A stretch of DNA of 64,000 nucleotides from Kordia sp. TARA_039_SRF (GTDB lineage Bacteria; Bacteroidota; Bacteroidia; Flavobacteriales; Flavobacteriaceae). The notes below the pieces were generated by a model. It did not search any database and was not told the DNA's origin. It worked only from the letters and a program-made list of their open reading frames with translations. Of this stretch, positions 1-64,000 are shown piece by piece. The position numbers were made by a program, and so were the translations under genes. The stretch spans positions 98,425 through 162,424 of the forward strand of contig SMNH02000003.1 of assembly GCA_006383075.2 (NCBI GenBank). Direction: 5' to 3'. The number at the start of each line of letters is the position of its first letter. The first letter of the stretch is position 1.

Positions 1-234
1 TTGGAAGCTGATGACGAAATTTTAATTCAACGTTTGTTAGAGCGCGGAAAAGTAAGTGGAAGAGCAGACGACCAAGACGAAACAAAAATTAGAAATCGCT
101 TTGACGAATACAATCAAAAAACGGCTCCGTTAATTGATTTTTACAAGAAGCAAAACAAATTTCACAGTGTCAATGGAATTGGAACGATTGAAGAAATCAC
201 TGTGCGTTTAAGTTCAGTTATTGATGAATTATAA
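1..234 (+). CDS. adk: Adenylate kinase, C-terminal part (5' end outside window)
   Basis: Adenylate kinase interconverts ATP plus AMP and two ADP in the cytoplasm. Only the last 77 residues are visible, and the first codon in the window (TTG) is an internal leucine rather than a start. The segment SGRADDQDE is the conserved Arg-x-Asp-Asp region near the end of the LID domain, and the rest is the usual C-terminal helix region ending at a TAA. The stop overlaps the start of the next gene by 11 bases, so the two are probably co-transcribed. Having obgE two genes downstream fits the adk-obgE arrangement I recall from Flavobacteriaceae. No P-loop can be seen because it lies upstream of the window. 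Confidence 0.93.
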   Translation: MEADDEILIQRLLERGKVSGRADDQDETKIRNRFDEYNQKTAPLIDFYKKQNKFHSVNGIGTIEEITVRLSSVIDEL

Positions 235-1030
235 CAAGGAAATTTACATACAAAAACTCCAGCAAGAATTGGCGCCGCTACAACAACAAATCGTGGCGCA
301 TTCTTTATATAACAAAGTGGATTCTGTAGCAGCATTGAATGCTTTTATGGAATATCACGTTTTTGCGGTATTTGATTTTATGTCATTGCTAAAAGCATTG
401 CAAATTCATCTCACGCAAACAAACCTACCGTGGACTCCGAAAGGGAATCCTGCTACGCGTCGTTTTATCAACGAAATTGTGTTTGGTGAAGAAAGTGATA
501 TTGATAAAGACGGAAAACCGTTGAGTCATTACGAAATGTATGTAGAAGCGATGGAAGCTTCTGGCGCAAACACAACAACAATGCAAGAGTGTATTTTACA
601 TATTGAAAACGGTCAAAGCATTGTTGAAAGTCTTGAAGCTGTCAACGCACCAAAAGCGGTACAAGAATTTGTCAACTTCACATTTTCCATCATCAATACG
701 CAGGAAGTTCATAAAATTGCAGCGGTTTTCACTTTTGGTCGCGAAGATTTAATTCCGAACATGTTTTTAGAAATGGTCAAAGGAATTGATCAAAAAAGTA
801 TTGCAGTCAATTTGGATAAATTTATCTATTATCTAGAACGACACATTGAATTGGACGGCGACGAACACGGACCTTTGGCATTACAAATGGTGCAAGAAGT
901 ATGTGGTTCGGACGTTCAAAAATGGCAAGAATGTATTGAAGTTAGCAAACAAGCGTTGCAACACAGAATCAATCTTTGGACAGCCATTGAAAACGAAATA
1001 GTACGACACTCGCAACGAGAATTTGCTTAG
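224..1030 (+). CDS. DUF3050 family protein (heme-oxygenase-like fold)
   Basis: The protein has 268 residues and no signal peptide, so it is cytoplasmic. The stretch MEYHVFAVFDFMSLLKALQ near residue 43, followed by a WTP-x-GNP-x-TRRFINEIV segment, is characteristic of DUF3050, an all-helical family related to the heme oxygenase/TenA fold. Its biochemical role is not established. An earlier in-frame TTG at 221 exists, but the ATG at 224 is the better start. It overlaps the adk stop by 11 bases, which suggests translational coupling. Histidines sit in the first helices (HVFAV) and in the H-x-x-LDGDEHGP segment near residue 208, where the fold could bind a metal or heme; that is inference. Confidence 0.8.
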   Translation: MNYNKEIYIQKLQQELAPLQQQIVAHSLYNKVDSVAALNAFMEYHVFAVFDFMSLLKALQIHLTQTNLPWTPKGNPATRRFINEIVFGEESDIDKDGKPLSHYEMYVEAMEASGANTTTMQECILHIENGQSIVESLEAVNAPKAVQEFVNFTFSIINTQEVHKIAAVFTFGREDLIPNMFLEMVKGIDQKSIAVNLDKFIYYLERHIELDGDEHGPLALQMVQEVCGSDVQKWQECIEVSKQALQHRINLWTAIENEIVRHSQREFA

Positions 1031-1141
1031 TCAACTACTTCGGGCAAGCAATGAAGCATTCCGTAGAAACTATTAAAAATAGTTCCACGCAAGCGTCGGA
1101 GCATTATAAATCTCGATTATCGAGTAAAAAACATTGAAGAA

Positions 1142-2140
1142 ATGACAGAAGGGAATTTTGTAGATTATGTAAAAATGCATTTGACTTCCGGAAACGGAGG
1201 AAAAGGTTCTATGCACTTATTGCGCGAAAAATACAACGCAAAAGGCGGTCCAGATGGTGGCGATGGCGGACGCGGCGGACATGTTATTGTGCGCGGAAAT
1301 CAAAATCTTTGGACGTTGTTTCATTACAAACTGAAACGTCACTACAAAGCAGGTCACGGCGCACATGGAAGTGGAAACCGAAGTACAGGTGCTGATGGCG
1401 AAGATGTTTTTTTAGATGTTCCGCTGGGAACGGTAGTTCGTGACAAAGAAACTAACGAAGTCATTTTTGAAATCACGGAACACGGAGAAGAAAAAATTGT
1501 TGCCAAAGGTGGAAAAGGCGGACGCGGAAACTGGCATTTCAAATCGTCTACAAACCAAACACCACGCTATGCGCAACCTGGTATTCCTGGCGAAGAAATT
1601 GACGTAATTTTTGAATTGAAAGTCTTAGCCGATGTTGGTTTGGTAGGCTTTCCGAATGCTGGAAAATCTACCTTATTGTCTGTAATCACTTCGGCAAAAC
1701 CTAAAATTGGCGATTATGAGTTTACGACCTTAAAACCAAATTTAGGCATTGTAGAATACCGAGACTTCAAATCGTTTGTCATGGCAGACATTCCTGGAAT
1801 TATTGAAGGAGCTGCCGAAGGAAAAGGGTTGGGACATTACTTTTTGCGTCATATTGAGCGAAATTCGACCTTATTATTTTTAATTCCTGCAGACAGCGCC
1901 GATATTTCCAAAGAATACGACATCTTACTCAACGAATTAAAAAAATACAATCCTGAATTGTTGGACAAAGAGCGTTTTATCGCCATTTCAAAATCAGACA
2001 TGTTAGACGACGAACTGAAAGCAGAAATGCGCGTAGAACTTGATAAAGATTTAAGCGTTCCGTACATGTTTATTTCTTCCGTAGCACAACAAGGCATTAT
2101 GGAGCTAAAAGACAAACTCTGGGAAATGTTAAACAAATAA
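1142..2140 (+). CDS. obgE: GTPase Obg
   Basis: Obg is a ribosome-associated GTPase that acts in late 50S assembly and stress control. The 332 residues show the glycine-rich N-terminal Obg fold (1-158; [12 protein letters not shown] near 35-46), then the G domain: G1 GFPNAGKST at 169-177, switch threonines near 195, G3 DIPG at 216-219, G4 in the variant form SKSD at 283-286 (canonical NKxD), and G5-like SSVAQQG near 312. The C-terminal Obg domain of Gram-positive bacteria is absent, as is normal for this phylum. It is followed at once by a strong intrinsic terminator. The 111-base gap to the upstream gene holds only short palindromes. Confidence 0.97.
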
Positions 2141-2144
2141 TAAC

Positions 2145-2169
2145 AAGCGACTTTTGAGTCGCTTTTTTT
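2145..2169 (+). terminator. Intrinsic terminator after obgE
   Basis: An 8-bp perfect stem (AAGCGACT / AGTCGCTT, 2145-2152 with 2157-2164) has a TTTG loop and runs into seven T. It begins 5 bases after the obgE stop and ends the adk-DUF3050-obgE transcript. Confidence 0.88.
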
Positions 2170-2201
2170 GTATCTTTTTTCAAAATAAATCATCAATCAT
2201 C

Positions 2202-2636
2202 ATGAACATTCGCAATCTAAAAACGCTTTTTATTTTTTTAGTTTGGATTCAATGTAGTTTCGCGCAAAAAGATGAACGTATTTCTACCATAGATTTCGTG
2301 CAGATTGTAGATGGAAATCGAGCGGAAGCATTGTTTTATTATGAACACAACTGGAAGATTTTACGCTTATTAGCCGTGGAACAAAAGTATATTTCTTCGT
2401 TTGAAATTATGGAAACATCGTATTCAGAAGAAGCGCCGTTTCACTTGATGCTGATTACCACGTATGCCAACAAAGAACAATACGAACAGCGCGAAGAACA
2501 TTTTCAAGAACTCATCAAACAAAAGGGAAAGCTAGAACTATTAAACGATAAAAAACCGCCACAATTCCGAAAAAATATATTCCACAAAGAAAACGTGCAG
2601 CATTTGTCTAAGGGAATTTCGGTGATAAAACATTAG
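2202..2636 (+). CDS. Small secreted protein of unknown function
   Basis: This is a 144-residue protein with a clear signal peptide (MNIRNLKTLFIFLVWIQCSFA, cleavage before Gln22), so it should enter the periplasm or be secreted. The open frame extends upstream to 2154, but the ATG at 2202 is preferred: it places the hydrophobic core directly after the positive N-terminus and lies beyond the obgE terminator. The mature part is mixed alpha/beta and charged, with no motif I recognise (HNWKILRLLAVEQKYISSF, later EHFQELIKQKGKLELL). It lacks a lipobox and a T9SS sorting domain. No function can be assigned. Confidence 0.7.
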   Translation: MNIRNLKTLFIFLVWIQCSFAQKDERISTIDFVQIVDGNRAEALFYYEHNWKILRLLAVEQKYISSFEIMETSYSEEAPFHLMLITTYANKEQYEQREEHFQELIKQKGKLELLNDKKPPQFRKNIFHKENVQHLSKGISVIKH

Positions 2637-2684
2637 CACAGTTTCTTGTAAAATCTTTAAATTGTCCTACCAAAAACCAAAACC

Positions 2685-3371
2685 ATGAAACCAACCTTAT
2701 TTGTGTATGGCGGACAAGTCAATCAAGAATTTGTAAAATACACTGCCAAACTTACAGGAAAACCAAAACCACGAATTTGCTTTTTACCAACTGCCACAGG
2801 CGATGCGCCTTGGTATATTGAATATTGGTACGAACTGTGTCATAACATTGAAGTAGAACCGCACGTATTAAAAATCTGGATAAGTTCTAGTTCACAGGAT
2901 TGGGATTTTGAAGACTATTTGATGGAAATGGACGCCATTATTGTCGGCGGTGGCAACACGCTCAACATGATGACATTGCTCAAAGCACACGAAATTGACA
3001 AGGCATTGATGAAAGCATACAAAAATGGAATTATTTTGGCTGGCGGAAGCGCAGGTTCATTGTGTTGGTTTAATGGCGGATTTACAGACTCGCGACCAAA
3101 ACAACTCACCTTTGTGGAAGGTTTCAATTTCTTGCCGTATAGTCATTGTCCGCATTACCATTCCGAAGCTTCGCGACGTCCGTTGTATCATCAAAATATA
3201 GCTAAGGATATTTTAACCGATGGCTATGCGTGTGATGATTTGGCAGGAATTGTTTTTGAAAATGAAAAACCAGTCAAAGCCATTGCGTTAAACGAAAATA
3301 ATCATTCGTATTACGTGTACAAAAAGGACGGAGAAGTAGTGGAAGAGCGTTTAGACGCGGAGATTATTTAG
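2685..3371 (+). CDS. Peptidase E-like serine peptidase (family S51, class I glutamine amidotransferase-like fold)
   Basis: The protein has 228 residues and no signal peptide. Peptidase E cleaves Asp-X dipeptides in the cytoplasm. The nucleophile elbow GGSAGS (about 120-125) places Ser122. Asp135 in FTDSRP and His157 in CPHYH stand at the spacing expected of the S51 catalytic set. The GGGNT at 88-92 is another family hallmark. Length matches the family (about 230). S51 also includes cyanophycinase-like members, but the small size and the absence of extra domains favour a PepE-type dipeptidase. It is monocistronic between the small secreted gene and a repeat-rich spacer. Confidence 0.85.
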   Translation: MKPTLFVYGGQVNQEFVKYTAKLTGKPKPRICFLPTATGDAPWYIEYWYELCHNIEVEPHVLKIWISSSSQDWDFEDYLMEMDAIIVGGGNTLNMMTLLKAHEIDKALMKAYKNGIILAGGSAGSLCWFNGGFTDSRPKQLTFVEGFNFLPYSHCPHYHSEASRRPLYHQNIAKDILTDGYACDDLAGIVFENEKPVKAIALNENNHSYYVYKKDGEVVEERLDAEII

Positions 3372-3433
3372 GTGTTTTATGTGTTGGATTTTGAATGTTG
3401 GATTTTGAGTTGCTTCGAAGCTAATACTTATCA

Positions 3434-3552
3434 ACTTACAAACTATATAAAATCATAGCTGTTCTCGATACAACGAACTTGCGTTCGCCACTCGAACTGA
3501 CGTGTTTTGTAACTTTGAAGTAGTATTGAGATATGAGTAGTGAGTATTGAGG
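3434..3552 (+). repeat. Dispersed intergenic element, class I copy 1
   Basis: The core is 3454-3502: left arm CATAGCTGTTCTCGATACA, a small hairpin (CGAAC 3474-3478, loop TTGC, GTTCG 3483-3487), then right arm CACTCGAACTGACG. It continues with GTAACTTTGAAGTAGTATTGAGA. Over the 75 bases from 3435 to 3509 it matches copy 2 (4487-4561) with a single visible difference. Confidence 0.85.
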
Positions 3553-3591
3553 TTTTTTTGAAACTAAACTCATAAACTTCAAACACCAAAC

Positions 3592-3638
3592 CGTCACTTC
3601 GAGTGAATTTGCATAGCAAATTTGTATCGAGAAGTACT
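3592..3638 (-). repeat. Dispersed intergenic element, class II copy 1
   Basis: On the minus strand this reads AGTACTTCTCGATACA, then a hairpin formed by AATTTGC (3606-3612) and GCAAATT (3616-3622), then CACTCGAAGTGACG. The arms match the copy at 33204-33272, which has a longer insert between them. Confidence 0.78.
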
Positions 3639-3685
3639 CTGAAACTTAAAATGTTGAATTACTTTAAACCTCTAAACTCCAAAAA

Positions 3686-4363
3686 CTACAGTCTCATCGC
3701 TTTTTTAGTTTCCAGCGTCTTACCATCGGCAGTAATTTTGATTAAATAGATGCCTTTTGGTTGTTTTGACAAATCAATTTGTGGCAGCTTGGATAGTGTT
3801 GTGTGTGTCGTTGTTTGAAGCAATTGTCCGTTCAAATTAAACACTTCTGTGGTAAGTTGTGTGTAATTGTCATGCAGCTGTAACTGAAAAAATCCAGTTG
3901 CGGAAGGATTTGGAAAAAGGGAATTCAATCGTTCTTCTCCTTGAATTCGTTTAAATTCAGTTGAAGTTTCTTTTTCAATTTCAATACCGATAGAACCACA
4001 ACAACATCTACAAGCTATAGCTTTACGAACTGCACTGCCACTAAGCCCAACAATTTCAACGGCATCAATTTTTTCCCAACTGTACATAAGAGCAACTTTT
4101 ATTTCTTTTGCATCACTCACGGGAATTTCTTTTGTTTCAAAGCCCAAATAGGAAATTTCTAAAATATCTTTCGGTTCTACTTCAATGGCGAATCGTCCGT
4201 GTTTGTTGGTAATTGTTCCGTTGGTGGAATTTTTAACTCTCACACTAGCATCTGCTAATATGTTTTTTTCTTCGTCATAAATAGTTCCTGTCAACGTGCG
4301 TTTCTGCGCAAAGCAAGTGATAGAAATACTGAAAAATAAAGTAAAAAGTAATATTCGTTTCAT
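3686..4363 (-). CDS. Secreted carboxypeptidase-like regulatory domain protein with T9SS sorting domain
   Basis: The protein has 225 residues. The signal peptide is residues 1-19, with cleavage before Gln20. A carboxypeptidase-D-regulatory-like beta domain covers about 24-92 (TGTIYDEEKN, SYLGFETKEI), the same fold that begins SusC proteins. A short linker holds a cysteine cluster, ACRCCCG (Cys118, 120, 121, 122). From about 146 to the end is a Por-type T9SS sorting domain (LFPNPSATG, then LNGQLLQ and GIYLIKI near the C-terminus). It is therefore probably exported across the outer membrane and anchored or released at the surface. The gene stands alone between two near-identical direct repeats. 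The function of the cysteine cluster is unknown; metal binding or disulfide formation is possible. Confidence 0.78.
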   Translation of the reverse strand: MKRILLFTLFFSISITCFAQKRTLTGTIYDEEKNILADASVRVKNSTNGTITNKHGRFAIEVEPKDILEISYLGFETKEIPVSDAKEIKVALMYSWEKIDAVEIVGLSGSAVRKAIACRCCCGSIGIEIEKETSTEFKRIQGEERLNSLFPNPSATGFFQLQLHDNYTQLTTEVFNLNGQLLQTTTHTTLSKLPQIDLSKQPKGIYLIKITADGKTLETKKAMRL

Positions 4364-4486
4364 ATTTTTTGGATTTGATTATGATTCAAAACTAGCAGAA
4401 ACAGCTACTGCAAAAAAGCACCAATGCGTGAACAAGCATTTTCAATGAGGGAAATTTTGAGTTCTTAGAAAAACTAAACATTTAAA

Positions 4487-4605
4487 CTTACAAACTATAG
4501 AAAATCATAGCTGTTCTCGATACAACGAACTTGCGTTCGCCACTCGAACTGACGTGTTTTGTAACTTTGAAATAGTATTGAGATGTGAGTATTGAGTATT
4601 GAGAT
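4487..4605 (+). repeat. Dispersed intergenic element, class I copy 2
   Basis: The core is 4506-4554, with the same arms and the same CGAAC/GTTCG hairpin as the copy at 3434-3552, in the same orientation. The two copies flank the T9SS cargo gene as direct repeats about 1.05 kb apart. The remaining sequence between 4364 and 4656 is AT-rich with TAAACTTATAAACCC-like runs and no gene. Confidence 0.85.
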
Positions 4606-4656
4606 TTTTTCAAACCTAAACTCTTAAACTTATAAACCCATAAACTCAAAAAAAAA

Positions 4657-7600
4657 CTATTCAAACGTCAAACGAATTCCTTTGGTGTGACTTCTCAATT
4701 CAGGCGCGTACATGCTTTCAATCGTGGTAATTCCGTTGGAGAAGTTTCCTGTATTGTTGACGCGGACTTCATATTCTAAGATAAAAACACCTTTTGGAAT
4801 GCGGTCGAAAAAGAAATTGGTGCTGGCATCGCGCGTGCTTTCATAATACCCAACTCCATCTTGCCATTTGTATTCCGATAGCGTAGTTACAGGCTCCAGA
4901 CCAGCAGCGCGCATATCTTTTAAGTGAATGAACTCTACTTCTTTTTCGTTTCGAATTGTTAAACGTACCGTGATTTTGTCCCCAATTTTTAACGTCTTCT
5001 TTTCAATTGGCACCAAAATCTCTTCACCGTTACGAGTTTCTTTTACGTATAAGGATTTTGATATTTGCAATTTGGAAGCTTCACTTTTAGTAACCTTATC
5101 CAACGTTTCAAAATATTGCCAGTACACAGCACCAAAGCCTGTTGTTTTTCCATTGTTTTTTACATTGATAGTCGCTTTGTCTTTGGAGATTTCATCTTTG
5201 CGCCAAGCAGTTTTAAAATAGCCTGTACCAGCTTCTTTTTCGGTTTCGTCAAGTTTTTTGGTACTGATTTTCTCCGTGCCGATGGTAAATTTCGTGTTGT
5301 CCTTGATAGCAACAAATTGCTTCGGATTCAACAATAAAGCATAGATTGCTTTGGTCGTTGCTTTAGTGGTTGTCCATTGATTTCGCTGTTTTTGTTGGAG
5401 TAACCACAATTGCAATTCTTGAACAATAGTATCGTCTTTGGAAATTTCTGCAAAGGCTTCAATCAATAACGCGTGTGTTTCTATACTGTAAGCGCTAGCA
5501 TATCGTCGGTTGGAAAGTTCTTTCCAATACATACCATTTTCTTCCGATGTTACGGCAGATTCTTCCAACGCTGTCATGATTTTTTTAGCTTCTTTCGTTC
5601 GATTCATTCGTGCCAACGTCAACGCCAACATTGCTTTTTGATTGATAGGTAAGAGCAACCATTCATCTTGCAAATTGTCCAAATACACCTCTATAGCTTT
5701 TTGAACTTTTGTTGGAATCTTTATAAAGTCTGTATTCATGCTTCGAGTATACAGATATGGAATTTGTTCAGCGTAACTAGCAGTATTTGGTTTATCTCTC
5801 AGTCTGGCATAAGCAACCAAAAAGTACGTGTCAATATAGCTAAATGCATCGTCAATAATATCTTCAAAATACAACTTTTCTGATGCTTCTGTAATGACAT
5901 TCAGCTTCACCAAATGCGCAAAGGTTTGTAAAATGTGTAACGTGATGTAATGGTTTTCCTTTCCGCCAGCAAACCAAACAAATCCGCCCGATTCGTTTTG
6001 CAAATCGTTTAACTTTAGCCACATTTCTTTTTGCATTTCTTCCGTAGCTTTTTCGTCAAAAAGTATAGCGAGTTGTTGTTTTCTAGCTGTTTCAGAAGCG
6101 GCATCGCGAACCCAAGGAGTTTCAGCTACTAATAAAGATTTGAATTCAGGATTTTTTTCCAAATCTGACATCAATTGTCCGTTGACTTTCCACGCTTCAA
6201 AGACTTTTTTGATTTTTGGTGAACTTTGTAAAATGTGCGCGGCAATGGCGTTGGCATACAAACGCGCAAAGGTTTGTTCGGCACATTCATATGGATATTC
6301 CATCAAATACGGCAACGACTGAATGGCGTTCCATGTTGGATTGGACGTGTATTCTAACGTTAATTGATGGTTTTGTAACGTCGAACTCGTGTTGTTTTTA
6401 AGTTTTTCAAATGTGATTGTTTTTTGTTCGCCCGCTTTCACCAGAAACGGTTTTGCTTCCGTGAGTAACAAACTGTTTTTAAGAACAGGCAACACACTTT
6501 CTTCGCCGTCAGAGAAATTTTCCGCTGTAGCAAGCACTTTGTACTGAATTGCTTCCACACCTTCTGGAATATAGAGTTTCCACGACAGTGTAGCATTTCC
6601 TTTTGCGTCTACTGTAAATGCTTTGTCCTTTTCGGAAAGATGTATTTTTTCGTCAATTGCGACTTGTGTTTGTGCATCAACCAAGCGTAAGGAGGCAATG
6701 CCTTTGGTGGTTTTGTTTTGTAAATTGACCACTTTCGTGGAAATGACAATCGTATCTTTTTCACGAAGAAAACGCGGCATATTCGGCACGACCATCAACT
6801 CCTTTTGTGTGACTGCATTTTTAAGAATACTTCCGTAGATACCATCTTTTTGATGTGCAAACAATTGAAATTTCCAGCGCGATAATGCTTCGGGAGCATC
6901 AAATTCAATCGCCACATTTCCTTTAGCATCGGTTCGTAAATGCGGATAGAAAAAAGCCGTTTCTTGTAAGTTTTTACGAGTTTCGATGTTGTCAACATCT
7001 TCTTCAGTGATTCCGACAGTTACTTCTACACCATCAATTACTTCTTTGCGCGTACCGTATTTTGTGGTAACAAGAACAACTCCGCCAGCACCTCGACTTC
7101 CATACAAAGCTGTTGCCTGCGCATCTTTTAAAACACTTAATGTGGTAATGTTTTGACTGGATAAATTTCGAAATACATTTTGATTTACAGGAACACCGTC
7201 AATTACAAACAATGGTGCTACATCACCTTGTAAACTTGACCGACCGCGAATGACAATTGTTGAAGATTGTCCAGCACTGCCACTTCCAGTACTTATATTA
7301 ATCCCTATAGCTGCTCCTTCTAGTATTTGGTCTAAGGTTCCAACAGGAACTTGCTGAATAGATTGCCCATATACTGTTACTACAGAAGAAGATACTTTTG
7401 CCGATTGTACTGAGCCGCCATACCCAACCACCGCTACGGCTTCCAATGCTTCTCCTTGCGTTAATTGAACGTTGATATTTTTTTGGTTGCCAACTGTTAT
7501 TATTTTTGGGGTGTATCCAACATACGAAAACAGTAATTCATCTTCTGGATTTGCGTTAATGCTATATATGCCGTCAAAGTCAGTTGTAGTACCTATGTTT

Positions 7601-10600
7601 TTTCCTCTGATGCGTATCGTTCCGCCAGGCAATGGCATTCCAGTTTCATCCAGTAAATATCCATAAATATTCCCTGTACTGTTTGTTTTAAAGTAGTCTT
7701 TCCATTTGAGATTGTTTAGGTATTTATTATTTCTGTATTCTAAATCTTTAAAACTCAGTCCAAAATAATTGAACTCTAAATGACTACGAAATGAAGGAAT
7801 ACGGTAATAGGTTTTTAAGTTGTAAAATTCATGTGAGGGACTTGTATTAAAACCATTTGCTTCTATACTTGGTGTTGAAGTGTAGGAATCGCGAAAAGGT
7901 CGGAAGTTTTTATTCCAATCGTGTACTACAAATTGATCGAGCGATTCGTCATACATAGACGCTAGTACTTCTGCGTTGCTAGGTTTATTCTCCAATCCGA
8001 GAATGGTGAATTTCCAAGTTTCAGGAGTTCCTGGTCGTAATTTGTTACGGAATGTGGTTGTTTTAATGTCTAAGTATTTTTTATCTTCATACAAATTGAT
8101 GGAAAATTGAGTTTTATAAAAGGTATTGAATTTTACATAGCTCATTCGGACACCAATATTGCCTGTCCAGTGTTTTTGGATAGGAATCTTTACAATTTTA
8201 GAACCTTTTTCAATAGTTTCTATAGTAGAAAAAACCGTTTCCCCTTCATGAAATGTTTGTACGTTTACGTGCAGTGGTACATCGCGTAAAGCCGTAGCTA
8301 ATTTTAGCAAAATAAATCCATCGTTTTTATATAAACTATTGCGTATTTCGTAGCTAAATAGTTCATTAGTCGCCAAGTACTGGTCGTTAGGATCAACAAG
8401 TGTAAAGGTGCGTGTTTCTCTGATGCTGTCCTTTAGTTTTTCATCGTACACAGCGGTTTCTAACTGATACATTCCCGATTCCCACGAAGAAGCATCTATT
8501 GTAAATTTGGAAGTTTTACCTGTGTTAAATGTTTCTTGGAACACTTTTGCCTCTTTTTTGTGTTGCGTTTCCGCTTCGTTGTATTGTGTGTATGGAAATT
8601 GCTGAACAAACGCTTCTTTCCCAATTATATGATAATCTGGTATTCCCCACGAACGCTTTTTTAGAATTCTCTCAGGATGTTGAAGCTTGTAAATTTTATA
8701 GTTTCCATTGGCTTCCACAGCAACATTGTTGACATCTTCTGTTAAAATCTCTACTTCCAACGGTAGCTTTTTATTGTTTTTCTTTGAAATATTTGCATAT
8801 AGTTTAAAACCTTTAGTGCTAACACTGACTATTTTTTCAGCTGTTTGTGTTTCGCCGTTGATATCAGTAATTTCAATGGAAACCGTGTATTGATACGCAT
8901 ATACTTTGTCCACATCAACAGTTTCATCGACCAAAGCCACAAAAGGAATATTGAAGTTTCCTTTTTCGTCCGTACGTGTTTCTGCTTCTTTAACTATTTG
9001 ACTTTCTTCGTTGTAACGACCGTATGCATTAATAACTCTTGAAATTTTATAGGAGACTTTGGCATTGGTAACAGCACTTCCTAGCAACGCTTTGGCTGTT
9101 CCTGTTACGTTTATGCTGTCATTAAAAGCAATGTTACTTGTTACAGGGTTCACAAGTACTTCAAAGCGTGGACGTTTGTATTCTTCTACTTTAAATGTGT
9201 ATTCTTCATTGTGAAATTCATCAATGGCGTCCCAAAATGGATGCTCACCCTCGTATTCATAATCTTGATCAACATCGATGGTAAAATCGCCCGTAACGCT
9301 GTTTTTTGGAATTTTAAAAGAGCCACTAAACGAACCAAACTCGTTAGTTTTTAAACGCATAAATTTTAGTTCTCCATCTTCAGAATCTACATACACTTCA
9401 CAAAAAACATTAGGCACCACAGCACTTACACCGTTTTTTTCCTGTAGCAGCAGTACTTTAAAATGTACGGTTTGTCCAGGTCGGTAAATGGCGCGGTCAG
9501 TAAAAACAAAAGGTCTGGCACGCCAATATGATGCGCCCTCTTCTTTTTCATATTTTCTCCCTAGCGAAACTGCCGCTGTATACAAAGTATCACCTTGATG
9601 AATAATATATTTTTCTACAATTTTATGTTTTGCACGCTTGTTAATTGTTGTTTTTCCGTAGCGATTTGTCCGTGCGGTTTGCTTGACCGTTTTTTTACGG
9701 TCGGCTATGTTGATTTTTGCATTGTGAATTGGCTTTCCGCTTTCACGATGTAAAATTGTGTACTCTTCTCGGTCATCGAATTCTGTGATAATTTCAGTCA
9801 GATTTGTCTTTTGAATGCTGTTGTATGAAACAATATTTCCTGCTTTGGGATTTTTGTCAACGTCCGAAAGCATTAGTAAATAATTGCCTAGGGGAAGTTT
9901 CGGAATGGCAATTTCAGTAGTGTGTTCAAAATAGTCTTTTGGAGTATTGGTTACATATACTTTTTGTACTAACGCTTTTTTATGCTTGATGAAATCTGCA
10001 ATTGTTGAATCGCGTTTTTCGTAATTCAAGCGCTCTATAAAACCATAAGGAATGCGATAGACTTTAAAATATAAGGAATCTATATTTTTGATTTCTACAC
10101 TAGCCAAAGCCGTTTTGTTGGAAGGACTAAATTCTTCGACGGTGAATTTTAGTTTTTTATCTTCAATTTTCTTTTGAAGCAGCGCACATTTGATGCCACC
10201 TTCGGAATTTGGATAGTTGGACGCCATGGTTTTGGTAAGCTCATCAGCTTTGAAACGCAAGGAATCAGTTTCGTTTTCTAATTTGTAATGGTTTAAACCA
10301 GAGATTCCTAGGTAATGATCGGCAAGTTCATAATTAATCAACGCTTCTAGCGGATTGTCTTGGTATTTTTTTGCTAGTTGCTGCAAAGCGGTACTATACA
10401 ACAAATCACTTTCAGGCTTTCCATGTATTTTAAGATACATCAACTTGAATCGTTGTAGCATTATTTCGACATGTGCATTGGTGTTGTTTTGTGCTGCTTT
10501 TTCAAGTTTTTGAAACAGTCGTAAAATATGCTGATTCGCAAAAATTTTTCCTGCTGTTATTGGAATGTCTCGTTTTAGAAATACCTCTGTTTGTGCAAAA

Positions 10601-11262
10601 TCTTTTTCAGTAATGGTATAGTTTTCTTCTTTAAGATATTTGTGTGGAATTTCATTTTCGTAAAAATCGAGCGCGTTGTGTGCTAAGATTTCAAACAAAC
10701 TCGAACGATATATTTTCATAGTTTCTTTTCCTTCCAAAAGCAACATATAGTCTTCCACGGGAAGCTGCAGGAGTGTTTCTTCGCGCGCAAGTGAACGTTG
10801 ATAATAGTTGTGAATTTGTGTTATGAACATTTCTTTATTCCACAATTCAATATCGTTTGGAATGGTGTCCAATAGTACTTCAGAACGTTCGTAAATTTTA
10901 TAGCGGTGTTTGTTTAGGTAATCATTCAACAATCGTGCATATAGGTTTTCTAAAATAGCATTTGCGGGAAATTTTTGTTTCGCTATTTCAGCCTGAAGAC
11001 TTTGTAAAACCTGCACTTCCGAATCTTCCGTAAGGAGCAACGAAAATTTAGCACGATAGAGAAAACTTTTTACAATTTGCGCTGTTTCCTGTACTTTATC
11101 TGCTTCTTTATAGATTTTTTCTACTAGTTTTTGAGCCGAAGCAAACTTTCCTTCCAATTCTAACGCTTCAACTTTTTGCCATTTTTTATCAAAATTGTAC
11201 TGCGCAATGCTACATTGTACACACAAAAACATCACAAAACAGATACGGTATATATTTTTCAT
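4657..11262 (-). CDS. Giant alpha-2-macroglobulin family protein with embedded SusC-type CarboxypepD-reg/TonB-plug module
   Basis: The protein has 2201 residues. The signal peptide is 1-20 (ends SIA, then Gln) with no lipobox, so a soluble periplasmic or secreted protein is likely. The N-terminal 550 residues are helical, probably repeat-like. A macroglobulin MG2-type domain starts near 580 (FVFTDRAIYRPGQTVHF). Residues 1197-1401 are a foreign-looking module: a carboxypeptidase-regulatory-like domain (DETGMPLPGG, TTDFDG, FSYVGYTP) plus a TonB plug (PLFVIDGVPV, SVLKDAQATALYG, RGAGGVVLVTTK). The A2M domain then resumes at about 1430 (NLQETAFFYPHL). The thioester motif CAEQ is at 1660-1663, followed by the alpha-helical thioester domain and C-terminal macroglobulin domains. 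The family traps proteases by bait cleavage and covalent thioester capture. The plug module sits where the bait region is expected. It is divergent from the 376-residue secreted-protein gene. Confidence 0.9.
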   Translation of the reverse strand: MKNIYRICFVMFLCVQCSIAQYNFDKKWQKVEALELEGKFASAQKLVEKIYKEADKVQETAQIVKSFLYRAKFSLLLTEDSEVQVLQSLQAEIAKQKFPANAILENLYARLLNDYLNKHRYKIYERSEVLLDTIPNDIELWNKEMFITQIHNYYQRSLAREETLLQLPVEDYMLLLEGKETMKIYRSSLFEILAHNALDFYENEIPHKYLKEENYTITEKDFAQTEVFLKRDIPITAGKIFANQHILRLFQKLEKAAQNNTNAHVEIMLQRFKLMYLKIHGKPESDLLYSTALQQLAKKYQDNPLEALINYELADHYLGISGLNHYKLENETDSLRFKADELTKTMASNYPNSEGGIKCALLQKKIEDKKLKFTVEEFSPSNKTALASVEIKNIDSLYFKVYRIPYGFIERLNYEKRDSTIADFIKHKKALVQKVYVTNTPKDYFEHTTEIAIPKLPLGNYLLMLSDVDKNPKAGNIVSYNSIQKTNLTEIITEFDDREEYTILHRESGKPIHNAKINIADRKKTVKQTARTNRYGKTTINKRAKHKIVEKYIIHQGDTLYTAAVSLGRKYEKEEGASYWRARPFVFTDRAIYRPGQTVHFKVLLLQEKNGVSAVVPNVFCEVYVDSEDGELKFMRLKTNEFGSFSGSFKIPKNSVTGDFTIDVDQDYEYEGEHPFWDAIDEFHNEEYTFKVEEYKRPRFEVLVNPVTSNIAFNDSINVTGTAKALLGSAVTNAKVSYKISRVINAYGRYNEESQIVKEAETRTDEKGNFNIPFVALVDETVDVDKVYAYQYTVSIEITDINGETQTAEKIVSVSTKGFKLYANISKKNNKKLPLEVEILTEDVNNVAVEANGNYKIYKLQHPERILKKRSWGIPDYHIIGKEAFVQQFPYTQYNEAETQHKKEAKVFQETFNTGKTSKFTIDASSWESGMYQLETAVYDEKLKDSIRETRTFTLVDPNDQYLATNELFSYEIRNSLYKNDGFILLKLATALRDVPLHVNVQTFHEGETVFSTIETIEKGSKIVKIPIQKHWTGNIGVRMSYVKFNTFYKTQFSINLYEDKKYLDIKTTTFRNKLRPGTPETWKFTILGLENKPSNAEVLASMYDESLDQFVVHDWNKNFRPFRDSYTSTPSIEANGFNTSPSHEFYNLKTYYRIPSFRSHLEFNYFGLSFKDLEYRNNKYLNNLKWKDYFKTNSTGNIYGYLLDETGMPLPGGTIRIRGKNIGTTTDFDGIYSINANPEDELLFSYVGYTPKIITVGNQKNINVQLTQGEALEAVAVVGYGGSVQSAKVSSSVVTVYGQSIQQVPVGTLDQILEGAAIGINISTGSGSAGQSSTIVIRGRSSLQGDVAPLFVIDGVPVNQNVFRNLSSQNITTLSVLKDAQATALYGSRGAGGVVLVTTKYGTRKEVIDGVEVTVGITEEDVDNIETRKNLQETAFFYPHLRTDAKGNVAIEFDAPEALSRWKFQLFAHQKDGIYGSILKNAVTQKELMVVPNMPRFLREKDTIVISTKVVNLQNKTTKGIASLRLVDAQTQVAIDEKIHLSEKDKAFTVDAKGNATLSWKLYIPEGVEAIQYKVLATAENFSDGEESVLPVLKNSLLLTEAKPFLVKAGEQKTITFEKLKNNTSSTLQNHQLTLEYTSNPTWNAIQSLPYLMEYPYECAEQTFARLYANAIAAHILQSSPKIKKVFEAWKVNGQLMSDLEKNPEFKSLLVAETPWVRDAASETARKQQLAILFDEKATEEMQKEMWLKLNDLQNESGGFVWFAGGKENHYITLHILQTFAHLVKLNVITEASEKLYFEDIIDDAFSYIDTYFLVAYARLRDKPNTASYAEQIPYLYTRSMNTDFIKIPTKVQKAIEVYLDNLQDEWLLLPINQKAMLALTLARMNRTKEAKKIMTALEESAVTSEENGMYWKELSNRRYASAYSIETHALLIEAFAEISKDDTIVQELQLWLLQQKQRNQWTTTKATTKAIYALLLNPKQFVAIKDNTKFTIGTEKISTKKLDETEKEAGTGYFKTAWRKDEISKDKATINVKNNGKTTGFGAVYWQYFETLDKVTKSEASKLQISKSLYVKETRNGEEILVPIEKKTLKIGDKITVRLTIRNEKEVEFIHLKDMRAAGLEPVTTLSEYKWQDGVGYYESTRDASTNFFFDRIPKGVFILEYEVRVNNTGNFSNGITTIESMYAPELRSHTKGIRLTFE
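7060..7674 (-). other. SusC-like CarboxypepD-reg plus TonB-plug insertion inside the A2M gene
   Basis: These are the codons for residues 1197-1401 of the 2201-residue A2M protein. The order and motifs follow residues 28-230 of the SusC protein encoded at 40695-43808: DETGMPLPG, TTDFDG, FSYVGYTP, GEALEAV, SLQGD, PLFVIDGVPV, RGAGGVV. Reading frame and flanks are uninterrupted. No beta-barrel follows. The A2M paralogue at 12758-18835 has an acidic linker at the matching position instead. Confidence 0.88.
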
Positions 11263-11391
11263 GAATATAATTTCCTTGGTTAGTGCAACAAATAACTAGA
11301 ATGCTTGTAAAAGATACAATAAAGGATTAGGGAACACACGTTTTGAATTAGGAAACGAATCTAAAAGGATTTTTAGTATCTTGAAACGTAT

Positions 11392-12522
11392 ATGAAAAAT
11401 CGATATCTACTTTTTGTTTGTTGTGTATGTACGTTCATGAACGTTTTTGCGCAAGGATTTCCGCTACCGAAATTGGCTTCTCCAGAAAGCACTTTTTATA
11501 CATATTTGGATAATGAATACATTTCCAATCCTGAAAAATTTAAGGGAAAAATAAAAAAAGTGGTGCGAACCTTACGGCAGTATGAGCAAGGTGTAAATCC
11601 GACGACGGTTGAAAAAGTAACGCTATTTTTAGACAACAATAAGAAAAGAACTAAAACGGTATCTCGCTATTATGTGTATGGAATTGAAGAGTATAAGGAA
11701 GAGGTGAATCATTTAGAAACTCCAGAAGCGACCATTACCAAAGAAGGAAATAAAACGATAAAAATTATAAAAGATGATGATCCGTATGCGGAATACGGAT
11801 ATACAGAAAAAGGAGACGATGTGTATGTGTATGAAAATGACCTTTTGCTAGCATTTTACAATAATAACGACAGTTTGGCGTATGCGTATAACGATAAAAA
11901 TCAGTTGACGTTTTTACAAACTTTTGAAAGTTTATTGCTCGATGAATTTGATGAAAATGGCGAAACCACTGCGCGTTGGCGTACCGTTTTTGAAGTACGT
12001 GGATTGGAAGTATTGGAGTATCAAAATGAATTGCCGAAGCAAAAAAATATCTATGATAAGTTTGGTGAAGTGATTGATATTTATAAAAAAACATATAACT
12101 ACAACGCTGATAAACTACTCACCAAATTCACAACTGAATATAAACGATATCTATCTGACGATTATGTAGCTTCTGTTCCAATCAATCAACAGGAATATGA
12201 GACATTTCAAAGAGTATTTACCAAAGATAGTCTTCAAACAGGAACGTTTCAATATTCCAAAACCAACAAAATCACAGCATATCAACGTACCAAAGGCGAA
12301 GAAAATGAAGTCTATAAAATCACTTATAACAAAGAAGATTTAATGTATTTGGTAGAAGGAACGCTTACGTTTTACCAAAAAGAAAAACTCGTTGCTTTAG
12401 ATGTGGAGTATGAATATTTGTATGATGACAAAGGCAATCCCAAAAGCATCAAAACATTTTACTACCTCGGCGGTGAAAAGATGATGGATAAAGAAACATT
12501 TTTTGAGATTGAGTATTATTAG
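11392..12522 (+). CDS. Secreted protein of unknown function with YD-like beta motifs
   Basis: The protein has 376 residues. The signal peptide is residues 1-20 (cysteine-rich core LLFVCCVCTFMNVFA, cleavage before Gln21), with no lipobox-like C-terminal cysteine and no T9SS sorting domain. The mature part is rich in Tyr, Asp, Lys and Thr and contains loosely repeated strand-turn units (YAYNDKNQLTFL, YDKFGEVIDIY, YLYDDKGNPKSI), which resemble the antiparallel hairpins of YD/RHS or YwqK-type proteins; this is a resemblance only. It is transcribed divergently from the plug-containing A2M gene across a 129-base gap, so shared regulation is possible. I do not recognise a named family. Confidence 0.65.
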   Translation: MKNRYLLFVCCVCTFMNVFAQGFPLPKLASPESTFYTYLDNEYISNPEKFKGKIKKVVRTLRQYEQGVNPTTVEKVTLFLDNNKKRTKTVSRYYVYGIEEYKEEVNHLETPEATITKEGNKTIKIIKDDDPYAEYGYTEKGDDVYVYENDLLLAFYNNNDSLAYAYNDKNQLTFLQTFESLLLDEFDENGETTARWRTVFEVRGLEVLEYQNELPKQKNIYDKFGEVIDIYKKTYNYNADKLLTKFTTEYKRYLSDDYVASVPINQQEYETFQRVFTKDSLQTGTFQYSKTNKITAYQRTKGEENEVYKITYNKEDLMYLVEGTLTFYQKEKLVALDVEYEYLYDDKGNPKSIKTFYYLGGEKMMDKETFFEIEYY

Positions 12523-12561
12523 AATGTTGAATGCTGAATTTTAAATTATTCTAAACCTTTT

Positions 12562-12690
12562 AACTATAGAAAATCATAGCTGTTCTCAATACATTTTTCC
12601 TTCATTTCGACAAGCTCAATGTGCGGAAAAATACTGACGTATTGTGGAACTTTAACTAGAATTGAGATAAGAGTATTGAGACTTTTTCAA
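12562..12690 (+). repeat. Dispersed intergenic element, diverged class I copy 3
   Basis: The core is 12575-12639: left arm CATAGCTGTTCTCAATACA, then a different hairpin (TTTTTCC 12594-12600 with GGAAAAA 12625-12631) enclosing CATTTCGACAAGCTCAATG, then ACTGACG and a degenerate GGAACTTTAACTAGAATTGAGA tail. It lies between the 376-residue gene and the stop of the second A2M gene. Confidence 0.72.
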
Positions 12691-12757
12691 GCCTAAACTT
12701 CAAATAGTAAATCACCAAACTGCTACATTGCTACATCAAATAATTGGTACATCAAAT

Positions 12758-15700
12758 TTAATCTACTTTCACACGAATTCCTTCGCTATGACTGCTAAAT
12801 TCTGGCGCGTACATACTTTGAATGGTTGAAATTCCATTGGAAAAATCACCTTTGTTGTTGACGCGCAAGTCGTACTCGAATACAAACAAACCTTTCGGTA
12901 AATAGTCAAAGAAGAAGTTGGTACTTGCATCTTTGGTACTTTCGTAATAGCCCAAACCGTCTTGCCATTTGTATTGCGATAACACGTTTATAGGCTCAAA
13001 TCCAGCTGCGCGCATGTCTTTTAAATGAACGAATTCCATAGGTCTATCATTTCGTAATTCAATGCGAACTCTTACCAAATCGCCCAATTCTAATTGCGTG
13101 TTTTCGTCGATTTCAGTAATGACCTCACCCGAAGCATCATACGTTCGCTTGAATAGTTTTTTACTCAATTTCAACGACGTTTCTGCGGTTGTAATTTTAT
13201 CTAAATCTTCAAAATATTGCCAGTACAATCCGCCCCAAGCGATCCCTTTTCCTGTTTTGGTTAAAGTTACTTTTGCCATTTCAGGTTGAACTTCATTGCC
13301 ATTCCACGAAGTTTTAAAATAACCTGTGCCAGCTTCTACTTTTACATTTTCGAGTTTTTCAGGCGAAATCTGCTGATTGCCCACTGTAACCTCAACCATG
13401 TCAGTTACCGAAAGCCAATCGCTTCCTTGCAACAATAACGCATATACTGCGTCGGCAGTAGCTTTGGTCGTTGACCAACGATTGGTTTGTTTGTGCTTCA
13501 GCAGCCATATTTTTAAATTATCTACGGAAGTGATATCATTCGAAACTTCCGAAAACGCTTCAATCAGCAATGCTTGCGTTTCAATCGGCGCCTGATACCA
13601 ATACCACGAACGTGTATTTGCTTTCCAGTACATGCCCAATTCGTCACTCGTAATGCTGTTTTCTTTGAGCGATTGCAGAATTCCGTTTGCCGTTTTTGTA
13701 CGCTCGTTTCTGTGTGCAATCAACGCCATCAATCCTTTGGAATACAAACTGCGACTCAGCCAATACTTGTCAATTTGACCTAAATAATAATCGCGAATTT
13801 TTTGTGCTTCTTCCGATAATTGAATTTCCTCAAAAAAGCTTCGCATGTACAAATAATGCAGTTGCGAATACGATAAACGGTCTTTGGATAAATCTGCGTC
13901 TTTGTCGTATTTGCGAATGTTTTTGTATTCTTTGATGAATTCAGCATCCAAATATTGAATTGCTTTTCGCAGTAGTTGTTGCGTGTTTCCATCTTTCGGA
14001 TTGAACACATTGAGCTTTTTTAAATGTCCAAAACCAGTTGCAATATGTTGTGTGATAAATCTATTATCGCGTCCGCCCGAAAACCAAGGGAATCCGCCAG
14101 AAGACGATTGCATTTGCTGTAATTTTTGCAGCGTGCGGGTTTCTTCATGTTGCATGCGATTGAGATCGAATAACAACGCAATTCGTTTTTTCTGAGCTGC
14201 TTCCGATTGCGCATCGCGAACCCAAGGTGTTTCTTGTAAAATCAAGGATTTTAATTCTTGGTTCTTTTCTAAATTGCTCAACAAAGCATCTGACGATTTC
14301 CACTGATTGAACACTTGCTGAATTCTCGGATTGCTATTCGCGATGTGACTCGCCAACGCATTCGCATAATAACGAGAAAACGTTTGCTCTGAACATTCAT
14401 ACGGATATTCCATCAAATATGGCAATGCTTGTACCGCATACCACGCAGGATTGGATGTGATTTCCAAACTCAATTTGTGATGCGAAAGTGTAGTCGATTT
14501 TGTTTCCGCCAATTTATCGAGCGTAAACGTTTTTGTTTCGTTAGAACGAATCCACATAGGCAAGGTTTCTGTCACCAACATACGATTTGACAATACTGGC
14601 AACGCATTTTGTTCGCCATCGCTGTAGTCGCCAGCTTTTGCCGTAATGGTGTATTGAATGGCTTGCAAATTCTTCGGAATGTACAACAACCACGATACTT
14701 GCGTATTGCCTTTTGCTGTTACTGAAAAGTTCTGTGATGGTTCACCTAAACGTGGAAATAAGGCAGGATTGATGTCATTTCCTGTAAACGGATCAATCAG
14801 TTGTAACATCGCTTCTCCGTTGAGATTTTTTTCGGAGAGATTCGAAATTTTTGTGCTAATGACTACGGCATCACCTTCGCGTACAAAACGCGGAGCATTT
14901 GGCAATACCATCAACTCTTTTTGTGTGACTGTTGTCAACGTTTTGGTTGCGGAATGCAATTCTTTGGTATGTGCTAACAATTGCAATTTCCACTTGGTCA
15001 ACGCTTCTGGAGTCGTAAAGGTAAACGATACATTGCCTTCGCTATCGGTTTGTAATTGTGGAAAGAAAAAGGCTGTTTCCTGCAAGTTTTTTCGAGGAAT
15101 GATAGCTTCTTTTTGTGTTGTTTCACCAATACTTTTTGGGTCTTTTGCGTTTAAAACAGTGGTGACTTCCATATTTTTTTCAGATTTTTCGACCATTGAA
15201 AAAGCAACTGCTTCTTCACTTTCTTCCCCAACCTCATCCATCACAACTTCTTCAGCTACAGGTACTGCTATTTTTCGTTGCACCATACTGGATGATTCTA
15301 ATGCGACAGCTCTTTGATATCGCGCTCTTCGATAGTTTGAAAGATAAAGCCCAAACCAATTTAAGCGGTCAAAAGTTTGTTTTTGGTAGCGACGCTCATA
15401 GTTTTCTTGGTCTCCAAAGCGAGCGATATAAAAACTAGTTTTATCGTCAATACTGACATAACTTCTGTACGAAGGTTGGTATATTGGATTAAAATTCCAC
15501 TGATGTGATTTGAATTGATCTAAGGAAGCACCATACATGCTCGACAATACTTCTGCGGCAACTTTTTCTCCTTTGGGACCTTTGATTTTAAAACTCCATG
15601 TTTCTTTGTCATTTGGCTTTAGTTTGTCTCTAAACGTTGTGGTTTCAATCGTCAAATCCGTTGGAGGATAGTTGACTTGAATGTTGAGCCGTTTTTCAAG

Positions 15701-18700
15701 AAAGCTATTGTACATTGTTCCTGAACAATGCACTACAAATCCGCCTTCGTCTTTCTTATCCACAGGAATTCGGAATAGTTGTTTGCCATCTTCTAGCGAA
15801 ATGGTGTACGAGTTTACAATTTGTTCGTCTTTTTCAATATCGACAGTCACTTTAAGGTCTTTTGAAGCAGAACGAACCGTTACCATAACGTCGTCGCCAG
15901 CTACATACGATGTTTTGTCAGCATATATTTCCAGCAACGCATTATCAGCCGCATACTTATCTTTCGGATTCCAAACATCGATGTATACAATGTCTTTAAT
16001 TTCAAATCCGTTGGCATCGGTTGTTACGATTTCTACCACATATTTTCCTGCGTCCCAGCGTTTGATTCTTTTCAGTTTAATGTTGGAGCTTTTTTCAGTA
16101 TCGAAAGTTTCGGTAAGAACGTTTTTTCCTTTGTTCCACGTTCTGAAATTTTGCTCTTCCTCCGAATACGCTTCATGCGGAAAGAGTTCTTTAAATTTAG
16201 CTTCCGCGATAGAAGGGAAGTCAGGCACTTTGTACGGGCGGTTGCGCAACACACGATTTGGCGCTTGTAATTTGTGAATGGTAATGGTTCCTTTGGCAGG
16301 AACTTTTTCACCATTTAAATTTTTCGTGATGATTTCTATGTTGTGATTACGTTTGGTAGCATCTAGTTTATCATTCATGGAAATACTTGCTTGCAAACTG
16401 TGATAACCTACGTGTATAATGGTAGATGTACTGCGTGTTTCGCCATTAATATCTGTAATATCAGCCGTTATATAATAGTCGAAAATCGGCAGCAAATCTT
16501 TGGTAGCGCTTGCTTCTGGAATGGCTTTAAAGTTGATATCAAACTGTCCGTCAGCGTTTGTGGTCGTTTCTCCACTTGTAATTTGTTGTTCAGAAGTTAC
16601 CAATGAAGGTCGTCTCCAATACATCCATGACGGATACCGTTGTTGTCGTTTTACCGAATAGGTCACTTTGGCATCAGAAATGCTGCTTCCCGCGTATGCT
16701 ATCGCTTTTCCTGTGACGGTTACGGTGTCATTTACTGCAAAGGTTTTGGTTACAGGTAAAAACTCTGCTTCAAACTTTGGACGTTTGTATTCTTCCACAG
16801 AAAAATAAACATCGCCCAAATTGCTGTCTTTAGAGGACGCTTGAATAGAAAAATTTCCTGTCAAGCCATTATTTGGGATGCTAAATTCTCCTTTGATAGA
16901 ACCATATTCGTTCGTCACAAACGTACGCTCTTCAATGATTTGATAATTGGCATCGCGTAGCACGACTTTTATATTTTCGTTGGCTACAATGTTTGAATTT
17001 TTTTCTTTTTGATGCACCAAAATTCCTTTGAAATGAACTGTTTGAGAAGGTCTGTAAATGCTTCTATCCGTAAATAAAAAGAGTCTTTCAGTAGTGCGTT
17101 CGTCTCTGTAATTTCTTCTGTAAAATGAAAAATCATCAAAATGCGCTAGGTCATTTTCCTTTGGAACTTTGATAGAAATATCATAAAAATTATGACTTCT
17201 GCTTGCTTCTAAAACCGCACTTCCTGTAGCGTCGGTTGTTAAACTCTTTTGCACGCTTTTGTCACGATATCCTTTTTTATAGGAAATAGTAAATGTTTGA
17301 TTGGCAATTGGTGTTCCGTTAGCTCTATCAGTCAGTTGAAAAATATAATTTTTTGCGGTCTGTTTGTGTGTAATGGCAGTATTAGTAACTTGCAAAACAT
17401 CCACTGCTATAAATGATTCGTTCAATTTTTTAGTAGGCGAAGCTGTTAGTACATAAAAACCATTTTCCAAAGGTGGAATTATCACTTCCGTACTGTGCGG
17501 CTGATAATCTTGCACTGATGGCAAACTAGAACTCCAAGTTTCATTCGTTGGCAAATTAGCGATAAATTGTACCGTCGATTTGTTTCGTCGTGCTTTTCTG
17601 TAGGCGTCAAGTTGGTTGTATGGAATTTTATGTACCGAATAGTACAGTGTATCCACATTTTTGTACGTGATGAGCATTTTGGAGTGTTTTCCAATCGGAA
17701 TCACTTCTTCGGTATTGATATCAATATCTTTTAGTAAAATATCATTTTTGATTTGCTTGCATCGCACCGCAGCTTCACTATCTGGGAATTTTGAAATGAC
17801 TTCATTGCAAAGCTCCATCGCTTTTTTGTATTCCCATTGGTATTTTTCTTTTGAATCGTGTCTAAACTTACTTCCTTGCTGTTCATGTAAATTAGCCAAT
17901 TCTGCAACATACATTCGCGAGTACGAATGCGTTGTATATGTAGTACTTTCGTTTTGATATGCTTGCATGAGCTTTTCTTTAGAATCATCAAAACTGGCTT
18001 TTTCTTCTACATACTGCAAGCGTTCAATATTGACATTAATCAATGCTTCTGGCGATTTGTCATTTAAGTGAAAACGAATCAGGTTTTGATAGAGTTGCAG
18101 CGCTTTAAATTCCCGCGAAAGCGAATCTTTTGTCGTTATAGTTAATTCCGTAAATAATTTTGCATCACACAGATATTCTTCATTGTCAATTGTAAAGATT
18201 TCTTCAGGCTTGATGATGTTATTTTCGGGTGTTTTGTAAAAATCTAAGGCATTGTGCGCTAAAAAGTCATACACTGTCGGGCGAAACTTTTTAGAACCTT
18301 CTTGCTCAACTAGAATGGCGTTAAATTCGCTTAAATTTATTTTCTGCAATTGTGACGCATTTTCGAGAGAAGCGTCTAAGTGTACAATGATTTCAGTAAA
18401 TATTGTTTGTAAATCCCACGTTCTAAAATCGGTAGTGTCAATCTTTTTTCCTGTTCGGGTACGATTGTAAAATTTATAACGATTCGATTTGAAATATTGC
18501 CAATATAACTGTCCTAAAATACTTTGCAAGATGTTTTTGGTGGGAAATGATTGTGACGCAATTTCGGCTTTTAACGAATTGATAATCGTCAATTCAGCAT
18601 CTTCTTCTAGCGTTAATTGATAGTTAGATTTGTGTAAAAAAGCTTTGACAATTTGGGGATTGTTTTGCTCTTTTTTAGCCAACGTATAAATTTCGGAAGC

Positions 18701-18835
18701 TTTCTTAAAGGCAGATTTTGTCAATCCTTTTTTCTCTAAATTGTTGACTTCTTTCCACAATTCCACATATTTTTCTTGTGCGTTTGCGAATTGACTAAAT
18801 AATACAATCATAAATATGGTGAGTACGTTTTTCAT
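12758..18835 (-). CDS. Giant alpha-2-macroglobulin family protein (paralogue without plug module)
   Basis: The protein has 2025 residues from the ATG at 18835. The open frame extends 20 codons further, but that start would bury the signal peptide (MKNVLTIFMIVLFSQFANA, then Gln20). Layout: a helical N-terminal half; an MG2-type domain from about 585 (FLFTDRSIYRPSQTVHFKG); bait-domain region; an acidic linker around 1190-1212 (VMDEVGEESEEAV); an A2M domain from about 1250 (NLQETAFFFPQL); a thioester motif CSEQ at 1481-1484 in YPYECSEQTF; then a thioester domain and C-terminal macroglobulin domains. It is expected to act as a periplasmic or secreted protease trap. The C-terminal halves of the two paralogues are clearly related (shared FVHLKDMRAAG-like and STNFFFD segments). 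It is divergent from a TPR-protein gene. Confidence 0.9.
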   Translation of the reverse strand: MKNVLTIFMIVLFSQFANAQEKYVELWKEVNNLEKKGLTKSAFKKASEIYTLAKKEQNNPQIVKAFLHKSNYQLTLEEDAELTIINSLKAEIASQSFPTKNILQSILGQLYWQYFKSNRYKFYNRTRTGKKIDTTDFRTWDLQTIFTEIIVHLDASLENASQLQKINLSEFNAILVEQEGSKKFRPTVYDFLAHNALDFYKTPENNIIKPEEIFTIDNEEYLCDAKLFTELTITTKDSLSREFKALQLYQNLIRFHLNDKSPEALINVNIERLQYVEEKASFDDSKEKLMQAYQNESTTYTTHSYSRMYVAELANLHEQQGSKFRHDSKEKYQWEYKKAMELCNEVISKFPDSEAAVRCKQIKNDILLKDIDINTEEVIPIGKHSKMLITYKNVDTLYYSVHKIPYNQLDAYRKARRNKSTVQFIANLPTNETWSSSLPSVQDYQPHSTEVIIPPLENGFYVLTASPTKKLNESFIAVDVLQVTNTAITHKQTAKNYIFQLTDRANGTPIANQTFTISYKKGYRDKSVQKSLTTDATGSAVLEASRSHNFYDISIKVPKENDLAHFDDFSFYRRNYRDERTTERLFLFTDRSIYRPSQTVHFKGILVHQKEKNSNIVANENIKVVLRDANYQIIEERTFVTNEYGSIKGEFSIPNNGLTGNFSIQASSKDSNLGDVYFSVEEYKRPKFEAEFLPVTKTFAVNDTVTVTGKAIAYAGSSISDAKVTYSVKRQQRYPSWMYWRRPSLVTSEQQITSGETTTNADGQFDINFKAIPEASATKDLLPIFDYYITADITDINGETRSTSTIIHVGYHSLQASISMNDKLDATKRNHNIEIITKNLNGEKVPAKGTITIHKLQAPNRVLRNRPYKVPDFPSIAEAKFKELFPHEAYSEEEQNFRTWNKGKNVLTETFDTEKSSNIKLKRIKRWDAGKYVVEIVTTDANGFEIKDIVYIDVWNPKDKYAADNALLEIYADKTSYVAGDDVMVTVRSASKDLKVTVDIEKDEQIVNSYTISLEDGKQLFRIPVDKKDEGGFVVHCSGTMYNSFLEKRLNIQVNYPPTDLTIETTTFRDKLKPNDKETWSFKIKGPKGEKVAAEVLSSMYGASLDQFKSHQWNFNPIYQPSYRSYVSIDDKTSFYIARFGDQENYERRYQKQTFDRLNWFGLYLSNYRRARYQRAVALESSSMVQRKIAVPVAEEVVMDEVGEESEEAVAFSMVEKSEKNMEVTTVLNAKDPKSIGETTQKEAIIPRKNLQETAFFFPQLQTDSEGNVSFTFTTPEALTKWKLQLLAHTKELHSATKTLTTVTQKELMVLPNAPRFVREGDAVVISTKISNLSEKNLNGEAMLQLIDPFTGNDINPALFPRLGEPSQNFSVTAKGNTQVSWLLYIPKNLQAIQYTITAKAGDYSDGEQNALPVLSNRMLVTETLPMWIRSNETKTFTLDKLAETKSTTLSHHKLSLEITSNPAWYAVQALPYLMEYPYECSEQTFSRYYANALASHIANSNPRIQQVFNQWKSSDALLSNLEKNQELKSLILQETPWVRDAQSEAAQKKRIALLFDLNRMQHEETRTLQKLQQMQSSSGGFPWFSGGRDNRFITQHIATGFGHLKKLNVFNPKDGNTQQLLRKAIQYLDAEFIKEYKNIRKYDKDADLSKDRLSYSQLHYLYMRSFFEEIQLSEEAQKIRDYYLGQIDKYWLSRSLYSKGLMALIAHRNERTKTANGILQSLKENSITSDELGMYWKANTRSWYWYQAPIETQALLIEAFSEVSNDITSVDNLKIWLLKHKQTNRWSTTKATADAVYALLLQGSDWLSVTDMVEVTVGNQQISPEKLENVKVEAGTGYFKTSWNGNEVQPEMAKVTLTKTGKGIAWGGLYWQYFEDLDKITTAETSLKLSKKLFKRTYDASGEVITEIDENTQLELGDLVRVRIELRNDRPMEFVHLKDMRAAGFEPINVLSQYKWQDGLGYYESTKDASTNFFFDYLPKGLFVFEYDLRVNNKGDFSNGISTIQSMYAPEFSSHSEGIRVKVD

Positions 18836-18898
18836 TCGTTTAAAAATTTGGTCAAATTGTAAAAAGTTTGTGTTGTTATGTAAAACTCTAATCACATT

Positions 18899-18914
18899 CT
18901 TTACGTATGTAAAG
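18899..18914. promoter_or_regulatory. Palindrome upstream of the second A2M gene
   Basis: CTTTAC-GTAT-GTAAAG is a perfect 6-bp inverted repeat 64 bases upstream of the A2M start, in the divergent spacer. It could be an operator for a dimeric regulator. No second copy upstream of the first A2M gene was noticed, so confidence is low. Confidence 0.3.
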
Positions 18915-19022
18915 TAAGGATTTTAATTCTAACATGCCTTATATCTGAATTTTTAATCGCAAAGAACATTCCAAGATGCTAAATGTTAAGATTATTTTAG
19001 GGAACATGTAGTCACGAAATAG

Positions 19023-19030
19023 TATCTTTG
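19023..19030 (+). promoter_or_regulatory. Candidate -7 promoter box for the TPR gene
   Basis: TATCTTTG matches the Bacteroidota -7 consensus TAnnTTTG exactly. It is 96 bases upstream of the TPR gene start. A good TTTG -33 box is not visible at the expected spacing, which lowers confidence. Confidence 0.4.
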
Positions 19031-19126
19031 GAATGAAAAATGATATGTAATACTAATTAAAAGTATCGTTTGTAGTCTGTAAAACGGCGGATTACATTTT
19101 GAATTCTACAAAATCGAAAAAACGAA

Positions 19127-20080
19127 ATGAAGCATTATTTTTTATTCCTTTTGTGCATTCCAATGTTGTGTGCAAGTCAAACTACGGAAGAACTTGTAAC
19201 AAAATTATTTGACAAAAAACAATACAGTCAGGCTGAAACCATCTTAAAAAAAGCAGTCGCAGATGCTCCAAATAATCGTCAGTTGATTGAATTGTTGGGC
19301 GATGCGTACGGATATCAAAAAAAGTGGGACGGCGCCATTGAAAATTACGAAAAACTGGTTGAAATGGACGATTATAATGCCAATTATCACTATAAATATG
19401 GCGGCGCTAAAGGTATGAAAGCCTTGGAAGTAAATAAGTTTAAAGCACTTGGTTTGATTGGAGATGTAAAACGTGCTTTTAAACGCGCTGCGGAACTCGA
19501 TCCGACACATATTGACGTGCGTTGGGCAATGGTTGAATTGTATATGCAATTGCCAGGCATCGTTGGCGGAAGCTATAAAAAGTCGATGAAATACGCCAAC
19601 GAATTGGAAAATCTCTCTAAAGTTGATGGCTATTTGGCGAAAGGATATATTTACGAATACGATGATGAGCCAGCAAAGGCGGAAGAGTATTATAAGAAAG
19701 CCATTGAAGTTGGTGGTTCTATGACCTGTTACGATAAATTAACGAACTTATATGTAAAACAAGATGAACCTTTGAAAGCGATTGCAAATTTGGAGAAATC
19801 GCACACCAAACACCAACGAAATGCCATGCATTATCAAATAGGAAAAGTGGCGGCAGATTATAATATTGAGCTTGAAAAAGGGGAGAAGTGTTTGTATTTA
19901 TACATTACCAATTACACCGCAAAAGATGGTGTTCCTGTGTGTTGGGCATACTATCGTTTATCACAAATCTTCAAACATAAAGGCAATAAACAAAAGGCGC
20001 TGGAATGGATTAACAAAGCTATAGCCGATGAAAAACTCGATCCGTTTACCGAGCATAAAGAAAAGGTGATGGCGATGTAG
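19127..20080 (+). CDS. Secreted tetratricopeptide-repeat protein
   Basis: The protein has 317 residues. The N-terminal signal (MKHYFLFLLCIPMLCAS, then Gln) directs it to the periplasm. TPR-like helical pairs recur along the chain: about 20-85 (YSQAETILKKAVADAPNNRQ, AIENYEKLVEMDDYNANY), 160-200 (AKAEEYYKKAIEVGG), 205-225 (DEPLKAIANLEKS) and near the end (KQKALEWINKAIADEKLDP). Such proteins are scaffolds and have no enzymatic motif. The central segment QLPGIVGGSYKKSMKYANEL resembles secreted TPR proteins of this phylum. It is transcribed divergently from the second A2M gene and converges on the DUF3137/lemA pair with a 10-base gap. A link to A2M is suggested only by position. Confidence 0.78.
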   Translation: MKHYFLFLLCIPMLCASQTTEELVTKLFDKKQYSQAETILKKAVADAPNNRQLIELLGDAYGYQKKWDGAIENYEKLVEMDDYNANYHYKYGGAKGMKALEVNKFKALGLIGDVKRAFKRAAELDPTHIDVRWAMVELYMQLPGIVGGSYKKSMKYANELENLSKVDGYLAKGYIYEYDDEPAKAEEYYKKAIEVGGSMTCYDKLTNLYVKQDEPLKAIANLEKSHTKHQRNAMHYQIGKVAADYNIELEKGEKCLYLYITNYTAKDGVPVCWAYYRLSQIFKHKGNKQKALEWINKAIADEKLDPFTEHKEKVMAM

Positions 20081-20090
20081 GGTTTTGTAT

Positions 20091-21032
20091 TCACCGTTTC
20101 GTCCAAATTCGCAAGTTCAAATCCAAGTCGTTTAAAATGGCTAGAATGCTTTCTACTTCTGCCAAAAAGCGCTCTATTTGTGTAAAGTTTACTTCATCAT
20201 GAAAGCTGGTTTTAAACATATCGTACGATTCGCTGATGGCAATATACACATTGTGTCCGCGAAAGGACAGGTATAAGTTTTCGCCAAATCGATCTTCCAA
20301 TTCCACAATACGCTCCATAATTTTGGGCGTTAAAATGTATCGCGCTTCCACTTGGTCATTGCTGTATACATTGAATCGGTCTTCAAATACAGGGTCTTCC
20401 AATCGCACACGTTTGTAGCGTGAAAACCAATTTTTCCCACCCGAAGAATACACATAGGTATCGTTTTGAATTTCTTTGTTGAAATCGGCAATTAAAAACA
20501 ATCCTTTAAAAATCGTGCTGTAGGAAGTTGTCGTATTTCCATCCTTGTCGCGACTTGTGTGTTTTTCTTCTGCGTGAATTTCTGAAAACGTAAAAGCAGT
20601 GGCGTCTAGTTTTCCGCTGAATAAATCTTCGCCATCAAATCGGTCAGGATTGATAAAAAGATTACTTGCGTTAAACATGCGTTCCGAAATATGGTGATTG
20701 TCTTCGTAAATAATTCCTGGAAATTGTGCTTCAACTATCGGTTTTATAACTTCGTCTTTGTATTTCTCAACCCATTTTCCTTTCCACGAATACGAAGAAG
20801 CTAACGGAATCATAAAAATAATGGCAGGAACAATAAACGCAAAAATAAGTCCAGGACCTTGTATGTTTATAGCTCCAAAAAGTAAGAACAAGACAAGCAA
20901 TGTCATAATTGCGAGATAGACAAAAAGCGTATATCGCCAGCGTTTTTTGGAGCGTTCAGAAATATGCTTTTTTTCATTTTTAAAAATATCAAGAATCGCT
21001 CGGTAGTTACTTTTTACCTCTTCTGAAATCAT
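20091..21032 (-). CDS. DUF3137 family membrane protein
   Basis: The protein has 313 residues. Two transmembrane segments sit at about 32-52 and 58-79 with short basic flanks; the rest is cytoplasmic or peripheral and contains the DUF3137 features FxxSxIHAEEKHTS and GLFLIADFNKE. The start codon overlaps the lemA stop by 4 bases (ATGA), so translation is coupled. LemA and DUF3137 are commonly adjacent in Bacteroidota. The role is unknown, although the pair is usually discussed as a membrane stress or envelope module. The C-terminal region ends with a predicted helix (FTQIERFLAEVESILAILND). Confidence 0.85.
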   Translation of the reverse strand: MISEEVKSNYRAILDIFKNEKKHISERSKKRWRYTLFVYLAIMTLLVLFLLFGAINIQGPGLIFAFIVPAIIFMIPLASSYSWKGKWVEKYKDEVIKPIVEAQFPGIIYEDNHHISERMFNASNLFINPDRFDGEDLFSGKLDATAFTFSEIHAEEKHTSRDKDGNTTTSYSTIFKGLFLIADFNKEIQNDTYVYSSGGKNWFSRYKRVRLEDPVFEDRFNVYSNDQVEARYILTPKIMERIVELEDRFGENLYLSFRGHNVYIAISESYDMFKTSFHDEVNFTQIERFLAEVESILAILNDLDLNLRIWTKR

Positions 21033-21598
21033 TCGTTGTCAAATAAACTTTTTACGTTCGGATTGGCTCTTTCGGAAGGAATGATGTCGAAAAATTCTTC
21101 TCTTTTAAAGTTAAAAAAGCCAGCAATAATGTTGGAAGGGAATTTATCCAAACCATTGTTGTAACTTAATACGGCAGCGTTGTGCGCACGTCGCGATGCG
21201 GAGATTTGACTTTCAATTTCGTTGAGGTTGTATTGCAAATTCAAAAAGTTTTCATTGGCTTTTAAATCAGGATAATTTTCTACAGAAATACTCAATTGTT
21301 GCAAGCCTTTCGTCAATTCTCTTTCCAGCATATTTCGCTCCGATTTGTCCAACGATTGTGAAACTAATTTTGAACGCAGTGCCGTAATATTTTCCAAGAC
21401 TTCTTTTTCGTGATTTGTATACTGTTTTACAGTTTCTACTAAATTCGGAATCAGGTCGTGGCGTTTTTTGAGCATCACATCTACCGAACTTTCGGCATTA
21501 TGCACTTGATTTCTTCTGCCAATAAGACTGTTATACATAGCGGCGATAGCAATTAAAATAATGACTACAATAGCAATCAATACGAGTGAAATATCCAT
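21029..21598 (-). CDS. lemA: LemA family protein
   Basis: The protein has 189 residues. A single N-terminal transmembrane helix (about 4-25) is followed by the LemA helical bundle: YNSLIGRRNQVHNAESSVDV at 22-41, then KKRHDLIPNLVETVKQY, the signature of the family. The C-terminal part contains the SRRAHNAAVLSYNN motif and the FPSNIIAGFF segment, both typical. Its cellular role is unresolved; LemA proteins are membrane-anchored with the bundle thought to be outside the cytoplasm. It is the first gene of a two-gene unit with the DUF3137 gene. The glycoside hydrolase gene upstream on the same strand is separated by 139 bases. Confidence 0.93.
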   Translation of the reverse strand: MDISLVLIAIVVIILIAIAAMYNSLIGRRNQVHNAESSVDVMLKKRHDLIPNLVETVKQYTNHEKEVLENITALRSKLVSQSLDKSERNMLERELTKGLQQLSISVENYPDLKANENFLNLQYNLNEIESQISASRRAHNAAVLSYNNGLDKFPSNIIAGFFNFKREEFFDIIPSERANPNVKSLFDNE

Positions 21599-21737
21599 GT
21601 TGTTTAAAATTAAGGTTCGTTTATTGGTGTTGTTTTTTGTTAGAATGTTTCAAGCATAGTTGAAATTTAATCATTTAATTCTAGTAAAATTTAAGAATTC
21701 ACAGCAATCGCATTTCGTTTTCAATTTCCTTAAAAAA

Positions 21738-23549
21738 CTACTCAAAAACAACTTCATCAATATAAATGTTTTGAAAAGCACCAGAACTGCTAGAAAAAAT
21801 AACCAATCCAGAACGGATACAACGCAAATCAGCTCGTTTTACGTTGAGCGTATATTTTTTCCACTTGCTAGTCAATTCAATCTCTTTTGATTTTTTTGAA
21901 GTATCTGGAAAAGGTTTGTCGTTTTCAATCAGTCCAAAACCAATCGTAGCAAAAACGCCGTCAAAGTCCGATTTAGCCCAAAAAGAAAATTGTTTGGCAT
22001 CTTCAATTGTATATCCGCCAAGAATATCTCCCCAATCATTTTTTGGATCAACAAAGGCGAGTCCGTACCAACCACTTCGCTCTTTATACGAAATTTTAAT
22101 AGCATAGTTTCCTGCATAGACTTCTTGAGTATGTTTCGTGTCGACAGTCATTGCTTGGTAATTTCCCATGTAGCCTGTTGGCAGATAGGGAAGTTCATCA
22201 CCATCCTTATACACATAAAAAGGCGCTTGTACTTTTGGAACTAGATATTTCCTATTTTTGGCGTCAGCGTCAGTTGCTTGAATTCCTGTAGAAGCGATAC
22301 CGACATTATTAAACGTATCTTGCACATTGACATAGATTTTTACCGCACCATGCTCTTTCGGAACTTGAATTTCAAAACCTTCTGTGAGCGAACTTCTAAA
22401 ATTTAACTTATTAATTTGATTTCTGCGTTTGCGACTTCCTGTGCGCTGATTGTAATAAAAGCGAATGTCTAATTTTTCATTTTCAACATCCGTGACGTTT
22501 AATGTTATAGGAATCCAAGAGCCGCTTTTTAAGGTATCGTTTGAAATTTCAAAGCTGTTTATTTTCGGAATGTGATTTGTCGGTTCTTTTCCAGTGTACG
22601 CTTTCCGAATTGCCCAATACGTCGGACGATACAACCCGCGATGATGTGTAAACAACCAAGGCGTTCCAAAATCATTTCCGTTGGCATAATGAAATATATA
22701 CACGCCCAAACACTGTGATTTGTTTTTAATCCAGTTGTTGTAACCATTTACAATTGTGTTGTATTTTTCTTCGTCAGAAGGTTCTATTTTGACACCATTG
22801 CTATCGTTTTGAATGTCCCACTCGCCAGTGACATTAAATTCCGTAATCACGTACGGTTTGTCAATATTTCTTTTTTGAAGTTCTTCTTGTAACAAATTCG
22901 CACCAGCGCCATAACTATTTAAACCATAAATATCAATGGAAGGTACGTATTTTTCCCACCAATCTAAGCCAAACGTCCAAGCTTCTGTAGAACTAATCGG
23001 GTGCTTCGAATCTATTTTTTTAATGTTGCTACATACACGTTCTAAAAATTTGGAATAGGCTTCTTTTTCAGCATCGGTTGCCATGTTGAGATAGACTTCA
23101 TTTCCTACGCCCCAAACCAACACTGCAGGATGATTTTTATACATTTCCACAACATTCATGGCTTGTTGATACATTGTTTCCATTCCTTGTGTGTCTTTCA
23201 AGTAATTGAAACTATCGTCGTCTTCCATGCCAGGACGTCCGTGACGCATCCAAATGCCAACCATCACTTTGATGTTGTGTTTTGCGGCAGCATCTAAAAA
23301 AGCTTTTGTGTGTTCGCCTGTTGCCCATGTACGCAATGTATTGATGCCCAGTTTTTGTAAATCTTTAAAATAACGATTGTAATTGGCTGTATCATTTTCA
23401 TGTCCGAACGTGACACCTTTTACAGGAAACGGTTTTCCGTTAACTTCTAATTGCCAAATGGAATCTTTCTTTTCAACCGTAACTTGTGCATTCACACAAA
23501 AAGTACAGAGAACTGCAAAAATAAATATAGAGTGAAGTACTGCTTTCAT
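21738..23549 (-). CDS. Secreted clan GH-A glycoside hydrolase (GH2/GH5-like TIM barrel) with C-terminal carbohydrate-binding-like domain
   Basis: The protein has 603 residues from the ATG at 23549, chosen because it begins the signal peptide (MKAVLHSIFIFAVLCTFCVN, then AQ); an ORF start six codons upstream is less likely. The (beta/alpha)8 barrel spans about 38-322. The acid/base is probably Glu151 in WGVGNEVYL and the nucleophile Glu237 in YVITEFNV, the NE...TE pairing of clan GH-A retaining enzymes. It starts with the NGKPFPVKGVTF pattern common in GH2 TIM-barrel proteins. Residues about 330-430 look like an immunoglobulin-type domain and 430-603 like a jelly-roll carbohydrate-binding domain (FSFWAKSDFDG, IYIDEVVFE). 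The substrate cannot be inferred. It lies 22 bases after a small membrane-protein gene, probably in one operon. Confidence 0.8.
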   Translation of the reverse strand: MKAVLHSIFIFAVLCTFCVNAQVTVEKKDSIWQLEVNGKPFPVKGVTFGHENDTANYNRYFKDLQKLGINTLRTWATGEHTKAFLDAAAKHNIKVMVGIWMRHGRPGMEDDDSFNYLKDTQGMETMYQQAMNVVEMYKNHPAVLVWGVGNEVYLNMATDAEKEAYSKFLERVCSNIKKIDSKHPISSTEAWTFGLDWWEKYVPSIDIYGLNSYGAGANLLQEELQKRNIDKPYVITEFNVTGEWDIQNDSNGVKIEPSDEEKYNTIVNGYNNWIKNKSQCLGVYIFHYANGNDFGTPWLFTHHRGLYRPTYWAIRKAYTGKEPTNHIPKINSFEISNDTLKSGSWIPITLNVTDVENEKLDIRFYYNQRTGSRKRRNQINKLNFRSSLTEGFEIQVPKEHGAVKIYVNVQDTFNNVGIASTGIQATDADAKNRKYLVPKVQAPFYVYKDGDELPYLPTGYMGNYQAMTVDTKHTQEVYAGNYAIKISYKERSGWYGLAFVDPKNDWGDILGGYTIEDAKQFSFWAKSDFDGVFATIGFGLIENDKPFPDTSKKSKEIELTSKWKKYTLNVKRADLRCIRSGLVIFSSSSGAFQNIYIDEVVFE

Positions 23550-23571
23550 AGCTCTATAAAAATACAATTTA

Positions 23572-23760
23572 TTACTTACTTTTCTTAGGCGGCGTCATAA
23601 ATCCCCAAACAACATACAGAGCAGCAAAAAAAGTAATCAAGACTTCTGAAATGCTGAATCGTTGCTCAAATATTGCAACACTGGCAATATATACAATTGT
23701 CAATGCGAATACGGTTCGAAGCGTCCAGTTGTTCTTAAGGAAATGGATGATTTTTTGCAT
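23572..23760 (-). CDS. Small two-helix membrane protein
   Basis: The protein has 62 residues. Two hydrophobic helices are visible, about 14-31 (VFALTIVYIASVAIF) and 37-55 (ISEVLITFFAALYVVWGFM), with a basic N-terminus and a PPKKSK tail, so both termini are probably cytoplasmic. The start ATG is at 23760 and the stop is 22 bases before the glycoside hydrolase start, suggesting co-transcription. I do not recognise the family. Confidence 0.6.
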   Translation of the reverse strand: MQKIIHFLKNNWTLRTVFALTIVYIASVAIFEQRFSISEVLITFFAALYVVWGFMTPPKKSK

Positions 23761-23930
23761 GGTAAGTGGTTTTAATGATGTGCTATGTTTAGTCTTTAAT
23801 TCGACTTTTTAATATAGTCTGCTTATTCTTAAGAAAGGCAAAAATTGTTTTCACAGCAATGGTTTTAATGTAGCATGTCAGTTTTAAAACTGTAGCATTT
23901 TTACAAATCTTTACACATTTCCTAAATGAC

Positions 23931-24434
23931 TTATTCCGCTACTTTGTTTGCATTTTTATTTGGATAGCGCAAATATAAATACAAACCAATAGCCATAAAG
24001 GTGAAAGCTTTTATAAACATCAACACGATTCGTAATTCGGTTTCTTTTATATCAAAAAAGTCTGTTTGCATTCTAGATTCCAACTTATTATTCGCAATTT
24101 GTTGCAAAAGTTCAGTCATAAAAATAGAAATAATAACCGCAATGATAATACTAAGTCCAATTTTACTAAAAAGTAAACGCAAACTTTTATCTATAGTAAA
24201 AACAGTACCTGCGCGACGATTTTTATAGGTTTTTCCATAAAAAATCATTTCTAATAGGAGTCCTAATATCCATGAGATTATTATAATAAGCCATAAAGCG
24301 AGTAGTCCGTCTCCTGTAGAAAAACTAATGAAGGGATAAAGTGTATAAAATAGGATGAGTCCTGGAACGAAACTGACTAAGAACTTGTCAATAAAAATAT
24401 CGTTAAAAAACGCGTTGATTTTTTCGTTGTTCAT
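23931..24434 (-). CDS. Integral membrane protein of unknown function
   Basis: The protein has 167 residues with four hydrophobic stretches: about 18-35 (FLVSFVPGLILFYTLYP), 42-63 (GLLALWLIIIISWILGLLLEMI), 90-108 (KIGLSIIIAVIISIFMTEL) and 138-157 (FIKAFTFMAIGLYLYLRY). A basic loop, GKTYKNRRAG, lies between helices 2 and 3 and is probably cytoplasmic. No motif or family is recognised. It is separated by 170 bases from the small membrane protein downstream and stands head to head with mpl across 189 bases. Confidence 0.62.
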   Translation of the reverse strand: MNNEKINAFFNDIFIDKFLVSFVPGLILFYTLYPFISFSTGDGLLALWLIIIISWILGLLLEMIFYGKTYKNRRAGTVFTIDKSLRLLFSKIGLSIIIAVIISIFMTELLQQIANNKLESRMQTDFFDIKETELRIVLMFIKAFTFMAIGLYLYLRYPNKNANKVAE

Positions 24435-24570
24435 AATCTTGGTTGGTGTTAGATGTTGTTATTAAGGTTTTTAGCCCTTTAAAAGTAAGAAAATATAAAA
24501 TAAAACTCACAATTCATTCCATTATATAGCGCAACTATTGAAATTGCTTGTAGAGTTTCAATGCGTAAAA

Positions 24571-24601
24571 TTGTCAAAAACCAAAAACCCTTTTATCTTT
24601 A
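24571..24601 (+). promoter_or_regulatory. Candidate promoter of mpl
   Basis: TTG (24571-24573), 20 bases, then TATCTTTA (24594-24601), one mismatch from TAnnTTTG. It lies just upstream of the ATG at 24624 and inside the longer open frame that begins at 24561, which argues for the shorter mpl protein. Confidence 0.45.
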
Positions 24602-24623
24602 CATTTTTAGAATCTTACAACCA

Positions 24624-25982
24624 ATGCGAATACATTTTATAGCTATCGGCGGAAGCGCCATGCACAATTTAGCACTTGCTTTACACGCAAAAGGATACCA
24701 AATTACAGGAAGCGACGATGTTATTTTTGAACCCTCTAAAAGCAGATTGGACGCAAAAGGATTACTTCCAGAAAGTTTTGGTTGGTTTCCTGAAAAAATC
24801 ACTACTGACTTAGATGCGATTATCTTGGGAATGCACGCAAAACCAGACAATCCTGAGTTGCTAAAAGCGCAAGAATTGGGTATTACTATTTATTCGTATC
24901 CTGAATTTTTATACGAGCAATCCAAATACAAAACGCGCGTAGTGATTGGTGGAAGTCACGGAAAAACAACGATTACATCCATGATTTTACACGTGTTAAA
25001 TTATCACGATATTGAAGTCGATTATATGGTTGGTGCGCAGTTGGAAGGTTTTGACACGATGGTGCATCTCACAGAAGAAAACGATTTTATCATTTTAGAA
25101 GGTGACGAATATTTATCATCGCCGATTGATCGTAGACCGAAATTTCACTTGTATAAACCAAATATCGCATTGTTAAGTGGTATTGCGTGGGATCATATCA
25201 ACGTATTTCCAACCTATGAAAATTACGTTGAACAGTTTCAAATATTTGTAGATTCTATCACAAAAGGCGGAAGCATCAATTACAACGAAGAAGATGCAGA
25301 AGTGGTAAGAGTGGTAGAAGCTTCTGAAAATCCGATTCGTAAATTAAGCTATAAAACGCCAGAATATATCGTGGAAAATGGGCAAACTTTATTGTTGACG
25401 CCAGATGGTTATATGCCGATTGAAATCTTCGGAAAACACAACCTCAACAACCTCGCAGGCGCCAAATGGATTTGCCAACATATCGGCGTTGATGAAGAAG
25501 ATTTTTACGAAGCCATTGCTACATTTTCTGGAGCGAGCAAACGCTTGGAAAAAATTGCGCAAAAAGACTTAACAGTAGTGTATAAAGACTTTGCACATTC
25601 GCCAAGCAAAGTACAAGCAACCACCAAAGCAGTCAAAGAACAATACCTAGACAGAACTGTGTTGGCGTGTTTGGAACTGCACACATACAGTAGCTTAAAT
25701 GCAGAGTTTTTAAAAGAATACAAAGGCGCACTTGATGCGGCAGATAAAGCAGTCGTTTTCTATTCGCCACATGCAGTAAAAATCAAACAATTGGAAGAAG
25801 TTACAGAAGCACAAATTGCCAATGCATTCCAGCGTGAAGATTTAATCATTTACACTGATTCAGCCGAATTTAAAGCATTTTTATTCAGTCAAAACTTAGA
25901 AAATACAGCGGTTTTACTCATGAGTTCTGGAAACTATGGCGGATTGGATTTTGAGGAATTTACACAGCACGTTCAAGGCTAA
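24624..25982 (+). CDS. mpl: UDP-N-acetylmuramate:L-alanyl-gamma-D-glutamyl-meso-diaminopimelate ligase
   Basis: The protein has 452 residues. Mpl joins the recycled tripeptide L-Ala-D-Glu-meso-DAP to UDP-MurNAc in the cytoplasm, returning cell-wall peptide to peptidoglycan synthesis. It has the Mur ligase plan: N-terminal Rossmann part (IHFIAIGGSAMHNLA, 3-17), ATP-binding GSHGKTT at 110-116, central HINVFPTYENY and GxHNLNN (FGKHNLNNLAGA), and a C-terminal domain with KDFAHSPSK. The AMHNLA and HSPSK features favour Mpl over MurC. The ATG at 24624 gives the usual length; the open frame 21 codons longer overlaps the promoter. Its stop directly abuts the stop of the convergent paiB-like gene. Confidence 0.93.
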   Translation: MRIHFIAIGGSAMHNLALALHAKGYQITGSDDVIFEPSKSRLDAKGLLPESFGWFPEKITTDLDAIILGMHAKPDNPELLKAQELGITIYSYPEFLYEQSKYKTRVVIGGSHGKTTITSMILHVLNYHDIEVDYMVGAQLEGFDTMVHLTEENDFIILEGDEYLSSPIDRRPKFHLYKPNIALLSGIAWDHINVFPTYENYVEQFQIFVDSITKGGSINYNEEDAEVVRVVEASENPIRKLSYKTPEYIVENGQTLLLTPDGYMPIEIFGKHNLNNLAGAKWICQHIGVDEEDFYEAIATFSGASKRLEKIAQKDLTVVYKDFAHSPSKVQATTKAVKEQYLDRTVLACLELHTYSSLNAEFLKEYKGALDAADKAVVFYSPHAVKIKQLEEVTEAQIANAFQREDLIIYTDSAEFKAFLFSQNLENTAVLLMSSGNYGGLDFEEFTQHVQG

Positions 25983-26594
25983 TTAAGTACCCAAAAGTGT
26001 ATTCATAAAGTCTGTAATATCTTTGCGGCTTTCTTGTTGCAATGCCTCTTTGGCAAGTTGTTTGTCTTTGGACGATTTATCTTGTGAAAGCTTAAATTTT
26101 CCTTCCCATGACGTAATTTCGAGCTTAAATCCCACAATATAATCTGCGAGCGATTGCACTCTTGTATTTTTCGTGTCTAACACATAAGGAGCGTCAGAAG
26201 TTTCCAAAAAAGCAGTCATATCCGCAATAGATTGTATGACTTTATCAGCATTATCAATTCGTGTCACATTTCCTGTAATATGAACCTTTACATAATTCCA
26301 GGTTGGCAATTGTGTAGTACTGTATACTTTTGGGGAAATATAGCAATCAGGTCCGTGAAATATCGCTTGCGCGGGAATGTTCTCTTGTAACAACGTTACT
26401 TGCGGATTGAATTTGTCAATATGTCCAATCAAACAACCCAATCCATCGTCAGAAGCTTGATACATCAGTGGAACATGTGTTGTGAAAATTTCACTGTCTT
26501 TCGCAGAAATTAGTGTCGCCAGCGGATACTTTTTGATGGTTTCAATAACATTCTCAAAATCTGTTTCCTGATGATGTTTTGGAGGATAGTTCAT
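25983..26594 (-). CDS. PaiB-like FMN-binding split-barrel protein
   Basis: The protein has 203 residues and no signal or membrane segment. It starts MNYPPKHHQETD and has YPLATLIS near residue 23, THVPLMY near 39, GHIDKFNPQ near 57 and IFHGPDCYISPKVY followed by TWNYVKVHITG near 79-108, the pattern of the PaiB family (named for a Bacillus regulator of sporulation and degradative enzymes, with an FMN-binding split-barrel fold). Whether it regulates transcription here is unknown; no DNA-binding domain is evident. Its start is 2 bases after the DUF1569 stop, so the two genes are almost certainly coupled. It ends exactly next to the mpl stop. Confidence 0.85.
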   Translation of the reverse strand: MNYPPKHHQETDFENVIETIKKYPLATLISAKDSEIFTTHVPLMYQASDDGLGCLIGHIDKFNPQVTLLQENIPAQAIFHGPDCYISPKVYSTTQLPTWNYVKVHITGNVTRIDNADKVIQSIADMTAFLETSDAPYVLDTKNTRVQSLADYIVGFKLEITSWEGKFKLSQDKSSKDKQLAKEALQQESRKDITDFMNTLLGT

Positions 26595-26596
26595 AC

Positions 26597-27052
26597 CTAC
26601 ACACTAAACTGATTCAAATGATGGTCCAAATGTTTGTATTGCATTTTTCCCCATTGTTCCTGTGTAAATTTTCCAAACATCGGATGCGCTGGCCAATCTG
26701 TGACATCTTTTTGGTTGTGAAATTCTGTTACCAATTCAGCGAGTTTTGCCTTTTCGACAGCTAAATCTTTTTCATCTACAATCAAAAAATCGCGGACAGT
26801 TGGTAAATTTTGCGTCCAAGGTTTGTCGTTGTACATCAAGGGTTTATAAATTTTAAATACCAGTCGCTTCATAAAACCAGGTCTTTTACCACTTAATGCA
26901 ATTTTTCCCATGGAAAGTTCTAGTGGCTTTTGACAATGTGTACACATTTGTGCCACAGTCATTCTTCCCCAATCTGGAGTAGATTCTATAGACAATTGGG
27001 TAATTCTATCTTGAATTTCTTGGTGCGCATTTTCTTCAAAGAGTGATTTCAT
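26597..27052 (-). CDS. DUF1569 (DinB-like) protein
   Basis: The protein has 151 residues and is cytoplasmic. The sequence M-x-VAQMCTHCQKPLELSMG (about 31-49), HPMFGKFTQEQWGKMQYKH and the C-terminal KHLDHHLNQF motif identify DUF1569, part of the DinB/YfiT-like four-helix group that binds a metal through spaced histidines. The likely ligands are His39 and the His pair near 144. Some DinB relatives are thiol-dependent transferases, but none is established for this family. It is the first gene of a tightly spaced pair with the paiB-like gene. Confidence 0.85.
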   Translation of the reverse strand: MKSLFEENAHQEIQDRITQLSIESTPDWGRMTVAQMCTHCQKPLELSMGKIALSGKRPGFMKRLVFKIYKPLMYNDKPWTQNLPTVRDFLIVDEKDLAVEKAKLAELVTEFHNQKDVTDWPAHPMFGKFTQEQWGKMQYKHLDHHLNQFSV

Positions 27053-27368
27053 CGGTGTTATTTTAAGGCTTAGTTGTGTTATATAGGTGAAAAATAAAGG
27101 TACTGCAATCGCGGATAATCTGAAAATAAATTCTCAAAATTAACGCTTATAAAATTTATAACACGCTTACAAACTTATCTATACAAGTACCGTAAAAAAG
27201 GAGTAGTTTTAAGATGGATTTTACCATATGCCATAAAAAAATAGATGGTATTTACTCAAAACGCAATCGGGAATGTGGTGAAAATGAAGTGTTGTTTGAA
27301 TCTCGATTGCGTTTAATTTTAAAATAGAAAACAAGTGAATCTATGCAGCTTACAAAATATTTTTTAGG
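27053..27368. other. Spacer before radC with a long inverted repeat
   Basis: This 316-base spacer lies between two divergent genes. It contains the stem-loop at 27259-27314 and a 37-codon open frame at 27214-27327 that overlaps it. The frame has no family resemblance and is not called. No exact TAnnTTTG box was seen close to radC. Confidence 0.6.
27259..27314 (+). repeat. 14-bp inverted repeat (stem-loop) upstream of radC
   Basis: AAACGCAATCGGGA (27259-27272) pairs with TCTCGATTGCGTTT (27301-27314), all Watson-Crick except one G-U, around a 28-base loop. It is followed by AATTTTAAAAT rather than a T-run, so it is not a standard terminator. It could be a structured leader or a decayed repeat. 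Confidence 0.7.
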
Positions 27369-28070
27369 ATGAAAGATACGACTGCCAATCTCCAATCGAT
27401 AAAATACTGGTCAGAAGACGATCGTCCGCGTGAAAAATTAGCACTCAAAGGAAAAACGGCACTGAGTGATGCAGAATTGCTAGCAATTTTAATTCGTTTG
27501 GGCAACAAAGAAGAAAGTGCGGTAGACCTTTCCAAGCGGATTTTAGCATCGGTTGATGGAAATTTAAACGAACTCGGAAAACTATCGTCCGATCAACTCA
27601 AAAAATTCAAAGGCATTGGATTGGTCAAAGCGATTACGATTATTGCTGCCTTAGAGCTTGGAAAACGACGACAAGTAGAAACCAAAGTTGAGCGACAAAA
27701 AATCACTTCGAGTCGTATGGTTTTTGAAATCATGCAACCGATTATTGGCGAATTGCCACACGAAGAATTCTGGATTATCTATCTAAACAATTCAAATAAA
27801 GTCCTCAAAAAAATACGTTTGAGTAAAGGCGGTATCACAGGAACATTAGTTGACATTCGGTTGGTTTTAAAAACAGCATTAGAAGTTGGTGCCGTTGCGA
27901 TTATTTTAGCGCACAATCATCCATCGGGAACATTAAAAGCAAGTTCGGCAGACAAAGCCATTACAAAAAAAATGCGCTTGGGCGCGGAAAATATTGATAT
28001 AAAAGTACTAGATCATTTAATTATCACAGAAAAAGAGTATTTCAGTTTTGCAGATGAAAATTTACTGTAA
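27369..28070 (+). CDS. radC: RadC family JAB/MPN-domain protein
   Basis: The protein has 233 residues. The N-terminal part has the UPF0758 signature (WSEDDRPREKLALKG, LSDAELLAILIRLG) and a helix-hairpin-helix-like turn (FKGIGLVKA, about 80-88) that could touch DNA. The C-terminal JAB1/MPN metalloprotease-like domain carries HNHPSG at 182-187 and the matching Asp in SSADK near 195, forming a JAMM zinc site. Glu132 or Glu133 may be the catalytic acid. RadC was once linked to DNA repair, but its role remains uncertain. It stands alone, with the long stem-loop upstream. Confidence 0.93.
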   Translation: MKDTTANLQSIKYWSEDDRPREKLALKGKTALSDAELLAILIRLGNKEESAVDLSKRILASVDGNLNELGKLSSDQLKKFKGIGLVKAITIIAALELGKRRQVETKVERQKITSSRMVFEIMQPIIGELPHEEFWIIYLNNSNKVLKKIRLSKGGITGTLVDIRLVLKTALEVGAVAIILAHNHPSGTLKASSADKAITKKMRLGAENIDIKVLDHLIITEKEYFSFADENLL

Positions 28071-28187
28071 AAGTACTAGAAAGCTTTGCCAAATTCACAA
28101 CCTCAGCAATGACATAATTTATAGAAAATGAAGCGGTAAGTTGCAAATTGCTTATTTTTGAATCTAATTCAAGTGAACTTACTCTAA

Positions 28188-29483
28188 ATGCTGTTAGTAT
28201 ATACTAAAAAAATCACACCACGACTTCGGTATACATTTAAACATGTATTAACGCGTATTTTGGGTATTCCTGTAGATTTTACCACGAAGATAGAAGCATT
28301 CATTGCGCATAACGAAGTGAAAATGTCGTACGTAAAACAGCCGCTTGGCGACGAATTTTCAGTGCGAAGTCACGATTTACTATTTCAGCAAGGAGTTGGC
28401 GAAGTAGACATTACAATGCAAAAATGGGAAGAAGTTCCTTGTTTTTTTCCTGCGAGTGAAAAAAGCAGCATTCCGTTTGATATTTTCGCAGCAAGCTTTT
28501 ACATGTTGAGTCGTTATGAAGAATATTTACCCTATGTAAAAGACGAACACGGACGCTATACCGCAGAAGAAAGTTTGGCATACGAACACAATTTTTTAAC
28601 GATTCCTGTAGTAGATATTTGGTGTCAGAAGTTTTTAAAAGTTTTTTTAGAACGTTTCCCAGATGTGGAATTGGAAGAACGAAAATTCAAATACCAACCA
28701 ATAATCAATGTGCCTGTGGCGTATGCGTATAAAAAACGTGGAATTCTCAGAACATTAGGCGGATTTGCGACAGATATTGGACGATTCAAATTTTCACGTT
28801 TCATAGACCGTTTTGCTGTATTGTTAGGAATGCGCGACGATCCATACAACAATTTTGATGCGCTAATTGCATTGCACAAACAATACGAAACCAAAGCACA
28901 TTATTTCTTTCAAATTGGCGATTATGCAACTCATGATCACAATATATCTATCTACAAAAACGAATTTATCCGATTGATAAAAAATGTGTCTGATTACAGC
29001 AAAGTCGGATTGCTAGCTTCGTATGCTTCGTTCACAGAAACCAAAAAACTCAAAAAAGAAAAGAAGCGACTCAATACCACGATTAACAAGCCTGTAAAAC
29101 GTGTGCGGCAGCATTACAACATGCTCAACATGCCACAATTTTACCGAAATCTCATCGATTTAGAATTTACAGAAGATTACTCTATGGGATATGAAAGCAC
29201 ACTAGGATTCCGCGCAGGAACTTGCAGTCCATTCTACTTTTATGACATCGGACTCGAAATTCAAACACCATTACGAGTACATCCGTTTTGCGTACAATAC
29301 AATGGCGAATTACACAAAGAAGTTTTAACAGACGAAATCATGCAAATGGCAACCGAAGTCCAAAAAGTAAATGGTATTTTTGCAACGGTATTCCACAATG
29401 TAGTACTTTCAGAACGAAATGTTGCGTGGAAACAATTGTATATCAATTTATTAAAAGCGTATAGCAATGCAGAAAATCACTGA
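28188..29483 (+). CDS. Polysaccharide deacetylase-like protein with DUF7033-type N-terminal region
   Basis: The protein has 431 residues and no signal peptide. Its N-terminal region (FDIFAASFYMLSRYEEYL, near 103-120, and VVDIWCQKFLKVF) is the DUF7033 type found with NodB-like deacetylase folds in Bacteroidota. The C-terminal half holds a TIM-like fragment: GLLASYASFTE near 279, then GYESTLGFRAGTCSPFYFYD (about 325-344), where RAGTC-PF is the NodB motif-3 region. A canonical TFDDG motif is replaced by weaker sequence, so activity is uncertain. It overlaps the following HAD gene by 17 bases, so the two are translationally coupled. A TATTTTTG box at 28153-28160 fits the -7 consensus. Confidence 0.75.
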   Translation: MLLVYTKKITPRLRYTFKHVLTRILGIPVDFTTKIEAFIAHNEVKMSYVKQPLGDEFSVRSHDLLFQQGVGEVDITMQKWEEVPCFFPASEKSSIPFDIFAASFYMLSRYEEYLPYVKDEHGRYTAEESLAYEHNFLTIPVVDIWCQKFLKVFLERFPDVELEERKFKYQPIINVPVAYAYKKRGILRTLGGFATDIGRFKFSRFIDRFAVLLGMRDDPYNNFDALIALHKQYETKAHYFFQIGDYATHDHNISIYKNEFIRLIKNVSDYSKVGLLASYASFTETKKLKKEKKRLNTTINKPVKRVRQHYNMLNMPQFYRNLIDLEFTEDYSMGYESTLGFRAGTCSPFYFYDIGLEIQTPLRVHPFCVQYNGELHKEVLTDEIMQMATEVQKVNGIFATVFHNVVLSERNVAWKQLYINLLKAYSNAENH

Positions 29484-30150
29484 TATTTTCTTTGACTTAG
29501 ACCATACTTTGTGGGATTTTGAAAAAAACTCAGCGTTAACCTTCCAAAAAATACTAGCAGAAAACAATGTCGCCGTAGATTTTGACCGTTTTTTAGAAGC
29601 GTATGTGCCTATTAATTTAGAATATTGGCGATTGTTTCGCGTAGAAAAAATCTCTAAAAAAGAACTGCGTTATCAGCGATTGTTTCAAACTTTTAATGCA
29701 ATCAACTTTGAAGCTTCGGATGAATTAATTCAGCTACTTTCAGAGCAATACATTCAGTGTTTATCTGACTTTAATCATTTATTTGAATATACAGAAGAAC
29801 TCTTGCAAAATCTTCAGAAAAAATACAAACTTCATATCATTACCAATGGCTTCAGAGACGTACAAAAGCGAAAAATAAAAGCTTCTGGCATTGCTTCGTA
29901 TTTTGAACACATCATCGATTCGGAAAGTGTACATGTAAAAAAGCCAAATCCGAAAATTTTTGAACACGCGCTAACACTCGCAAATGTAAACCCTGAAAAC
30001 GCATTAATGATTGGCGATAGTTTGGAAGCAGATATTTTGGGAGCAATCAACGTACAAATGAACGTCATTCATGTCGACTTTGACAAAAAGTACACACATT
30101 TGCTTTGTCCAATTGTGCATGATTTGACTGAGATTGAAAAATTGCTGTAA
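29467..30150 (+). CDS. YjjG-family HAD phosphatase (noncanonical pyrimidine nucleotidase)
   Basis: The protein has 227 residues and is cytoplasmic. HAD motif I is FFDLDHTLWD with nucleophile Asp10 and acid/base Asp12. Motif II is the Thr of IITNGF near 125, motif III the lysine in KKPNP near 158, and motif IV GDSLEADILGA near 181. The cap is helical (C1 type). The FFDLDHTLWDFEKNS start and the length are typical of YjjG, which removes phosphate from noncanonical or modified pyrimidine nucleotides. The start overlaps the end of the deacetylase-like gene by 17 bases. Confidence 0.87.
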   Translation: MQKITDIFFDLDHTLWDFEKNSALTFQKILAENNVAVDFDRFLEAYVPINLEYWRLFRVEKISKKELRYQRLFQTFNAINFEASDELIQLLSEQYIQCLSDFNHLFEYTEELLQNLQKKYKLHIITNGFRDVQKRKIKASGIASYFEHIIDSESVHVKKPNPKIFEHALTLANVNPENALMIGDSLEADILGAINVQMNVIHVDFDKKYTHLLCPIVHDLTEIEKLL

Positions 30151-30239
30151 TAAAAGGCAAAAAGTGTCGTTTTTTTAAAAGAAAGTTGTTATATAAAAGA
30201 GAATACTCTTCTCGCATATACATCTAAAGATGTCGCTTT

Positions 30240-30794
30240 ATGACCAAAAAAATCGTTTGCTGTTTTCTATTAGTTGCGATATTTTCCTGTGTGAAAGATG
30301 TCGATTTTGAACAGGCGGAAGATATTGTGCTTTCACCTGTGGTAGAATCGAGTTTGGTCTTTTTTGACTTTGAAGCTTCGGAATTTTCAGAACCTACAGG
30401 AACCGCGATTGTCACTGTGGGAGACGATTTGGAATTGGATATTTTTAACGATGAATTTCTACGCGATAATCTAACACGATGCGAATTCTTTTTTGAAATC
30501 ACCAACTCAATCGACAGAAACTTTAGAGCAGATATTATCTTATATGATGAAAACGACCAAATCACGTATGCATTCGCTATTAATGTAATGCCTGATGGAA
30601 ACAATGAAGTCGTAACCACGCATACCGAAGTGTTTGAAGAAGCGCTGCTAGAACAACTAAAAAGTACCGTACGACTCGAATTGATACTGAGTATGTTTCC
30701 AAGTGCAACAGGCATTCCGCTTGATGAAAATAGTGTCGGAAATATCAAAATGCGCTCAAAAGCTACGCTATTCTTTTTAATCGATAACGAATGA
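30240..30794 (+). CDS. Putative lipoprotein of unknown function
   Basis: The protein has 184 residues. The N-terminal signal MTKKIVCCFLLVAIFSC ends in a probable lipidated cysteine (Cys17, lipobox AIFSC, slightly atypical Phe at -2), followed by VKDVDFEQAED. The mature part is acidic and mostly beta (SSLVFFDFEAS, CEFFFEITNS, RADIILYDENDQ), which suggests a small beta sandwich. It ends 15 bases before the DUF5723 gene, so the two probably form an operon and may work together at the outer membrane. No family is recognised. Confidence 0.62.
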   Translation: MTKKIVCCFLLVAIFSCVKDVDFEQAEDIVLSPVVESSLVFFDFEASEFSEPTGTAIVTVGDDLELDIFNDEFLRDNLTRCEFFFEITNSIDRNFRADIILYDENDQITYAFAINVMPDGNNEVVTTHTEVFEEALLEQLKSTVRLELILSMFPSATGIPLDENSVGNIKMRSKATLFFLIDNE

Positions 30795-30809
30795 TAAATT
30801 GAATAGCTT

Positions 30810-32237
30810 TTGAAAAAACTCAGTTACATATTCCTATTTTTCATCAGTTTTGCATTCGCACAAAACAAACAATTGCTATATAATTTTACAGACATTCCAC
30901 AATCGTTATTGCTCAATCCTGGTGCTGAAGTCAATTACAAATGGCATGCAGGTTTTCCGTTGCTATCACACATTCATGCTAGCGCAGGTGCTTCCGGCGT
31001 TACGGTGTATGATGTGTTTGCAGATAATGGTGTGAATTTTAATGATAAGTTGCGTCGTGTCGTATATAATTTAGATCGAAACGACTATTTTACAATCAAT
31101 CAGCAATTGGAAATTTTTAGTGGCGGATTTGCCTATGGAAACTCGTACGAACCTGATAAATATCTTTCGTTCGGATTGTATCAAGAACTGGATGTGCATT
31201 TTTACTATCCGAGAGATTATGCGATTTTGGCGTATGAAGGAAATCAAAATAATATTGGACGCAGTTTTGACTTGGGCGATTTAAACGGAAAAGGTGAGTT
31301 GTTGTCGGTTTTGCATGTCGGAATCACCAAAAAAGTCAATAAAAAATGGACGTATGGTGTTCGTGGAAAAATCTATTCGAGTCTGCTCAATTTTAAATCG
31401 ACCAATAACAGTGGAAGCTTCGTCACGACAGAAGGCACGAATAATTTTTACAATCACAGCTTTGATTTGGATTTACAATTGCAAACTTCAGGATATGCTT
31501 CATTAATTGATTTAGACAACGACGGACAAAACGATTGGAATCGAAAAGCCATCAAAGAATTACGAAAAAGAGTGCTTTTTGGTGGAAATTTGGGCTTAGG
31601 ATTGGACGCAGGATTTACCTATCATCCCAAAGAACAATGGACAATTACAGGAAGTATTCAAGATGTTGGGTTTATCTATCACACCAAAGATGTAGAAACT
31701 TATGCGTTAAAAGGTCAGTACACATTTGAAGGCGTAAATCCGCTATTTCCAAACAATGGTTCAGGGCAAACTGCTGATGAATACTGGCAGGAAATCACCG
31801 AAAATTTTGAAGACTTATTCGAACTAGATACGATTACTACAAACTATATGGCATGGCGTTCGCCTAAAATCAATGGTTCTGCTTCTTACAAATACGGAAA
31901 AAAAGTACTCAAAGAATGCAATTGCACCGCAGATGACGGCGATTATTTAAACGAAGTGGGCTTACAACTATTTGCTATTGGACGTTCGCGCCGACCGCAA
32001 TTATCAGTTTCTGCCTTTTATTATCGACGGTTGTTTAATTTTTTAAGTGGAAAAGTCACGTATACGGTTGATGGTTTTTCAAAAACGAATATTGGTGTTG
32101 GACTGTCTTCACATATTGGAAATATCAACTTTTACATTATGGCAGATAACTTACTGGAATATCAAAATCTTGCCAAATCCAATTATGCTTCTGTACAATT
32201 GGGCTTCAATTATATTTTTCCGATGGAGAAAAAGTAG
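30810..32237 (+). CDS. DUF5723-type outer membrane protein (TTG start)
   Basis: The protein has 475 residues. The start is TTG at 30810: no ATG is available, and this codon sits directly before an ideal signal peptide (KKLSYIFLFFISFAFA, then Gln). The mature N-terminus LLYNFTDIPQSLLLNPGAEV is the hallmark of DUF5723 proteins of Bacteroidota. The remainder alternates amphipathic strands with aromatic girdles, consistent with a beta-barrel in the outer membrane, ending YASVQLGFNYIF. An acidic calcium-like turn (LDNDGQND, near 233) and a Cys pair (KECNCTADDGD, near 370) lie in loops. The function is unknown. The upstream lipoprotein gene is 15 bases away. Confidence 0.75.
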   Translation: MKKLSYIFLFFISFAFAQNKQLLYNFTDIPQSLLLNPGAEVNYKWHAGFPLLSHIHASAGASGVTVYDVFADNGVNFNDKLRRVVYNLDRNDYFTINQQLEIFSGGFAYGNSYEPDKYLSFGLYQELDVHFYYPRDYAILAYEGNQNNIGRSFDLGDLNGKGELLSVLHVGITKKVNKKWTYGVRGKIYSSLLNFKSTNNSGSFVTTEGTNNFYNHSFDLDLQLQTSGYASLIDLDNDGQNDWNRKAIKELRKRVLFGGNLGLGLDAGFTYHPKEQWTITGSIQDVGFIYHTKDVETYALKGQYTFEGVNPLFPNNGSGQTADEYWQEITENFEDLFELDTITTNYMAWRSPKINGSASYKYGKKVLKECNCTADDGDYLNEVGLQLFAIGRSRRPQLSVSAFYYRRLFNFLSGKVTYTVDGFSKTNIGVGLSSHIGNINFYIMADNLLEYQNLAKSNYASVQLGFNYIFPMEKK

Positions 32238-32259
32238 CGGATTCCGATAAAATGCTTAA

Positions 32260-32289
32260 TTTGGAGCAAAATATGAGGTCTATACATTG
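32260..32289 (+). promoter_or_regulatory. Candidate promoter of the proline-rich secreted protein
   Basis: TTTG (32260-32263), 19 bases, TACATTG (32283-32289), which lacks one T of TAnnTTTG. It lies 30 bases before the ATG at 32320. Confidence 0.35.
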
Positions 32290-32319
32290 ATAGGCGATGT
32301 AACTTAATAACTTAAATAG

Positions 32320-33114
32320 ATGAAACGTTTTATAGCGAGTGTACTTTTTGTATTTATAACCTTTTCTTGTTTTTCGCAGAAGTTGAATACATATAAATAT
32401 GTGGTGATTCCGTATGAATTTAGTTTTTTAAAGAAACATGATAAATATCGTGTCAACACGCTCGTACGTCACTTATTTAAGAAAGAAGGTTTTGAAGTCT
32501 TATATGATTCTGAAGATTTTCCAGAAGAGTTGAGCAGTGACCGATGTTTAGGTTTGTACGCAGATATTAATAGCAAATCTAACATTTTCACTACAAAAAT
32601 GGCGTTTGTCTTACGCGATTGTTCTAATAAAATTGTGATGGAAACTCCTTTCGGTCGCTCTAAAATAAAAGCGTATGAAAAAGCATATAGTCAAGCATTA
32701 CGAGAAGCTTTTGAAACGATTAAAGCGGAAAATTATACCTATCAACCTAAGAAAAAAGAAGAAGAAATTCCGCCACCACCACCTATTCAAATCGTAGAAG
32801 AAAAAGTAGATAAAGTTGAAGTGAAAGTAACGGAAGAGAAACCACCAATTCAAAAAACAGTCAAAGAGACAAAAACAACGACAACTGTTACAGAAACGAC
32901 CAAAGCAGTTTTATATGCACAACCGATTGAAAACGGTTACCAATTGGTAGATACTTCGCCCAAAGTGGTGATGATTTTATTAAAAACTGGCGTTCCGAAT
33001 GTATATTTGGTAAAGGGACAAGACGCAACGGTGTACAAAGAAAACGGACAATGGATTTTGTCAAAAGCGACTGCCAACGGGAATGCAAAGTCTACGTTGG
33101 AGATTAAGTTTTAG
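32320..33114 (+). CDS. Secreted protein with proline-rich central linker
   Basis: The protein has 264 residues. The signal peptide is residues 1-19 (MKRFIASVLFVFITFSCFS, then Gln). Residues 20-140 form a conserved-looking alpha/beta domain (YKYVVIPYEFSFLKK, RVNTLVRHLFKKEGFEVLYD) that resembles a periplasmic ligand- or peptidoglycan-facing domain, though no family is recognised. Residues about 145-195 are low complexity (EEIPPPPPIQ, Lys/Glu/Val then Lys/Thr-rich), a likely extended spacer. The C-terminal 65 residues form a small beta domain (ENGYQLVDTSPKVVMILLK). Such spacers often bridge the periplasm; that is inference. It is followed by a 503-base repeat region. Confidence 0.65.
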   Translation: MKRFIASVLFVFITFSCFSQKLNTYKYVVIPYEFSFLKKHDKYRVNTLVRHLFKKEGFEVLYDSEDFPEELSSDRCLGLYADINSKSNIFTTKMAFVLRDCSNKIVMETPFGRSKIKAYEKAYSQALREAFETIKAENYTYQPKKKEEEIPPPPPIQIVEEKVDKVEVKVTEEKPPIQKTVKETKTTTTVTETTKAVLYAQPIENGYQLVDTSPKVVMILLKTGVPNVYLVKGQDATVYKENGQWILSKATANGNAKSTLEIKF

Positions 33115-33203
33115 TAGTTAGTTTAAGAGTTTATAAGTTTAGGTGTTTAGGATTTGAAATAATTTAAAATCTAACATTCAACATTTAAAATTTCAAGTTT
33201 TCA

Positions 33204-33272
33204 AGTACTTCTCGATACAAATTTGCTTCATTTCGACAAGCTCAATGAGCAGCAAATTCACTCGAAGTGACG
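33204..33272 (+). repeat. Dispersed intergenic element, class II copy 2
   Basis: Left arm AGTACTTCTCGATACA, stem AAATTTGC (33219-33226) with GCAAATT (33252-33258) enclosing TTCATTTCGACAAGCTCAAT, right arm CACTCGAAGTGACG. It is the same element as 3592-3638 but with a longer insert in the hairpin. Confidence 0.78.
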
Positions 33273-33399
33273 ATTCTTTTTAATGTGTCAATTTGATAAT
33301 TTGAAAATGTACCAATGATTTATTACGCACTTTTTTTTATAAAACTAAGTAACGGCTTTGATTAACGAATAACGGTTGTTGATTGCTGATTTTTGATTG

Positions 33400-33500
33400 A
33401 AAGAATCTCAATACTAGCTAAAGTTTCACAACACGTCAGTTCGAGTGCCAAATCAAAGATTTGGTGTATCGAGAACAGCTATGAATTTCTAAAGTTTATT
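33400..33500 (-). repeat. Dispersed intergenic element, class I copy 4
   Basis: The core is 33434-33483. On the minus strand it reads CATAGCTGTTCTCGATACA, a hairpin CCAAATC-TTT-GATTTGG, then CACTCGAACTGACGT. The arms are the same as copies 1 and 2, but the stem sequence is entirely different and still perfectly self-complementary. Confidence 0.82.
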
Positions 33501-33617
33501 AAATGTTTAGGATTCAAAACAATTCAAAATCCAGCATTCAACATTTAAAATTCAAAAAGTCTAACAGCGATAGCAGTCTAATATCTAAAAGCGAAGCGTT
33601 CTAACCGTCTAACATAT

Positions 33618-34895
33618 CTAGTAATCATACTTATCCTTCCAACGATTCTTTAAAAAATCGCGGAGACTTTTCTCTCTTGGACTGCTTCCTGGCTCGTAAA
33701 TTTTTGTGTTGGATATTTCATCGGGTAAATATTCTTGCGCTACGAAATTGTGATTGTAATCGTGTGAATATTTATAATCTTCGCCATAACCCAAATCTTT
33801 CATGAGTTTAGTTGGTGCATTTCGCAAATGTAATGGAATGGACAAATCGCCTGTTTCTCTAACGATGGCTTGTGCCTTTTTGATTGCCATATACGAAGCA
33901 TTACTTTTGGGAGAAGTTGCTAAATACACGGCACATTGACTCAAAATAATACGTGCTTCTGGATAGCCAATAATGGAAACCGCTTGAAACGTATTGGTTG
34001 CAATTACCAATGCTGTCGGATTGGCAATTCCGATGTCTTCACTGGCAGAAATTAGCATTCTACGTGCAATGAATTTCACATCTTCGCCACCTTCAATCAT
34101 CCGTGTGAGCCAGTACACAGCTGCATTTGGATCGCTTCCACGAATCGATTTGATAAACGCCGAAATGATATCGTAATGTTGCTCGCCTGTTTTGTCGTAT
34201 AACACCGTGTTTTTTTGTACGCGACTCAACACTAAATCGTTTGTAATGGTTACGTTATCAGTTCCTTCGGAATTGATAAGGAGTTCAAAAATGTTCAACA
34301 GTTTTCGTGCATCACCACCTGAAAGCTTTAATAATGCTTCCGTTTCTTTGAGCGTTATTTGCTTCTTGGAAAGTTCAACATCTTCTTTGATGGCACGTTG
34401 CAGCAACTTTACCAAATCATCTTTCCCGAAAGGATTCAACACATATACTTGACAGCGTGATAGGAGTGCAGGAATGACTTCAAAACTCGGATTTTCTGTC
34501 GTGGCACCAATAAGTGTCACCCAACCTTTTTCTACCGCGCCTAACAAAGAATCTTGTTGCGATTTGCTGAATCGGTGAATTTCATCAATAAAAAGAATTG
34601 GGTTTTTTGTGGTGAATAATCCATTGTCCTGTTTGGCACGTTGTATCACTTCTCGAACTTCTTTCACGCCAGAACTTATCGCGCTAAGCGTATAAAAAGG
34701 TCGGTCAGAAGTAGTCGCAATAATATTTGCCAGTGTTGTTTTTCCAGTTCCTGGCGGTCCCCAAAGTAGGAGTGAAGGGATGATTCCCTGCTGTATTTGT
34801 CGTGTTAATACACCTGTTTCTCCTACCAAATGTTCTTGACTTATGTAATCTTCAAGCGTTTTGGGACGTATGCGTTCGGCTAATGGTTCACTCAT
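33618..34895 (-). CDS. rarA: Replication-associated recombination protein A (AAA+ ATPase)
   Basis: The protein has 425 residues. RarA/MgsA is a clamp-loader-like AAA+ ATPase that acts at stalled replication forks. It shows Walker A GPPGTGKT at 46-53, Walker [11 protein letters not shown] at 100-109, sensor 1 [11 protein letters not shown] near 130-140, the arginine finger in LLSRCQV, sensor 2 GGDARKLLN near 215, and the C-terminal tetramerisation region ([25 protein letters not shown] in part, then [17 protein letters not shown]). Length and motif order are normal. It is monocistronic; the upstream gene on the same strand is 80 bases away. Confidence 0.96.
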
Positions 34896-34975
34896 GGTGT
34901 AAAAATAATGTAATTATCCAAACTATGCATATGGAAAACTCGTAAGATGCTGCAACTACAAATTGAAAATGTGTA

Positions 34976-35827
34976 TTAGCGTACTCCAGACGATTTTTTC
35001 CCAGAATGTTTTATCGCGCAACGAAGGTCTCTACCTTCAGGACTCATCACAGGACCGCATTTTCCACCAACTAAAAAACCAAGAACATCAGCGCCAGCAC
35101 GTTTGATACCGCGCCATATATCGCCAAAAATGTTTTTTTGAAGGTTAGTTGTTTTACTTTTGCCTCCGTTGTACGTGCTCATATATTTTAAGCGATAATT
35201 CCATGGATGTGATGTGTCTAAAGTAGCATTTATCCAATAGCTATAACTGTTTTTCGCAATGCTACACGCTGCTAAAATGGTAGCAGCATAATTTCCTGTT
35301 TTGGTTGTAGCATCATAGTCAATGAGGTAGTTGTTGATGACAAAATTTTCAAATTGTTCAATTTCCGTAGTAAAGTCTGCCACACTTTTATACGTATTGT
35401 TTTCATAAGAAGCAGCATTGTCAAGGATGTTGAGAAGCATATCTGTCAATGGCACATCTTGCGGATTGATAACATTCATATTGAGCAGGATATTTGAACC
35501 ATTATAGGTGTCTTCCAGAATTGTTTCAATCATGTTCATGTGCATTTCCTGTGTTTGCCAGTCGTCACAGTTACAACTTTGGTTTGTGAAATAAGCGTCT
35601 GTGTAGGTGTCTGCAAAATTGTAAATGTCTTGTAAAGTAGCATTATTAAAATTTGGCATCGTAGCGATATAATCCATGGCAAGATTGTGTGATGTTCCGT
35701 AATTTTCAAAATCAAATAGTGATTTCAGATTGTTTTCTGACGTGATTTTTCCAGTGTCATTTTCTTCTACGTTACAAGAAAATAGCAGTACTAAGAGAAA
35801 AATTGCAAGTGTGGATGTTGTTTTCAT
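34976..35827 (-). CDS. Lipoprotein of unknown function with glycine-rich hydrophobic C-terminal segment
   Basis: The protein has 283 residues. The lipoprotein signal is MKTTSTLAIFLLVLLFSC with Cys18, then NVEEND. The mature part (about 30-230) is helical, with a CNCDDW cysteine pair near 84 and a third cysteine in LAACSIAKNSYSYW near 187. The last 50 residues are unusual: an amphipathic then hydrophobic Gly-rich stretch, IWRGIKRAGADVLGFLVGG, followed by KCGPVMSPEGRDLRC and a basic tail. The stretch looks membrane-active. I recall similarly organised lipoproteins in Flavobacteriaceae but know no function. It stands alone between rarA and the rhomboid gene. Confidence 0.65.
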   Translation of the reverse strand: MKTTSTLAIFLLVLLFSCNVEENDTGKITSENNLKSLFDFENYGTSHNLAMDYIATMPNFNNATLQDIYNFADTYTDAYFTNQSCNCDDWQTQEMHMNMIETILEDTYNGSNILLNMNVINPQDVPLTDMLLNILDNAASYENNTYKSVADFTTEIEQFENFVINNYLIDYDATTKTGNYAATILAACSIAKNSYSYWINATLDTSHPWNYRLKYMSTYNGGKSKTTNLQKNIFGDIWRGIKRAGADVLGFLVGGKCGPVMSPEGRDLRCAIKHSGKKSSGVR

Positions 35828-35997
35828 GGTGTTGGTTTTTTTAAGTTATAGATTAAGTTACTGCTTAACAATCAATAAGTTATATGTGTATTCCATATTT
35901 TTTAAGCGGAAAAACCCTAATTTTCAGTCCATTACAAGCAGCTATGACAATTTTTCATGGACATACATCTTGGCTAATTTTTTGACAAGTATTTTGT

Positions 35998-36753
35998 ATG
36001 AATTCAAAAAAGCATCCTTTTATTTTTACGCCAGCAGTATTGCTGATTCCTTTCCTTTTTATTTTTTCTATTTGGTTGGTGTATTGGAGTGAAGTGCGTT
36101 TTGGATTTCGTTTTAATGATTATGGTGTATATCCAAGAACATTGAAAGGATTGCGAGGTGTTATTTTTAGTCCGTTTATTCACGGAAGCATGCGCCATCT
36201 GTGGAATAATACCATTCCGTTGTTTTTGTTGAGTGCAGCGATTATTTATTTTTACCGTTCGCAGCGTTGGACAATCTTTCTTGTGGGATTGTTTGGTTCA
36301 GGAATTATTACTTGGTTGATAGGGCGCGAAGCAAATCATATTGGTGCTAGTGGATTTATTTACGTATTGATGAGTTTTATCTTTTTCAAGGGAATTATTA
36401 CGGGCTATTATCGTTTTGTCGCTGTTTCGCTTATTATTATGTTTTTATATGGTGGAATGTTGTGGTATTTATTTCCGATAGATGATCACATTTCTTGGGA
36501 AGGTCATTTGGGAGGATTTATTACGGGATTCTTGCTCGCTGTTTTTCTCCCTGTAATTTATACAAAAGAGAAGTTTGAGTGGGAAAAAGAAGAATTTATC
36601 CCTGATGACGATCCATTTATGCGTCATTTTGACGAAGATGGAAATTTTATTGAAAATCTATCTGAAGATGCGTTTGAAACCACGGAAACAGAAACAAGCG
36701 TACGCATTAAATATATCTACGTTGATTCTTCTAAAACTACCGAAGAAGAATAA
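35998..36753 (+). CDS. Rhomboid family intramembrane serine protease
   Basis: The protein has 251 residues. Six hydrophobic helices are visible between 11 and 187. The catalytic serine is Ser118 in GASG and the histidine is His170 in EGHLGG, with the oxyanion-stabilising HLWNN at 67-71, all in the expected order for bacterial rhomboids. It therefore should cleave transmembrane substrates within the inner membrane. The C-terminal 60 residues form an acidic cytosolic tail (EEFIPDDDPFMRHFDEDG). Its stop directly abuts the stop of the convergent rlmB gene with no intervening base. Confidence 0.93.
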   Translation: MNSKKHPFIFTPAVLLIPFLFIFSIWLVYWSEVRFGFRFNDYGVYPRTLKGLRGVIFSPFIHGSMRHLWNNTIPLFLLSAAIIYFYRSQRWTIFLVGLFGSGIITWLIGREANHIGASGFIYVLMSFIFFKGIITGYYRFVAVSLIIMFLYGGMLWYLFPIDDHISWEGHLGGFITGFLLAVFLPVIYTKEKFEWEKEEFIPDDDPFMRHFDEDGNFIENLSEDAFETTETETSVRIKYIYVDSSKTTEEE

Positions 36754-37494
36754 CTACGTTAACCGCTGACGAACTATTTCATACAAAAAAGCACCGCAGG
36801 CTACAGATACGTTTAAGGAAGCAATTTCACCTAGCATTGGCAATTTTGCTTTGTCATCAACAATTTTTAGAATAGAAGAGGAAACTCCTTTTCCTTCAGA
36901 ACCCATCACAATTGCTACAGGAACAGTGAAATCGATGTCATATACATTATGTGTGGCTTTTTCAGTGGCAGCTACAATTTGTATTCCAGAGCTTTGCAAA
37001 TGGTAAATAGCGTCTTTAATGTGATCTACTTTACAAATAGGAATTTTAAAAATGGCTCCAGCAGATGTTTTTACGGCATCGGCATTGACAGGTGCGCCAC
37101 CTTTCTTTTGAATAATGATTCCATCTACACCGGTACATTCTGCAGTTCTGATGATGGCTCCAAAATTACGTACATCGCTCAATTGATCGAGAATTAAAAA
37201 AGTAGGCACCTTTCCAGACTCAATCACATTTAACACTAAAGAATCAAGGTCATAAAATTCAACAGGGGAAATCAATGCAATTACACCTTGGTGATTTTTT
37301 TTGGTCAGTCTGTTCAACTTTTCAGGAGGAACAAACGAAGTGCTGATTGCATTTACACGTAGAAGCTGGTCTAATTCGTTGAATAACTCACCTCTAAGAC
37401 CTTTTTGAATAAAAACTTTATCAATAGTGCTTCCTGAGTTGATGGCTTCTATAATCGCCCTTATACCAAAAATTTGTGTAGTGTTACTTTGCAT
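36754..37494 (-). CDS. rlmB: 23S rRNA (guanosine-2'-O-)-methyltransferase, RlmB type
   Basis: The protein has 246 residues. It is a SpoU-family (SPOUT) methyltransferase that methylates a 23S rRNA guanosine 2'-hydroxyl using S-adenosylmethionine. An N-terminal substrate-binding domain (FGIRAIIEAINSG, HQGVIALISPVEF) is followed by the trefoil-knot domain with LDQLSDVRNFGAIIRTAE (motif 1), VAIVMGSEGKGVS (motif 2) and LNVSVACGAFLYE (motif 3). The ATG at 37494 is preferred over an ORF start ten codons upstream because the extension overlaps the terminator-side spacer and is not family-like. It is preceded by the intrinsic terminator of the SusCD1 operon. Confidence 0.92.
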   Translation of the reverse strand: MQSNTTQIFGIRAIIEAINSGSTIDKVFIQKGLRGELFNELDQLLRVNAISTSFVPPEKLNRLTKKNHQGVIALISPVEFYDLDSLVLNVIESGKVPTFLILDQLSDVRNFGAIIRTAECTGVDGIIIQKKGGAPVNADAVKTSAGAIFKIPICKVDHIKDAIYHLQSSGIQIVAATEKATHNVYDIDFTVPVAIVMGSEGKGVSSSILKIVDDKAKLPMLGEIASLNVSVACGAFLYEIVRQRLT

Positions 37495-37510
37495 GGGGCA
37501 AATATAAAAC

Positions 37511-37537
37511 AAAAAACCACCCAAGTGGGTGGTTTTT
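37511..37537. terminator. Bidirectional intrinsic terminator
   Basis: ACCACCC (37516-37522), loop AAGT, GGGTGGT (37527-37533), flanked by A-run and T-run on the two sides, so it can work on both strands. It closes the SusC1-SusD1-lipoprotein operon on the minus strand, 26 bases after the last stop. Confidence 0.88.
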
Positions 37538-37563
37538 GATACGAATAATTATACAGCTTTTAA

Positions 37564-38409
37564 TTACTGCCCAACAAATGTAGCAGTTACAGTAAAATCA
37601 CCAGTAAATAAATCTTGTTCTAGAACTATAGTAAATGTATCTGTACATGAATCATAGAATCCTTCTCCTCCAGGAAGATCTTCATCATCTGTTTCATATA
37701 CTACTTCTTTAGTTTCTGGATCTAATGTTAGTGTTCCAGGATATAAAAATAGTCCGCTAAATGCACCATTACCTGTCAACAAGGCAACAAAGTTTGGTCC
37801 CCATCCAGTACTTACAGTCCAAGAAGTATTTTCTGGGCCATCTTCTACAGGAGTTAATGTAGTAACAAATGCAAATGGAGCATTGTTGTCATTAGTAAGA
37901 CCTAAATCTTCTGCAACTACATTTGCATCGTATATTCCTGTTACAGATGTGTTTATAGTACAAAAAATAGTTACTCTATGAGTAGTGTTACTTACAGAAT
38001 CAATTCCTACCCCAATACCATTGTCTGCATTGGTAATTGTTACATCAAATACAACATTTTCAGTTATGTTGGCAGGATTGAAACCTAAGTCAATTGATTG
38101 AATTCTATTACTAATTGCAGGATCTATAAAAAGTGTTCCAGGTGCTGCTAATTCTATGGCAGCGAAATCACCTGAAACAGGCTCTACACTATATGTTATA
38201 TTAAATCCATTTTCATAAATAGGGACATTAATATCTAGTGGAATTGATAATGAACCTGTTGTAGCAAAAGGAGTCAATTCTGTCTCAGCTCCGCTAAACT
38301 CCACCCAACCACTTGTAGGATCTGATTGAAATCTGCTATCGTCATCGCTTACACAGCTTGTAAATGTAACTATAACGGATAATATTAATATTTTAAATAT
38401 ATTTTTCAT
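37564..38409 (-). CDS. SusCD1-associated lipoprotein 2 (beta-sandwich, Calx-beta-like)
   Basis: The protein has 281 residues. The lipoprotein signal is MKNIFKILILSVIVTFTSC with Cys19, followed by VSDDD, an acidic stretch typical of surface-exported lipoproteins in this phylum. The first half has Calx-beta-like strand patterns (LSIPLDINVPIYENGFNITY, VVFDVTITNADNG). The second half contains DANVVAEDLGL and a loop with acidic residues (TDDEDLPGGEG). It is the last gene of the operon, five bases after the sister lipoprotein gene and just before the terminator. Such accessory proteins often bind the SusCD substrate at the surface, but the ligand is unknown. Confidence 0.72.
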   Translation of the reverse strand: MKNIFKILILSVIVTFTSCVSDDDSRFQSDPTSGWVEFSGAETELTPFATTGSLSIPLDINVPIYENGFNITYSVEPVSGDFAAIELAAPGTLFIDPAISNRIQSIDLGFNPANITENVVFDVTITNADNGIGVGIDSVSNTTHRVTIFCTINTSVTGIYDANVVAEDLGLTNDNNAPFAFVTTLTPVEDGPENTSWTVSTGWGPNFVALLTGNGAFSGLFLYPGTLTLDPETKEVVYETDDEDLPGGEGFYDSCTDTFTIVLEQDLFTGDFTVTATFVGQ

Positions 38410-38414
38410 TTATA

Positions 38415-39239
38415 TTATAATTTAGTTAAAGTAAAGTTTTGTACAGATGGTGCAGCACTACAAGATGCATTTGGATCTTCCAGATAATTTACGGTAAGCA
38501 TCGTATCGTTACTTAAATCGTACATAGAATTATTATTTCCAGCCTCTACTACAATATAAGCAGGACCTGTACATTGTACATTAATATCGATAGGATCTAT
38601 TACAAAATTGAAACATTTCAAATTTACAACTACGTCAACATCTCTAGCAACTCCTGTCCCAGGTAAAAATTCTGCAGTAAAGATTCTTGCTGTAGAATCA
38701 TCTGGGTCAATTGTAAGAGTTACAGGAACATCAACCCCAAAGTTTCCATTAGAGTCGGTTAATAAGTAATCACCAACCATATATGTTTCAGGAATAGGGC
38801 AAACTTGAAAAATACTAACTTCTAATTGAGCAGAACTTACAACTCCATTATCAAAACTATCTAATTTAATAGTTATAGTTTCAGGAGTAGTTTCAACTCC
38901 AATATCTACTCCATCAATTACTAAGTCTCCAAAGTAAGAGTTAGCAGGGATTGTTACCGTAGATGGAAGTGTATAAGTTACAGGATCTGCTGTTGTCAAC
39001 TCTTCAACAATAGAAATTGAAACAACTCTATCCTGGCTAGAAAGTGTACTAGCGCCTATAGGAACTGTTACTGAGCCAGTTTCATCAATTAAGATACCAA
39101 GATCAGCTGAAGTTCTACTAAAGTATGCCAAAATATCTGAGGCATTAGTAGTGTTTGAATTATAAATAGGTGCTTCGGTTTCTTCACAAGAAGTGAAGAT
39201 GAAGAAAGCCCCTAATAATGTTAATACTAATTTTTTCAT
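38415..39239 (-). CDS. SusCD1-associated lipoprotein 1 (beta-sandwich)
   Basis: The protein has 274 residues. The lipoprotein signal is MKKLVLTLLGAFFIFTSC with Cys18, then EETEAP. The N-terminal half has Calx-beta-like repeats (GSVTVPIGASTLSSQDRVVS, ESITIKL-type strands near ETITIKLDS). The C-terminal half has ETYMVGDYLLTDSNGNFG and three further cysteines (LKCFNF, VQCTGPAY, SCSAAP) that could form disulfides. It lies 19 bases after susD1 and 5 bases before the second lipoprotein, so the operon order is susC-susD-lipoprotein-lipoprotein, the position occupied by SusE/SusF-type glycan-binding proteins in other loci. Confidence 0.72.
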   Translation of the reverse strand: MKKLVLTLLGAFFIFTSCEETEAPIYNSNTTNASDILAYFSRTSADLGILIDETGSVTVPIGASTLSSQDRVVSISIVEELTTADPVTYTLPSTVTIPANSYFGDLVIDGVDIGVETTPETITIKLDSFDNGVVSSAQLEVSIFQVCPIPETYMVGDYLLTDSNGNFGVDVPVTLTIDPDDSTARIFTAEFLPGTGVARDVDVVVNLKCFNFVIDPIDINVQCTGPAYIVVEAGNNNSMYDLSNDTMLTVNYLEDPNASCSAAPSVQNFTLTKL

Positions 39240-39258
39240 TATATTATTTTTTTATTAA

Positions 39259-40680
39259 TTAATATCCAGGGTTTTGAACCATATTAGGATTTGCATTAAT
39301 CTCAGCCTGAGGAATTGGGAACGTAAATTTCTCAGATGAAACAGGCAACGAACATGGAACAGTTTCACAATCTGCAGAAGCTCTTTCAATTCCTTCGTTT
39401 AAGATATTTCTATATCTTTTGATGTCGATATATCTGAAACCTTCATAACATAACTCTACTCTTCTTTCAGCTTTGATGTCAGTAATAGCTTGATTTAAAG
39501 AGTTGTAAGCAGCAATTGTTTGGGGAGATCCAAATCTAGCACTTCTTACAGCAGAAACGTCAGCAGCAGCAGCAGCATAATCAGGAGCCGCTTTTCTAGC
39601 ATGAGCTTCAGCTCTGATTAAATACATTTCAGAAAGTCTCATTGCTTTGTAATCATTGATATAGTTTGTATCCGCATTTGGAGGATATTTACCAATAATT
39701 AACAAAGGAGTTGCTGCACCTGGATCACTTTCTGGATCAAGGTTAACTGAACGACGGATATCACCAGCAGTAAATTCGCTAAATAATCCATTTGACATTT
39801 CCATGAATGCTCCGCCAGTACCTGTGAAAATCCAGTTAAAAGCAATAGAAGCGTTGTTTCCTTGAACATTATCAAATTTGAAGATTACTTCCGTAGAATC
39901 TCCATCACCAGCAAACATAGCAGCATATTGTGCCTGGTCTGCTAAAGTATAGTTAGCAATAATAGTATTTGCATTAGAAATAGCAGTGTTAAAATCACCA
40001 GTATATAATGCAATTCTAGCTCTTAAGAACGTGATGAAATCTGGAGTAACATAATTGATATCCGTTGCACTAGAAGGAATTAAACTTGCAGCTAAAGTCA
40101 AGTCATTTTCAATTTCGATTAAGTTTTCACCAACAGTTTGTCTTGCTGGTAAACCAGAAGTAGCTACTACGTTTTGGTAGTATACACCTAATGAAGATGG
40201 GTCCATTAAATCTGGAGCATAGTAAGTTAATAAGTCAAAGTGCAAATATGCTCTAAAGGCATAACTTTGCGCTAAAATATTATCATACGCATCTTCTTCT
40301 CCTGTTTGAGGAATAATAGTACTAGCAGCTGCTAACAAACGGTTAAAGTTGTTAATAGCATTGTATCTGTCAGCCCAAGTCCCTTGGTCTCCACCAGCTT
40401 CGTTTAATACTTGATTGATTAAAGCGATTTGCTGTCCACCATTATCAGCTCCAACTTTACAGTTGTCTGTGAAAATAGAGTTGAAAGCTAATAAACTTGC
40501 TTGTCCACCACCACGATTAATACTATTGATGGCTCCACGAAGTCCGTTTTCTAAGTCAGATACACTTTGAAAGGCAGTTTCCTCTACTAAGTTATCTACT
40601 GGAAAACGTTCTAATTGATCATCACAACTTACTGTAAAAAGTAAGGTAACAATAATTGGTATTAGAAAATATTTTTTCAT
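39259..40680 (-). CDS. RagB/SusD family nutrient-binding outer membrane lipoprotein (locus 1)
   Basis: The protein has 473 residues. SusD proteins form the lid over the SusC barrel and capture substrate at the cell surface. The lipoprotein signal is MKKYFLIPIIVTLLFTVSC with Cys19, then DDQLERFP. The N-terminal TPR-like region includes ETAFQSVSDLENGLRGAINS and RAYLHFDLLTYYAP. The C-terminal SusD signature is LSEMYLIRAEAHARK, followed by IKAERRVELCYEGFRYIDIK. It is 14 bases downstream of susC1, in the usual order. No glycosidase, sulfatase or peptidase gene is in the operon, so the substrate cannot be inferred. Confidence 0.95.
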   Translation of the reverse strand: MKKYFLIPIIVTLLFTVSCDDQLERFPVDNLVEETAFQSVSDLENGLRGAINSINRGGGQASLLAFNSIFTDNCKVGADNGGQQIALINQVLNEAGGDQGTWADRYNAINNFNRLLAAASTIIPQTGEEDAYDNILAQSYAFRAYLHFDLLTYYAPDLMDPSSLGVYYQNVVATSGLPARQTVGENLIEIENDLTLAASLIPSSATDINYVTPDFITFLRARIALYTGDFNTAISNANTIIANYTLADQAQYAAMFAGDGDSTEVIFKFDNVQGNNASIAFNWIFTGTGGAFMEMSNGLFSEFTAGDIRRSVNLDPESDPGAATPLLIIGKYPPNADTNYINDYKAMRLSEMYLIRAEAHARKAAPDYAAAAADVSAVRSARFGSPQTIAAYNSLNQAITDIKAERRVELCYEGFRYIDIKRYRNILNEGIERASADCETVPCSLPVSSEKFTFPIPQAEINANPNMVQNPGY

Positions 40681-40694
40681 TTTTATTTTTTTAT

Positions 40695-43600
40695 TTAAAA
40701 GTTTAAGTCAAATCCTAAAGAGAATGTTCTAGGAATCGGATAGTCAAAGAATCCACCAGATTGGTTACCTTCTGGATCAAATCCTCTCCATTTCGTCCAA
40801 GTAACTAAGTTTGTACCTTGAACATAAATTCTCATTCCAGAAAAGACGTTTGTTTTCTCTAAAATTTTTGAATCAACAGTATATGAAAGTGTAACATTTC
40901 TTAAACGTAAGAAAGATGCATCTTCGATGTAACGGTCTCCAATTTCTGCACGACCTTGGAACGTTAATCTTGGAATATCTGTTATTTGACCTGGAGTAGT
41001 CCATGCGTTTAACATAGTGACAGATTGGTTAGCGAATCCTGCTAAAGAAGCATCTTCGATAATCGCTAATGAACCATTACGTCTCCATCTGTCAGCTGCA
41101 AAAGAGAATAATGCATTTAATGCAAATCCTTTATAAGAGATATCAGCTCCAAAACCTCCAGTATATGTAGGATCAAAGTTTTTGTCTAAATAAACTCTGT
41201 TATTAGGAGTATATACATTTGTGATGTTACCATCAACATCATAATAAAGTGGTTGACCATTAGAAGGATCTACACCAGCCCAACGTACATCAAACCATGT
41301 AGCAGCTTGACGACCTTCAGCATTACGTAATGTAACTCCTGTAAAATCTACTGGTAACTCTTCAATTCTGTTTTTGTTGTAGTTAGCATTACCACGTACT
41401 GTAATAGCCCATGGGTTTGTTTGAGATTTTCTCAATACATCAAATGCAATTTGTAAATCAACCCCTGAGTTTCTCATGCTACCAATGTTAGTTGTTACTG
41501 TACCGTAACCTGTTTGAGCAAGAGATAATGGTGCGTTGTTTGAGAATAAGTCTTCTGTTAAGAAGTTATAGTAATCAAACTCCCCAGAAAGTCTATTATT
41601 CCATAAACCAAAACTTAAACCAATGTTTAACTGATTTGTTGTTTCCCATTTGATATCCTCATCAATCAACCCGTTAAGTCCATAACCTGTACCTAATTGG
41701 TAACTTGTTGGATCAGCAAATACTGTTTGTAATCCTTGGTAACGAGTACCAACACCTTGATTACCTACAACACCGTAACTAGCTCTTAATTTCAAAGCAT
41801 TGATGAAATCAACATTGCTCATGAAATCTTCATTATCAATATTCCAACGACCAGCAACAGACCAGAATACACCTGTTGAGTTTTTAGGGAAACGAGAAGT
41901 TTGGTCACGTCTGATTGTACCAGAGAAACCATATTTTCCATCATAATCTAAATCTAATGTTGCGAATAATGAAGCTAACGCTAGTTCAGTTTCAGTAGAG
42001 AATACACCTGGAACATAGTTTAATGCCAATTCAGTTTCAGCATCTAAAATTCCATCTTCATTTGTATCTTCTCCTTCTTGTGTGTTTCCACTTGTGAAAC
42101 CAGCAGAAGAACCTGGTAATGCAGGGTTCAAACCGAAAGCAGTATATCCAGCTTGTTGCGTGTTTGAGTAGTTGTACTCACCGTATACAGAAGCAGATAA
42201 ATTTAACTTGTCAGTAATGTCATTTTGATATCTCAAGAAAGCATTTAAGATGAAGTTAGCATCTCTAAAGAAAGTTTCTCCTTGAGAACCTTTTACTTCA
42301 GCTCCTTGGTTAGGAGTAATTAAACCTCTAATACTTCCTGGAGTAGTAATTTGTAATAATTCAATATTTGTATAGTCAATACCAATAGAACCTCCAACTG
42401 TTAAGTTTTTAGCGAAGTTGTAGTCAGCGTTGATACCTCCTACCGCTTTAAATTCAGTTTCTTGGTCAGTATTGAATCTTGCAGTGTTTAATGCTAAGAA
42501 AGGAGTGTTTAAGAATCCGTTAGGATTATCTATATCTCCATTTGTATCGATAGCTTGACTTCGGATAGTACCAAAAGTATTTAAGCTACCGTCTGGGTTA
42601 AATCTGTTTAAGTAAGGAAGTCCAATATAAGGTACAATGAACGGGTTGTCTAACTGACCACCTGTATTGTTACCTCTGACAGCATCCACAATAAAATTAC
42701 TTACAGAACGGTTCAACGTTAATGTAGTTCCATAGTTAAATTTCTTGTCTGCAGAACTTCCATTGAAGTTATTTCTGAAAGAAAAACGTGTCAAGTCACT
42801 ACCTAATGTAATACCCTCCTGCTTGTAATACTGCATAGAAGTATATGAACTTGTATTCTCATTACCAGTAGAAATACTCAATTCGTGAGAAACTGTTGTT
42901 CCCTGCTGAAAGAATACATCTGACCAGTTTGTGTTTGTTTGTGCAGCGATAGCAGCAATTCGAGCATCAGATAAACCATCACCAAATTGTGTGCCAGGTA
43001 ACAAATCTCTTTGCCATGTTAATAGCTGCGAAGCATTCATTACTTCAAATCTAGTTTTAGGCTTTACAGCAACACCATAAAGTGTTCTGTATTGAAGATT
43101 TACTCCAGATCCTTTTTTACCTTTTTTAGTTGTTACAATTACAACACCACCAGCACCTCTGTTACCATAAATCGCTGTTGCAGCTGCATCTTTCAATACA
43201 GATAGCGTTTCGATGTCGTTTTGGTTTAAACTTCTAAAGTTATCTTGATCTACTGGTACACCATCGATAACAAATAATGGCTCAATATCACCTTGTAAAG
43301 ATCCACGACCTCTAATGATGATTGTTGCCGATTGACCTGGTTGTCCAGAACCTGTGTTCACGTTAACCCCTGCCGCAGCACCCTGAAGTACCTGGTCTAA
43401 CGAGTTAATCGGAACTTGTTCAATTGTCTCACCATCAACTGTAGCAATAGAAGATGCTACTTTTGCACTGTTTACAGCTCCACCATAAGCTACAACTGTT
43501 ACAGCTTCTAAAGCTTCACCTTGTTTTAATTGTACATTGATAGTAGTAGACGAAACCTTGATTTCTTGAGGAGTATATCCTACATAGCTAAATACAAGCG

Positions 43601-43808
43601 TTTGCCCGTTGTTAACTTGGATAGAATAATTCCCATCAAAATCAGTAGTCTTACCTGTAGTAGTACCTTTAATCGAAACAGTTGCTCCTGGTAGCGGCAT
43701 GCCCGTTTCATCGGTCACCGTACCTGAGACAGTCTGTTGTTGTGCAAACAGAATTTGCACAAATAACGCTAGGAATAGCGTTAGAATTCCACTAAACTTT
43801 GTTCTCAT
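40695..43808 (-). CDS. SusC/RagA family TonB-dependent outer membrane transporter (locus 1)
   Basis: The protein has 1037 residues. The signal peptide is residues 1-22 (MRTKFSGILTLFLALFVQIL, then FA, Gln). A CarboxypepD-reg-like domain covers about 27-95 (DETGMPLPGATVSIKG, FSYVGYTP), the plug about 110-232 (PLFVIDGVPV, SVLKDAAATAIYG, RGAGGVVIVTTK), and the rest is the 22-stranded barrel with a terminal SusC-type strand (RTFSLGFDLNF). It imports a substrate bound by SusD1, powered by TonB. It is the first gene of a four-gene operon that ends at the terminator near 37520. The first codons contain two adjacent hairpins and the upstream leader matches that of susC2. Residues 28-230 are the closest relative in the window to the insertion in the A2M protein. 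Confidence 0.96.
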   Translation of the reverse strand: MRTKFSGILTLFLALFVQILFAQQQTVSGTVTDETGMPLPGATVSIKGTTTGKTTDFDGNYSIQVNNGQTLVFSYVGYTPQEIKVSSTTINVQLKQGEALEAVTVVAYGGAVNSAKVASSIATVDGETIEQVPINSLDQVLQGAAAGVNVNTGSGQPGQSATIIIRGRGSLQGDIEPLFVIDGVPVDQDNFRSLNQNDIETLSVLKDAAATAIYGNRGAGGVVIVTTKKGKKGSGVNLQYRTLYGVAVKPKTRFEVMNASQLLTWQRDLLPGTQFGDGLSDARIAAIAAQTNTNWSDVFFQQGTTVSHELSISTGNENTSSYTSMQYYKQEGITLGSDLTRFSFRNNFNGSSADKKFNYGTTLTLNRSVSNFIVDAVRGNNTGGQLDNPFIVPYIGLPYLNRFNPDGSLNTFGTIRSQAIDTNGDIDNPNGFLNTPFLALNTARFNTDQETEFKAVGGINADYNFAKNLTVGGSIGIDYTNIELLQITTPGSIRGLITPNQGAEVKGSQGETFFRDANFILNAFLRYQNDITDKLNLSASVYGEYNYSNTQQAGYTAFGLNPALPGSSAGFTSGNTQEGEDTNEDGILDAETELALNYVPGVFSTETELALASLFATLDLDYDGKYGFSGTIRRDQTSRFPKNSTGVFWSVAGRWNIDNEDFMSNVDFINALKLRASYGVVGNQGVGTRYQGLQTVFADPTSYQLGTGYGLNGLIDEDIKWETTNQLNIGLSFGLWNNRLSGEFDYYNFLTEDLFSNNAPLSLAQTGYGTVTTNIGSMRNSGVDLQIAFDVLRKSQTNPWAITVRGNANYNKNRIEELPVDFTGVTLRNAEGRQAATWFDVRWAGVDPSNGQPLYYDVDGNITNVYTPNNRVYLDKNFDPTYTGGFGADISYKGFALNALFSFAADRWRRNGSLAIIEDASLAGFANQSVTMLNAWTTPGQITDIPRLTFQGRAEIGDRYIEDASFLRLRNVTLSYTVDSKILEKTNVFSGMRIYVQGTNLVTWTKWRGFDPEGNQSGGFFDYPIPRTFSLGFDLNF
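43740..43783 (-). other. Twin hairpins in the susC1 signal-peptide codons
   Basis: Two adjacent perfect inverted repeats: TAACGCTA-GGAA-TAGCGTTA (43764-43783) and TTGTGCAAA-CAGAA-TTTGCACAA (43740-43762), one base apart, as read on the plus strand. They start 25 bases into the susC1 coding sequence. Matching hairpins occur at the same place in susC2. Confidence 0.75.
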
Positions 43809-43811
43809 TTT

Positions 43812-43863
43812 TTTAATTTATTTGAATTAGCTATCGCCAAAAATCCTAATTATATGTTAATAA
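43812..43863 (-). promoter_or_regulatory. Conserved susC leader, copy 1
   Basis: This block of about 50 bases directly upstream of susC1 (on the minus strand, ATTAACATATAATTAGGATT then TTTGGCGATAGCTAATTCAA) matches 51785-51833 upstream of susC2 with only a few differences. It probably contains promoter and 5' UTR elements; a canonical TAnnTTTG box is not exact here (ends GATTTTTGG). Confidence 0.7.
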
Positions 43864-44081
43864 TCCAATTTTTTTTTCTTAAAAATGCTTAGAAAGACTA
43901 AGTTTTTTTGAAAAACAGGGTTTATTTTACTTGAATTGGCTTGAGTATGGTCATAGAAATGAGGGGAATGCAGAGTTGTAATTTATAAAATTATCAAAAT
44001 GAGATAGTTTTGTTAAATTTTTAATGATTTAGCAGAATTTTTAATTTATGTGATTGATGTTGTGTGATAGTCCTATGAAGT

Positions 44082-44125
44082 AAAAAACTCAATAATTCAA
44101 GAATAGTTGAATTATTGAGTTTTTT
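44082..44125 (-). terminator. Intrinsic terminator after the pseudogene
   Basis: A 19-bp perfect inverted repeat (44082-44100 with 44107-44125; inner part CTCAATAATTCAA / TTGAATTATTGAG) has a 6-base loop and A/T runs at both ends. It lies 34 bases beyond the stop of the pseudogene on the minus strand and can act in both directions. Confidence 0.85.
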
Positions 44126-44158
44126 AAAGTTGTGTCTTTTATGCTTATAAAGCTTTGT

Positions 44159-45801
44159 TTATTGTTTGATGATTTTTGTCGTAGTTATTTTATCATCAAC
44201 ATATATTTTAGCAATATAAAAACCGCTATTTTGAGACGTTAAATCGATGTTTTTATTTTGAGAAGTGAGGACTAATTCACCAAGCGCAGAATATATCTCG
44301 ATTTTATCTATTTCTGAAACTCCATTAATCTTAAATCGATTTTTGATAGGATTTGGAATGATTGTAAAATCATTATTTATAGATTCATCTACACTTAAAA
44401 TGGTACAATTTGATAGGTCTGGATTTAGTTCTACGGGAGCAGAAGGCGTAAGTGTTCTTCTAGCGAAAGCAGGATAATCAGCAGCATATCGTAAAACTCT
44501 AAAAGTTAAATTTGGAGAAGCAGTTGGATCATCTCCTTGCGATAAAATTCCTGTAGGAGTCACGGGATTCACATATTCCCAAACAATTTGTTCGTTGGGC
44601 GTTATTTCAAAAAAGTATCCATCATCGCCATCACAAATTAGCGTATTTCCATTAGGCAAGCGTTGAGCACTAGATAAAATTCTAGAGTAAAAGTCCGTTT
44701 GCACTGGAGCAGTGTATGTGTAATCTGTGTTTTGAGGTCCATAAGCAGTTCCAGGTGTGTAACTATAGACGCCTTCTGAATCCTCTGGAGGTGTAATAAT
44801 ATCTATTTGAGATACACTAGGAATTCGAGTAAGCCCATTGTTGAATATAATCATTTTGCGAGCATCTGTAAGTCCGTCAGCGATAAAATGAGGGTAATGC
44901 TGCCCAAATAATTTTTGATCGGATGCTGTACCTCTTCTGTATGCTTGCGGATTTCCCCATCGGTATAAAAAATCGCCACCTTTTCCTCGGAGTCCGCCAG
45001 AGCTTGCTGCTGCTTCTGCGGTTGTAGTGCTATGATCGATAATGTAAATCTCACTCATTAATCGTGAACTAATGACAATTTGATTCAATCGTTCATCATA
45101 TTGAATAGAGTTGTAATGTAGCCAATTGGCATTTCCTGAGGAAGTTCCTAAAAAGTTGATGTCGAGCAATTATGGATTGTCTTCAACGACACCAAAATTA
45201 TCTTTGGTAGCATCAAAATCTTGAATTAAGTGGTCTTTAATATTCCATTCCCATACGATATTAGCGCCGTTTGCGCCTACTGGTTTTAACTCTAAAATTT
45301 GTTCATTAAATAATTTTTCTTGTGTAAGATTGTTTGGGTCTCTACCAGCTTGTATTGCTTCGGCTTGTTTCATGGTTGTTACGGCAAGCACAAGAACATT
45401 ACCGTTTGGCATTGGAAATACATCATGATGCTGGGAAATAGTAGGAGAGGAGTAGGTATATTACCAAAGTAAGTTGCCATCCCAATCAAATAGTTCAACT
45501 TTTCCGCCAACGCCTCCAAAATTAACATCAGCATTTGGAATTCTTCCAGCGCGTAGCAGGTTTCCGTTTTCTAACAGATATACTGCATTTCCAGGTGCAA
45601 CCGTACTTGTCCATTGATTAATGACTTCTCCACAATTATTAATAAGATATGTTTCAGTATGTCCTGCGGGCTCGTCAAAGTATAACCGTTGAAAGTTCCT
45701 TGATTGTTGGTTAGTGTGCCTACAGTGTTTTGGGCTTTCGCAGTAATAATGCATAAGAAAATACTGCAAAAGAAAATATTAATTTTCAATTGATTTTTCA
45801 T
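44159..45801 (-). pseudogene. Decayed secreted arylsulfotransferase-like protein with T9SS sorting domain
   Basis: The remains encode a signal peptide (MKNQLKINIFFCSIFLCIITAKA, from 45801), an aryl-sulfate-sulfotransferase (ASST)-like propeller (ETYLINNCGEVINQW, DWDGNLLW, PMPNGNVLVLA, LHYNSIQYDERLNQIVISSR, GQHYPHFIADG, LPNGNTLICDGDDGYFFEI) and a C-terminal T9SS sorting domain (FTIIPNPIKNRFKI, then GFYIAKIYVD). Three lesions break it: a one-base deletion near 45677 (NGYT joins DEPAGH only after a frame change), an in-frame TAA at 45461-45463 after DWDGNLLW, and an in-frame TAA at 45170-45172 in DNP-stop-LLDINF. Both stops stand where GAA (Glu) would restore the family pattern (W-E-Y-T-Y and P-E-L-L-D), which is my inference from family memory. 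Three independent lesions favour real decay over sequencing error. Confidence 0.82.
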
Positions 45802-45863
45802 AGCTTTTTATCATTTTGAAAGCATTTTAACTTTCAAGGGCGAAAAGTAACGAATATTCATTG

Positions 45864-45900
45864 AAAAAAAATTGCCTTTGAAGTTTATTCAAAGGCAATT
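45864..45900 (-). terminator. Intrinsic terminator of the SusCD2 operon
   Basis: A 13-bp perfect stem (AATTGCCTTTGAA 45870-45882 with TTCAAAGGCAATT 45888-45900) and a 5-base loop are followed on the minus strand by a run of T (45864-45871). It lies 25 bases after the stop of the accessory lipoprotein gene. Confidence 0.92.
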
Positions 45901-45925
45901 AGTATAAAGTTAAAATCGTGTGATT

Positions 45926-46828
45926 TTATTCATTACATAAATTTAATGCAATTGGTCCAGCAGCTGTTCCTGGTGTACCTGTAGCTACAGTACTACCGCT
46001 AGGTCCTGTAATTTGGAAAGACATTTCTCCCCAAAAATCACCATTGAAAACCCAGTCACCACTTACGCCATCAGGAATAGTTATGGTTCTAGATCCGGCG
46101 CTATTTTCAGCAGTACATGCATATCCTGGGTCTTCATAAGGAGTACAAAGTCCTATTTCGAATACAGTTCCGTTACTAAGTGTTACTGTAATTCCAGGGC
46201 CACCACCTCCACTTGTAGTTGGTTGCCACCCATCTCCGTACGAATCTTGCATGTCAATTACCCAGTCACCTGCTGGTAACGTTGGAGAATCACAAACAAC
46301 TGTAGATGAGAATGTGTGGTCTGCTGATTGGTTGTCAAAGTTAGCACTTACGTCAGAAAACGTTCCTTGCGGATTTGTCAATGCTAATCTGTAGTTAAAC
46401 CTGTCACCACCTTCTAATGCTGCAGGATCAATTCCTAAAGCAGCAATAATAGCGGCACCATCAAAAGAAATACTTACTTCAGGATATCCTCCATCAGAAT
46501 TTGTAAAACTTGATGATTCAGTCGTAATTAATAATGCTTCTTCAGTTGTAAGGTTTTGTCCTGAAAGAGAAACAAATACTTCAACTTTAGTAACATCTGT
46601 TCCACCAGCAGGAGAAATGATTTGATACTCCTTTGAGAAACTTGAGCTACTAGGGTCTAATTTATTTACATTGGTGGAACCGTTTGTTATGATTTCAGAA
46701 GCAAATGGTTTTCCTGTGTTGATTAAGTCATCAAAATCAACAGGCAACGTATCGTCGTCTTTACAGCTATAAAATGCAATACAAACAGCACTTATAGCTA
46801 GAATTGTTTTTAAAAATTTATTTTTCAT
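45926..46828 (-). CDS. SusCD2-associated surface lipoprotein
   Basis: The protein has 300 residues. The lipoprotein signal is MKNKFLKTILAISAVCIAFYSC with Cys22, followed immediately by KDDD; C-K-(D/E)n matches the lipoprotein export signal described for Capnocytophaga and flavobacteria, so surface exposure is likely. The mature region has beta-rich segments (TKVEVFVSLSGQNL, RFNYRLALTNPQGTF) and a C-terminal domain with MQDSYGDGWQ and GDFWGEMSFQITGPSG, a pattern seen in secreted adhesion-like domains. It is the last gene of the SusCD2 operon, 12 bases after susD2. The ligand is unknown. Confidence 0.75.
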   Translation of the reverse strand: MKNKFLKTILAISAVCIAFYSCKDDDTLPVDFDDLINTGKPFASEIITNGSTNVNKLDPSSSSFSKEYQIISPAGGTDVTKVEVFVSLSGQNLTTEEALLITTESSSFTNSDGGYPEVSISFDGAAIIAALGIDPAALEGGDRFNYRLALTNPQGTFSDVSANFDNQSADHTFSSTVVCDSPTLPAGDWVIDMQDSYGDGWQPTTSGGGGPGITVTLSNGTVFEIGLCTPYEDPGYACTAENSAGSRTITIPDGVSGDWVFNGDFWGEMSFQITGPSGSTVATGTPGTAAGPIALNLCNE

Positions 46829-46840
46829 AATTCTCTTTTT

Positions 46841-48529
46841 TTATTGAATAAAATCTGCAGGATTGTTATCCCAAAATACTTGTACAGCAAGTCCAGGCTT
46901 CTGAGAGATATTTATGTTTCTGTCCACGGCAACATTTGGATACAGGAATGATCTAGGGAACGAACCTGTTCCTAATAATGTAGGTTGTAAGTTCCCTGGT
47001 GCACCAGTTCTTCTGTAAAGGTTGTATCCTTCTACACCGTTTCCATACATAGCAATCCAGTATTCTTTACCAATAATATCCATTCTTTCAGCGTCCGTAG
47101 CTGCAGCCATATACGATGCCATAACATCTGCTACATAATCATCAATGTCAGTAGCGGAAGCAGTATTTGAGAAATCTCCTGGGTTTGGTAAGAATGAAGT
47201 TACTGTGTTTAATGATGCTCTAACACCTTGTTCTAGCATTGCTGCTGCATCATCAGAAGTTCCAAGATATATAGCAGCTTCAGCTCTCATAAAGTAAACA
47301 AATGAATCCATCATGATTGGCCAAATACCAGCACCTTGTAGACCGTCACCTGCATCAATAGAATCTGCATCATTGTCATCAAAGCGACCGCCAACAGGAT
47401 ATACACCAAAAGTACTTCTTTTGCCAGTGTCTGGTGGAATACCTTCACGATTTGCATGATCTCTTCCCCAATATCCGTCACCTCTTCCAAATAATGAACA
47501 GAAAGGAAGTGGAACTGCTTGCATTGCATCAATTGGATCATAAGTTGTAGGTCTTGGGTCGTTCCAGCAACTGATTTCATTATCTAATATAGCTGGATCT
47601 GTTGGGAAACTATTTACTTGTCTGTAAACATAGTATCTTAGTCTTGGATCTTCAAAACCTTTTTCTTCAGCCAATGCCCACATTAAATAGTTTGGAATGT
47701 ATTCTCCAGGGTTTGCAGCTAAATACTCTTCTACGTAATATGGATGTGTACTTTGTGGGTTGATAGAAGTACCTGAAGACCATTTGAAATCTTCTGAACT
47801 CGATGTGATAATGTCACCACTAGCTAATAAAGCATTTATTCCTGCTGCAGAGCCAGTAGGATCAATCAATCTCTTATTTAAGTAGTATTTAAACTTCAAT
47901 GTATTGGCAAACTTTGTCCAGTTGTCCATTGTTGTACTTGAATTTTCACCATAATATAAATCGTTAAACTCTGGAGTTAAAGCAGCATCGATATTAGCGA
48001 AGTCGGCTAAAGCTAAATCTAACTCGGTAAGAGCAGCATCATAAACATCAGAGCCTGAATCTAAGCCTGGAAATATAACACCATTATTTCCTTGTAGTGC
48101 TTCAGAATATGGAATGTCTCCAAAATAATCAACTAACGTCATCATGGTGTATGCTCTAATAATTCTAGCAACACCAAGGTGTCTAAAGCGTCCTTCAGCA
48201 GTTGCAATAGGAATCAATGCTTCAACCTCATTAAGAATGTTCGTGTAAGCAGTTGTCCACATGCCGCTGTTGCTAGCATTGTTATTGATAAAGTTTATTT
48301 CGTATGTATTAAACATATATTCTAGTCGTACGGCTTCTCCTCCAGATTCGGTAGCATCTTCAAAAAACTTTGCTAATTGAAACTGGATGAAGTTTAAGTT
48401 TGTATCTGTATCCAGCGCTTCTGGAGTAGGTACATTTGGATCTACTAGTAAATCTAATTCTGTAGTTTCACAAGAGAATACAAGTATTAGACCTAGCAAC
48501 CAAAATAATTTATTGTTTTTTATTTTCAT
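46841..48529 (-). CDS. SusD-like outer membrane lipoprotein (locus 2)
   Basis: The protein has 562 residues from the ATG at 48529. The open frame runs 19 codons further upstream, but only this start gives a lipoprotein signal (MKIKNNKLFWLLGLILVFSC, Cys20). It belongs to the SusD-like_2 group: FIQFQLAKFFEDATESGGEA, ARIIRAYTMMTLVDYFGDIPYSEA, and a C-terminal EGYNLYRRTGAPGNLQP with PRSFLYP. It differs in family type from SusD1, so the two loci are not recent duplicates. It lies 11 bases downstream of susC2. The substrate is not inferable from the operon. Confidence 0.93.
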   Translation of the reverse strand: MKIKNNKLFWLLGLILVFSCETTELDLLVDPNVPTPEALDTDTNLNFIQFQLAKFFEDATESGGEAVRLEYMFNTYEINFINNNASNSGMWTTAYTNILNEVEALIPIATAEGRFRHLGVARIIRAYTMMTLVDYFGDIPYSEALQGNNGVIFPGLDSGSDVYDAALTELDLALADFANIDAALTPEFNDLYYGENSSTTMDNWTKFANTLKFKYYLNKRLIDPTGSAAGINALLASGDIITSSSEDFKWSSGTSINPQSTHPYYVEEYLAANPGEYIPNYLMWALAEEKGFEDPRLRYYVYRQVNSFPTDPAILDNEISCWNDPRPTTYDPIDAMQAVPLPFCSLFGRGDGYWGRDHANREGIPPDTGKRSTFGVYPVGGRFDDNDADSIDAGDGLQGAGIWPIMMDSFVYFMRAEAAIYLGTSDDAAAMLEQGVRASLNTVTSFLPNPGDFSNTASATDIDDYVADVMASYMAAATDAERMDIIGKEYWIAMYGNGVEGYNLYRRTGAPGNLQPTLLGTGSFPRSFLYPNVAVDRNINISQKPGLAVQVFWDNNPADFIQ

Positions 48530-48540
48530 TGTTAATTTTT

Positions 48541-51500
48541 TTAGAAAGTTACTTTTACGCTCATACCGTATCTTCTCGAATTCCAAGAAGTCAAGTAGTC
48601 AAACCCTTGAGAGTTACCAACACCTAAACTGTTCAATTCAGGGTCGTAATTAACACTGTCAGGTGTGTTAAATGCTTTCACGAATAAGTTCTGTCCAGAA
48701 AGTGTTAATGATACAGTTCCAAAAGGAGTTCTATCTAGCCACTTTTTAGGTAATCTGTAGCTAATAGACGCTTCTCTTAATCTTAAGTGTGTAGCGTCAT
48801 AAATTAATGCTTCATCAAATCCAAAACCGATATTATCAAAATAGGCTTCCGTTGCTGTTAATTGAATGTCATTTGGCTGTCCTGTAGCCTGACGAATACC
48901 AGGTAGTACAATACTCTGTGTTCTGTCAAAATCTGTATCTTCAACAAGACCTCTACCTACTAAGGCACCGATAGTTGTTGCGTAGATATCACCACCTTGT
49001 TGGTATTCCCATTGCATGTTAACAGTCCAGTTTTTCCAAGTAATTCCAGTATTCACTGTAGTGAACCAGTCTGGGTTTGGATCTCCAATAATACCATTGT
49101 TTGGATCTTGTAGCCAATATCCATCTTCTCCTACAAGTCTATTGCCGTTTTCGTCAGTTAAAAATTGTCCACCAACAATAACGCCTAATGGTTGGTCGTT
49201 AATGGCTGCATTGGCAGGAGTGGAGAAAAGTCCTGCATAAAGAATTTGCTCTCCATCATCCAGTCCTTTTACAGAACTTTCGTTTTGTGTAAAACTTCCT
49301 GAGAATTTTAATTCAAAATCTTCAGTACGTATTGGTGTTACATCAAAACCAATTTCAAAACCTTTGTTGATTACATTACCAATGTTGTCAAAGGTAAAGG
49401 TATATCCGCTTTCTGGTGCTAGTGGGCGGTCAATAATTTGGTTTTCAGTATCTCTGTTATAGTAAGTAAAATCAATACCAACTCTATTGTCTAAGAATCT
49501 TGCTTCCAAACCAACTTCAAATTCTTTAGAAAGTTCTGGTTTTAAGTTAGGATTTGGTAAAAAACCAGGAATACTAGTTGTCGTAGTGTTATTTCCACCA
49601 CCTGTTTGGAAAATATTTGGTACTAAAGAAACGATACCTCTAGTGGTGTATGGAACAGGGAAACCTGGAGAGGTTCCGTAACCTGCTCTAAGTTTTAAAA
49701 AGTTTAGTCCGTTTGTAGATCGTAAATTTTCAAATGCAGATGTAGGGATAAATGATAAACTTACACCAGGAGAAAATTGAGATCTGTTTTCTGGCTCTAA
49801 TGTAGAGTTCCATTCATTTCTTAAAGAAGTGTTTAAGTATAAATAGTTCTTATATGAAAGCGTTCCAGATACATACGCCGCAACGTTGTTTTGTTCGTTA
49901 TATGATTGGTATGTAACATTATTCTCCGCAAAAACGGTTCCTTCAATAATTGAACTTGAATTTCTAAAGTTGATATGATTCCATAGTCCAAAGATAATTT
50001 GATCTCTACTTTCCAATCCATCACGCTCAAAAACCTGACGTTTTGTAGTGGCACCAATTGTAGCTTGCAATCCGAAATCTTCAGAAAGTTCTTTGTCAAT
50101 ACCAATTAATAAAGATTGATCCCAAATCGTAAATCGTTGAGAAGTTGTTTGTAAGTATCCATCTGGATGTAAACCATCATTAGATCCTCTATTAATTACA
50201 CGTCTTCCTCTTGTGTTTTGACTGTCAATACCTAAACGGTAGCTGATGTTTAACCAATCTGCAGCGTCATATGTTACAACAAAATTTGTAAAGAAACGAT
50301 CGGTACTTTGTTTATCTTGTGTGTTGTTTAGCGCCCAAACTGGGTTTGTACGGTCATTACCACCGCGATACCAAATACTTTCACCTGTAATAGGGTGTTG
50401 ACTAGGCAATGTAATGTCTACACTTCGTGGTATATACAATACATTCCAAATAGAGGCAACCCCACCAGTACCTGCGGTAGAAGAAGTTACGTCACTACCT
50501 GTGGAAGCATCTGTAAATGGACTTCTAATATCTGTCTTAGCTAAGCTTATTTTACCAGATACCGTAAATTTATTATCCATTTTGAAAGTACCTCCTACAG
50601 AGAAGTTGTCTCTACGTAAGCTGTTATTTGGAATAAATGACTGGTCATCAACATGGGCATAAGATGCGTTAAAACTTCCTTTATCTGCAAAAGCGCCCGC
50701 AATATTTACAGAAGTACTTGCGATAGTTCCCGTTCTAAAGAACGCTTCTTGACTATCATACGGTCTGTAGGCTACTGTTGGACTGTCGAGGTCTGGTCTG
50801 TTTGGAAATAATACAGATGGCTCAACACCAAAGTTGTTTAAAATAGAAGTTCTAAGTGCATTATCAATAGTTTCTTGACTGTCAAAACGCGATCCCCAAT
50901 TACTAAAGAAAGCTCCGTAGGCGTTTTGGAATCCGTTACCCCATGTGTCCTGATAATCAGGAAGAATAATGTCGTTAAAGAAAATAGATTGGTTAATAGT
51001 TACTTCCATTTTCTTGTTAGCGTCTGATCCTGTTTTTGTAGTAATTAAGATTACACCATTACGACCTTCACCACCATACAGCGCAGTTGCACTTAAACCT
51101 TTTAAGATGCTTACGCTTTCAATGTTGTTTGGATCAATGTCAGCAAATCTACTTGCTACGTTACCAGATTGGAAATCTCCTGAACTTGCAGATTGGTTTG
51201 CACTACCAGAAGATCCGTCAAATGGTACACCATCTACGATAAATAAAGGTTGGTTATTACCAGTAATAGAAGATTGCCCTCTAATAATGATGTTAGAACC
51301 ACTACCAGAAACACCACCAGTACCTGTAATACGTACACCAGATGCTTTACCACGTAATATCTTACCGATATCTGTGTCTGCTTTCTGCTCTAAGTCTTCA
51401 CTTTCAACAGTTGTTACGGCGTATCCTAAGGCTTTCTTTTCCTTTTTAATACCCTGTGCAGTAATGACTACTTCTTCTAGTTGATTGTCAGGCGTTAAAG

Positions 51501-51780
51501 AAGCATCAATAGTATTGGTTGCACCAACAACGACTTCTTTTCTCTTGTAGCCAACATAGCTGAATACAAGCGTTTGTCCTTGATTCGCTTTGATGGAGTA
51601 GTTTCCATCAAAATCAGTAGATGTTCCCGCATTAGTTTCTTTAACGACTACACTGGCCGCGGGAAGCGGAATTCCAGATTCGTCGGAAACAGTACCTTTA
51701 ACTGTTTTCTCTTGTGCAAGCGCAAGCTGCACCATTAACGCCAGCAACAGCGTTAACATTCCATTAAACTTTGTTCTCAT
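48541..51780 (-). CDS. SusC/RagA family TonB-dependent outer membrane transporter (locus 2)
   Basis: The protein has 1079 residues. The signal peptide is residues 1-22 (MRTKFNGMLTLLLALMVQLA, then LA, Gln), the CarboxypepD-reg-like domain about 27-95 (DESGIPLPAASVVVKE, FSYVGYKRKEV), the plug about 115-255 (QPLFIVDGVPFDGSSG, VSILKGLSATALYGGEGRNG) and the barrel to the end (RRYGMSVKVTF). It imports a SusD2-bound substrate. It is the first gene of a three-gene operon ended by the terminator near 45880. The first eight codons are almost identical to susC1 at the nucleotide level, and both the leader and the twin hairpins are shared, whereas the plug and barrel diverge strongly. Confidence 0.96.
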   Translation of the reverse strand: MRTKFNGMLTLLLALMVQLALAQEKTVKGTVSDESGIPLPAASVVVKETNAGTSTDFDGNYSIKANQGQTLVFSYVGYKRKEVVVGATNTIDASLTPDNQLEEVVITAQGIKKEKKALGYAVTTVESEDLEQKADTDIGKILRGKASGVRITGTGGVSGSGSNIIIRGQSSITGNNQPLFIVDGVPFDGSSGSANQSASSGDFQSGNVASRFADIDPNNIESVSILKGLSATALYGGEGRNGVILITTKTGSDANKKMEVTINQSIFFNDIILPDYQDTWGNGFQNAYGAFFSNWGSRFDSQETIDNALRTSILNNFGVEPSVLFPNRPDLDSPTVAYRPYDSQEAFFRTGTIASTSVNIAGAFADKGSFNASYAHVDDQSFIPNNSLRRDNFSVGGTFKMDNKFTVSGKISLAKTDIRSPFTDASTGSDVTSSTAGTGGVASIWNVLYIPRSVDITLPSQHPITGESIWYRGGNDRTNPVWALNNTQDKQSTDRFFTNFVVTYDAADWLNISYRLGIDSQNTRGRRVINRGSNDGLHPDGYLQTTSQRFTIWDQSLLIGIDKELSEDFGLQATIGATTKRQVFERDGLESRDQIIFGLWNHINFRNSSSIIEGTVFAENNVTYQSYNEQNNVAAYVSGTLSYKNYLYLNTSLRNEWNSTLEPENRSQFSPGVSLSFIPTSAFENLRSTNGLNFLKLRAGYGTSPGFPVPYTTRGIVSLVPNIFQTGGGNNTTTTSIPGFLPNPNLKPELSKEFEVGLEARFLDNRVGIDFTYYNRDTENQIIDRPLAPESGYTFTFDNIGNVINKGFEIGFDVTPIRTEDFELKFSGSFTQNESSVKGLDDGEQILYAGLFSTPANAAINDQPLGVIVGGQFLTDENGNRLVGEDGYWLQDPNNGIIGDPNPDWFTTVNTGITWKNWTVNMQWEYQQGGDIYATTIGALVGRGLVEDTDFDRTQSIVLPGIRQATGQPNDIQLTATEAYFDNIGFGFDEALIYDATHLRLREASISYRLPKKWLDRTPFGTVSLTLSGQNLFVKAFNTPDSVNYDPELNSLGVGNSQGFDYLTSWNSRRYGMSVKVTF
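51714..51756 (-). other. Twin hairpins in the susC2 signal-peptide codons
   Basis: TTAACGC-CAGCAACA-GCGTTAA (51735-51756) and GTGCA-AGCGCAAGC-TGCAC (51714-51732), two bases apart, as read on the plus strand. They begin 24 bases into susC2, the same offset as in susC1, with different loop and partly different stem sequence. Confidence 0.65.
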
Positions 51781-52114
51781 TGTGTTAATTATTTGAATTA
51801 GCTATCCCAAAAATCATAATAATATGTTAATATTCCTATTTTTTTATGGAAAAAAGTAGATGAAATTCAATAAAAGCAATAGGTAGCCTATAGAGCAATA
51901 GGTTTTGAAAAAACCGTATTTGGCTTAATTTTAGAGGGTTTCAGTAGTTTTATAGCGTAAAATGCGTGAATGCTTTTAGAAAAAATATTTGCTTATTTGT
52001 GTAAAACTAACTGTTAAATGCTAGCTATTTTCTTACTTGTTGTTCGATTTGTTGTGTTTTCTATGTTGTTTCTGTAAATAATAAAACGAAGATTTATTTT
52101 GAAAATAATACTGT
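51781..52114. other. Spacer between the Omp85-like gene and susC2
   Basis: This 334-base AT-rich spacer holds the conserved susC leader (51785-51833) and a short inverted repeat (ATAGG-TAG-CCTAT, 51879-51891), and otherwise shows nothing recognisable. No terminator for the Omp85-like gene is needed here, since that gene ends at 52115 and transcription then runs toward susC2 on the same strand. Confidence 0.6.
51785..51833 (-). promoter_or_regulatory. Conserved susC leader, copy 2
   Basis: This block lies directly upstream of susC2 and aligns with 43812-43863 with a few substitutions and two one-base gaps. The shared core on the minus strand is GATAGCTAATTCAAATAA preceded by GATTTTTGG. Confidence 0.7.
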
Positions 52115-53800
52115 CTAAAAAGAAGTTGATAAACTTATGTGTACTTTCGATTCTGATAGTTTAATGGCGGTATTGTCGGTTTTGCCAACAGCATAATTTA
52201 TTTTCAAAAGACCAGATTTGGAGCGAATTCCTAATCCGAAGCCAAAACCGTATAATTTGACATCTGTATCGGTTAAATCATCTTGAAGGTAAGTGAAATC
52301 TATAATCGAATGCACATAGGAGTTACGCGAGAGAATGTAACGATATTCTGTATTAATAGTGCTGTAGAGAGTTGCTTCTAAACTATTTTCATTAAAGCCT
52401 CTAATGGATTGTATGCCGCCCAAACGAAACTTTTCATTGGTTAAATACTGGTTGGAAATCAACGCTTCTGAAGTATTGTTGAAGTAAATAAAATTACGGT
52501 TGTTCAATTCCCATAAATAATTTCCAGTAAAGGAGAATTTTGACTGTTCATTTTTCTCGCCATCATTGGTGCGTGTTCCCAATTGTGCTTCCAGTCCTGC
52601 AAACATTTTAACAGGGAAAATGCTTAATGCGTCATTTCTCTTTGTAAAGGTGTATGCTGCGGTGGTAAAAAAACTGGTGTAATCATCAATCGTGGTGTTG
52701 GCTTCATCTTCTGAAAGATTGTTGGATTCTGTTTGTAAAATTCCTACATGCAATTGATTATTTGGATTTATCTGATAAAAAGCGTTCAATTTCACATTGA
52801 CAATATTAAAAAGAGAATCGCGTCTAAAAATATCCAGTCCTGCATTAATGCCAACAGGAGAATTAAAAATATACGGCACGCGCAAATCAGCTAAAAACTT
52901 CGTTTGTCCGTTACCATCATTCTTCCATAAAAGATTAAACTGCTCGCCAGCGTTCAAATTATTCATCAATTTCAAATCGAGATAACCATTCAGTTTTAAA
53001 TTTCCAGTATCTTCATCTGAATTAAATCCTATAAAGCCATCAAAAAAATTACTCTTTACCTTTTCAATATATACATATAATATAGTAGAGTCTTTTGCAA
53101 ATAAAATTTCAGGGTCTTTTATCTGTCTCGCAAACGGAAGTTGGTCAATGCGTTTGGTTTGTTTGGTAATTTCATCTTTATTAAAAACTTTAGAAGTCAA
53201 ACGCAAATAATTTTTGGCGTAAGCTTTTGGAAACTTTTCGTATCCTTTAATAATGACTTTGTCCAAACGTCGCTTATTAATAATGGTAATATTTAAATCG
53301 GCAATAATCGTTTGTTCTTTCTTTCTAATGTTTTCAAGTTGTACTTCTGCGAAAGGGTTTCCTGTGTTTTGAAAATTGGCAACAATCGCTTCTAAAAAAG
53401 GTGTTACATTTTCAGGTGTGATGGTGAATGTACTGTCGGTTCGCTGTAAATTAAAAGCATTCAATAAACTTTCGTCAACCATTGAGCGGTCGTAATTAAT
53501 CTCTAAAGAAGTGTATTTTGTATTCAGGTTGAAAGTACTCTGATATATAGAATCGCTCACTTTCTCAAGTTTGCTGTACGTAGCGTCAAAATAACCAATG
53601 GTAAAAAAAGCTTTTTGTAAAGAGGTTAACTCATCTACGATAGATTTTATATTTTCGTGCGATTTTTTATAATTCGTTGCATCAATTACTTGTTGGTCGT
53701 TTTCTGTGGTGCCATTAATCTGTAATGTTTGGCCATGAGTGTATTGGATGCAACAAAGCGCAAAAAACAAATAAAAAATATGTAAGGTTGATTTTTTCAA
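52115..53800 (-). CDS. BamA/TamA-like Omp85 outer membrane protein (probable TTG start)
   Basis: The protein has 561 residues if started at the TTG at 53800, which places KKSTLHIFYLFFALCCIQYT directly after the start as a signal peptide; the open frame extends 13 codons further, to another TTG. No ATG is available. The N-terminal 200 residues look like POTRA-type repeats (VIIKGYEKFPKAYAKNYLRL). The C-terminal two thirds form a 16-stranded-type barrel with the Omp85 signature RLGGIQSIRGFNENSLEA, where RGF is the loop-6 motif that tucks into the barrel. The last residue is Phe (SLSTSF), as usual for outer membrane proteins. It is smaller than true BamA (about 800 residues), so a TamA-like or other assembly factor is more likely. 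Confidence 0.8.
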   Translation of the reverse strand: MKKSTLHIFYLFFALCCIQYTHGQTLQINGTTENDQQVIDATNYKKSHENIKSIVDELTSLQKAFFTIGYFDATYSKLEKVSDSIYQSTFNLNTKYTSLEINYDRSMVDESLLNAFNLQRTDSTFTITPENVTPFLEAIVANFQNTGNPFAEVQLENIRKKEQTIIADLNITIINKRRLDKVIIKGYEKFPKAYAKNYLRLTSKVFNKDEITKQTKRIDQLPFARQIKDPEILFAKDSTILYVYIEKVKSNFFDGFIGFNSDEDTGNLKLNGYLDLKLMNNLNAGEQFNLLWKNDGNGQTKFLADLRVPYIFNSPVGINAGLDIFRRDSLFNIVNVKLNAFYQINPNNQLHVGILQTESNNLSEDEANTTIDDYTSFFTTAAYTFTKRNDALSIFPVKMFAGLEAQLGTRTNDGEKNEQSKFSFTGNYLWELNNRNFIYFNNTSEALISNQYLTNEKFRLGGIQSIRGFNENSLEATLYSTINTEYRYILSRNSYVHSIIDFTYLQDDLTDTDVKLYGFGFGLGIRSKSGLLKINYAVGKTDNTAIKLSESKVHISLSTSF

Positions 53801-53906
53801 GTCAAAAAGTGAATGCAATCCTGCTTCAAAATAACGCAAAAAAAGAAGAAATCATATGTGTTAAATCGCTAAAAAATTAATCTTATTGAAAATTAAGTCG
53901 TTAAGA

Positions 53907-53937
53907 TTTGAATCTTAAAAAATAATACTTACCTTTG
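53907..53937 (+). promoter_or_regulatory. Promoter of the str (rpsL-rpsG-fusA-rpsJ) operon
   Basis: TTTG (53907-53910), 19 bases, TACCTTTG (53930-53937): a perfect match to the Bacteroidota sigma-ABfr consensus TTTG-N19-TAnnTTTG. Transcription should start about 4-8 bases downstream, near 53941-53945, 40 bases before the rpsL start. Confidence 0.88.
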
Positions 53938-53940
53938 CCG

Positions 53941-53959
53941 CCCTCAAAAGAGGGTTTTT
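53941..53959 (+). promoter_or_regulatory. Hairpin at the 5' end of the str operon transcript
   Basis: CCCTC (53941-53945), loop AAAA, GAGGG (53950-53954), then five T. It lies exactly where the transcript should begin, so it is either a 5' protective hairpin or an attenuator-like element. The stem is short for a terminator. Confidence 0.55.
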
Positions 53960-53982
53960 AAACAAAATTATATTTAATATAA

Positions 53983-54357
53983 ATGCCAACAATTTCACAA
54001 TTAGTAAGAAAAGGAAGAGCCAAAATAACTAAGAAGAGTAAATCGGCTGCTTTAGATTCTTGTCCTCAGAGACGTGGAGTTTGTACGCGTGTATACACTA
54101 CAACGCCAAAAAAACCGAATTCGGCAATGCGTAAAGTTGCGAGGGTTCGTTTGACAAATGGTAAGGAAGTGAATGCTTACATTCCAGGAGAAGGACACAA
54201 TCTACAAGAGCACTCGATAGTATTAGTTAGAGGTGGAAGGGTAAAAGATTTGCCAGGAGTTAGATATCACATTGTACGTGGAGCTTTGGATACCGCAGGT
54301 GTTGAAGGTCGTACGCAACGTAGATCTAAGTATGGTGCTAAACGCCCAAAGAAGTAA
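53983..54357 (+). CDS. rpsL: 30S ribosomal protein S12
   Basis: The 124-residue S12 lies at the decoding centre. The conserved loop [19 protein letters not shown] carries the lysine (Lys43 region) and the PNSA turn that contact the A-site codon; the residues are wild type where streptomycin-resistance changes usually occur. The [15 protein letters not shown] segment is also intact. It is the first gene after the promoter at 53907-53937. Confidence 0.98.
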
Positions 54358-54380
54358 TTAAAAACTTTTAATGTAAAGAC

Positions 54381-54857
54381 ATGAGAAAAAGAAAGGCGAA
54401 AAAAAGACCTCTTTTACCAGATCCAAGATTTAACGATCAATTAGTAACGCGTTTTGTGAATAACTTAATGTGGGATGGTAAAAAGTCAGTAGCATTCAGG
54501 ATTTTCTATGATGCAATGGATATTGTAGAATCAAAGAAAACAGACGACGAAAAAACTGCTTTAGAAATTTGGAAAGAAGCGTTATCAAACGTTATGCCGC
54601 ACGTAGAAGTACGTTCGCGTAGAGTTGGTGGGGCAACATTTCAAATTCCAATGCAAATTAGACCAGACAGAAAAGTGTCTATGGCGATGAAATGGTTAAT
54701 AAGCTATTCTCGTAAAAGAAATGAGAAGTCAATGGCTTTAAAATTAGCTTCAGAAGTATTAGCGGCAGCAAAAGAAGAAGGTGCGGCAGTTAAGAAAAGA
54801 GTAGACACGCACAAGATGGCGGAAGCAAACAAAGCATTCTCACATTTTAGATTTTAA
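54381..54857 (+). CDS. rpsG: 30S ribosomal protein S7
   Basis: The 158-residue S7 organises the head of the 30S subunit. Residues near the N-terminus ([20 protein letters not shown]) are the basic rRNA-binding tail, and [20 protein letters not shown] is the family signature. It is 23 bases after rpsL and 18 bases before fusA, in the standard str order. Confidence 0.98.
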
Positions 54858-54875
54858 TAAGACACAACTATAAAA

Positions 54876-57008
54876 ATGGCTAGAGATTTAAAATATACTA
54901 GAAATATCGGTATCGCTGCTCACATTGATGCTGGTAAAACAACAACTACAGAGCGTATCTTATACTACACAGGTGTAAGTCATAAAATTGGAGAAGTGCA
55001 CGATGGTGCTGCTACAATGGACTGGATGGAGCAAGAGCAAGAGCGTGGTATTACTATTACGTCTGCTGCAACAACTTGTACATGGCAATTTCCATTAGAA
55101 AATGCACAGCCAACTCCTGAAACAAAAGGATATCACTTCAATATTATCGATACTCCGGGACACGTTGACTTTACCGTAGAGGTAAACCGTTCATTGCGTG
55201 TATTAGACGGATTGGTTTTCTTGTTTAGTGCAGTTGATGGTGTTGAGCCACAATCTGAAACTAACTGGAGACTTGCAGATAACTACAAAGTTCCAAGAAT
55301 TGGATTTGTAAATAAAATGGATCGTCAAGGATCTAACTTTGCAAACGTTTGTACGCAGGTAAAAGAGATGTTAGGTTCTAACGCAGTGCAAATCGTTTTA
55401 CCAATTGGAGAAGAGGCGGACTTTAGAGGTATTGTTGACTTGGTGAAAAACCGTGCTATTGTTTGGCATGATGAAACGCAAGGAGCTACTTTCGATGTTA
55501 TTGATATTCCAGAAGAATTAAAAGAAGAAGCGGCTGAAGCACGTGCGCACTTAATTGAAGAAGTAGCAACGTATGATGAAGAGTTGTTAGAGAAGTTCAT
55601 GGAAGATGAAAACTCTATCACAGAAGAAGAAATTCATGCTGCATTAAGAGCTGCGGTAATGGACATGGCAATCATTCCTATGATTTGTGGTTCTGCATTC
55701 AAAAACAAAGGAGTTCAGTTCTTGTTAGATGCAGTATGTCGTTACTTGCCTTCACCAGTTGATAAAGATGATATTAAAGGAACGCATCCAGATTCAGGAG
55801 ATGTGATTTCTCGTAAACCATCTACAAAAGATCCATTCTCAGCATTAGCATTTAAGATTGCAACCGATCCTTTCGTAGGTCGTTTAGCATTCTTCCGTGC
55901 ATACTCAGGAAGATTAGACGCAGGTTCATACATATTGAACAACCGTTCAGGTAAAAAAGAGCGTATCTCGCGTATCTACCAAATGCACTCTAATAAGCAA
56001 AATGCGATTGACTTTATTGAAGCTGGAGATATTGGAGCTGCTGTAGGTTTTAAAGATATTAAAACTGGAGATACCTTATCTGATGAGAAGAATCCAATTG
56101 TATTAGAATCAATGGACTTCCCAGATCCTGTAATCGGTATCGCAGTTGAGCCAAAAACAAAGGCTGATGTTGATAAATTAGGGATGGCTTTAGCAAAATT
56201 AGCTGAAGAAGATCCAACATTTACAGTAAAAACAGATGAAGCATCTGGGCAAACAGTTATCTCAGGAATGGGAGAGTTGCACTTAGATATTATTGTAGAC
56301 CGTTTAAAACGTGAGTTTAAGGTTGAAGTAAATCAAGGTGAGCCTCAAGTAGAATACAAAGAAGCTTTAACTAGAAAAGCGGATCACAGAGAAACGTATA
56401 AAAAGCAATCTGGTGGTCGTGGTAAGTTTGGTGATATTGTATTCGAAATGAGTCCAGTAGATGAAGATTTTGAAGGTGATGGATTGCAATTTGTTGATGA
56501 AATTAAAGGTGGACGTATTCCAAAAGAATTTATTCCAGCAGTAGAAAAAGGATTCAAAACAGCAATGTTAAATGGTCCTTTAGCGGGATTCGAAATGGAT
56601 TCTATGAAGATTGTCTTAAAAGATGGTTCTTTCCACCCGGTGGATTCTGATGCATTATCATTCGAGTTGGCAGCGAAATTAGGATACAAAGCAGCAGCGA
56701 AAGCAGCAGGAGCAGTAATCCTTGAGCCAATTATGAAATTAGAAGTATTAACTCCAGAAGAAAACATGGGGGATATCGTAGGTGACTTAAACCGTCGTCG
56801 CGGACAGGTATCTGACATGTCTGACAGAGCTGGTTCTAAAGTTGTAAAAGCAACAGTGCCATTATCTGAAATGTTTGGATATGTAACATCGTTACGTACA
56901 TTATCATCTGGTAGAGCAACTTCAACAATGGAATTCTCTCATTACGCAGAAACTCCTTCTAACATTTCTGAAGAAGTAATCGCGAAGTCTAAAGGTGTAA
57001 CTGCTTAA
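54876..57008 (+). CDS. fusA: Elongation factor G
   Basis: The protein has 710 residues. EF-G drives translocation by GTP hydrolysis. Motifs: G1 AHIDAGKTT (15-23), switch I with [12 protein letters not shown]3 DTPGHVDF near 90, G4 [10 protein letters not shown] near 147, G5 [10 protein letters not shown] near 270, then domain II ([15 protein letters not shown]), domain [12 protein letters not shown], domain IV ([13 protein letters not shown]) and domain V. It matches the ordinary EF-G of this phylum rather than the alternative EF-G2 or FusB types. It lies between rpsG and rpsJ with short gaps. Confidence 0.97.
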
Positions 57009-57018
57009 AACTAAGAAA

Positions 57019-57324
57019 ATGAGTCAAAAAATTAGAATAAAATTAAAATCATACGATCATAACTTAGTTGATAAGTCAGCTGAAAAAATCGTAAAAACAG
57101 TAAAAACAACTGGTGCTGTAGTAACTGGACCAATTCCATTACCAACACACAAAAAAATCTTTACTGTGTTGCGTTCTCCGCACGTAAACAAGAAATCAAG
57201 AGAGCAGTTTCAGTTAAGCTCTTACAAAAGATTGCTTGATATCTATAGTTCATCTTCAAAAACGATTGATGCGTTGATGAAGCTTGAATTGCCAAGTGGA
57301 GTTGAAGTGGAAATTAAAGTGTGA
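57019..57324 (+). CDS. rpsJ: 30S ribosomal protein S10
   Basis: The 101-residue S10 is also a NusB partner in antitermination. The signature [26 protein letters not shown] is complete. It follows fusA by 10 bases. The next ribosomal gene starts 263 bases later, a gap far larger than anywhere else in this cluster. Confidence 0.98.
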
Positions 57325-57374
57325 TAGTGTTTAGCTTTTAGAAGCGAAGCGAACAAAAAGGTTAGCAATATCAC

Positions 57375-57394
57375 ATTCCTGCGAAGGCAGGAAT
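57375..57394. repeat. Palindromic REP-like element in the rpsJ-rplC gap
   Basis: ATTCCTGC-GAAG-GCAGGAAT is a perfect 8-bp inverted repeat followed by CTCTTT. Sequences of the form ATTCCTGCGAAGGCAGGAAT are common dispersed elements in flavobacterial genomes, as far as I recall. A weaker hairpin (TTTCC 57422-57426 with GGAAA 57435-57439) follows. Confidence 0.7.
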
Positions 57395-57485
57395 CTCTTT
57401 GAAACTTTAAAAAAGAGAAGTTTTCCGCTTTCGTGGAAAGTGAACATGTCCGGCGCTGCGTGCAAAGGAAAAACGGTAAAAATAC

Positions 57486-57524
57486 AATTCAGAGCGAAGT
57501 GTATTTTTCGCTCTGAATTTTTTT
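57486..57524 (+). terminator. Strong intrinsic terminator between rpsJ and rplC
   Basis: A 13-bp perfect stem (AATTCAGAGCGAA 57486-57498 with TTCGCTCTGAATT 57507-57519), an 8-base loop and seven T at 57518-57524. It divides the ribosomal protein cluster after rpsJ. No exact TAnnTTTG box is visible before rplC, so either a weak promoter or regulated read-through must supply the downstream genes. Confidence 0.85.
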
Positions 57525-57587
57525 AATAAGTAAATAATTAATAACGGACAATATGTGTAACAACTGAGTCCACAATCTAAAATCAAA

Positions 57588-58205
57588 ATGTCTGGGTTAA
57601 TCGGAAAAAAAATCGGCATGACAAGCATCTTTGACGAGAATGGAAAAAACATTCCATGTACTGTTATTGAAGCTGGACCATGCGTAGTTACCCAAGTCAG
57701 AACCAATGAGGTTGACGGGTATGAAGCTCTTCAACTTGGTTTCGATGACAAGGCAGAAAAACGTGCTTCACAAGCGGCTAATGGTCACTTTAAAAAAGCA
57801 GGTACTTCGCCTAAATACAAAGTTGTTGAGTTCCAAGGATTTGAAGAAGAGTATAAATTAGGAGACAGTATCACGGTTGAGCACTTTAGAGAAGGTGAAT
57901 TCGTTGATGTGTCTGGAACATCAAAAGGTAAAGGTTTCCAAGGAGTTGTAAAACGTCACGGATTTGGTGGTGTTGGACAAGCAACTCACGGTCAGCACAA
58001 CCGTTTGAGAGCACCAGGTTCTATTGGAGCTGCATCATATCCTGCGCGTGTATTCAAAGGAATGCGTATGGCAGGAAGAATGGGTGGAGAAAAAGTGAAA
58101 GTTCAAAATTTAAGAGTATTAAAAGTAGTTCCTGAAAAGAACTTACTAGTGGTAAAAGGATGTGTTCCTGGTCACAAAAACTCATATGTAATCGTTCAGA
58201 AGTAA
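57588..58205 (+). CDS. rplC: 50S ribosomal protein L3
   Basis: The 205-residue L3 is an early 50S assembly protein. The start [21 protein letters not shown] and the conserved glycine-rich loop [21 protein letters not shown] are intact, including the glutamine region that is methylated in some bacteria. Its TAA shares one base with the rplD start (TAATG), so the two genes are translationally coupled. It lies 63 bases downstream of the terminator at 57486-57524. Confidence 0.97.
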
Positions 58206-58834
58206 TGGAAGTAGCAGTTTTAGATATAAACGGAAAAGAAACAGGTAGAAAGGCAAACCTTTCTGATGCTGTTTTTGCTATTGAGCCTAACGATCATGCG
58301 GTATACTTAGATGTGAAGCAGTATTTAGCTAATCAACGTCAAGGAACGCACAAGGCAAAAGAAAGAGCTGAAATCGCGGGAAGTACTCGTAAGATTAAAA
58401 AACAAAAAGGTACAGGTACTGCGCGTGCAGGAAGTATCAAAAACCCTTTATTTAAAGGTGGAGGTAGAGTTTTCGGTCCAAGACCAAGAAGCTACTCTCA
58501 AAAATTAAACAAAAATGTGAAGCGTTTGGCAAGAAAATCAGCGCTAACATTAAAGGCAAAAAGCGAGTCAATTATCGTTGTTGAAGACTTTAATTTTGAC
58601 GCTCCTAAGACTAAAAATTTCATCAATGTATTGAAAGCTTTAGGGTTAGATAGTAAAAAATCGCTATTTGTGTTGGGTGATTCAAATAATAATGTATATT
58701 TGTCGTCACGTAATTTGAAAACTTCAGAAGTTGTAACTAGTTCAGAATTAAGCACTTATAAAATTGTTAACGCAAACAGTGTAGTAATTTTTGAAGGTTC
58801 GCTAGAAGGAATTGAGTCGAATTTAAGTAAATAA
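58205..58834 (+). CDS. rplD: 50S ribosomal protein L4
   Basis: The 209-residue L4 has an exit-tunnel loop of the form KKQKGTGTARAGSIKNPLFKG. The start at 58205 (EVAVLDINGKETG) overlaps the rplC stop by one base; an open frame 15 codons longer that begins inside rplC is rejected. In E. coli L4 represses its own operon; whether the leader-like gap upstream of rplC serves that purpose here is untested. Confidence 0.97.
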   Translation: MEVAVLDINGKETGRKANLSDAVFAIEPNDHAVYLDVKQYLANQRQGTHKAKERAEIAGSTRKIKKQKGTGTARAGSIKNPLFKGGGRVFGPRPRSYSQKLNKNVKRLARKSALTLKAKSESIIVVEDFNFDAPKTKNFINVLKALGLDSKKSLFVLGDSNNNVYLSSRNLKTSEVVTSSELSTYKIVNANSVVIFEGSLEGIESNLSK

Positions 58835-58842
58835 GGAACCAA

Positions 58843-59133
58843 ATGAGCATCTTAATTAAGCCAGTTGTAACTGAAAAAGCTACTGCTGATAGTGAATTAA
58901 ATAATCGATACACTTTCTTAGTAAATGTAAAAGCTAACAAAGTTGAGATTAAGAAAGCTATAGAAGCTACTTATGGGGTTTCTGTAGAAAAAGTTCGTAC
59001 GATGAATTACGGACCTGATAGAAAAGTACGTTACACCAAAACTGGAATTCAGCATGGAAAAACGAATGCTACTAAAAAAGCAATCGTTGATGTGGCGGAA
59101 GGAGATATTATTGATTTTTATAGCAATATATAA
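58843..59133 (+). CDS. rplW: 50S ribosomal protein L23
   Basis: The 96-residue L23 surrounds the exit tunnel and docks trigger factor and SRP. The signature IKPVVTEKAT at the N-terminus and NKVEIKKAIEATYGVSVEKVRTMN are typical. It follows rplD by 8 bases. Confidence 0.97.
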   Translation: MSILIKPVVTEKATADSELNNRYTFLVNVKANKVEIKKAIEATYGVSVEKVRTMNYGPDRKVRYTKTGIQHGKTNATKKAIVDVAEGDIIDFYSNI

Positions 59134-59149
59134 ATAAGCAAAGACAAAA

Positions 59150-59974
59150 ATGTCAGTAAGAAAATTAAAACCAATTACACCAGCTCAGCGTTTTAGAGTA
59201 GTTAATGGATTCGATGCCATTACTACTGATAAGCCGGAGAAGAGCTTGCTCGCACCGAAGAAGAAGACTGGTGGTAGAAACAATCAAGGTAAAATGACCA
59301 TGCGTTACATCGGAGGTGGTCATAAGAAAAGATACCGTATTATCGATTTCAAAAGAGATCGTAAGGATGTTTCTGCGGAAGTGAAAACTATTGAGTATGA
59401 TCCAAACAGAACTGCTTTTATCGCATTAGTTCAGTATACTGATGGAGAAAAGCGTTACATCATTGCTCAAAATGGATTAAAAGTAGGTCAAACTGTAGTT
59501 TCAGGAGAAAAAGTGGCTCCAGAAATTGGAAATGCAATGCCGTTAAGTAATATTCCTTTAGGAACTATTATTTCTTGTGTTGAATTGCGTCCAGGACAAG
59601 GAGCTGTTATGGCTCGTTCAGCTGGTGCGTTTGCACAATTGATGGCGCGTGAAGGTAAGTATGCTACTATCAAATTGCCTTCTGGTGAAACTAGAATGGT
59701 AATGGCAAATTGTTTGGCGACTATCGGAGCTGTCTCTAACTCTGACCACCAGTTATTAGTATCTGGTAAAGCAGGTAGAGGAAGATGGTTAGGTAGAAGA
59801 CCAAGAACAAGACCAGTAGTAATGAACCCTGTTGATCACCCAATGGGTGGTGGTGAAGGGAAGTCTGCAGGTGGACACCCAAGATCGAGAAAAGGAATTC
59901 CAGCAAAAGGATACCGTACACGATCTAAAACGAAAGCGAGTAATAGATATATCATAGAACGTAGAAAGAAATAA
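59150..59974 (+). CDS. rplB: 50S ribosomal protein L2
   Basis: The 274-residue L2 is essential for subunit joining and the peptidyl-transferase region. It carries the [16 protein letters not shown] block and the C-terminal [20 protein letters not shown] loop with the conserved histidine. It lies 16 bases after rplW and 3 bases before rpsS. Confidence 0.98.
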
Positions 59975-59977
59975 GAC

Positions 59978-60256
59978 ATGGCAAGATCATTAAAAAAAGG
60001 ACCTTACGTTCACTATAGTTTGGATAAAAAAGTTCAACAAAACATTGAGTCAGGAAAGAAAGCCGTGATCAAAACTTGGTCTAGAGCGTCTATGATTACT
60101 CCAGATTTCGTTGGTCAGACTATCGCTGTTCATAACGGTCGTCAGTTTGTTCCTGTATATGTTACTGAAAACATGGTAGGACATAAATTAGGAGAATTTT
60201 CACCAACACGATCATTTAGAGGTCACGCTGGTGCGAAAAATAAAGGAAAAAAATAA
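59978..60256 (+). CDS. rpsS: 30S ribosomal protein S19
   Basis: The 92-residue S19 sits in the head of the 30S subunit. The signature [19 protein letters not shown] is complete, and the N-terminus [16 protein letters not shown] is typical. It follows rplB by 3 bases. Confidence 0.98.
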
Positions 60257-60265
60257 TAAGAAGCT

Positions 60266-60673
60266 ATGGGAGTTCGTAAAAAAGAAAGAGCAGAGCAAAT
60301 CAAAGAAGCTAAGAAAAATATAGCATTTGCAAAGTTGAATAACTGCCCTACTTCTCCAAGAAAAATGCGCTTAGTTGCGGATTTAGTAAGAGGTGAGAAA
60401 GTAGAAAAAGCGCTTCATATATTAAGATTCAGTCAAAAAGAAGCTTCTCGTCGTTTAGAGAAATTGTTATTATCTGCAATTGCAAATTGGCAAGCTAAAA
60501 ACGAAGATGCAAGTATTGAAGACGCTGAATTGTTTGTAAAGGAGATCAGAGTTGATGGTGGAAGTATGTTAAAAAGACTACGTCCAGCGCCACAAGGTCG
60601 TGCACACAGAATTAGAAAACGCTCTAACCATGTTACATTGGTTTTAGGAGACAACAATAACACACAAAGCTAA
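60266..60673 (+). CDS. rplV: 50S ribosomal protein L22
   Basis: The 135-residue L22 has a beta-hairpin that lines the exit tunnel; that segment is [20 protein letters not shown]. The N-terminal 20 residues are charged and slightly extended compared with short L22 forms. It follows rpsS by 9 bases. Confidence 0.97.
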
Positions 60674-60683
60674 GAGAAACAGT

Positions 60684-61406
60684 ATGGGACAAAAAACAAA
60701 TCCAATCGGAAATCGCCTTGGTATCATCAGAGGATGGGAATCTAACTGGTACGGAGGTAATGACTATGGAGATAAACTTGCTGAGGACGATAAAATCAGA
60801 AAGTATATCCATGCTCGTTTATCGAAAGCTAGTGTTTCTAGAGTAATTATTGAGCGCACATTGAAACTTGTAACCGTTACTATCACTACGGCGCGTCCTG
60901 GTATCATTATTGGTAAAGGAGGTCAAGAGGTAGACAAGTTGAAAGAAGAGCTTAAGAAGATTACTGGTAAAGAAGTACAGATCAATATCTTTGAGATTAA
61001 GAGACCTGAACTTGATGCAAATTTGATTGCGGCGAGTATCGCACGTCAAATTGAAAACAGAATTTCATATAGAAGAGCTATTAAAATGGCTATTGCGGCT
61101 GCAATGCGTATGAATGCTGAAGGGATCAAAGTTCAAATTTCTGGTCGTTTAAACGGAGCGGAAATGGCACGTTCTGAATCGTATAAAGATGGTCGTATTC
61201 CTTTATCAACTTTCAGAGCAGATATCGATTATGCATTACATGAAGCTCACACTACTTATGGTAGATTAGGAGTGAAAGTATGGGTAATGAAAGGTGAGGT
61301 GTATGGTAAGAGAGAATTATCTCCACTTGTAGGAATGTCTAAAAAGCAATCTGGAAAAGGTGGAAACAATTCAGGAGGAAAAGGAAAATCTCGTCGTAGA
61401 AAGTAA
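60684..61406 (+). CDS. rpsC: 30S ribosomal protein S3
   Basis: The 240-residue S3 has the KH domain [20 protein letters not shown], used for RNA binding at the mRNA entry. The C-terminal 25 residues are a Gly/Lys/Ser-rich basic extension ([20 protein letters not shown]), common in Bacteroidota. It follows rplV by 10 bases. Confidence 0.97.
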
Positions 61407-61425
61407 TTTTTTAAAGTAAAAGAAA

Positions 61426-61845
61426 ATGTTACAGCCAAAAAGAACAAAATATCGTAAAGTACAGAAAGGGCGAATGAAAGGAAACTCTGGTAGAGGTCAC
61501 TTGCTTTCTAACGGTATGTTTGGTATCAAATCATTAGATTCAAATTTCTTGACATCTCGTCAGATAGAAGCTGCCCGTATTGCGGCAACTCGTTACATGA
61601 AAAGAGAAGGTCAATTATGGATTAAAATATTTCCAGACAAGCCAATTACAAAAAAGCCACTTGAAGTGCGTATGGGTAAAGGTAAAGGTGCTCCAGAATA
61701 CTGGGCAGCTGTTGTAAAACCTGGTAGAATTATTTTTGAAATTGGCGGTGTGCCAATGCATGTTGCTAAAGAAGCATTGCGCTTAGCAGCTCAGAAATTA
61801 CCAGTTAAAACGAAGTTTATTGTAGCTCGCGATTACGAAGCTTAA
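61426..61845 (+). CDS. rplP: 50S ribosomal protein L16
   Basis: The 139-residue L16 supports tRNA passage near the peptidyl-transferase centre. It begins [20 protein letters not shown] and has the signature [19 protein letters not shown] with the arginine region that is hydroxylated in some bacteria. It follows rpsC by 19 bases. Confidence 0.98.
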
Positions 61846-61857
61846 TTTTTAGGAAGT

Positions 61858-62049
61858 ATGAAACAATCAGAAATTAAAGAATTATCTGTAGCTGAGTTAC
61901 AAGAAAAACTAAAGGAGTTAAAAAAGAATTACTCAGATTTGAAAGTAGCGCACGCTATCTCTCCTTTAGATAATCCAATTCAGTTGCGTTCAGTGAGAAG
62001 AACAGTTGCGAGAGTAGCTACTGAACTAACTAAAAGAGAATTGCAATAA
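61858..62049 (+). CDS. rpmC: 50S ribosomal protein L29
   Basis: The 63-residue L29 is a two-helix protein near the exit tunnel. It begins MKQSEIKELSVAELQEKLKE and has the SVRRTVARVATELTKRE helix. It follows rplP by 12 bases. Confidence 0.96.
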   Translation: MKQSEIKELSVAELQEKLKELKKNYSDLKVAHAISPLDNPIQLRSVRRTVARVATELTKRELQ

Positions 62050-62067
62050 ATTGAATTCTACTGACAG

Positions 62068-62325
62068 ATGGAAAAAAGAAATTTAAGAAAAGAGAGAATA
62101 GGTGTTGTTACTAGTAACAAAATGACGAAATCAATCGTGGTTTCTGAAGTGAAAAGAGTAAAGCACCCTATGTACGGTAAGTTCGTGTTAAAAACAAAAA
62201 AATATGTTGCGCACGACGAAAAGAACGATTGTAACATTGGTGATACAGTAAAAATAATGGAAACACGTCCATTGAGTAAAACCAAATGTTGGAGATTAGT
62301 TGAAATCATTGAAAGAGCTAAATAA
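62068..62325 (+). CDS. rpsQ: 30S ribosomal protein S17
   Basis: The 85-residue S17 has an OB fold. It begins [21 protein letters not shown] and has the signature [20 protein letters not shown]. It follows rpmC by 18 bases and rplN by 2 bases on the far side. Confidence 0.97.
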
Positions 62326-62327
62326 TT

Positions 62328-62696
62328 ATGGTACAACAAGAATCAAGATTAAAAGTAGCAGACAATACAGGAGCTAAAGAAGTGTTGACAATCCGCGTTT
62401 TAGGTGGAACAAAAAGACGCTACGCTTCTGTTGGAGACAAAATTGTTGTCACTGTAAAAGATGCAACTCCTAACGGAAGTGTGAAAAAAGGACAAGTTTC
62501 TACAGCAGTTGTTGTTCGTACTAAGAAAGAAGTAAGAAGACCAGATGGTTCTTACATCAGATTTGACGACAATGCGTGTGTATTATTAAACCCAGCAGGG
62601 GAGATGAGAGGAACACGTGTTTTTGGACCAGTTGCTAGAGAACTTCGTGACAAGCAATTCATGAAAATTGTATCATTGGCACCAGAGGTGCTATAA
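62328..62696 (+). CDS. rplN: 50S ribosomal protein L14
   Basis: The 122-residue L14 contacts the 30S subunit. It begins [20 protein letters not shown] and carries the family segment [18 protein letters not shown]. It follows rpsQ by 2 bases. Confidence 0.98.
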
Positions 62697-62708
62697 ACGT
62701 AGTTTAAA

Positions 62709-63035
62709 ATGACAAAACTAAAGATAAAAACAGGAGATACAGTGAAGGTAATCGCTGGTGCTAACAAAAGTACTGCTGATAATCCTGTAACTGGTAAAGT
62801 ATTAAAAGTTCTCCGTGAGGAAAATAAAGCCATCGTAGAAGGTGTGAATATTGTAAAAAAACACACAAAACCTACAGCGCAAAATCCTCAAGGTGGAATT
62901 GTAGAAAAAGAAGCTCCAATCCATATTTCAAATCTTGCATTAATGACTTCTAAAGGTGAAGCAACAAGAGTTGGATACAGAATGGAAGGAGATAAGAAAG
63001 TGAGATTTTCTAAAAAATCTAATGAAGTATTATAG
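62709..63035 (+). CDS. rplX: 50S ribosomal protein L24
   Basis: The 108-residue L24 is an assembly initiator with a KOW motif at the N-terminus ([19 protein letters not shown]) and the segment [20 protein letters not shown]. It follows rplN by 12 bases and rplE by 2 bases on the far side. Confidence 0.97.
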
Positions 63036-63037
63036 TT

Positions 63038-63589
63038 ATGGCTTACATTCCAAGATTAAAAAAAGAGTATAAGGAAAGAGTAATCCAAGCTCTTACAGAT
63101 GAATTCGGTTACACAAACGTAATGCAAGTTCCAAAACTTGAAAAAATTGTTTTAAGTAGAGGAGTTGGTGGTGCAGTAGCTGATAAAAAGTTAATTGACC
63201 ACGCTATTGAAGAGTTTGGTAAAATTACAGGACAAAAAGCAGTAGCTACAATCTCAAAGAAAGACGTTGCATCTTTTAAATTGCGTAAAGGAATGCCAAT
63301 TGGCGCAAAAGTTACTTTACGTGGAGAGAAAATGTATGAGTTTTTAGATAGATTGACTACTTCAGCCTTGCCACGAGTAAGAGATTTTAATGGAATCAAA
63401 GCAAATGGTTTTGACGGAAGAGGTAATTATAACTTAGGGATTACTGAGCAAATTATCTTTCCAGAAATAAATATCGATAAAGTGAACAGAATTGCTGGAA
63501 TGGATATTACATTTGTAACTTCTGCGTCAACGGACAAAGAAGCGAAATCATTATTAACAGAATTAGGATTACCTTTTAAAAAGAACTAA
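63038..63589 (+). CDS. rplE: 50S ribosomal protein L5
   Basis: The 183-residue L5 binds 5S rRNA. The signature [20 protein letters not shown] and [17 protein letters not shown] are intact. It follows rplX by 2 bases. In E. coli the rplE start region is the S8 translational operator; no obvious matching structure was identified here. Confidence 0.97.
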
Positions 63590-63591
63590 TT

Positions 63592-63861
63592 ATGGCTAAA
63601 GAATCAATGAAAGCCCGTGAGGTTAAAAGAGCAAAAATGGTTGCTAAATATGCTGAGAAAAGAAAAGCTTTAAAAGAAGCTGGCGATTACGAAGCATTGC
63701 AAAAGCTGCCAAAAAATGCTTCTCCAGTACGTATGCACAACCGTTGCAAACTTACAGGAAGACCAAAAGGGTATATGCGTCAGTTCGGGATTTCTCGTGT
63801 TATGTTCAGAGAAATGGCTAACAAAGGATTAATTCCTGGCGTTAAAAAAGCAAGTTGGTAA
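63592..63861 (+). CDS. rpsN: 30S ribosomal protein S14 (zinc-free form)
   Basis: The 89-residue S14 is the long form that lacks the CxxC...CxxC zinc ribbon (only one cysteine, in NRCKLTGRP), the C-minus type. The signature [19 protein letters not shown] is complete. It follows rplE by 2 bases. A hairpin lies in the 60-base gap before rpsH. Confidence 0.97.
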
Positions 63862-63870
63862 AATTATAAA

Positions 63871-63903
63871 TTGGTTTCAGGTTCGACTTCGGTCGAAAAC
63901 CAA
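63871..63903 (+). promoter_or_regulatory. Structured spacer between rpsN and rpsH
   Basis: An inner 6-bp stem TTCGAC (63882-63887) with GTCGAA (63892-63897) is closed by a TTCG (UUCG) tetraloop. An outer 6-bp stem pairs TTGGTT (63871-63876) with AACCAA (63898-63903), with a 5-base bulge on the 5' side. UUCG-capped stems are unusually stable. No T-run follows, so it is not a terminator. Confidence 0.65.
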
Positions 63904-63921
63904 AACCGCAAATTGATAAAT

Positions 63922-64000
63922 ATGTATACAGATCCAATAGCGGATTACTTAACAAGAATCAGAAACGCTAGTAGAGCGGGACACAGAGTTGTCGAGATTC
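63922..64000 (+). CDS. rpsH: 30S ribosomal protein S8, N-terminal part (runs off window)
   Basis: Only the first 26 codons are visible. They read MYTDPIADYLTRIRNASRAG, then HRVVEI, the standard S8 N-terminus, where YLTRIRNA contacts 16S rRNA. S8 normally represses the spc operon by binding its mRNA. The start lies 60 bases after rpsN behind a UUCG-capped hairpin. Confidence 0.95.
   Translation, partial: MYTDPIADYLTRIRNASRAGHRVVEI

Follow-up and report, generated by a model that had tools for sequence, protein, structure and literature searches.

Bacterial A2Ms of type I carry the thioester motif CxEQ, are encoded next to pbpC and trap proteases covalently once their bait has been cleaved. 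SusC/RagA receptors form a 22-stranded barrel in the outer membrane and bind TonB through the TonB box. According to excerpts of PMC4498604, the bait of the E. coli A2M ECAM is largely disordered. For the receptor Bt1763, excerpts of PMC7782687 state that TonB-box mutants are non-functional and that deletion of the NTE impairs function, and the authors think that transport may not be involved in the latter. No paper describing a plug or a TonB box in an A2M was found in PMC full text. Here, we describe an A2M of Kordia sp. TARA_039_SRF, which carries the N-terminal module of a SusC receptor at the bait position.

A SusC-type module at the bait position of a Kordia A2M

The A2M is encoded by an open reading frame of 2201 amino acids without internal stop at 4657..11262 (-) of the window, which is the whole stretch of 64,000 nucleotides that was analysed; all coordinates below refer to the minus strand. 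Its N-terminus MKNIYRICFVMFLCVQCSIAQ resembles a type I signal, as judged by eye. The MG2 domain (PF01835; 9235..9510, residues 585-676, E 2.6e-18), the A2M family domain (PF00207; 6700..6960, residues 1435-1521, 3.2e-16) and the bMG10 domain (4699..5070, residues 2065-2188, 1.7e-32) all exceed the Pfam cut-offs, and the thioester motif CAEQT, read from the sequence, is intact (6271..6285, residues 1660-1664). Among the profiles named in an earlier note on this DNA, MG2, CarbopepD_reg_2, Plug and PF00207 matched the protein; PF07678 (TED) is absent from the Pfam matches up to E 1. No pbpC was found among the selected open reading frames of the window that were scanned.

In the relatives compared, the stretch between a SMYDxSLD..FG motif and R(K/T)NLxETAFF is variable. 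In two Winogradskyella loci (L111 and L116), for example, 150 of 156 and 247 of 256 residues of the flanks are identical, and only 23 of 75 in the bait. The corresponding insertion in the Kordia protein spans 6976..7749 (residues 1172-1429), starting at the FG motif and ending just before the K-N pair of RKNLQETAFF, with approximate boundaries derived from the comparison with relatives, and is followed by NLQETAFFYPHL at residues 1431-1442. A fragment model places MG-type domains on either side of the bait stretch. All 50 Foldseek matches listed for it are chains of the A2M/complement family, including 4ziq, 4rtd and 5a42, with TM-scores of only about 0.2, a consequence of the several domains and disordered linkers in the model. 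The variable stretch of the relatives and the predicted flanking domains thus bear out the proposal of the earlier note that the module sits at the bait position.

Residues 1197-1403 constitute a SusC N-terminal module of NTE, TonB box and plug, in frame and without a barrel. Its motifs are GNIYGYLLDETG (residues 1197-1208, from window position 7674 downwards), DETGMPLPG (1205-1213), FSYVGYTP (1245-1252), PLFVIDGVPV (1350-1359) and RGAGGVVLVTTK (1390-1401, to window position 7060); the open reading frame, Pfam and NCBIfam show that the coordinates and motifs of the earlier note were exact. The distances to NLQETAFF and CAEQT, which it had estimated at about 30 and 260 residues, are 30 and 259 residues. 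The NTE (CarbopepD_reg_2; 7441..7668, residues 1199-1274, Pfam 2.9e-15) is modelled with a pLDDT of 93-97 and a TMt of 0.90 to the NTE of BT3090 (9hfj), and the plug (7078..7398, residues 1289-1395, Pfam 1.7e-13) has Foldseek matches to SusC/RagA plugs; model pLDDT and Foldseek support a folded plug with moderate confidence. Between the two domains lies a TonB-box-like sequence, LEAVAVVGYG (7417..7446, residues 1273-1282), which the earlier note had overlooked; it aligns with LEQVVVLGYG of RagA, lies where Bt1763 has its TonB box and is predicted to be disordered between the folded NTE and plug. The SusC/RagA signature TIGR04057 (NCBIfam) covers 7060..7149 (residues 1372-1401), and positions 3-211 of the 981 of TIGR04056 match residues 1199-1408 with 220.5 bits (E 4.6e-65). 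This score is below the full-length cut-off of 368.25, as expected, since the barrel is absent: the module is followed by A2M domains instead of a 22-stranded outer-membrane barrel. Sequence matches in the PDB include 8aa4_A (E 8.5e-30) and 6sli_B (2.7e-26). An assembly chimera is ruled out, as 8 of the 11 Kordia genomes, among them 3 single-contig ones, contain the module; in the other three (G007, G008 and G009), no A2M of the 2.2-kb-codon type was found.

The window also encodes a tandem A2M paralogue, identified by Pfam (12758..18835), in which the Pfam scan gives no module match. As described in the earlier note, it has an acidic linker, EEVVMDEVGEESEE, at the same coordinate of the bait position (15212..15253, paralogue residues 1195-1208).

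Origin of the module and selection acting on it

The nearest SusC relative of the module lies about 30 kb away in the same window, where the earlier note had overlooked it. This receptor, for which we coined the label SusC-X (40695..43808; TIGR04056 723 bits over 1-981), adjoins its SusD partner (39259..40680, Pfam PF07980), and its NTE and plug (Pfam; 43143..43730, residues 27-222) share 65% identity with the A2M module (134 of 206 residues). Sequence identity and trees point to SusC-X as the likely donor lineage from which the Kordia A2M module descends. A common origin of all modules was rejected in an AU test (p = 6.5e-5), as was a clade of Kordia, L052 and L168 (p 0.0017). Together with the scrambled order described below, the AU tests reject decay of a single ancient module as the whole story; shared descent with many losses fits part of the tree, where a single group (99/85) unites 19 A2M modules. 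For the Kordia A2M modules, ongoing gene conversion with SusC-X is unsupported: all eight fall into a single clade (100/99) that excludes the SusC-X of these genomes; the VIT-type modules of G007 and G009 cluster with the SusC-X of their own genomes (98/85), all in a module tree whose bootstrap was unsettled (correlation 0.942).

The Kordia A2M module is under purifying and not diversifying selection: dN/dS is 0.18-0.31 and well below 1 in 7 of 7 comparisons, though dS exceeds 1 in 6 of the 7. These values are 2-4 times those of the SusC-X N-terminus. The pattern L-x-x-V-x-[IV]-[VT] is retained in all eight Kordia modules; however, a specially conserved TonB box was not borne out, as the mean pairwise identity per 10-residue block is 0.50-0.52 in the box and 0.84-0.87 in the C-terminal part of the plug. 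The Kordia genome contains 36 plug matches, and relatives have tens of SusC genes.

Receptor pieces in the baits of relatives

The 129 bait segments compared (134 found minus 5 duplicates) are best hits and not a random sample, and come mostly from Flavobacteriaceae; loci L141, L143, L183 and L189 gave no segment under the extraction pattern, some open frames are cut at the locus ends, and alignment A2 comprises 128 segments, one truncated segment being left out. A SusC-only profile detected module pieces in 73 of the 129 at E<1e-3, the best E among 645 shuffled segments being 0.0023. Similar architectures, which the earlier note had thought might exist, are therefore common in the sample examined. 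All 74 domain hits of this profile in the A2M open frames are located at the bait, none elsewhere. A full-length SusC profile of 1016 positions gave 82 matches, none of which extends past position 252 (the plug ends at 236); hence, the baits contain no barrel piece. The TonB box is covered by 59 domain hits, the NTE by 47 and plug positions by 38-49. The profile finds NTE, TonB box and plug complete in 27 of the 129 baits, while 42 contain neither a profile-detected piece nor a motif, so that a bait does not need receptor pieces here. On a quick backbone tree of 129 rows, five bait states must have changed into one another at least 46 times.

In baits without a detectable domain, peptides of the TonB box and the plug are retained much more often than expected by chance, and their order is frequently scrambled. 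The strict TonB-box motif occurs in 15 of the 54 linkers (out of 66 profile-negative ones) that could be anchored (shuffle mean 0.18, maximum 2 in 1000), and LxGRVAGV in 9 of the 54 (shuffle mean 0.004); in control windows elsewhere in the same proteins, the TonB-box motif was found once in 1026. The patterns were devised after the sequences had been read; shuffles and control windows control for composition but not for this choice of patterns. Seven linkers contain both motifs by pattern, and the order is permuted in all of them; if the native-order linkers of L175 and L159 (the latter recognised by eye) are added, which this pattern missed, it is permuted in 7 of 9. Among baits with the C-terminal half of the plug but no NTE, 3 of 14 have the strict TonB-box motif and 4 of 14 a looser one.

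A check across the phylum (26 loci, of which L318 yielded no segment) gave matches at E<1e-3 in 6 of 25 bait segments; the matches of L300 and L305 are weak and only NTE-like. In G436, a member of another class, the bait resembles the NTE/plug receptors of G436 itself, with TonB-box and VRG..DE.GY.VEG segments fused, and draws on a non-SusC receptor. The G490 bait owes half of its peptide to a non-receptor repeat, which also occurs in a VWA protein.

Possible roles of the module

Judging from sequence comparison and predicted structure, the best explanation of the insert, held with somewhat less than even confidence, is that it serves as a bait that mimics receptors. It would display those segments of the cell's own TonB-dependent receptors that are accessible from the periplasm, in particular the flexible TonB box, which links two folded domains. 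A protease capable of attacking these receptors would cleave the bait instead, thereby springing the trap, and would then be captured by the thioester; through exchange and repeated uptake of receptor pieces, the bait would keep pace with the current receptors and proteases. The decoy substrate proposed in the earlier note thus appears better motivated, because captures were repeated, short baits contain scrambled receptor peptides and a non-SusC receptor was used in another class. That receptor pieces were acquired several times over hints at an unrecognised link between trap and receptor. It is possible, but doubtful, that the bait of Bacteroidota A2Ms is in general a hypervariable site, which is repeatedly reloaded with pieces from the receptor family of the lineage, so that recombination between receptor and trap genes updates a decoy showing the sequences attackers must cut. 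Several observations do not fit a mimic well. A plug that is folded is hard for proteases to cut, which would leave only the linkers and the TonB box as sites, the Kordia TonB box is less conserved than the C-terminal part of the plug, and selection is purifying rather than diversifying. The 42 baits without piece or motif also speak against it, and the SusC-X-type module in VIT/VWA proteins argues against a role as bait only. The half-bait of G490 is what undirected capture would give. Such neutral capture, in which the bait is an unconstrained linker that fragments of receptor genes, the commonest related sequence, enter by illegitimate recombination and in which they decay, while misfolding barrel pieces are purged, would also agree with the abundance of plug and SusC genes, the high turnover of bait states and the elevated dN/dS relative to SusC-X. 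Though a live rival, it is rather unlikely, since dN/dS is well below 1 in every Kordia comparison (with the high dS mentioned above), complete modules are retained in 27 baits and captures are confined to the N-terminal quarter of the receptor.

Alternatively, the TonB box might recruit TonB and either set the trap under outer-membrane receptors, where foreign proteins enter, or let TonB pull the bait, with plug and NTE presenting the box as in a receptor. This tether to the transport machinery, also raised in the earlier note, stays live because no other part of the module is covered as often as the box; moreover, it persists in 15 of 54 domain-less linkers and keeps its pattern in 8 of 8 Kordia modules, its mutation inactivates Bt1763 in the excerpts of PMC7782687, and docking would also account for the module in VIT and VWA proteins. 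It seems unlikely, however, as plug peptides without a box and a scrambled order are unexpected of a docking motif, few baits with the C-terminal plug half but no NTE have the motif, and in Kordia other parts of the module are better conserved than the box. A very improbable option is that NTE and plug supply an outer-membrane partner, e.g., the BAM or T9SS machinery, for localisation or assembly of large periplasmic proteins, unrelated to baiting. A2M, VIT-type and VWA/YfbK-type proteins all carry the same module, BamP is similar to the NTE as well (30 of 128 members; Foldseek 9n2d_E), and the possibly transport-independent harm of the Bt1763 NTE deletion (excerpts of PMC7782687) would agree with this; baits with only the plug C-terminal half or short peptides and no NTE, and the presence of the module in just one of the two Kordia A2Ms, argue against it. 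The finding bears on the threats that bacterial A2Ms counter and on the tuning of their baits. If the cell's own receptors supply the baits, these receptors would be guarded assets, and the identity of the captured receptor would predict the proteases met by the trap; in addition, a TonB box might here be put to use by a periplasmic protein other than a transporter.

Comparison with known systems

The VIT/VWA and VWA-YfbK proteins of Kordia and relatives share with the A2M a barrel-less NTE plus plug (or cut plug), in Kordia from the SusC-X lineage, but lack A2M domains and the thioester; the term VIT type for L248-L252 is based on a shared order of NTE, Plug and DUF2135, and the genome of L252 also has a longer L295 with a VIT domain. 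We know of no bait in VIT/VWA proteins. A second type of A2M of 1521 amino acids in Kordia G007 and G009 likewise has a TonB box and plug (669-774), followed by the A2M domain (839-928) and the TED (1025-1312), according to Pfam on the G007 copy only. It belongs, however, to another A2M subfamily, has no NTE and represents a separate module lineage in the tree. With the SusC/RagA receptors (RagA 6sli, BT3090 8aa4/9hfj and Bt1763), the Kordia module shares NTE, TonB box and plug in the same order, but it is barrel-less and embedded in another protein. The Kordia A2M resembles the bacterial type I A2Ms (E. coli ECAM and Salmonella A2M) in its MG2, A2M and MG10 domains, its thioester motif and a bait preceding the domain that starts with ETAFF; in contrast to ECAM, its bait consists of a receptor module, about 207 residues long, in which two domains are predicted to be folded.

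An A2M protein with a receptor module at the bait position

Domain and motif tests identify the 2201-residue protein encoded at window positions 4657-11262 (minus strand) as an A2M, with MG2, A2M and bMG10 domains and the thioester motif CAEQT. It does not pass the barrel test and is therefore not a SusC receptor; residues 1197-1403 form a barrel-less SusC N-terminal module, which consists of the NTE (CarbopepD_reg_2), the TonB-box sequence LEAVAVVGYG (residues 1273-1282) and the plug. The earlier note had described this architecture accurately, and domains, thioester motif and module were found as stated; the TonB box is an addition to its description. The note had also raised an assembly chimera as an objection; the module is genuine, as an A2M carrying it is found in 8 of 11 Kordia genomes, three of them single-contig. 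The proposed bait position was supported as well: in every relative compared, a variable stretch is bounded by a conserved MG domain on one side and R(K/T)NLxETAFF on the other. Downstream of the A2M gene, positions 3686-4363 (minus strand) encode a 225-aa protein with an NTE domain and a T9SS sorting tail, but no plug, and a 376-aa ORF without Pfam matches lies on the opposite strand between both A2M genes (11392-12522, plus strand).

In a predicted model of residues 985-1640 (mean pLDDT 70.9, pTM 0.41), an MG-type domain is followed by a disordered linker, the NTE, a disordered TonB box, the plug and MG7. The 50 Foldseek matches listed for this model are all A2M or complement-family chains; TM-scores are about 0.2 and the rmsd is large because the domains are loosely placed. 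A model of the module alone (mean pLDDT 72.5, pTM 0.40) describes the single domains and does not fix their relative placement: the NTE (pLDDT 93-97) matches 9hfj (TMt 0.90, rmsd 0.8), and the plug (pLDDT about 58-90) matches SusC and RagA plugs, e.g., 5fq8_D (132 columns, 4.7 A).

Receptor pieces in the baits of relatives

SusC pieces at the A2M bait are common among relatives, as seen in a best-hit sample of 129 distinct segments, mostly from Flavobacteriaceae. Pfam detected the NTE in 47 and the plug in 42 of 128 segments, and TIGR04056 matched 69 of the 128. A profile derived solely from 15 SusC receptors matched 73/129 segments at E<1e-3 (lowest E among 645 shuffled segments, 0.0023), and its 74 domain matches in A2M open frames all fell inside the bait. 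No barrel piece was detected with a full-length SusC profile of 1016 positions, none of whose 82 matches extended past position 252. NTE and plug occur together in 33 of the 129 baits, 14 have an NTE without the C-terminal half of the plug, 14 the reverse, 26 a TonB box or fragments only and 42 none of these. Judged by their motifs, domain-less short baits retain receptor peptides. Of the 66 segments in which the profile detected neither NTE nor plug, 54 were amenable to anchoring; using patterns chosen post hoc from sequences already read, a strict TonB-box motif was found in 15 (shuffles: mean 0.18, maximum 2 of 1000) and LxGRVAGV in 9 (shuffle mean 0.004), while the TonB-box motif turned up in 1 of 1026 control windows taken from other parts of these proteins. 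Of the 9 linkers that carry both motifs, 7 show the receptor order inverted, with the plug peptide ahead of the TonB box. Some A2Ms of this family (L034, L048 and L059) do not match the CxEQ-type thioester pattern and may have lost the thioester, as far as a pattern match rather than an alignment can tell.

Six of 25 further bait segments from the phylum matched at E<1e-3, two of them weakly. In G436, a genome of another class, the bait reads SLDEVIVVSERPLIEKSSTNTTRIVSSDEIQPLPVRGGRVDEVGYIVEG; it matches NTE/plug proteins of the same genome (951-999 aa) at 46-49%, and two segments that lie apart in the receptor are fused in it. The bait of genome G490 combines a peptide of an NTE/plug receptor with a repeat that comes from a 3080-aa protein and occurs in a VWA protein too. 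At its loci L326, L327 and L328, a peptide of about YPNPQIAxGAxKxNRIYDSxVTTQ is common to the A2M bait, the 3080-aa protein and the VWA protein.

Turnover, repeated capture and constraint

Sequence comparison indicates that bait content turns over fast: five bait states require at least 46 changes on a quick backbone tree built without the bait (shuffled mean 72.4), and between two Winogradskyella loci, L111 and L116, the flanks are 96% identical, the baits (127 and 78 residues) 31%. The module itself was captured on more than one occasion. Among 31 A2M and 39 SusC modules compared in a tree, those of the Kordia A2Ms are sister to SusC-X, the full-length SusC receptor at window positions 40695-43808 (minus strand; 100/99), and the pair from G020 and a Nonlabens has G020's own SusC as its sister (100/99). 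A single group of all A2M modules (p 6.5e-5) and a grouping of the Kordia modules with the G020/Nonlabens pair (p 0.0017) were both rejected. SusC-X is a genuine SusC (723 bits) that adjoins a SusD, has counterparts in 11/11 Kordia genomes and shares 134 of 206 residues with the Kordia A2M module. Its distance from the A2M gene in the eight genomes with the module is about 35-61 kb in five and about 107 kb in one; in one it is far away, and in one it lies on a separate contig. In G007 and G009, a 1521-aa A2M of another subfamily bears a TonB box and plug of its own ahead of the A2M domain.

Between the window's genome and G002, the N-terminal half of the A2M is 70% and the module 68% identical (pS 0.58 and 0.48), the C-terminal half 93% (pS 0.30); the 5' part of the gene, module included, seems to have a history apart from the C-terminal half, as if recombined just behind the module. 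Compared with seven other Kordia genomes, dN/dS was 0.18-0.31 for the module (dS >1 in 6/7 comparisons) and 0.05-0.13 for the SusC-X N-terminus; the module is therefore constrained, but less than in its receptor. Values were 0.10-0.16 for the A2M C-terminal half and 0.17-0.23 for the N-terminal half (6/7 computable). Within the Kordia modules, conservation is not highest at the TonB box.

Barrel-less modules of the same kind are present in VIT-type proteins of Kordia and G016 and in a Kordia VWA/YfbK protein, and those of Kordia belong to the SusC-X lineage. At L294, L295, L248-L252 and L270, NTE and plug lie between VIT/VWA and DUF2135 regions without a barrel; the VWA/YfbK protein at L293:1492-3444 (C5 of the window's own genome) has an NTE, a TonB box and a plug truncated about halfway.

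Possible roles of the insert

The analysis establishes the anatomy of the protein, its spread among relatives and its history, whereas each functional step is inferred. The insert may act as a receptor-mimic bait. This reading is tentatively placed first, because it accounts for where the insert sits, for the scrambled order of the receptor peptides, for the choice of whichever receptor family a lineage has and for the thioester. A role as bait only is weakened by the VIT-type and VWA/YfbK proteins bearing the same module, by the 42/129 baits without a detectable receptor piece and by the non-receptor fragment in the G490 bait. Docking to TonB would better explain why the TonB box persists and why VIT/VWA proteins carry the module; however, it leaves plug-only or scrambled baits unaccounted for and is considered unlikely. 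Neutral capture, rated about as unlikely, would account for the turnover and the occasional stray fragment; it leaves the constraint unexplained and needs an extra filter to explain the absence of barrel pieces.

Comparison with known systems

Searches of PMC full text turned up no description of an A2M with a plug or TonB box. The TonB-box sequence of the Kordia A2M aligns with the TonB box of RagA and occupies the same place as Bt1763's own TonB box (PMC7782687).
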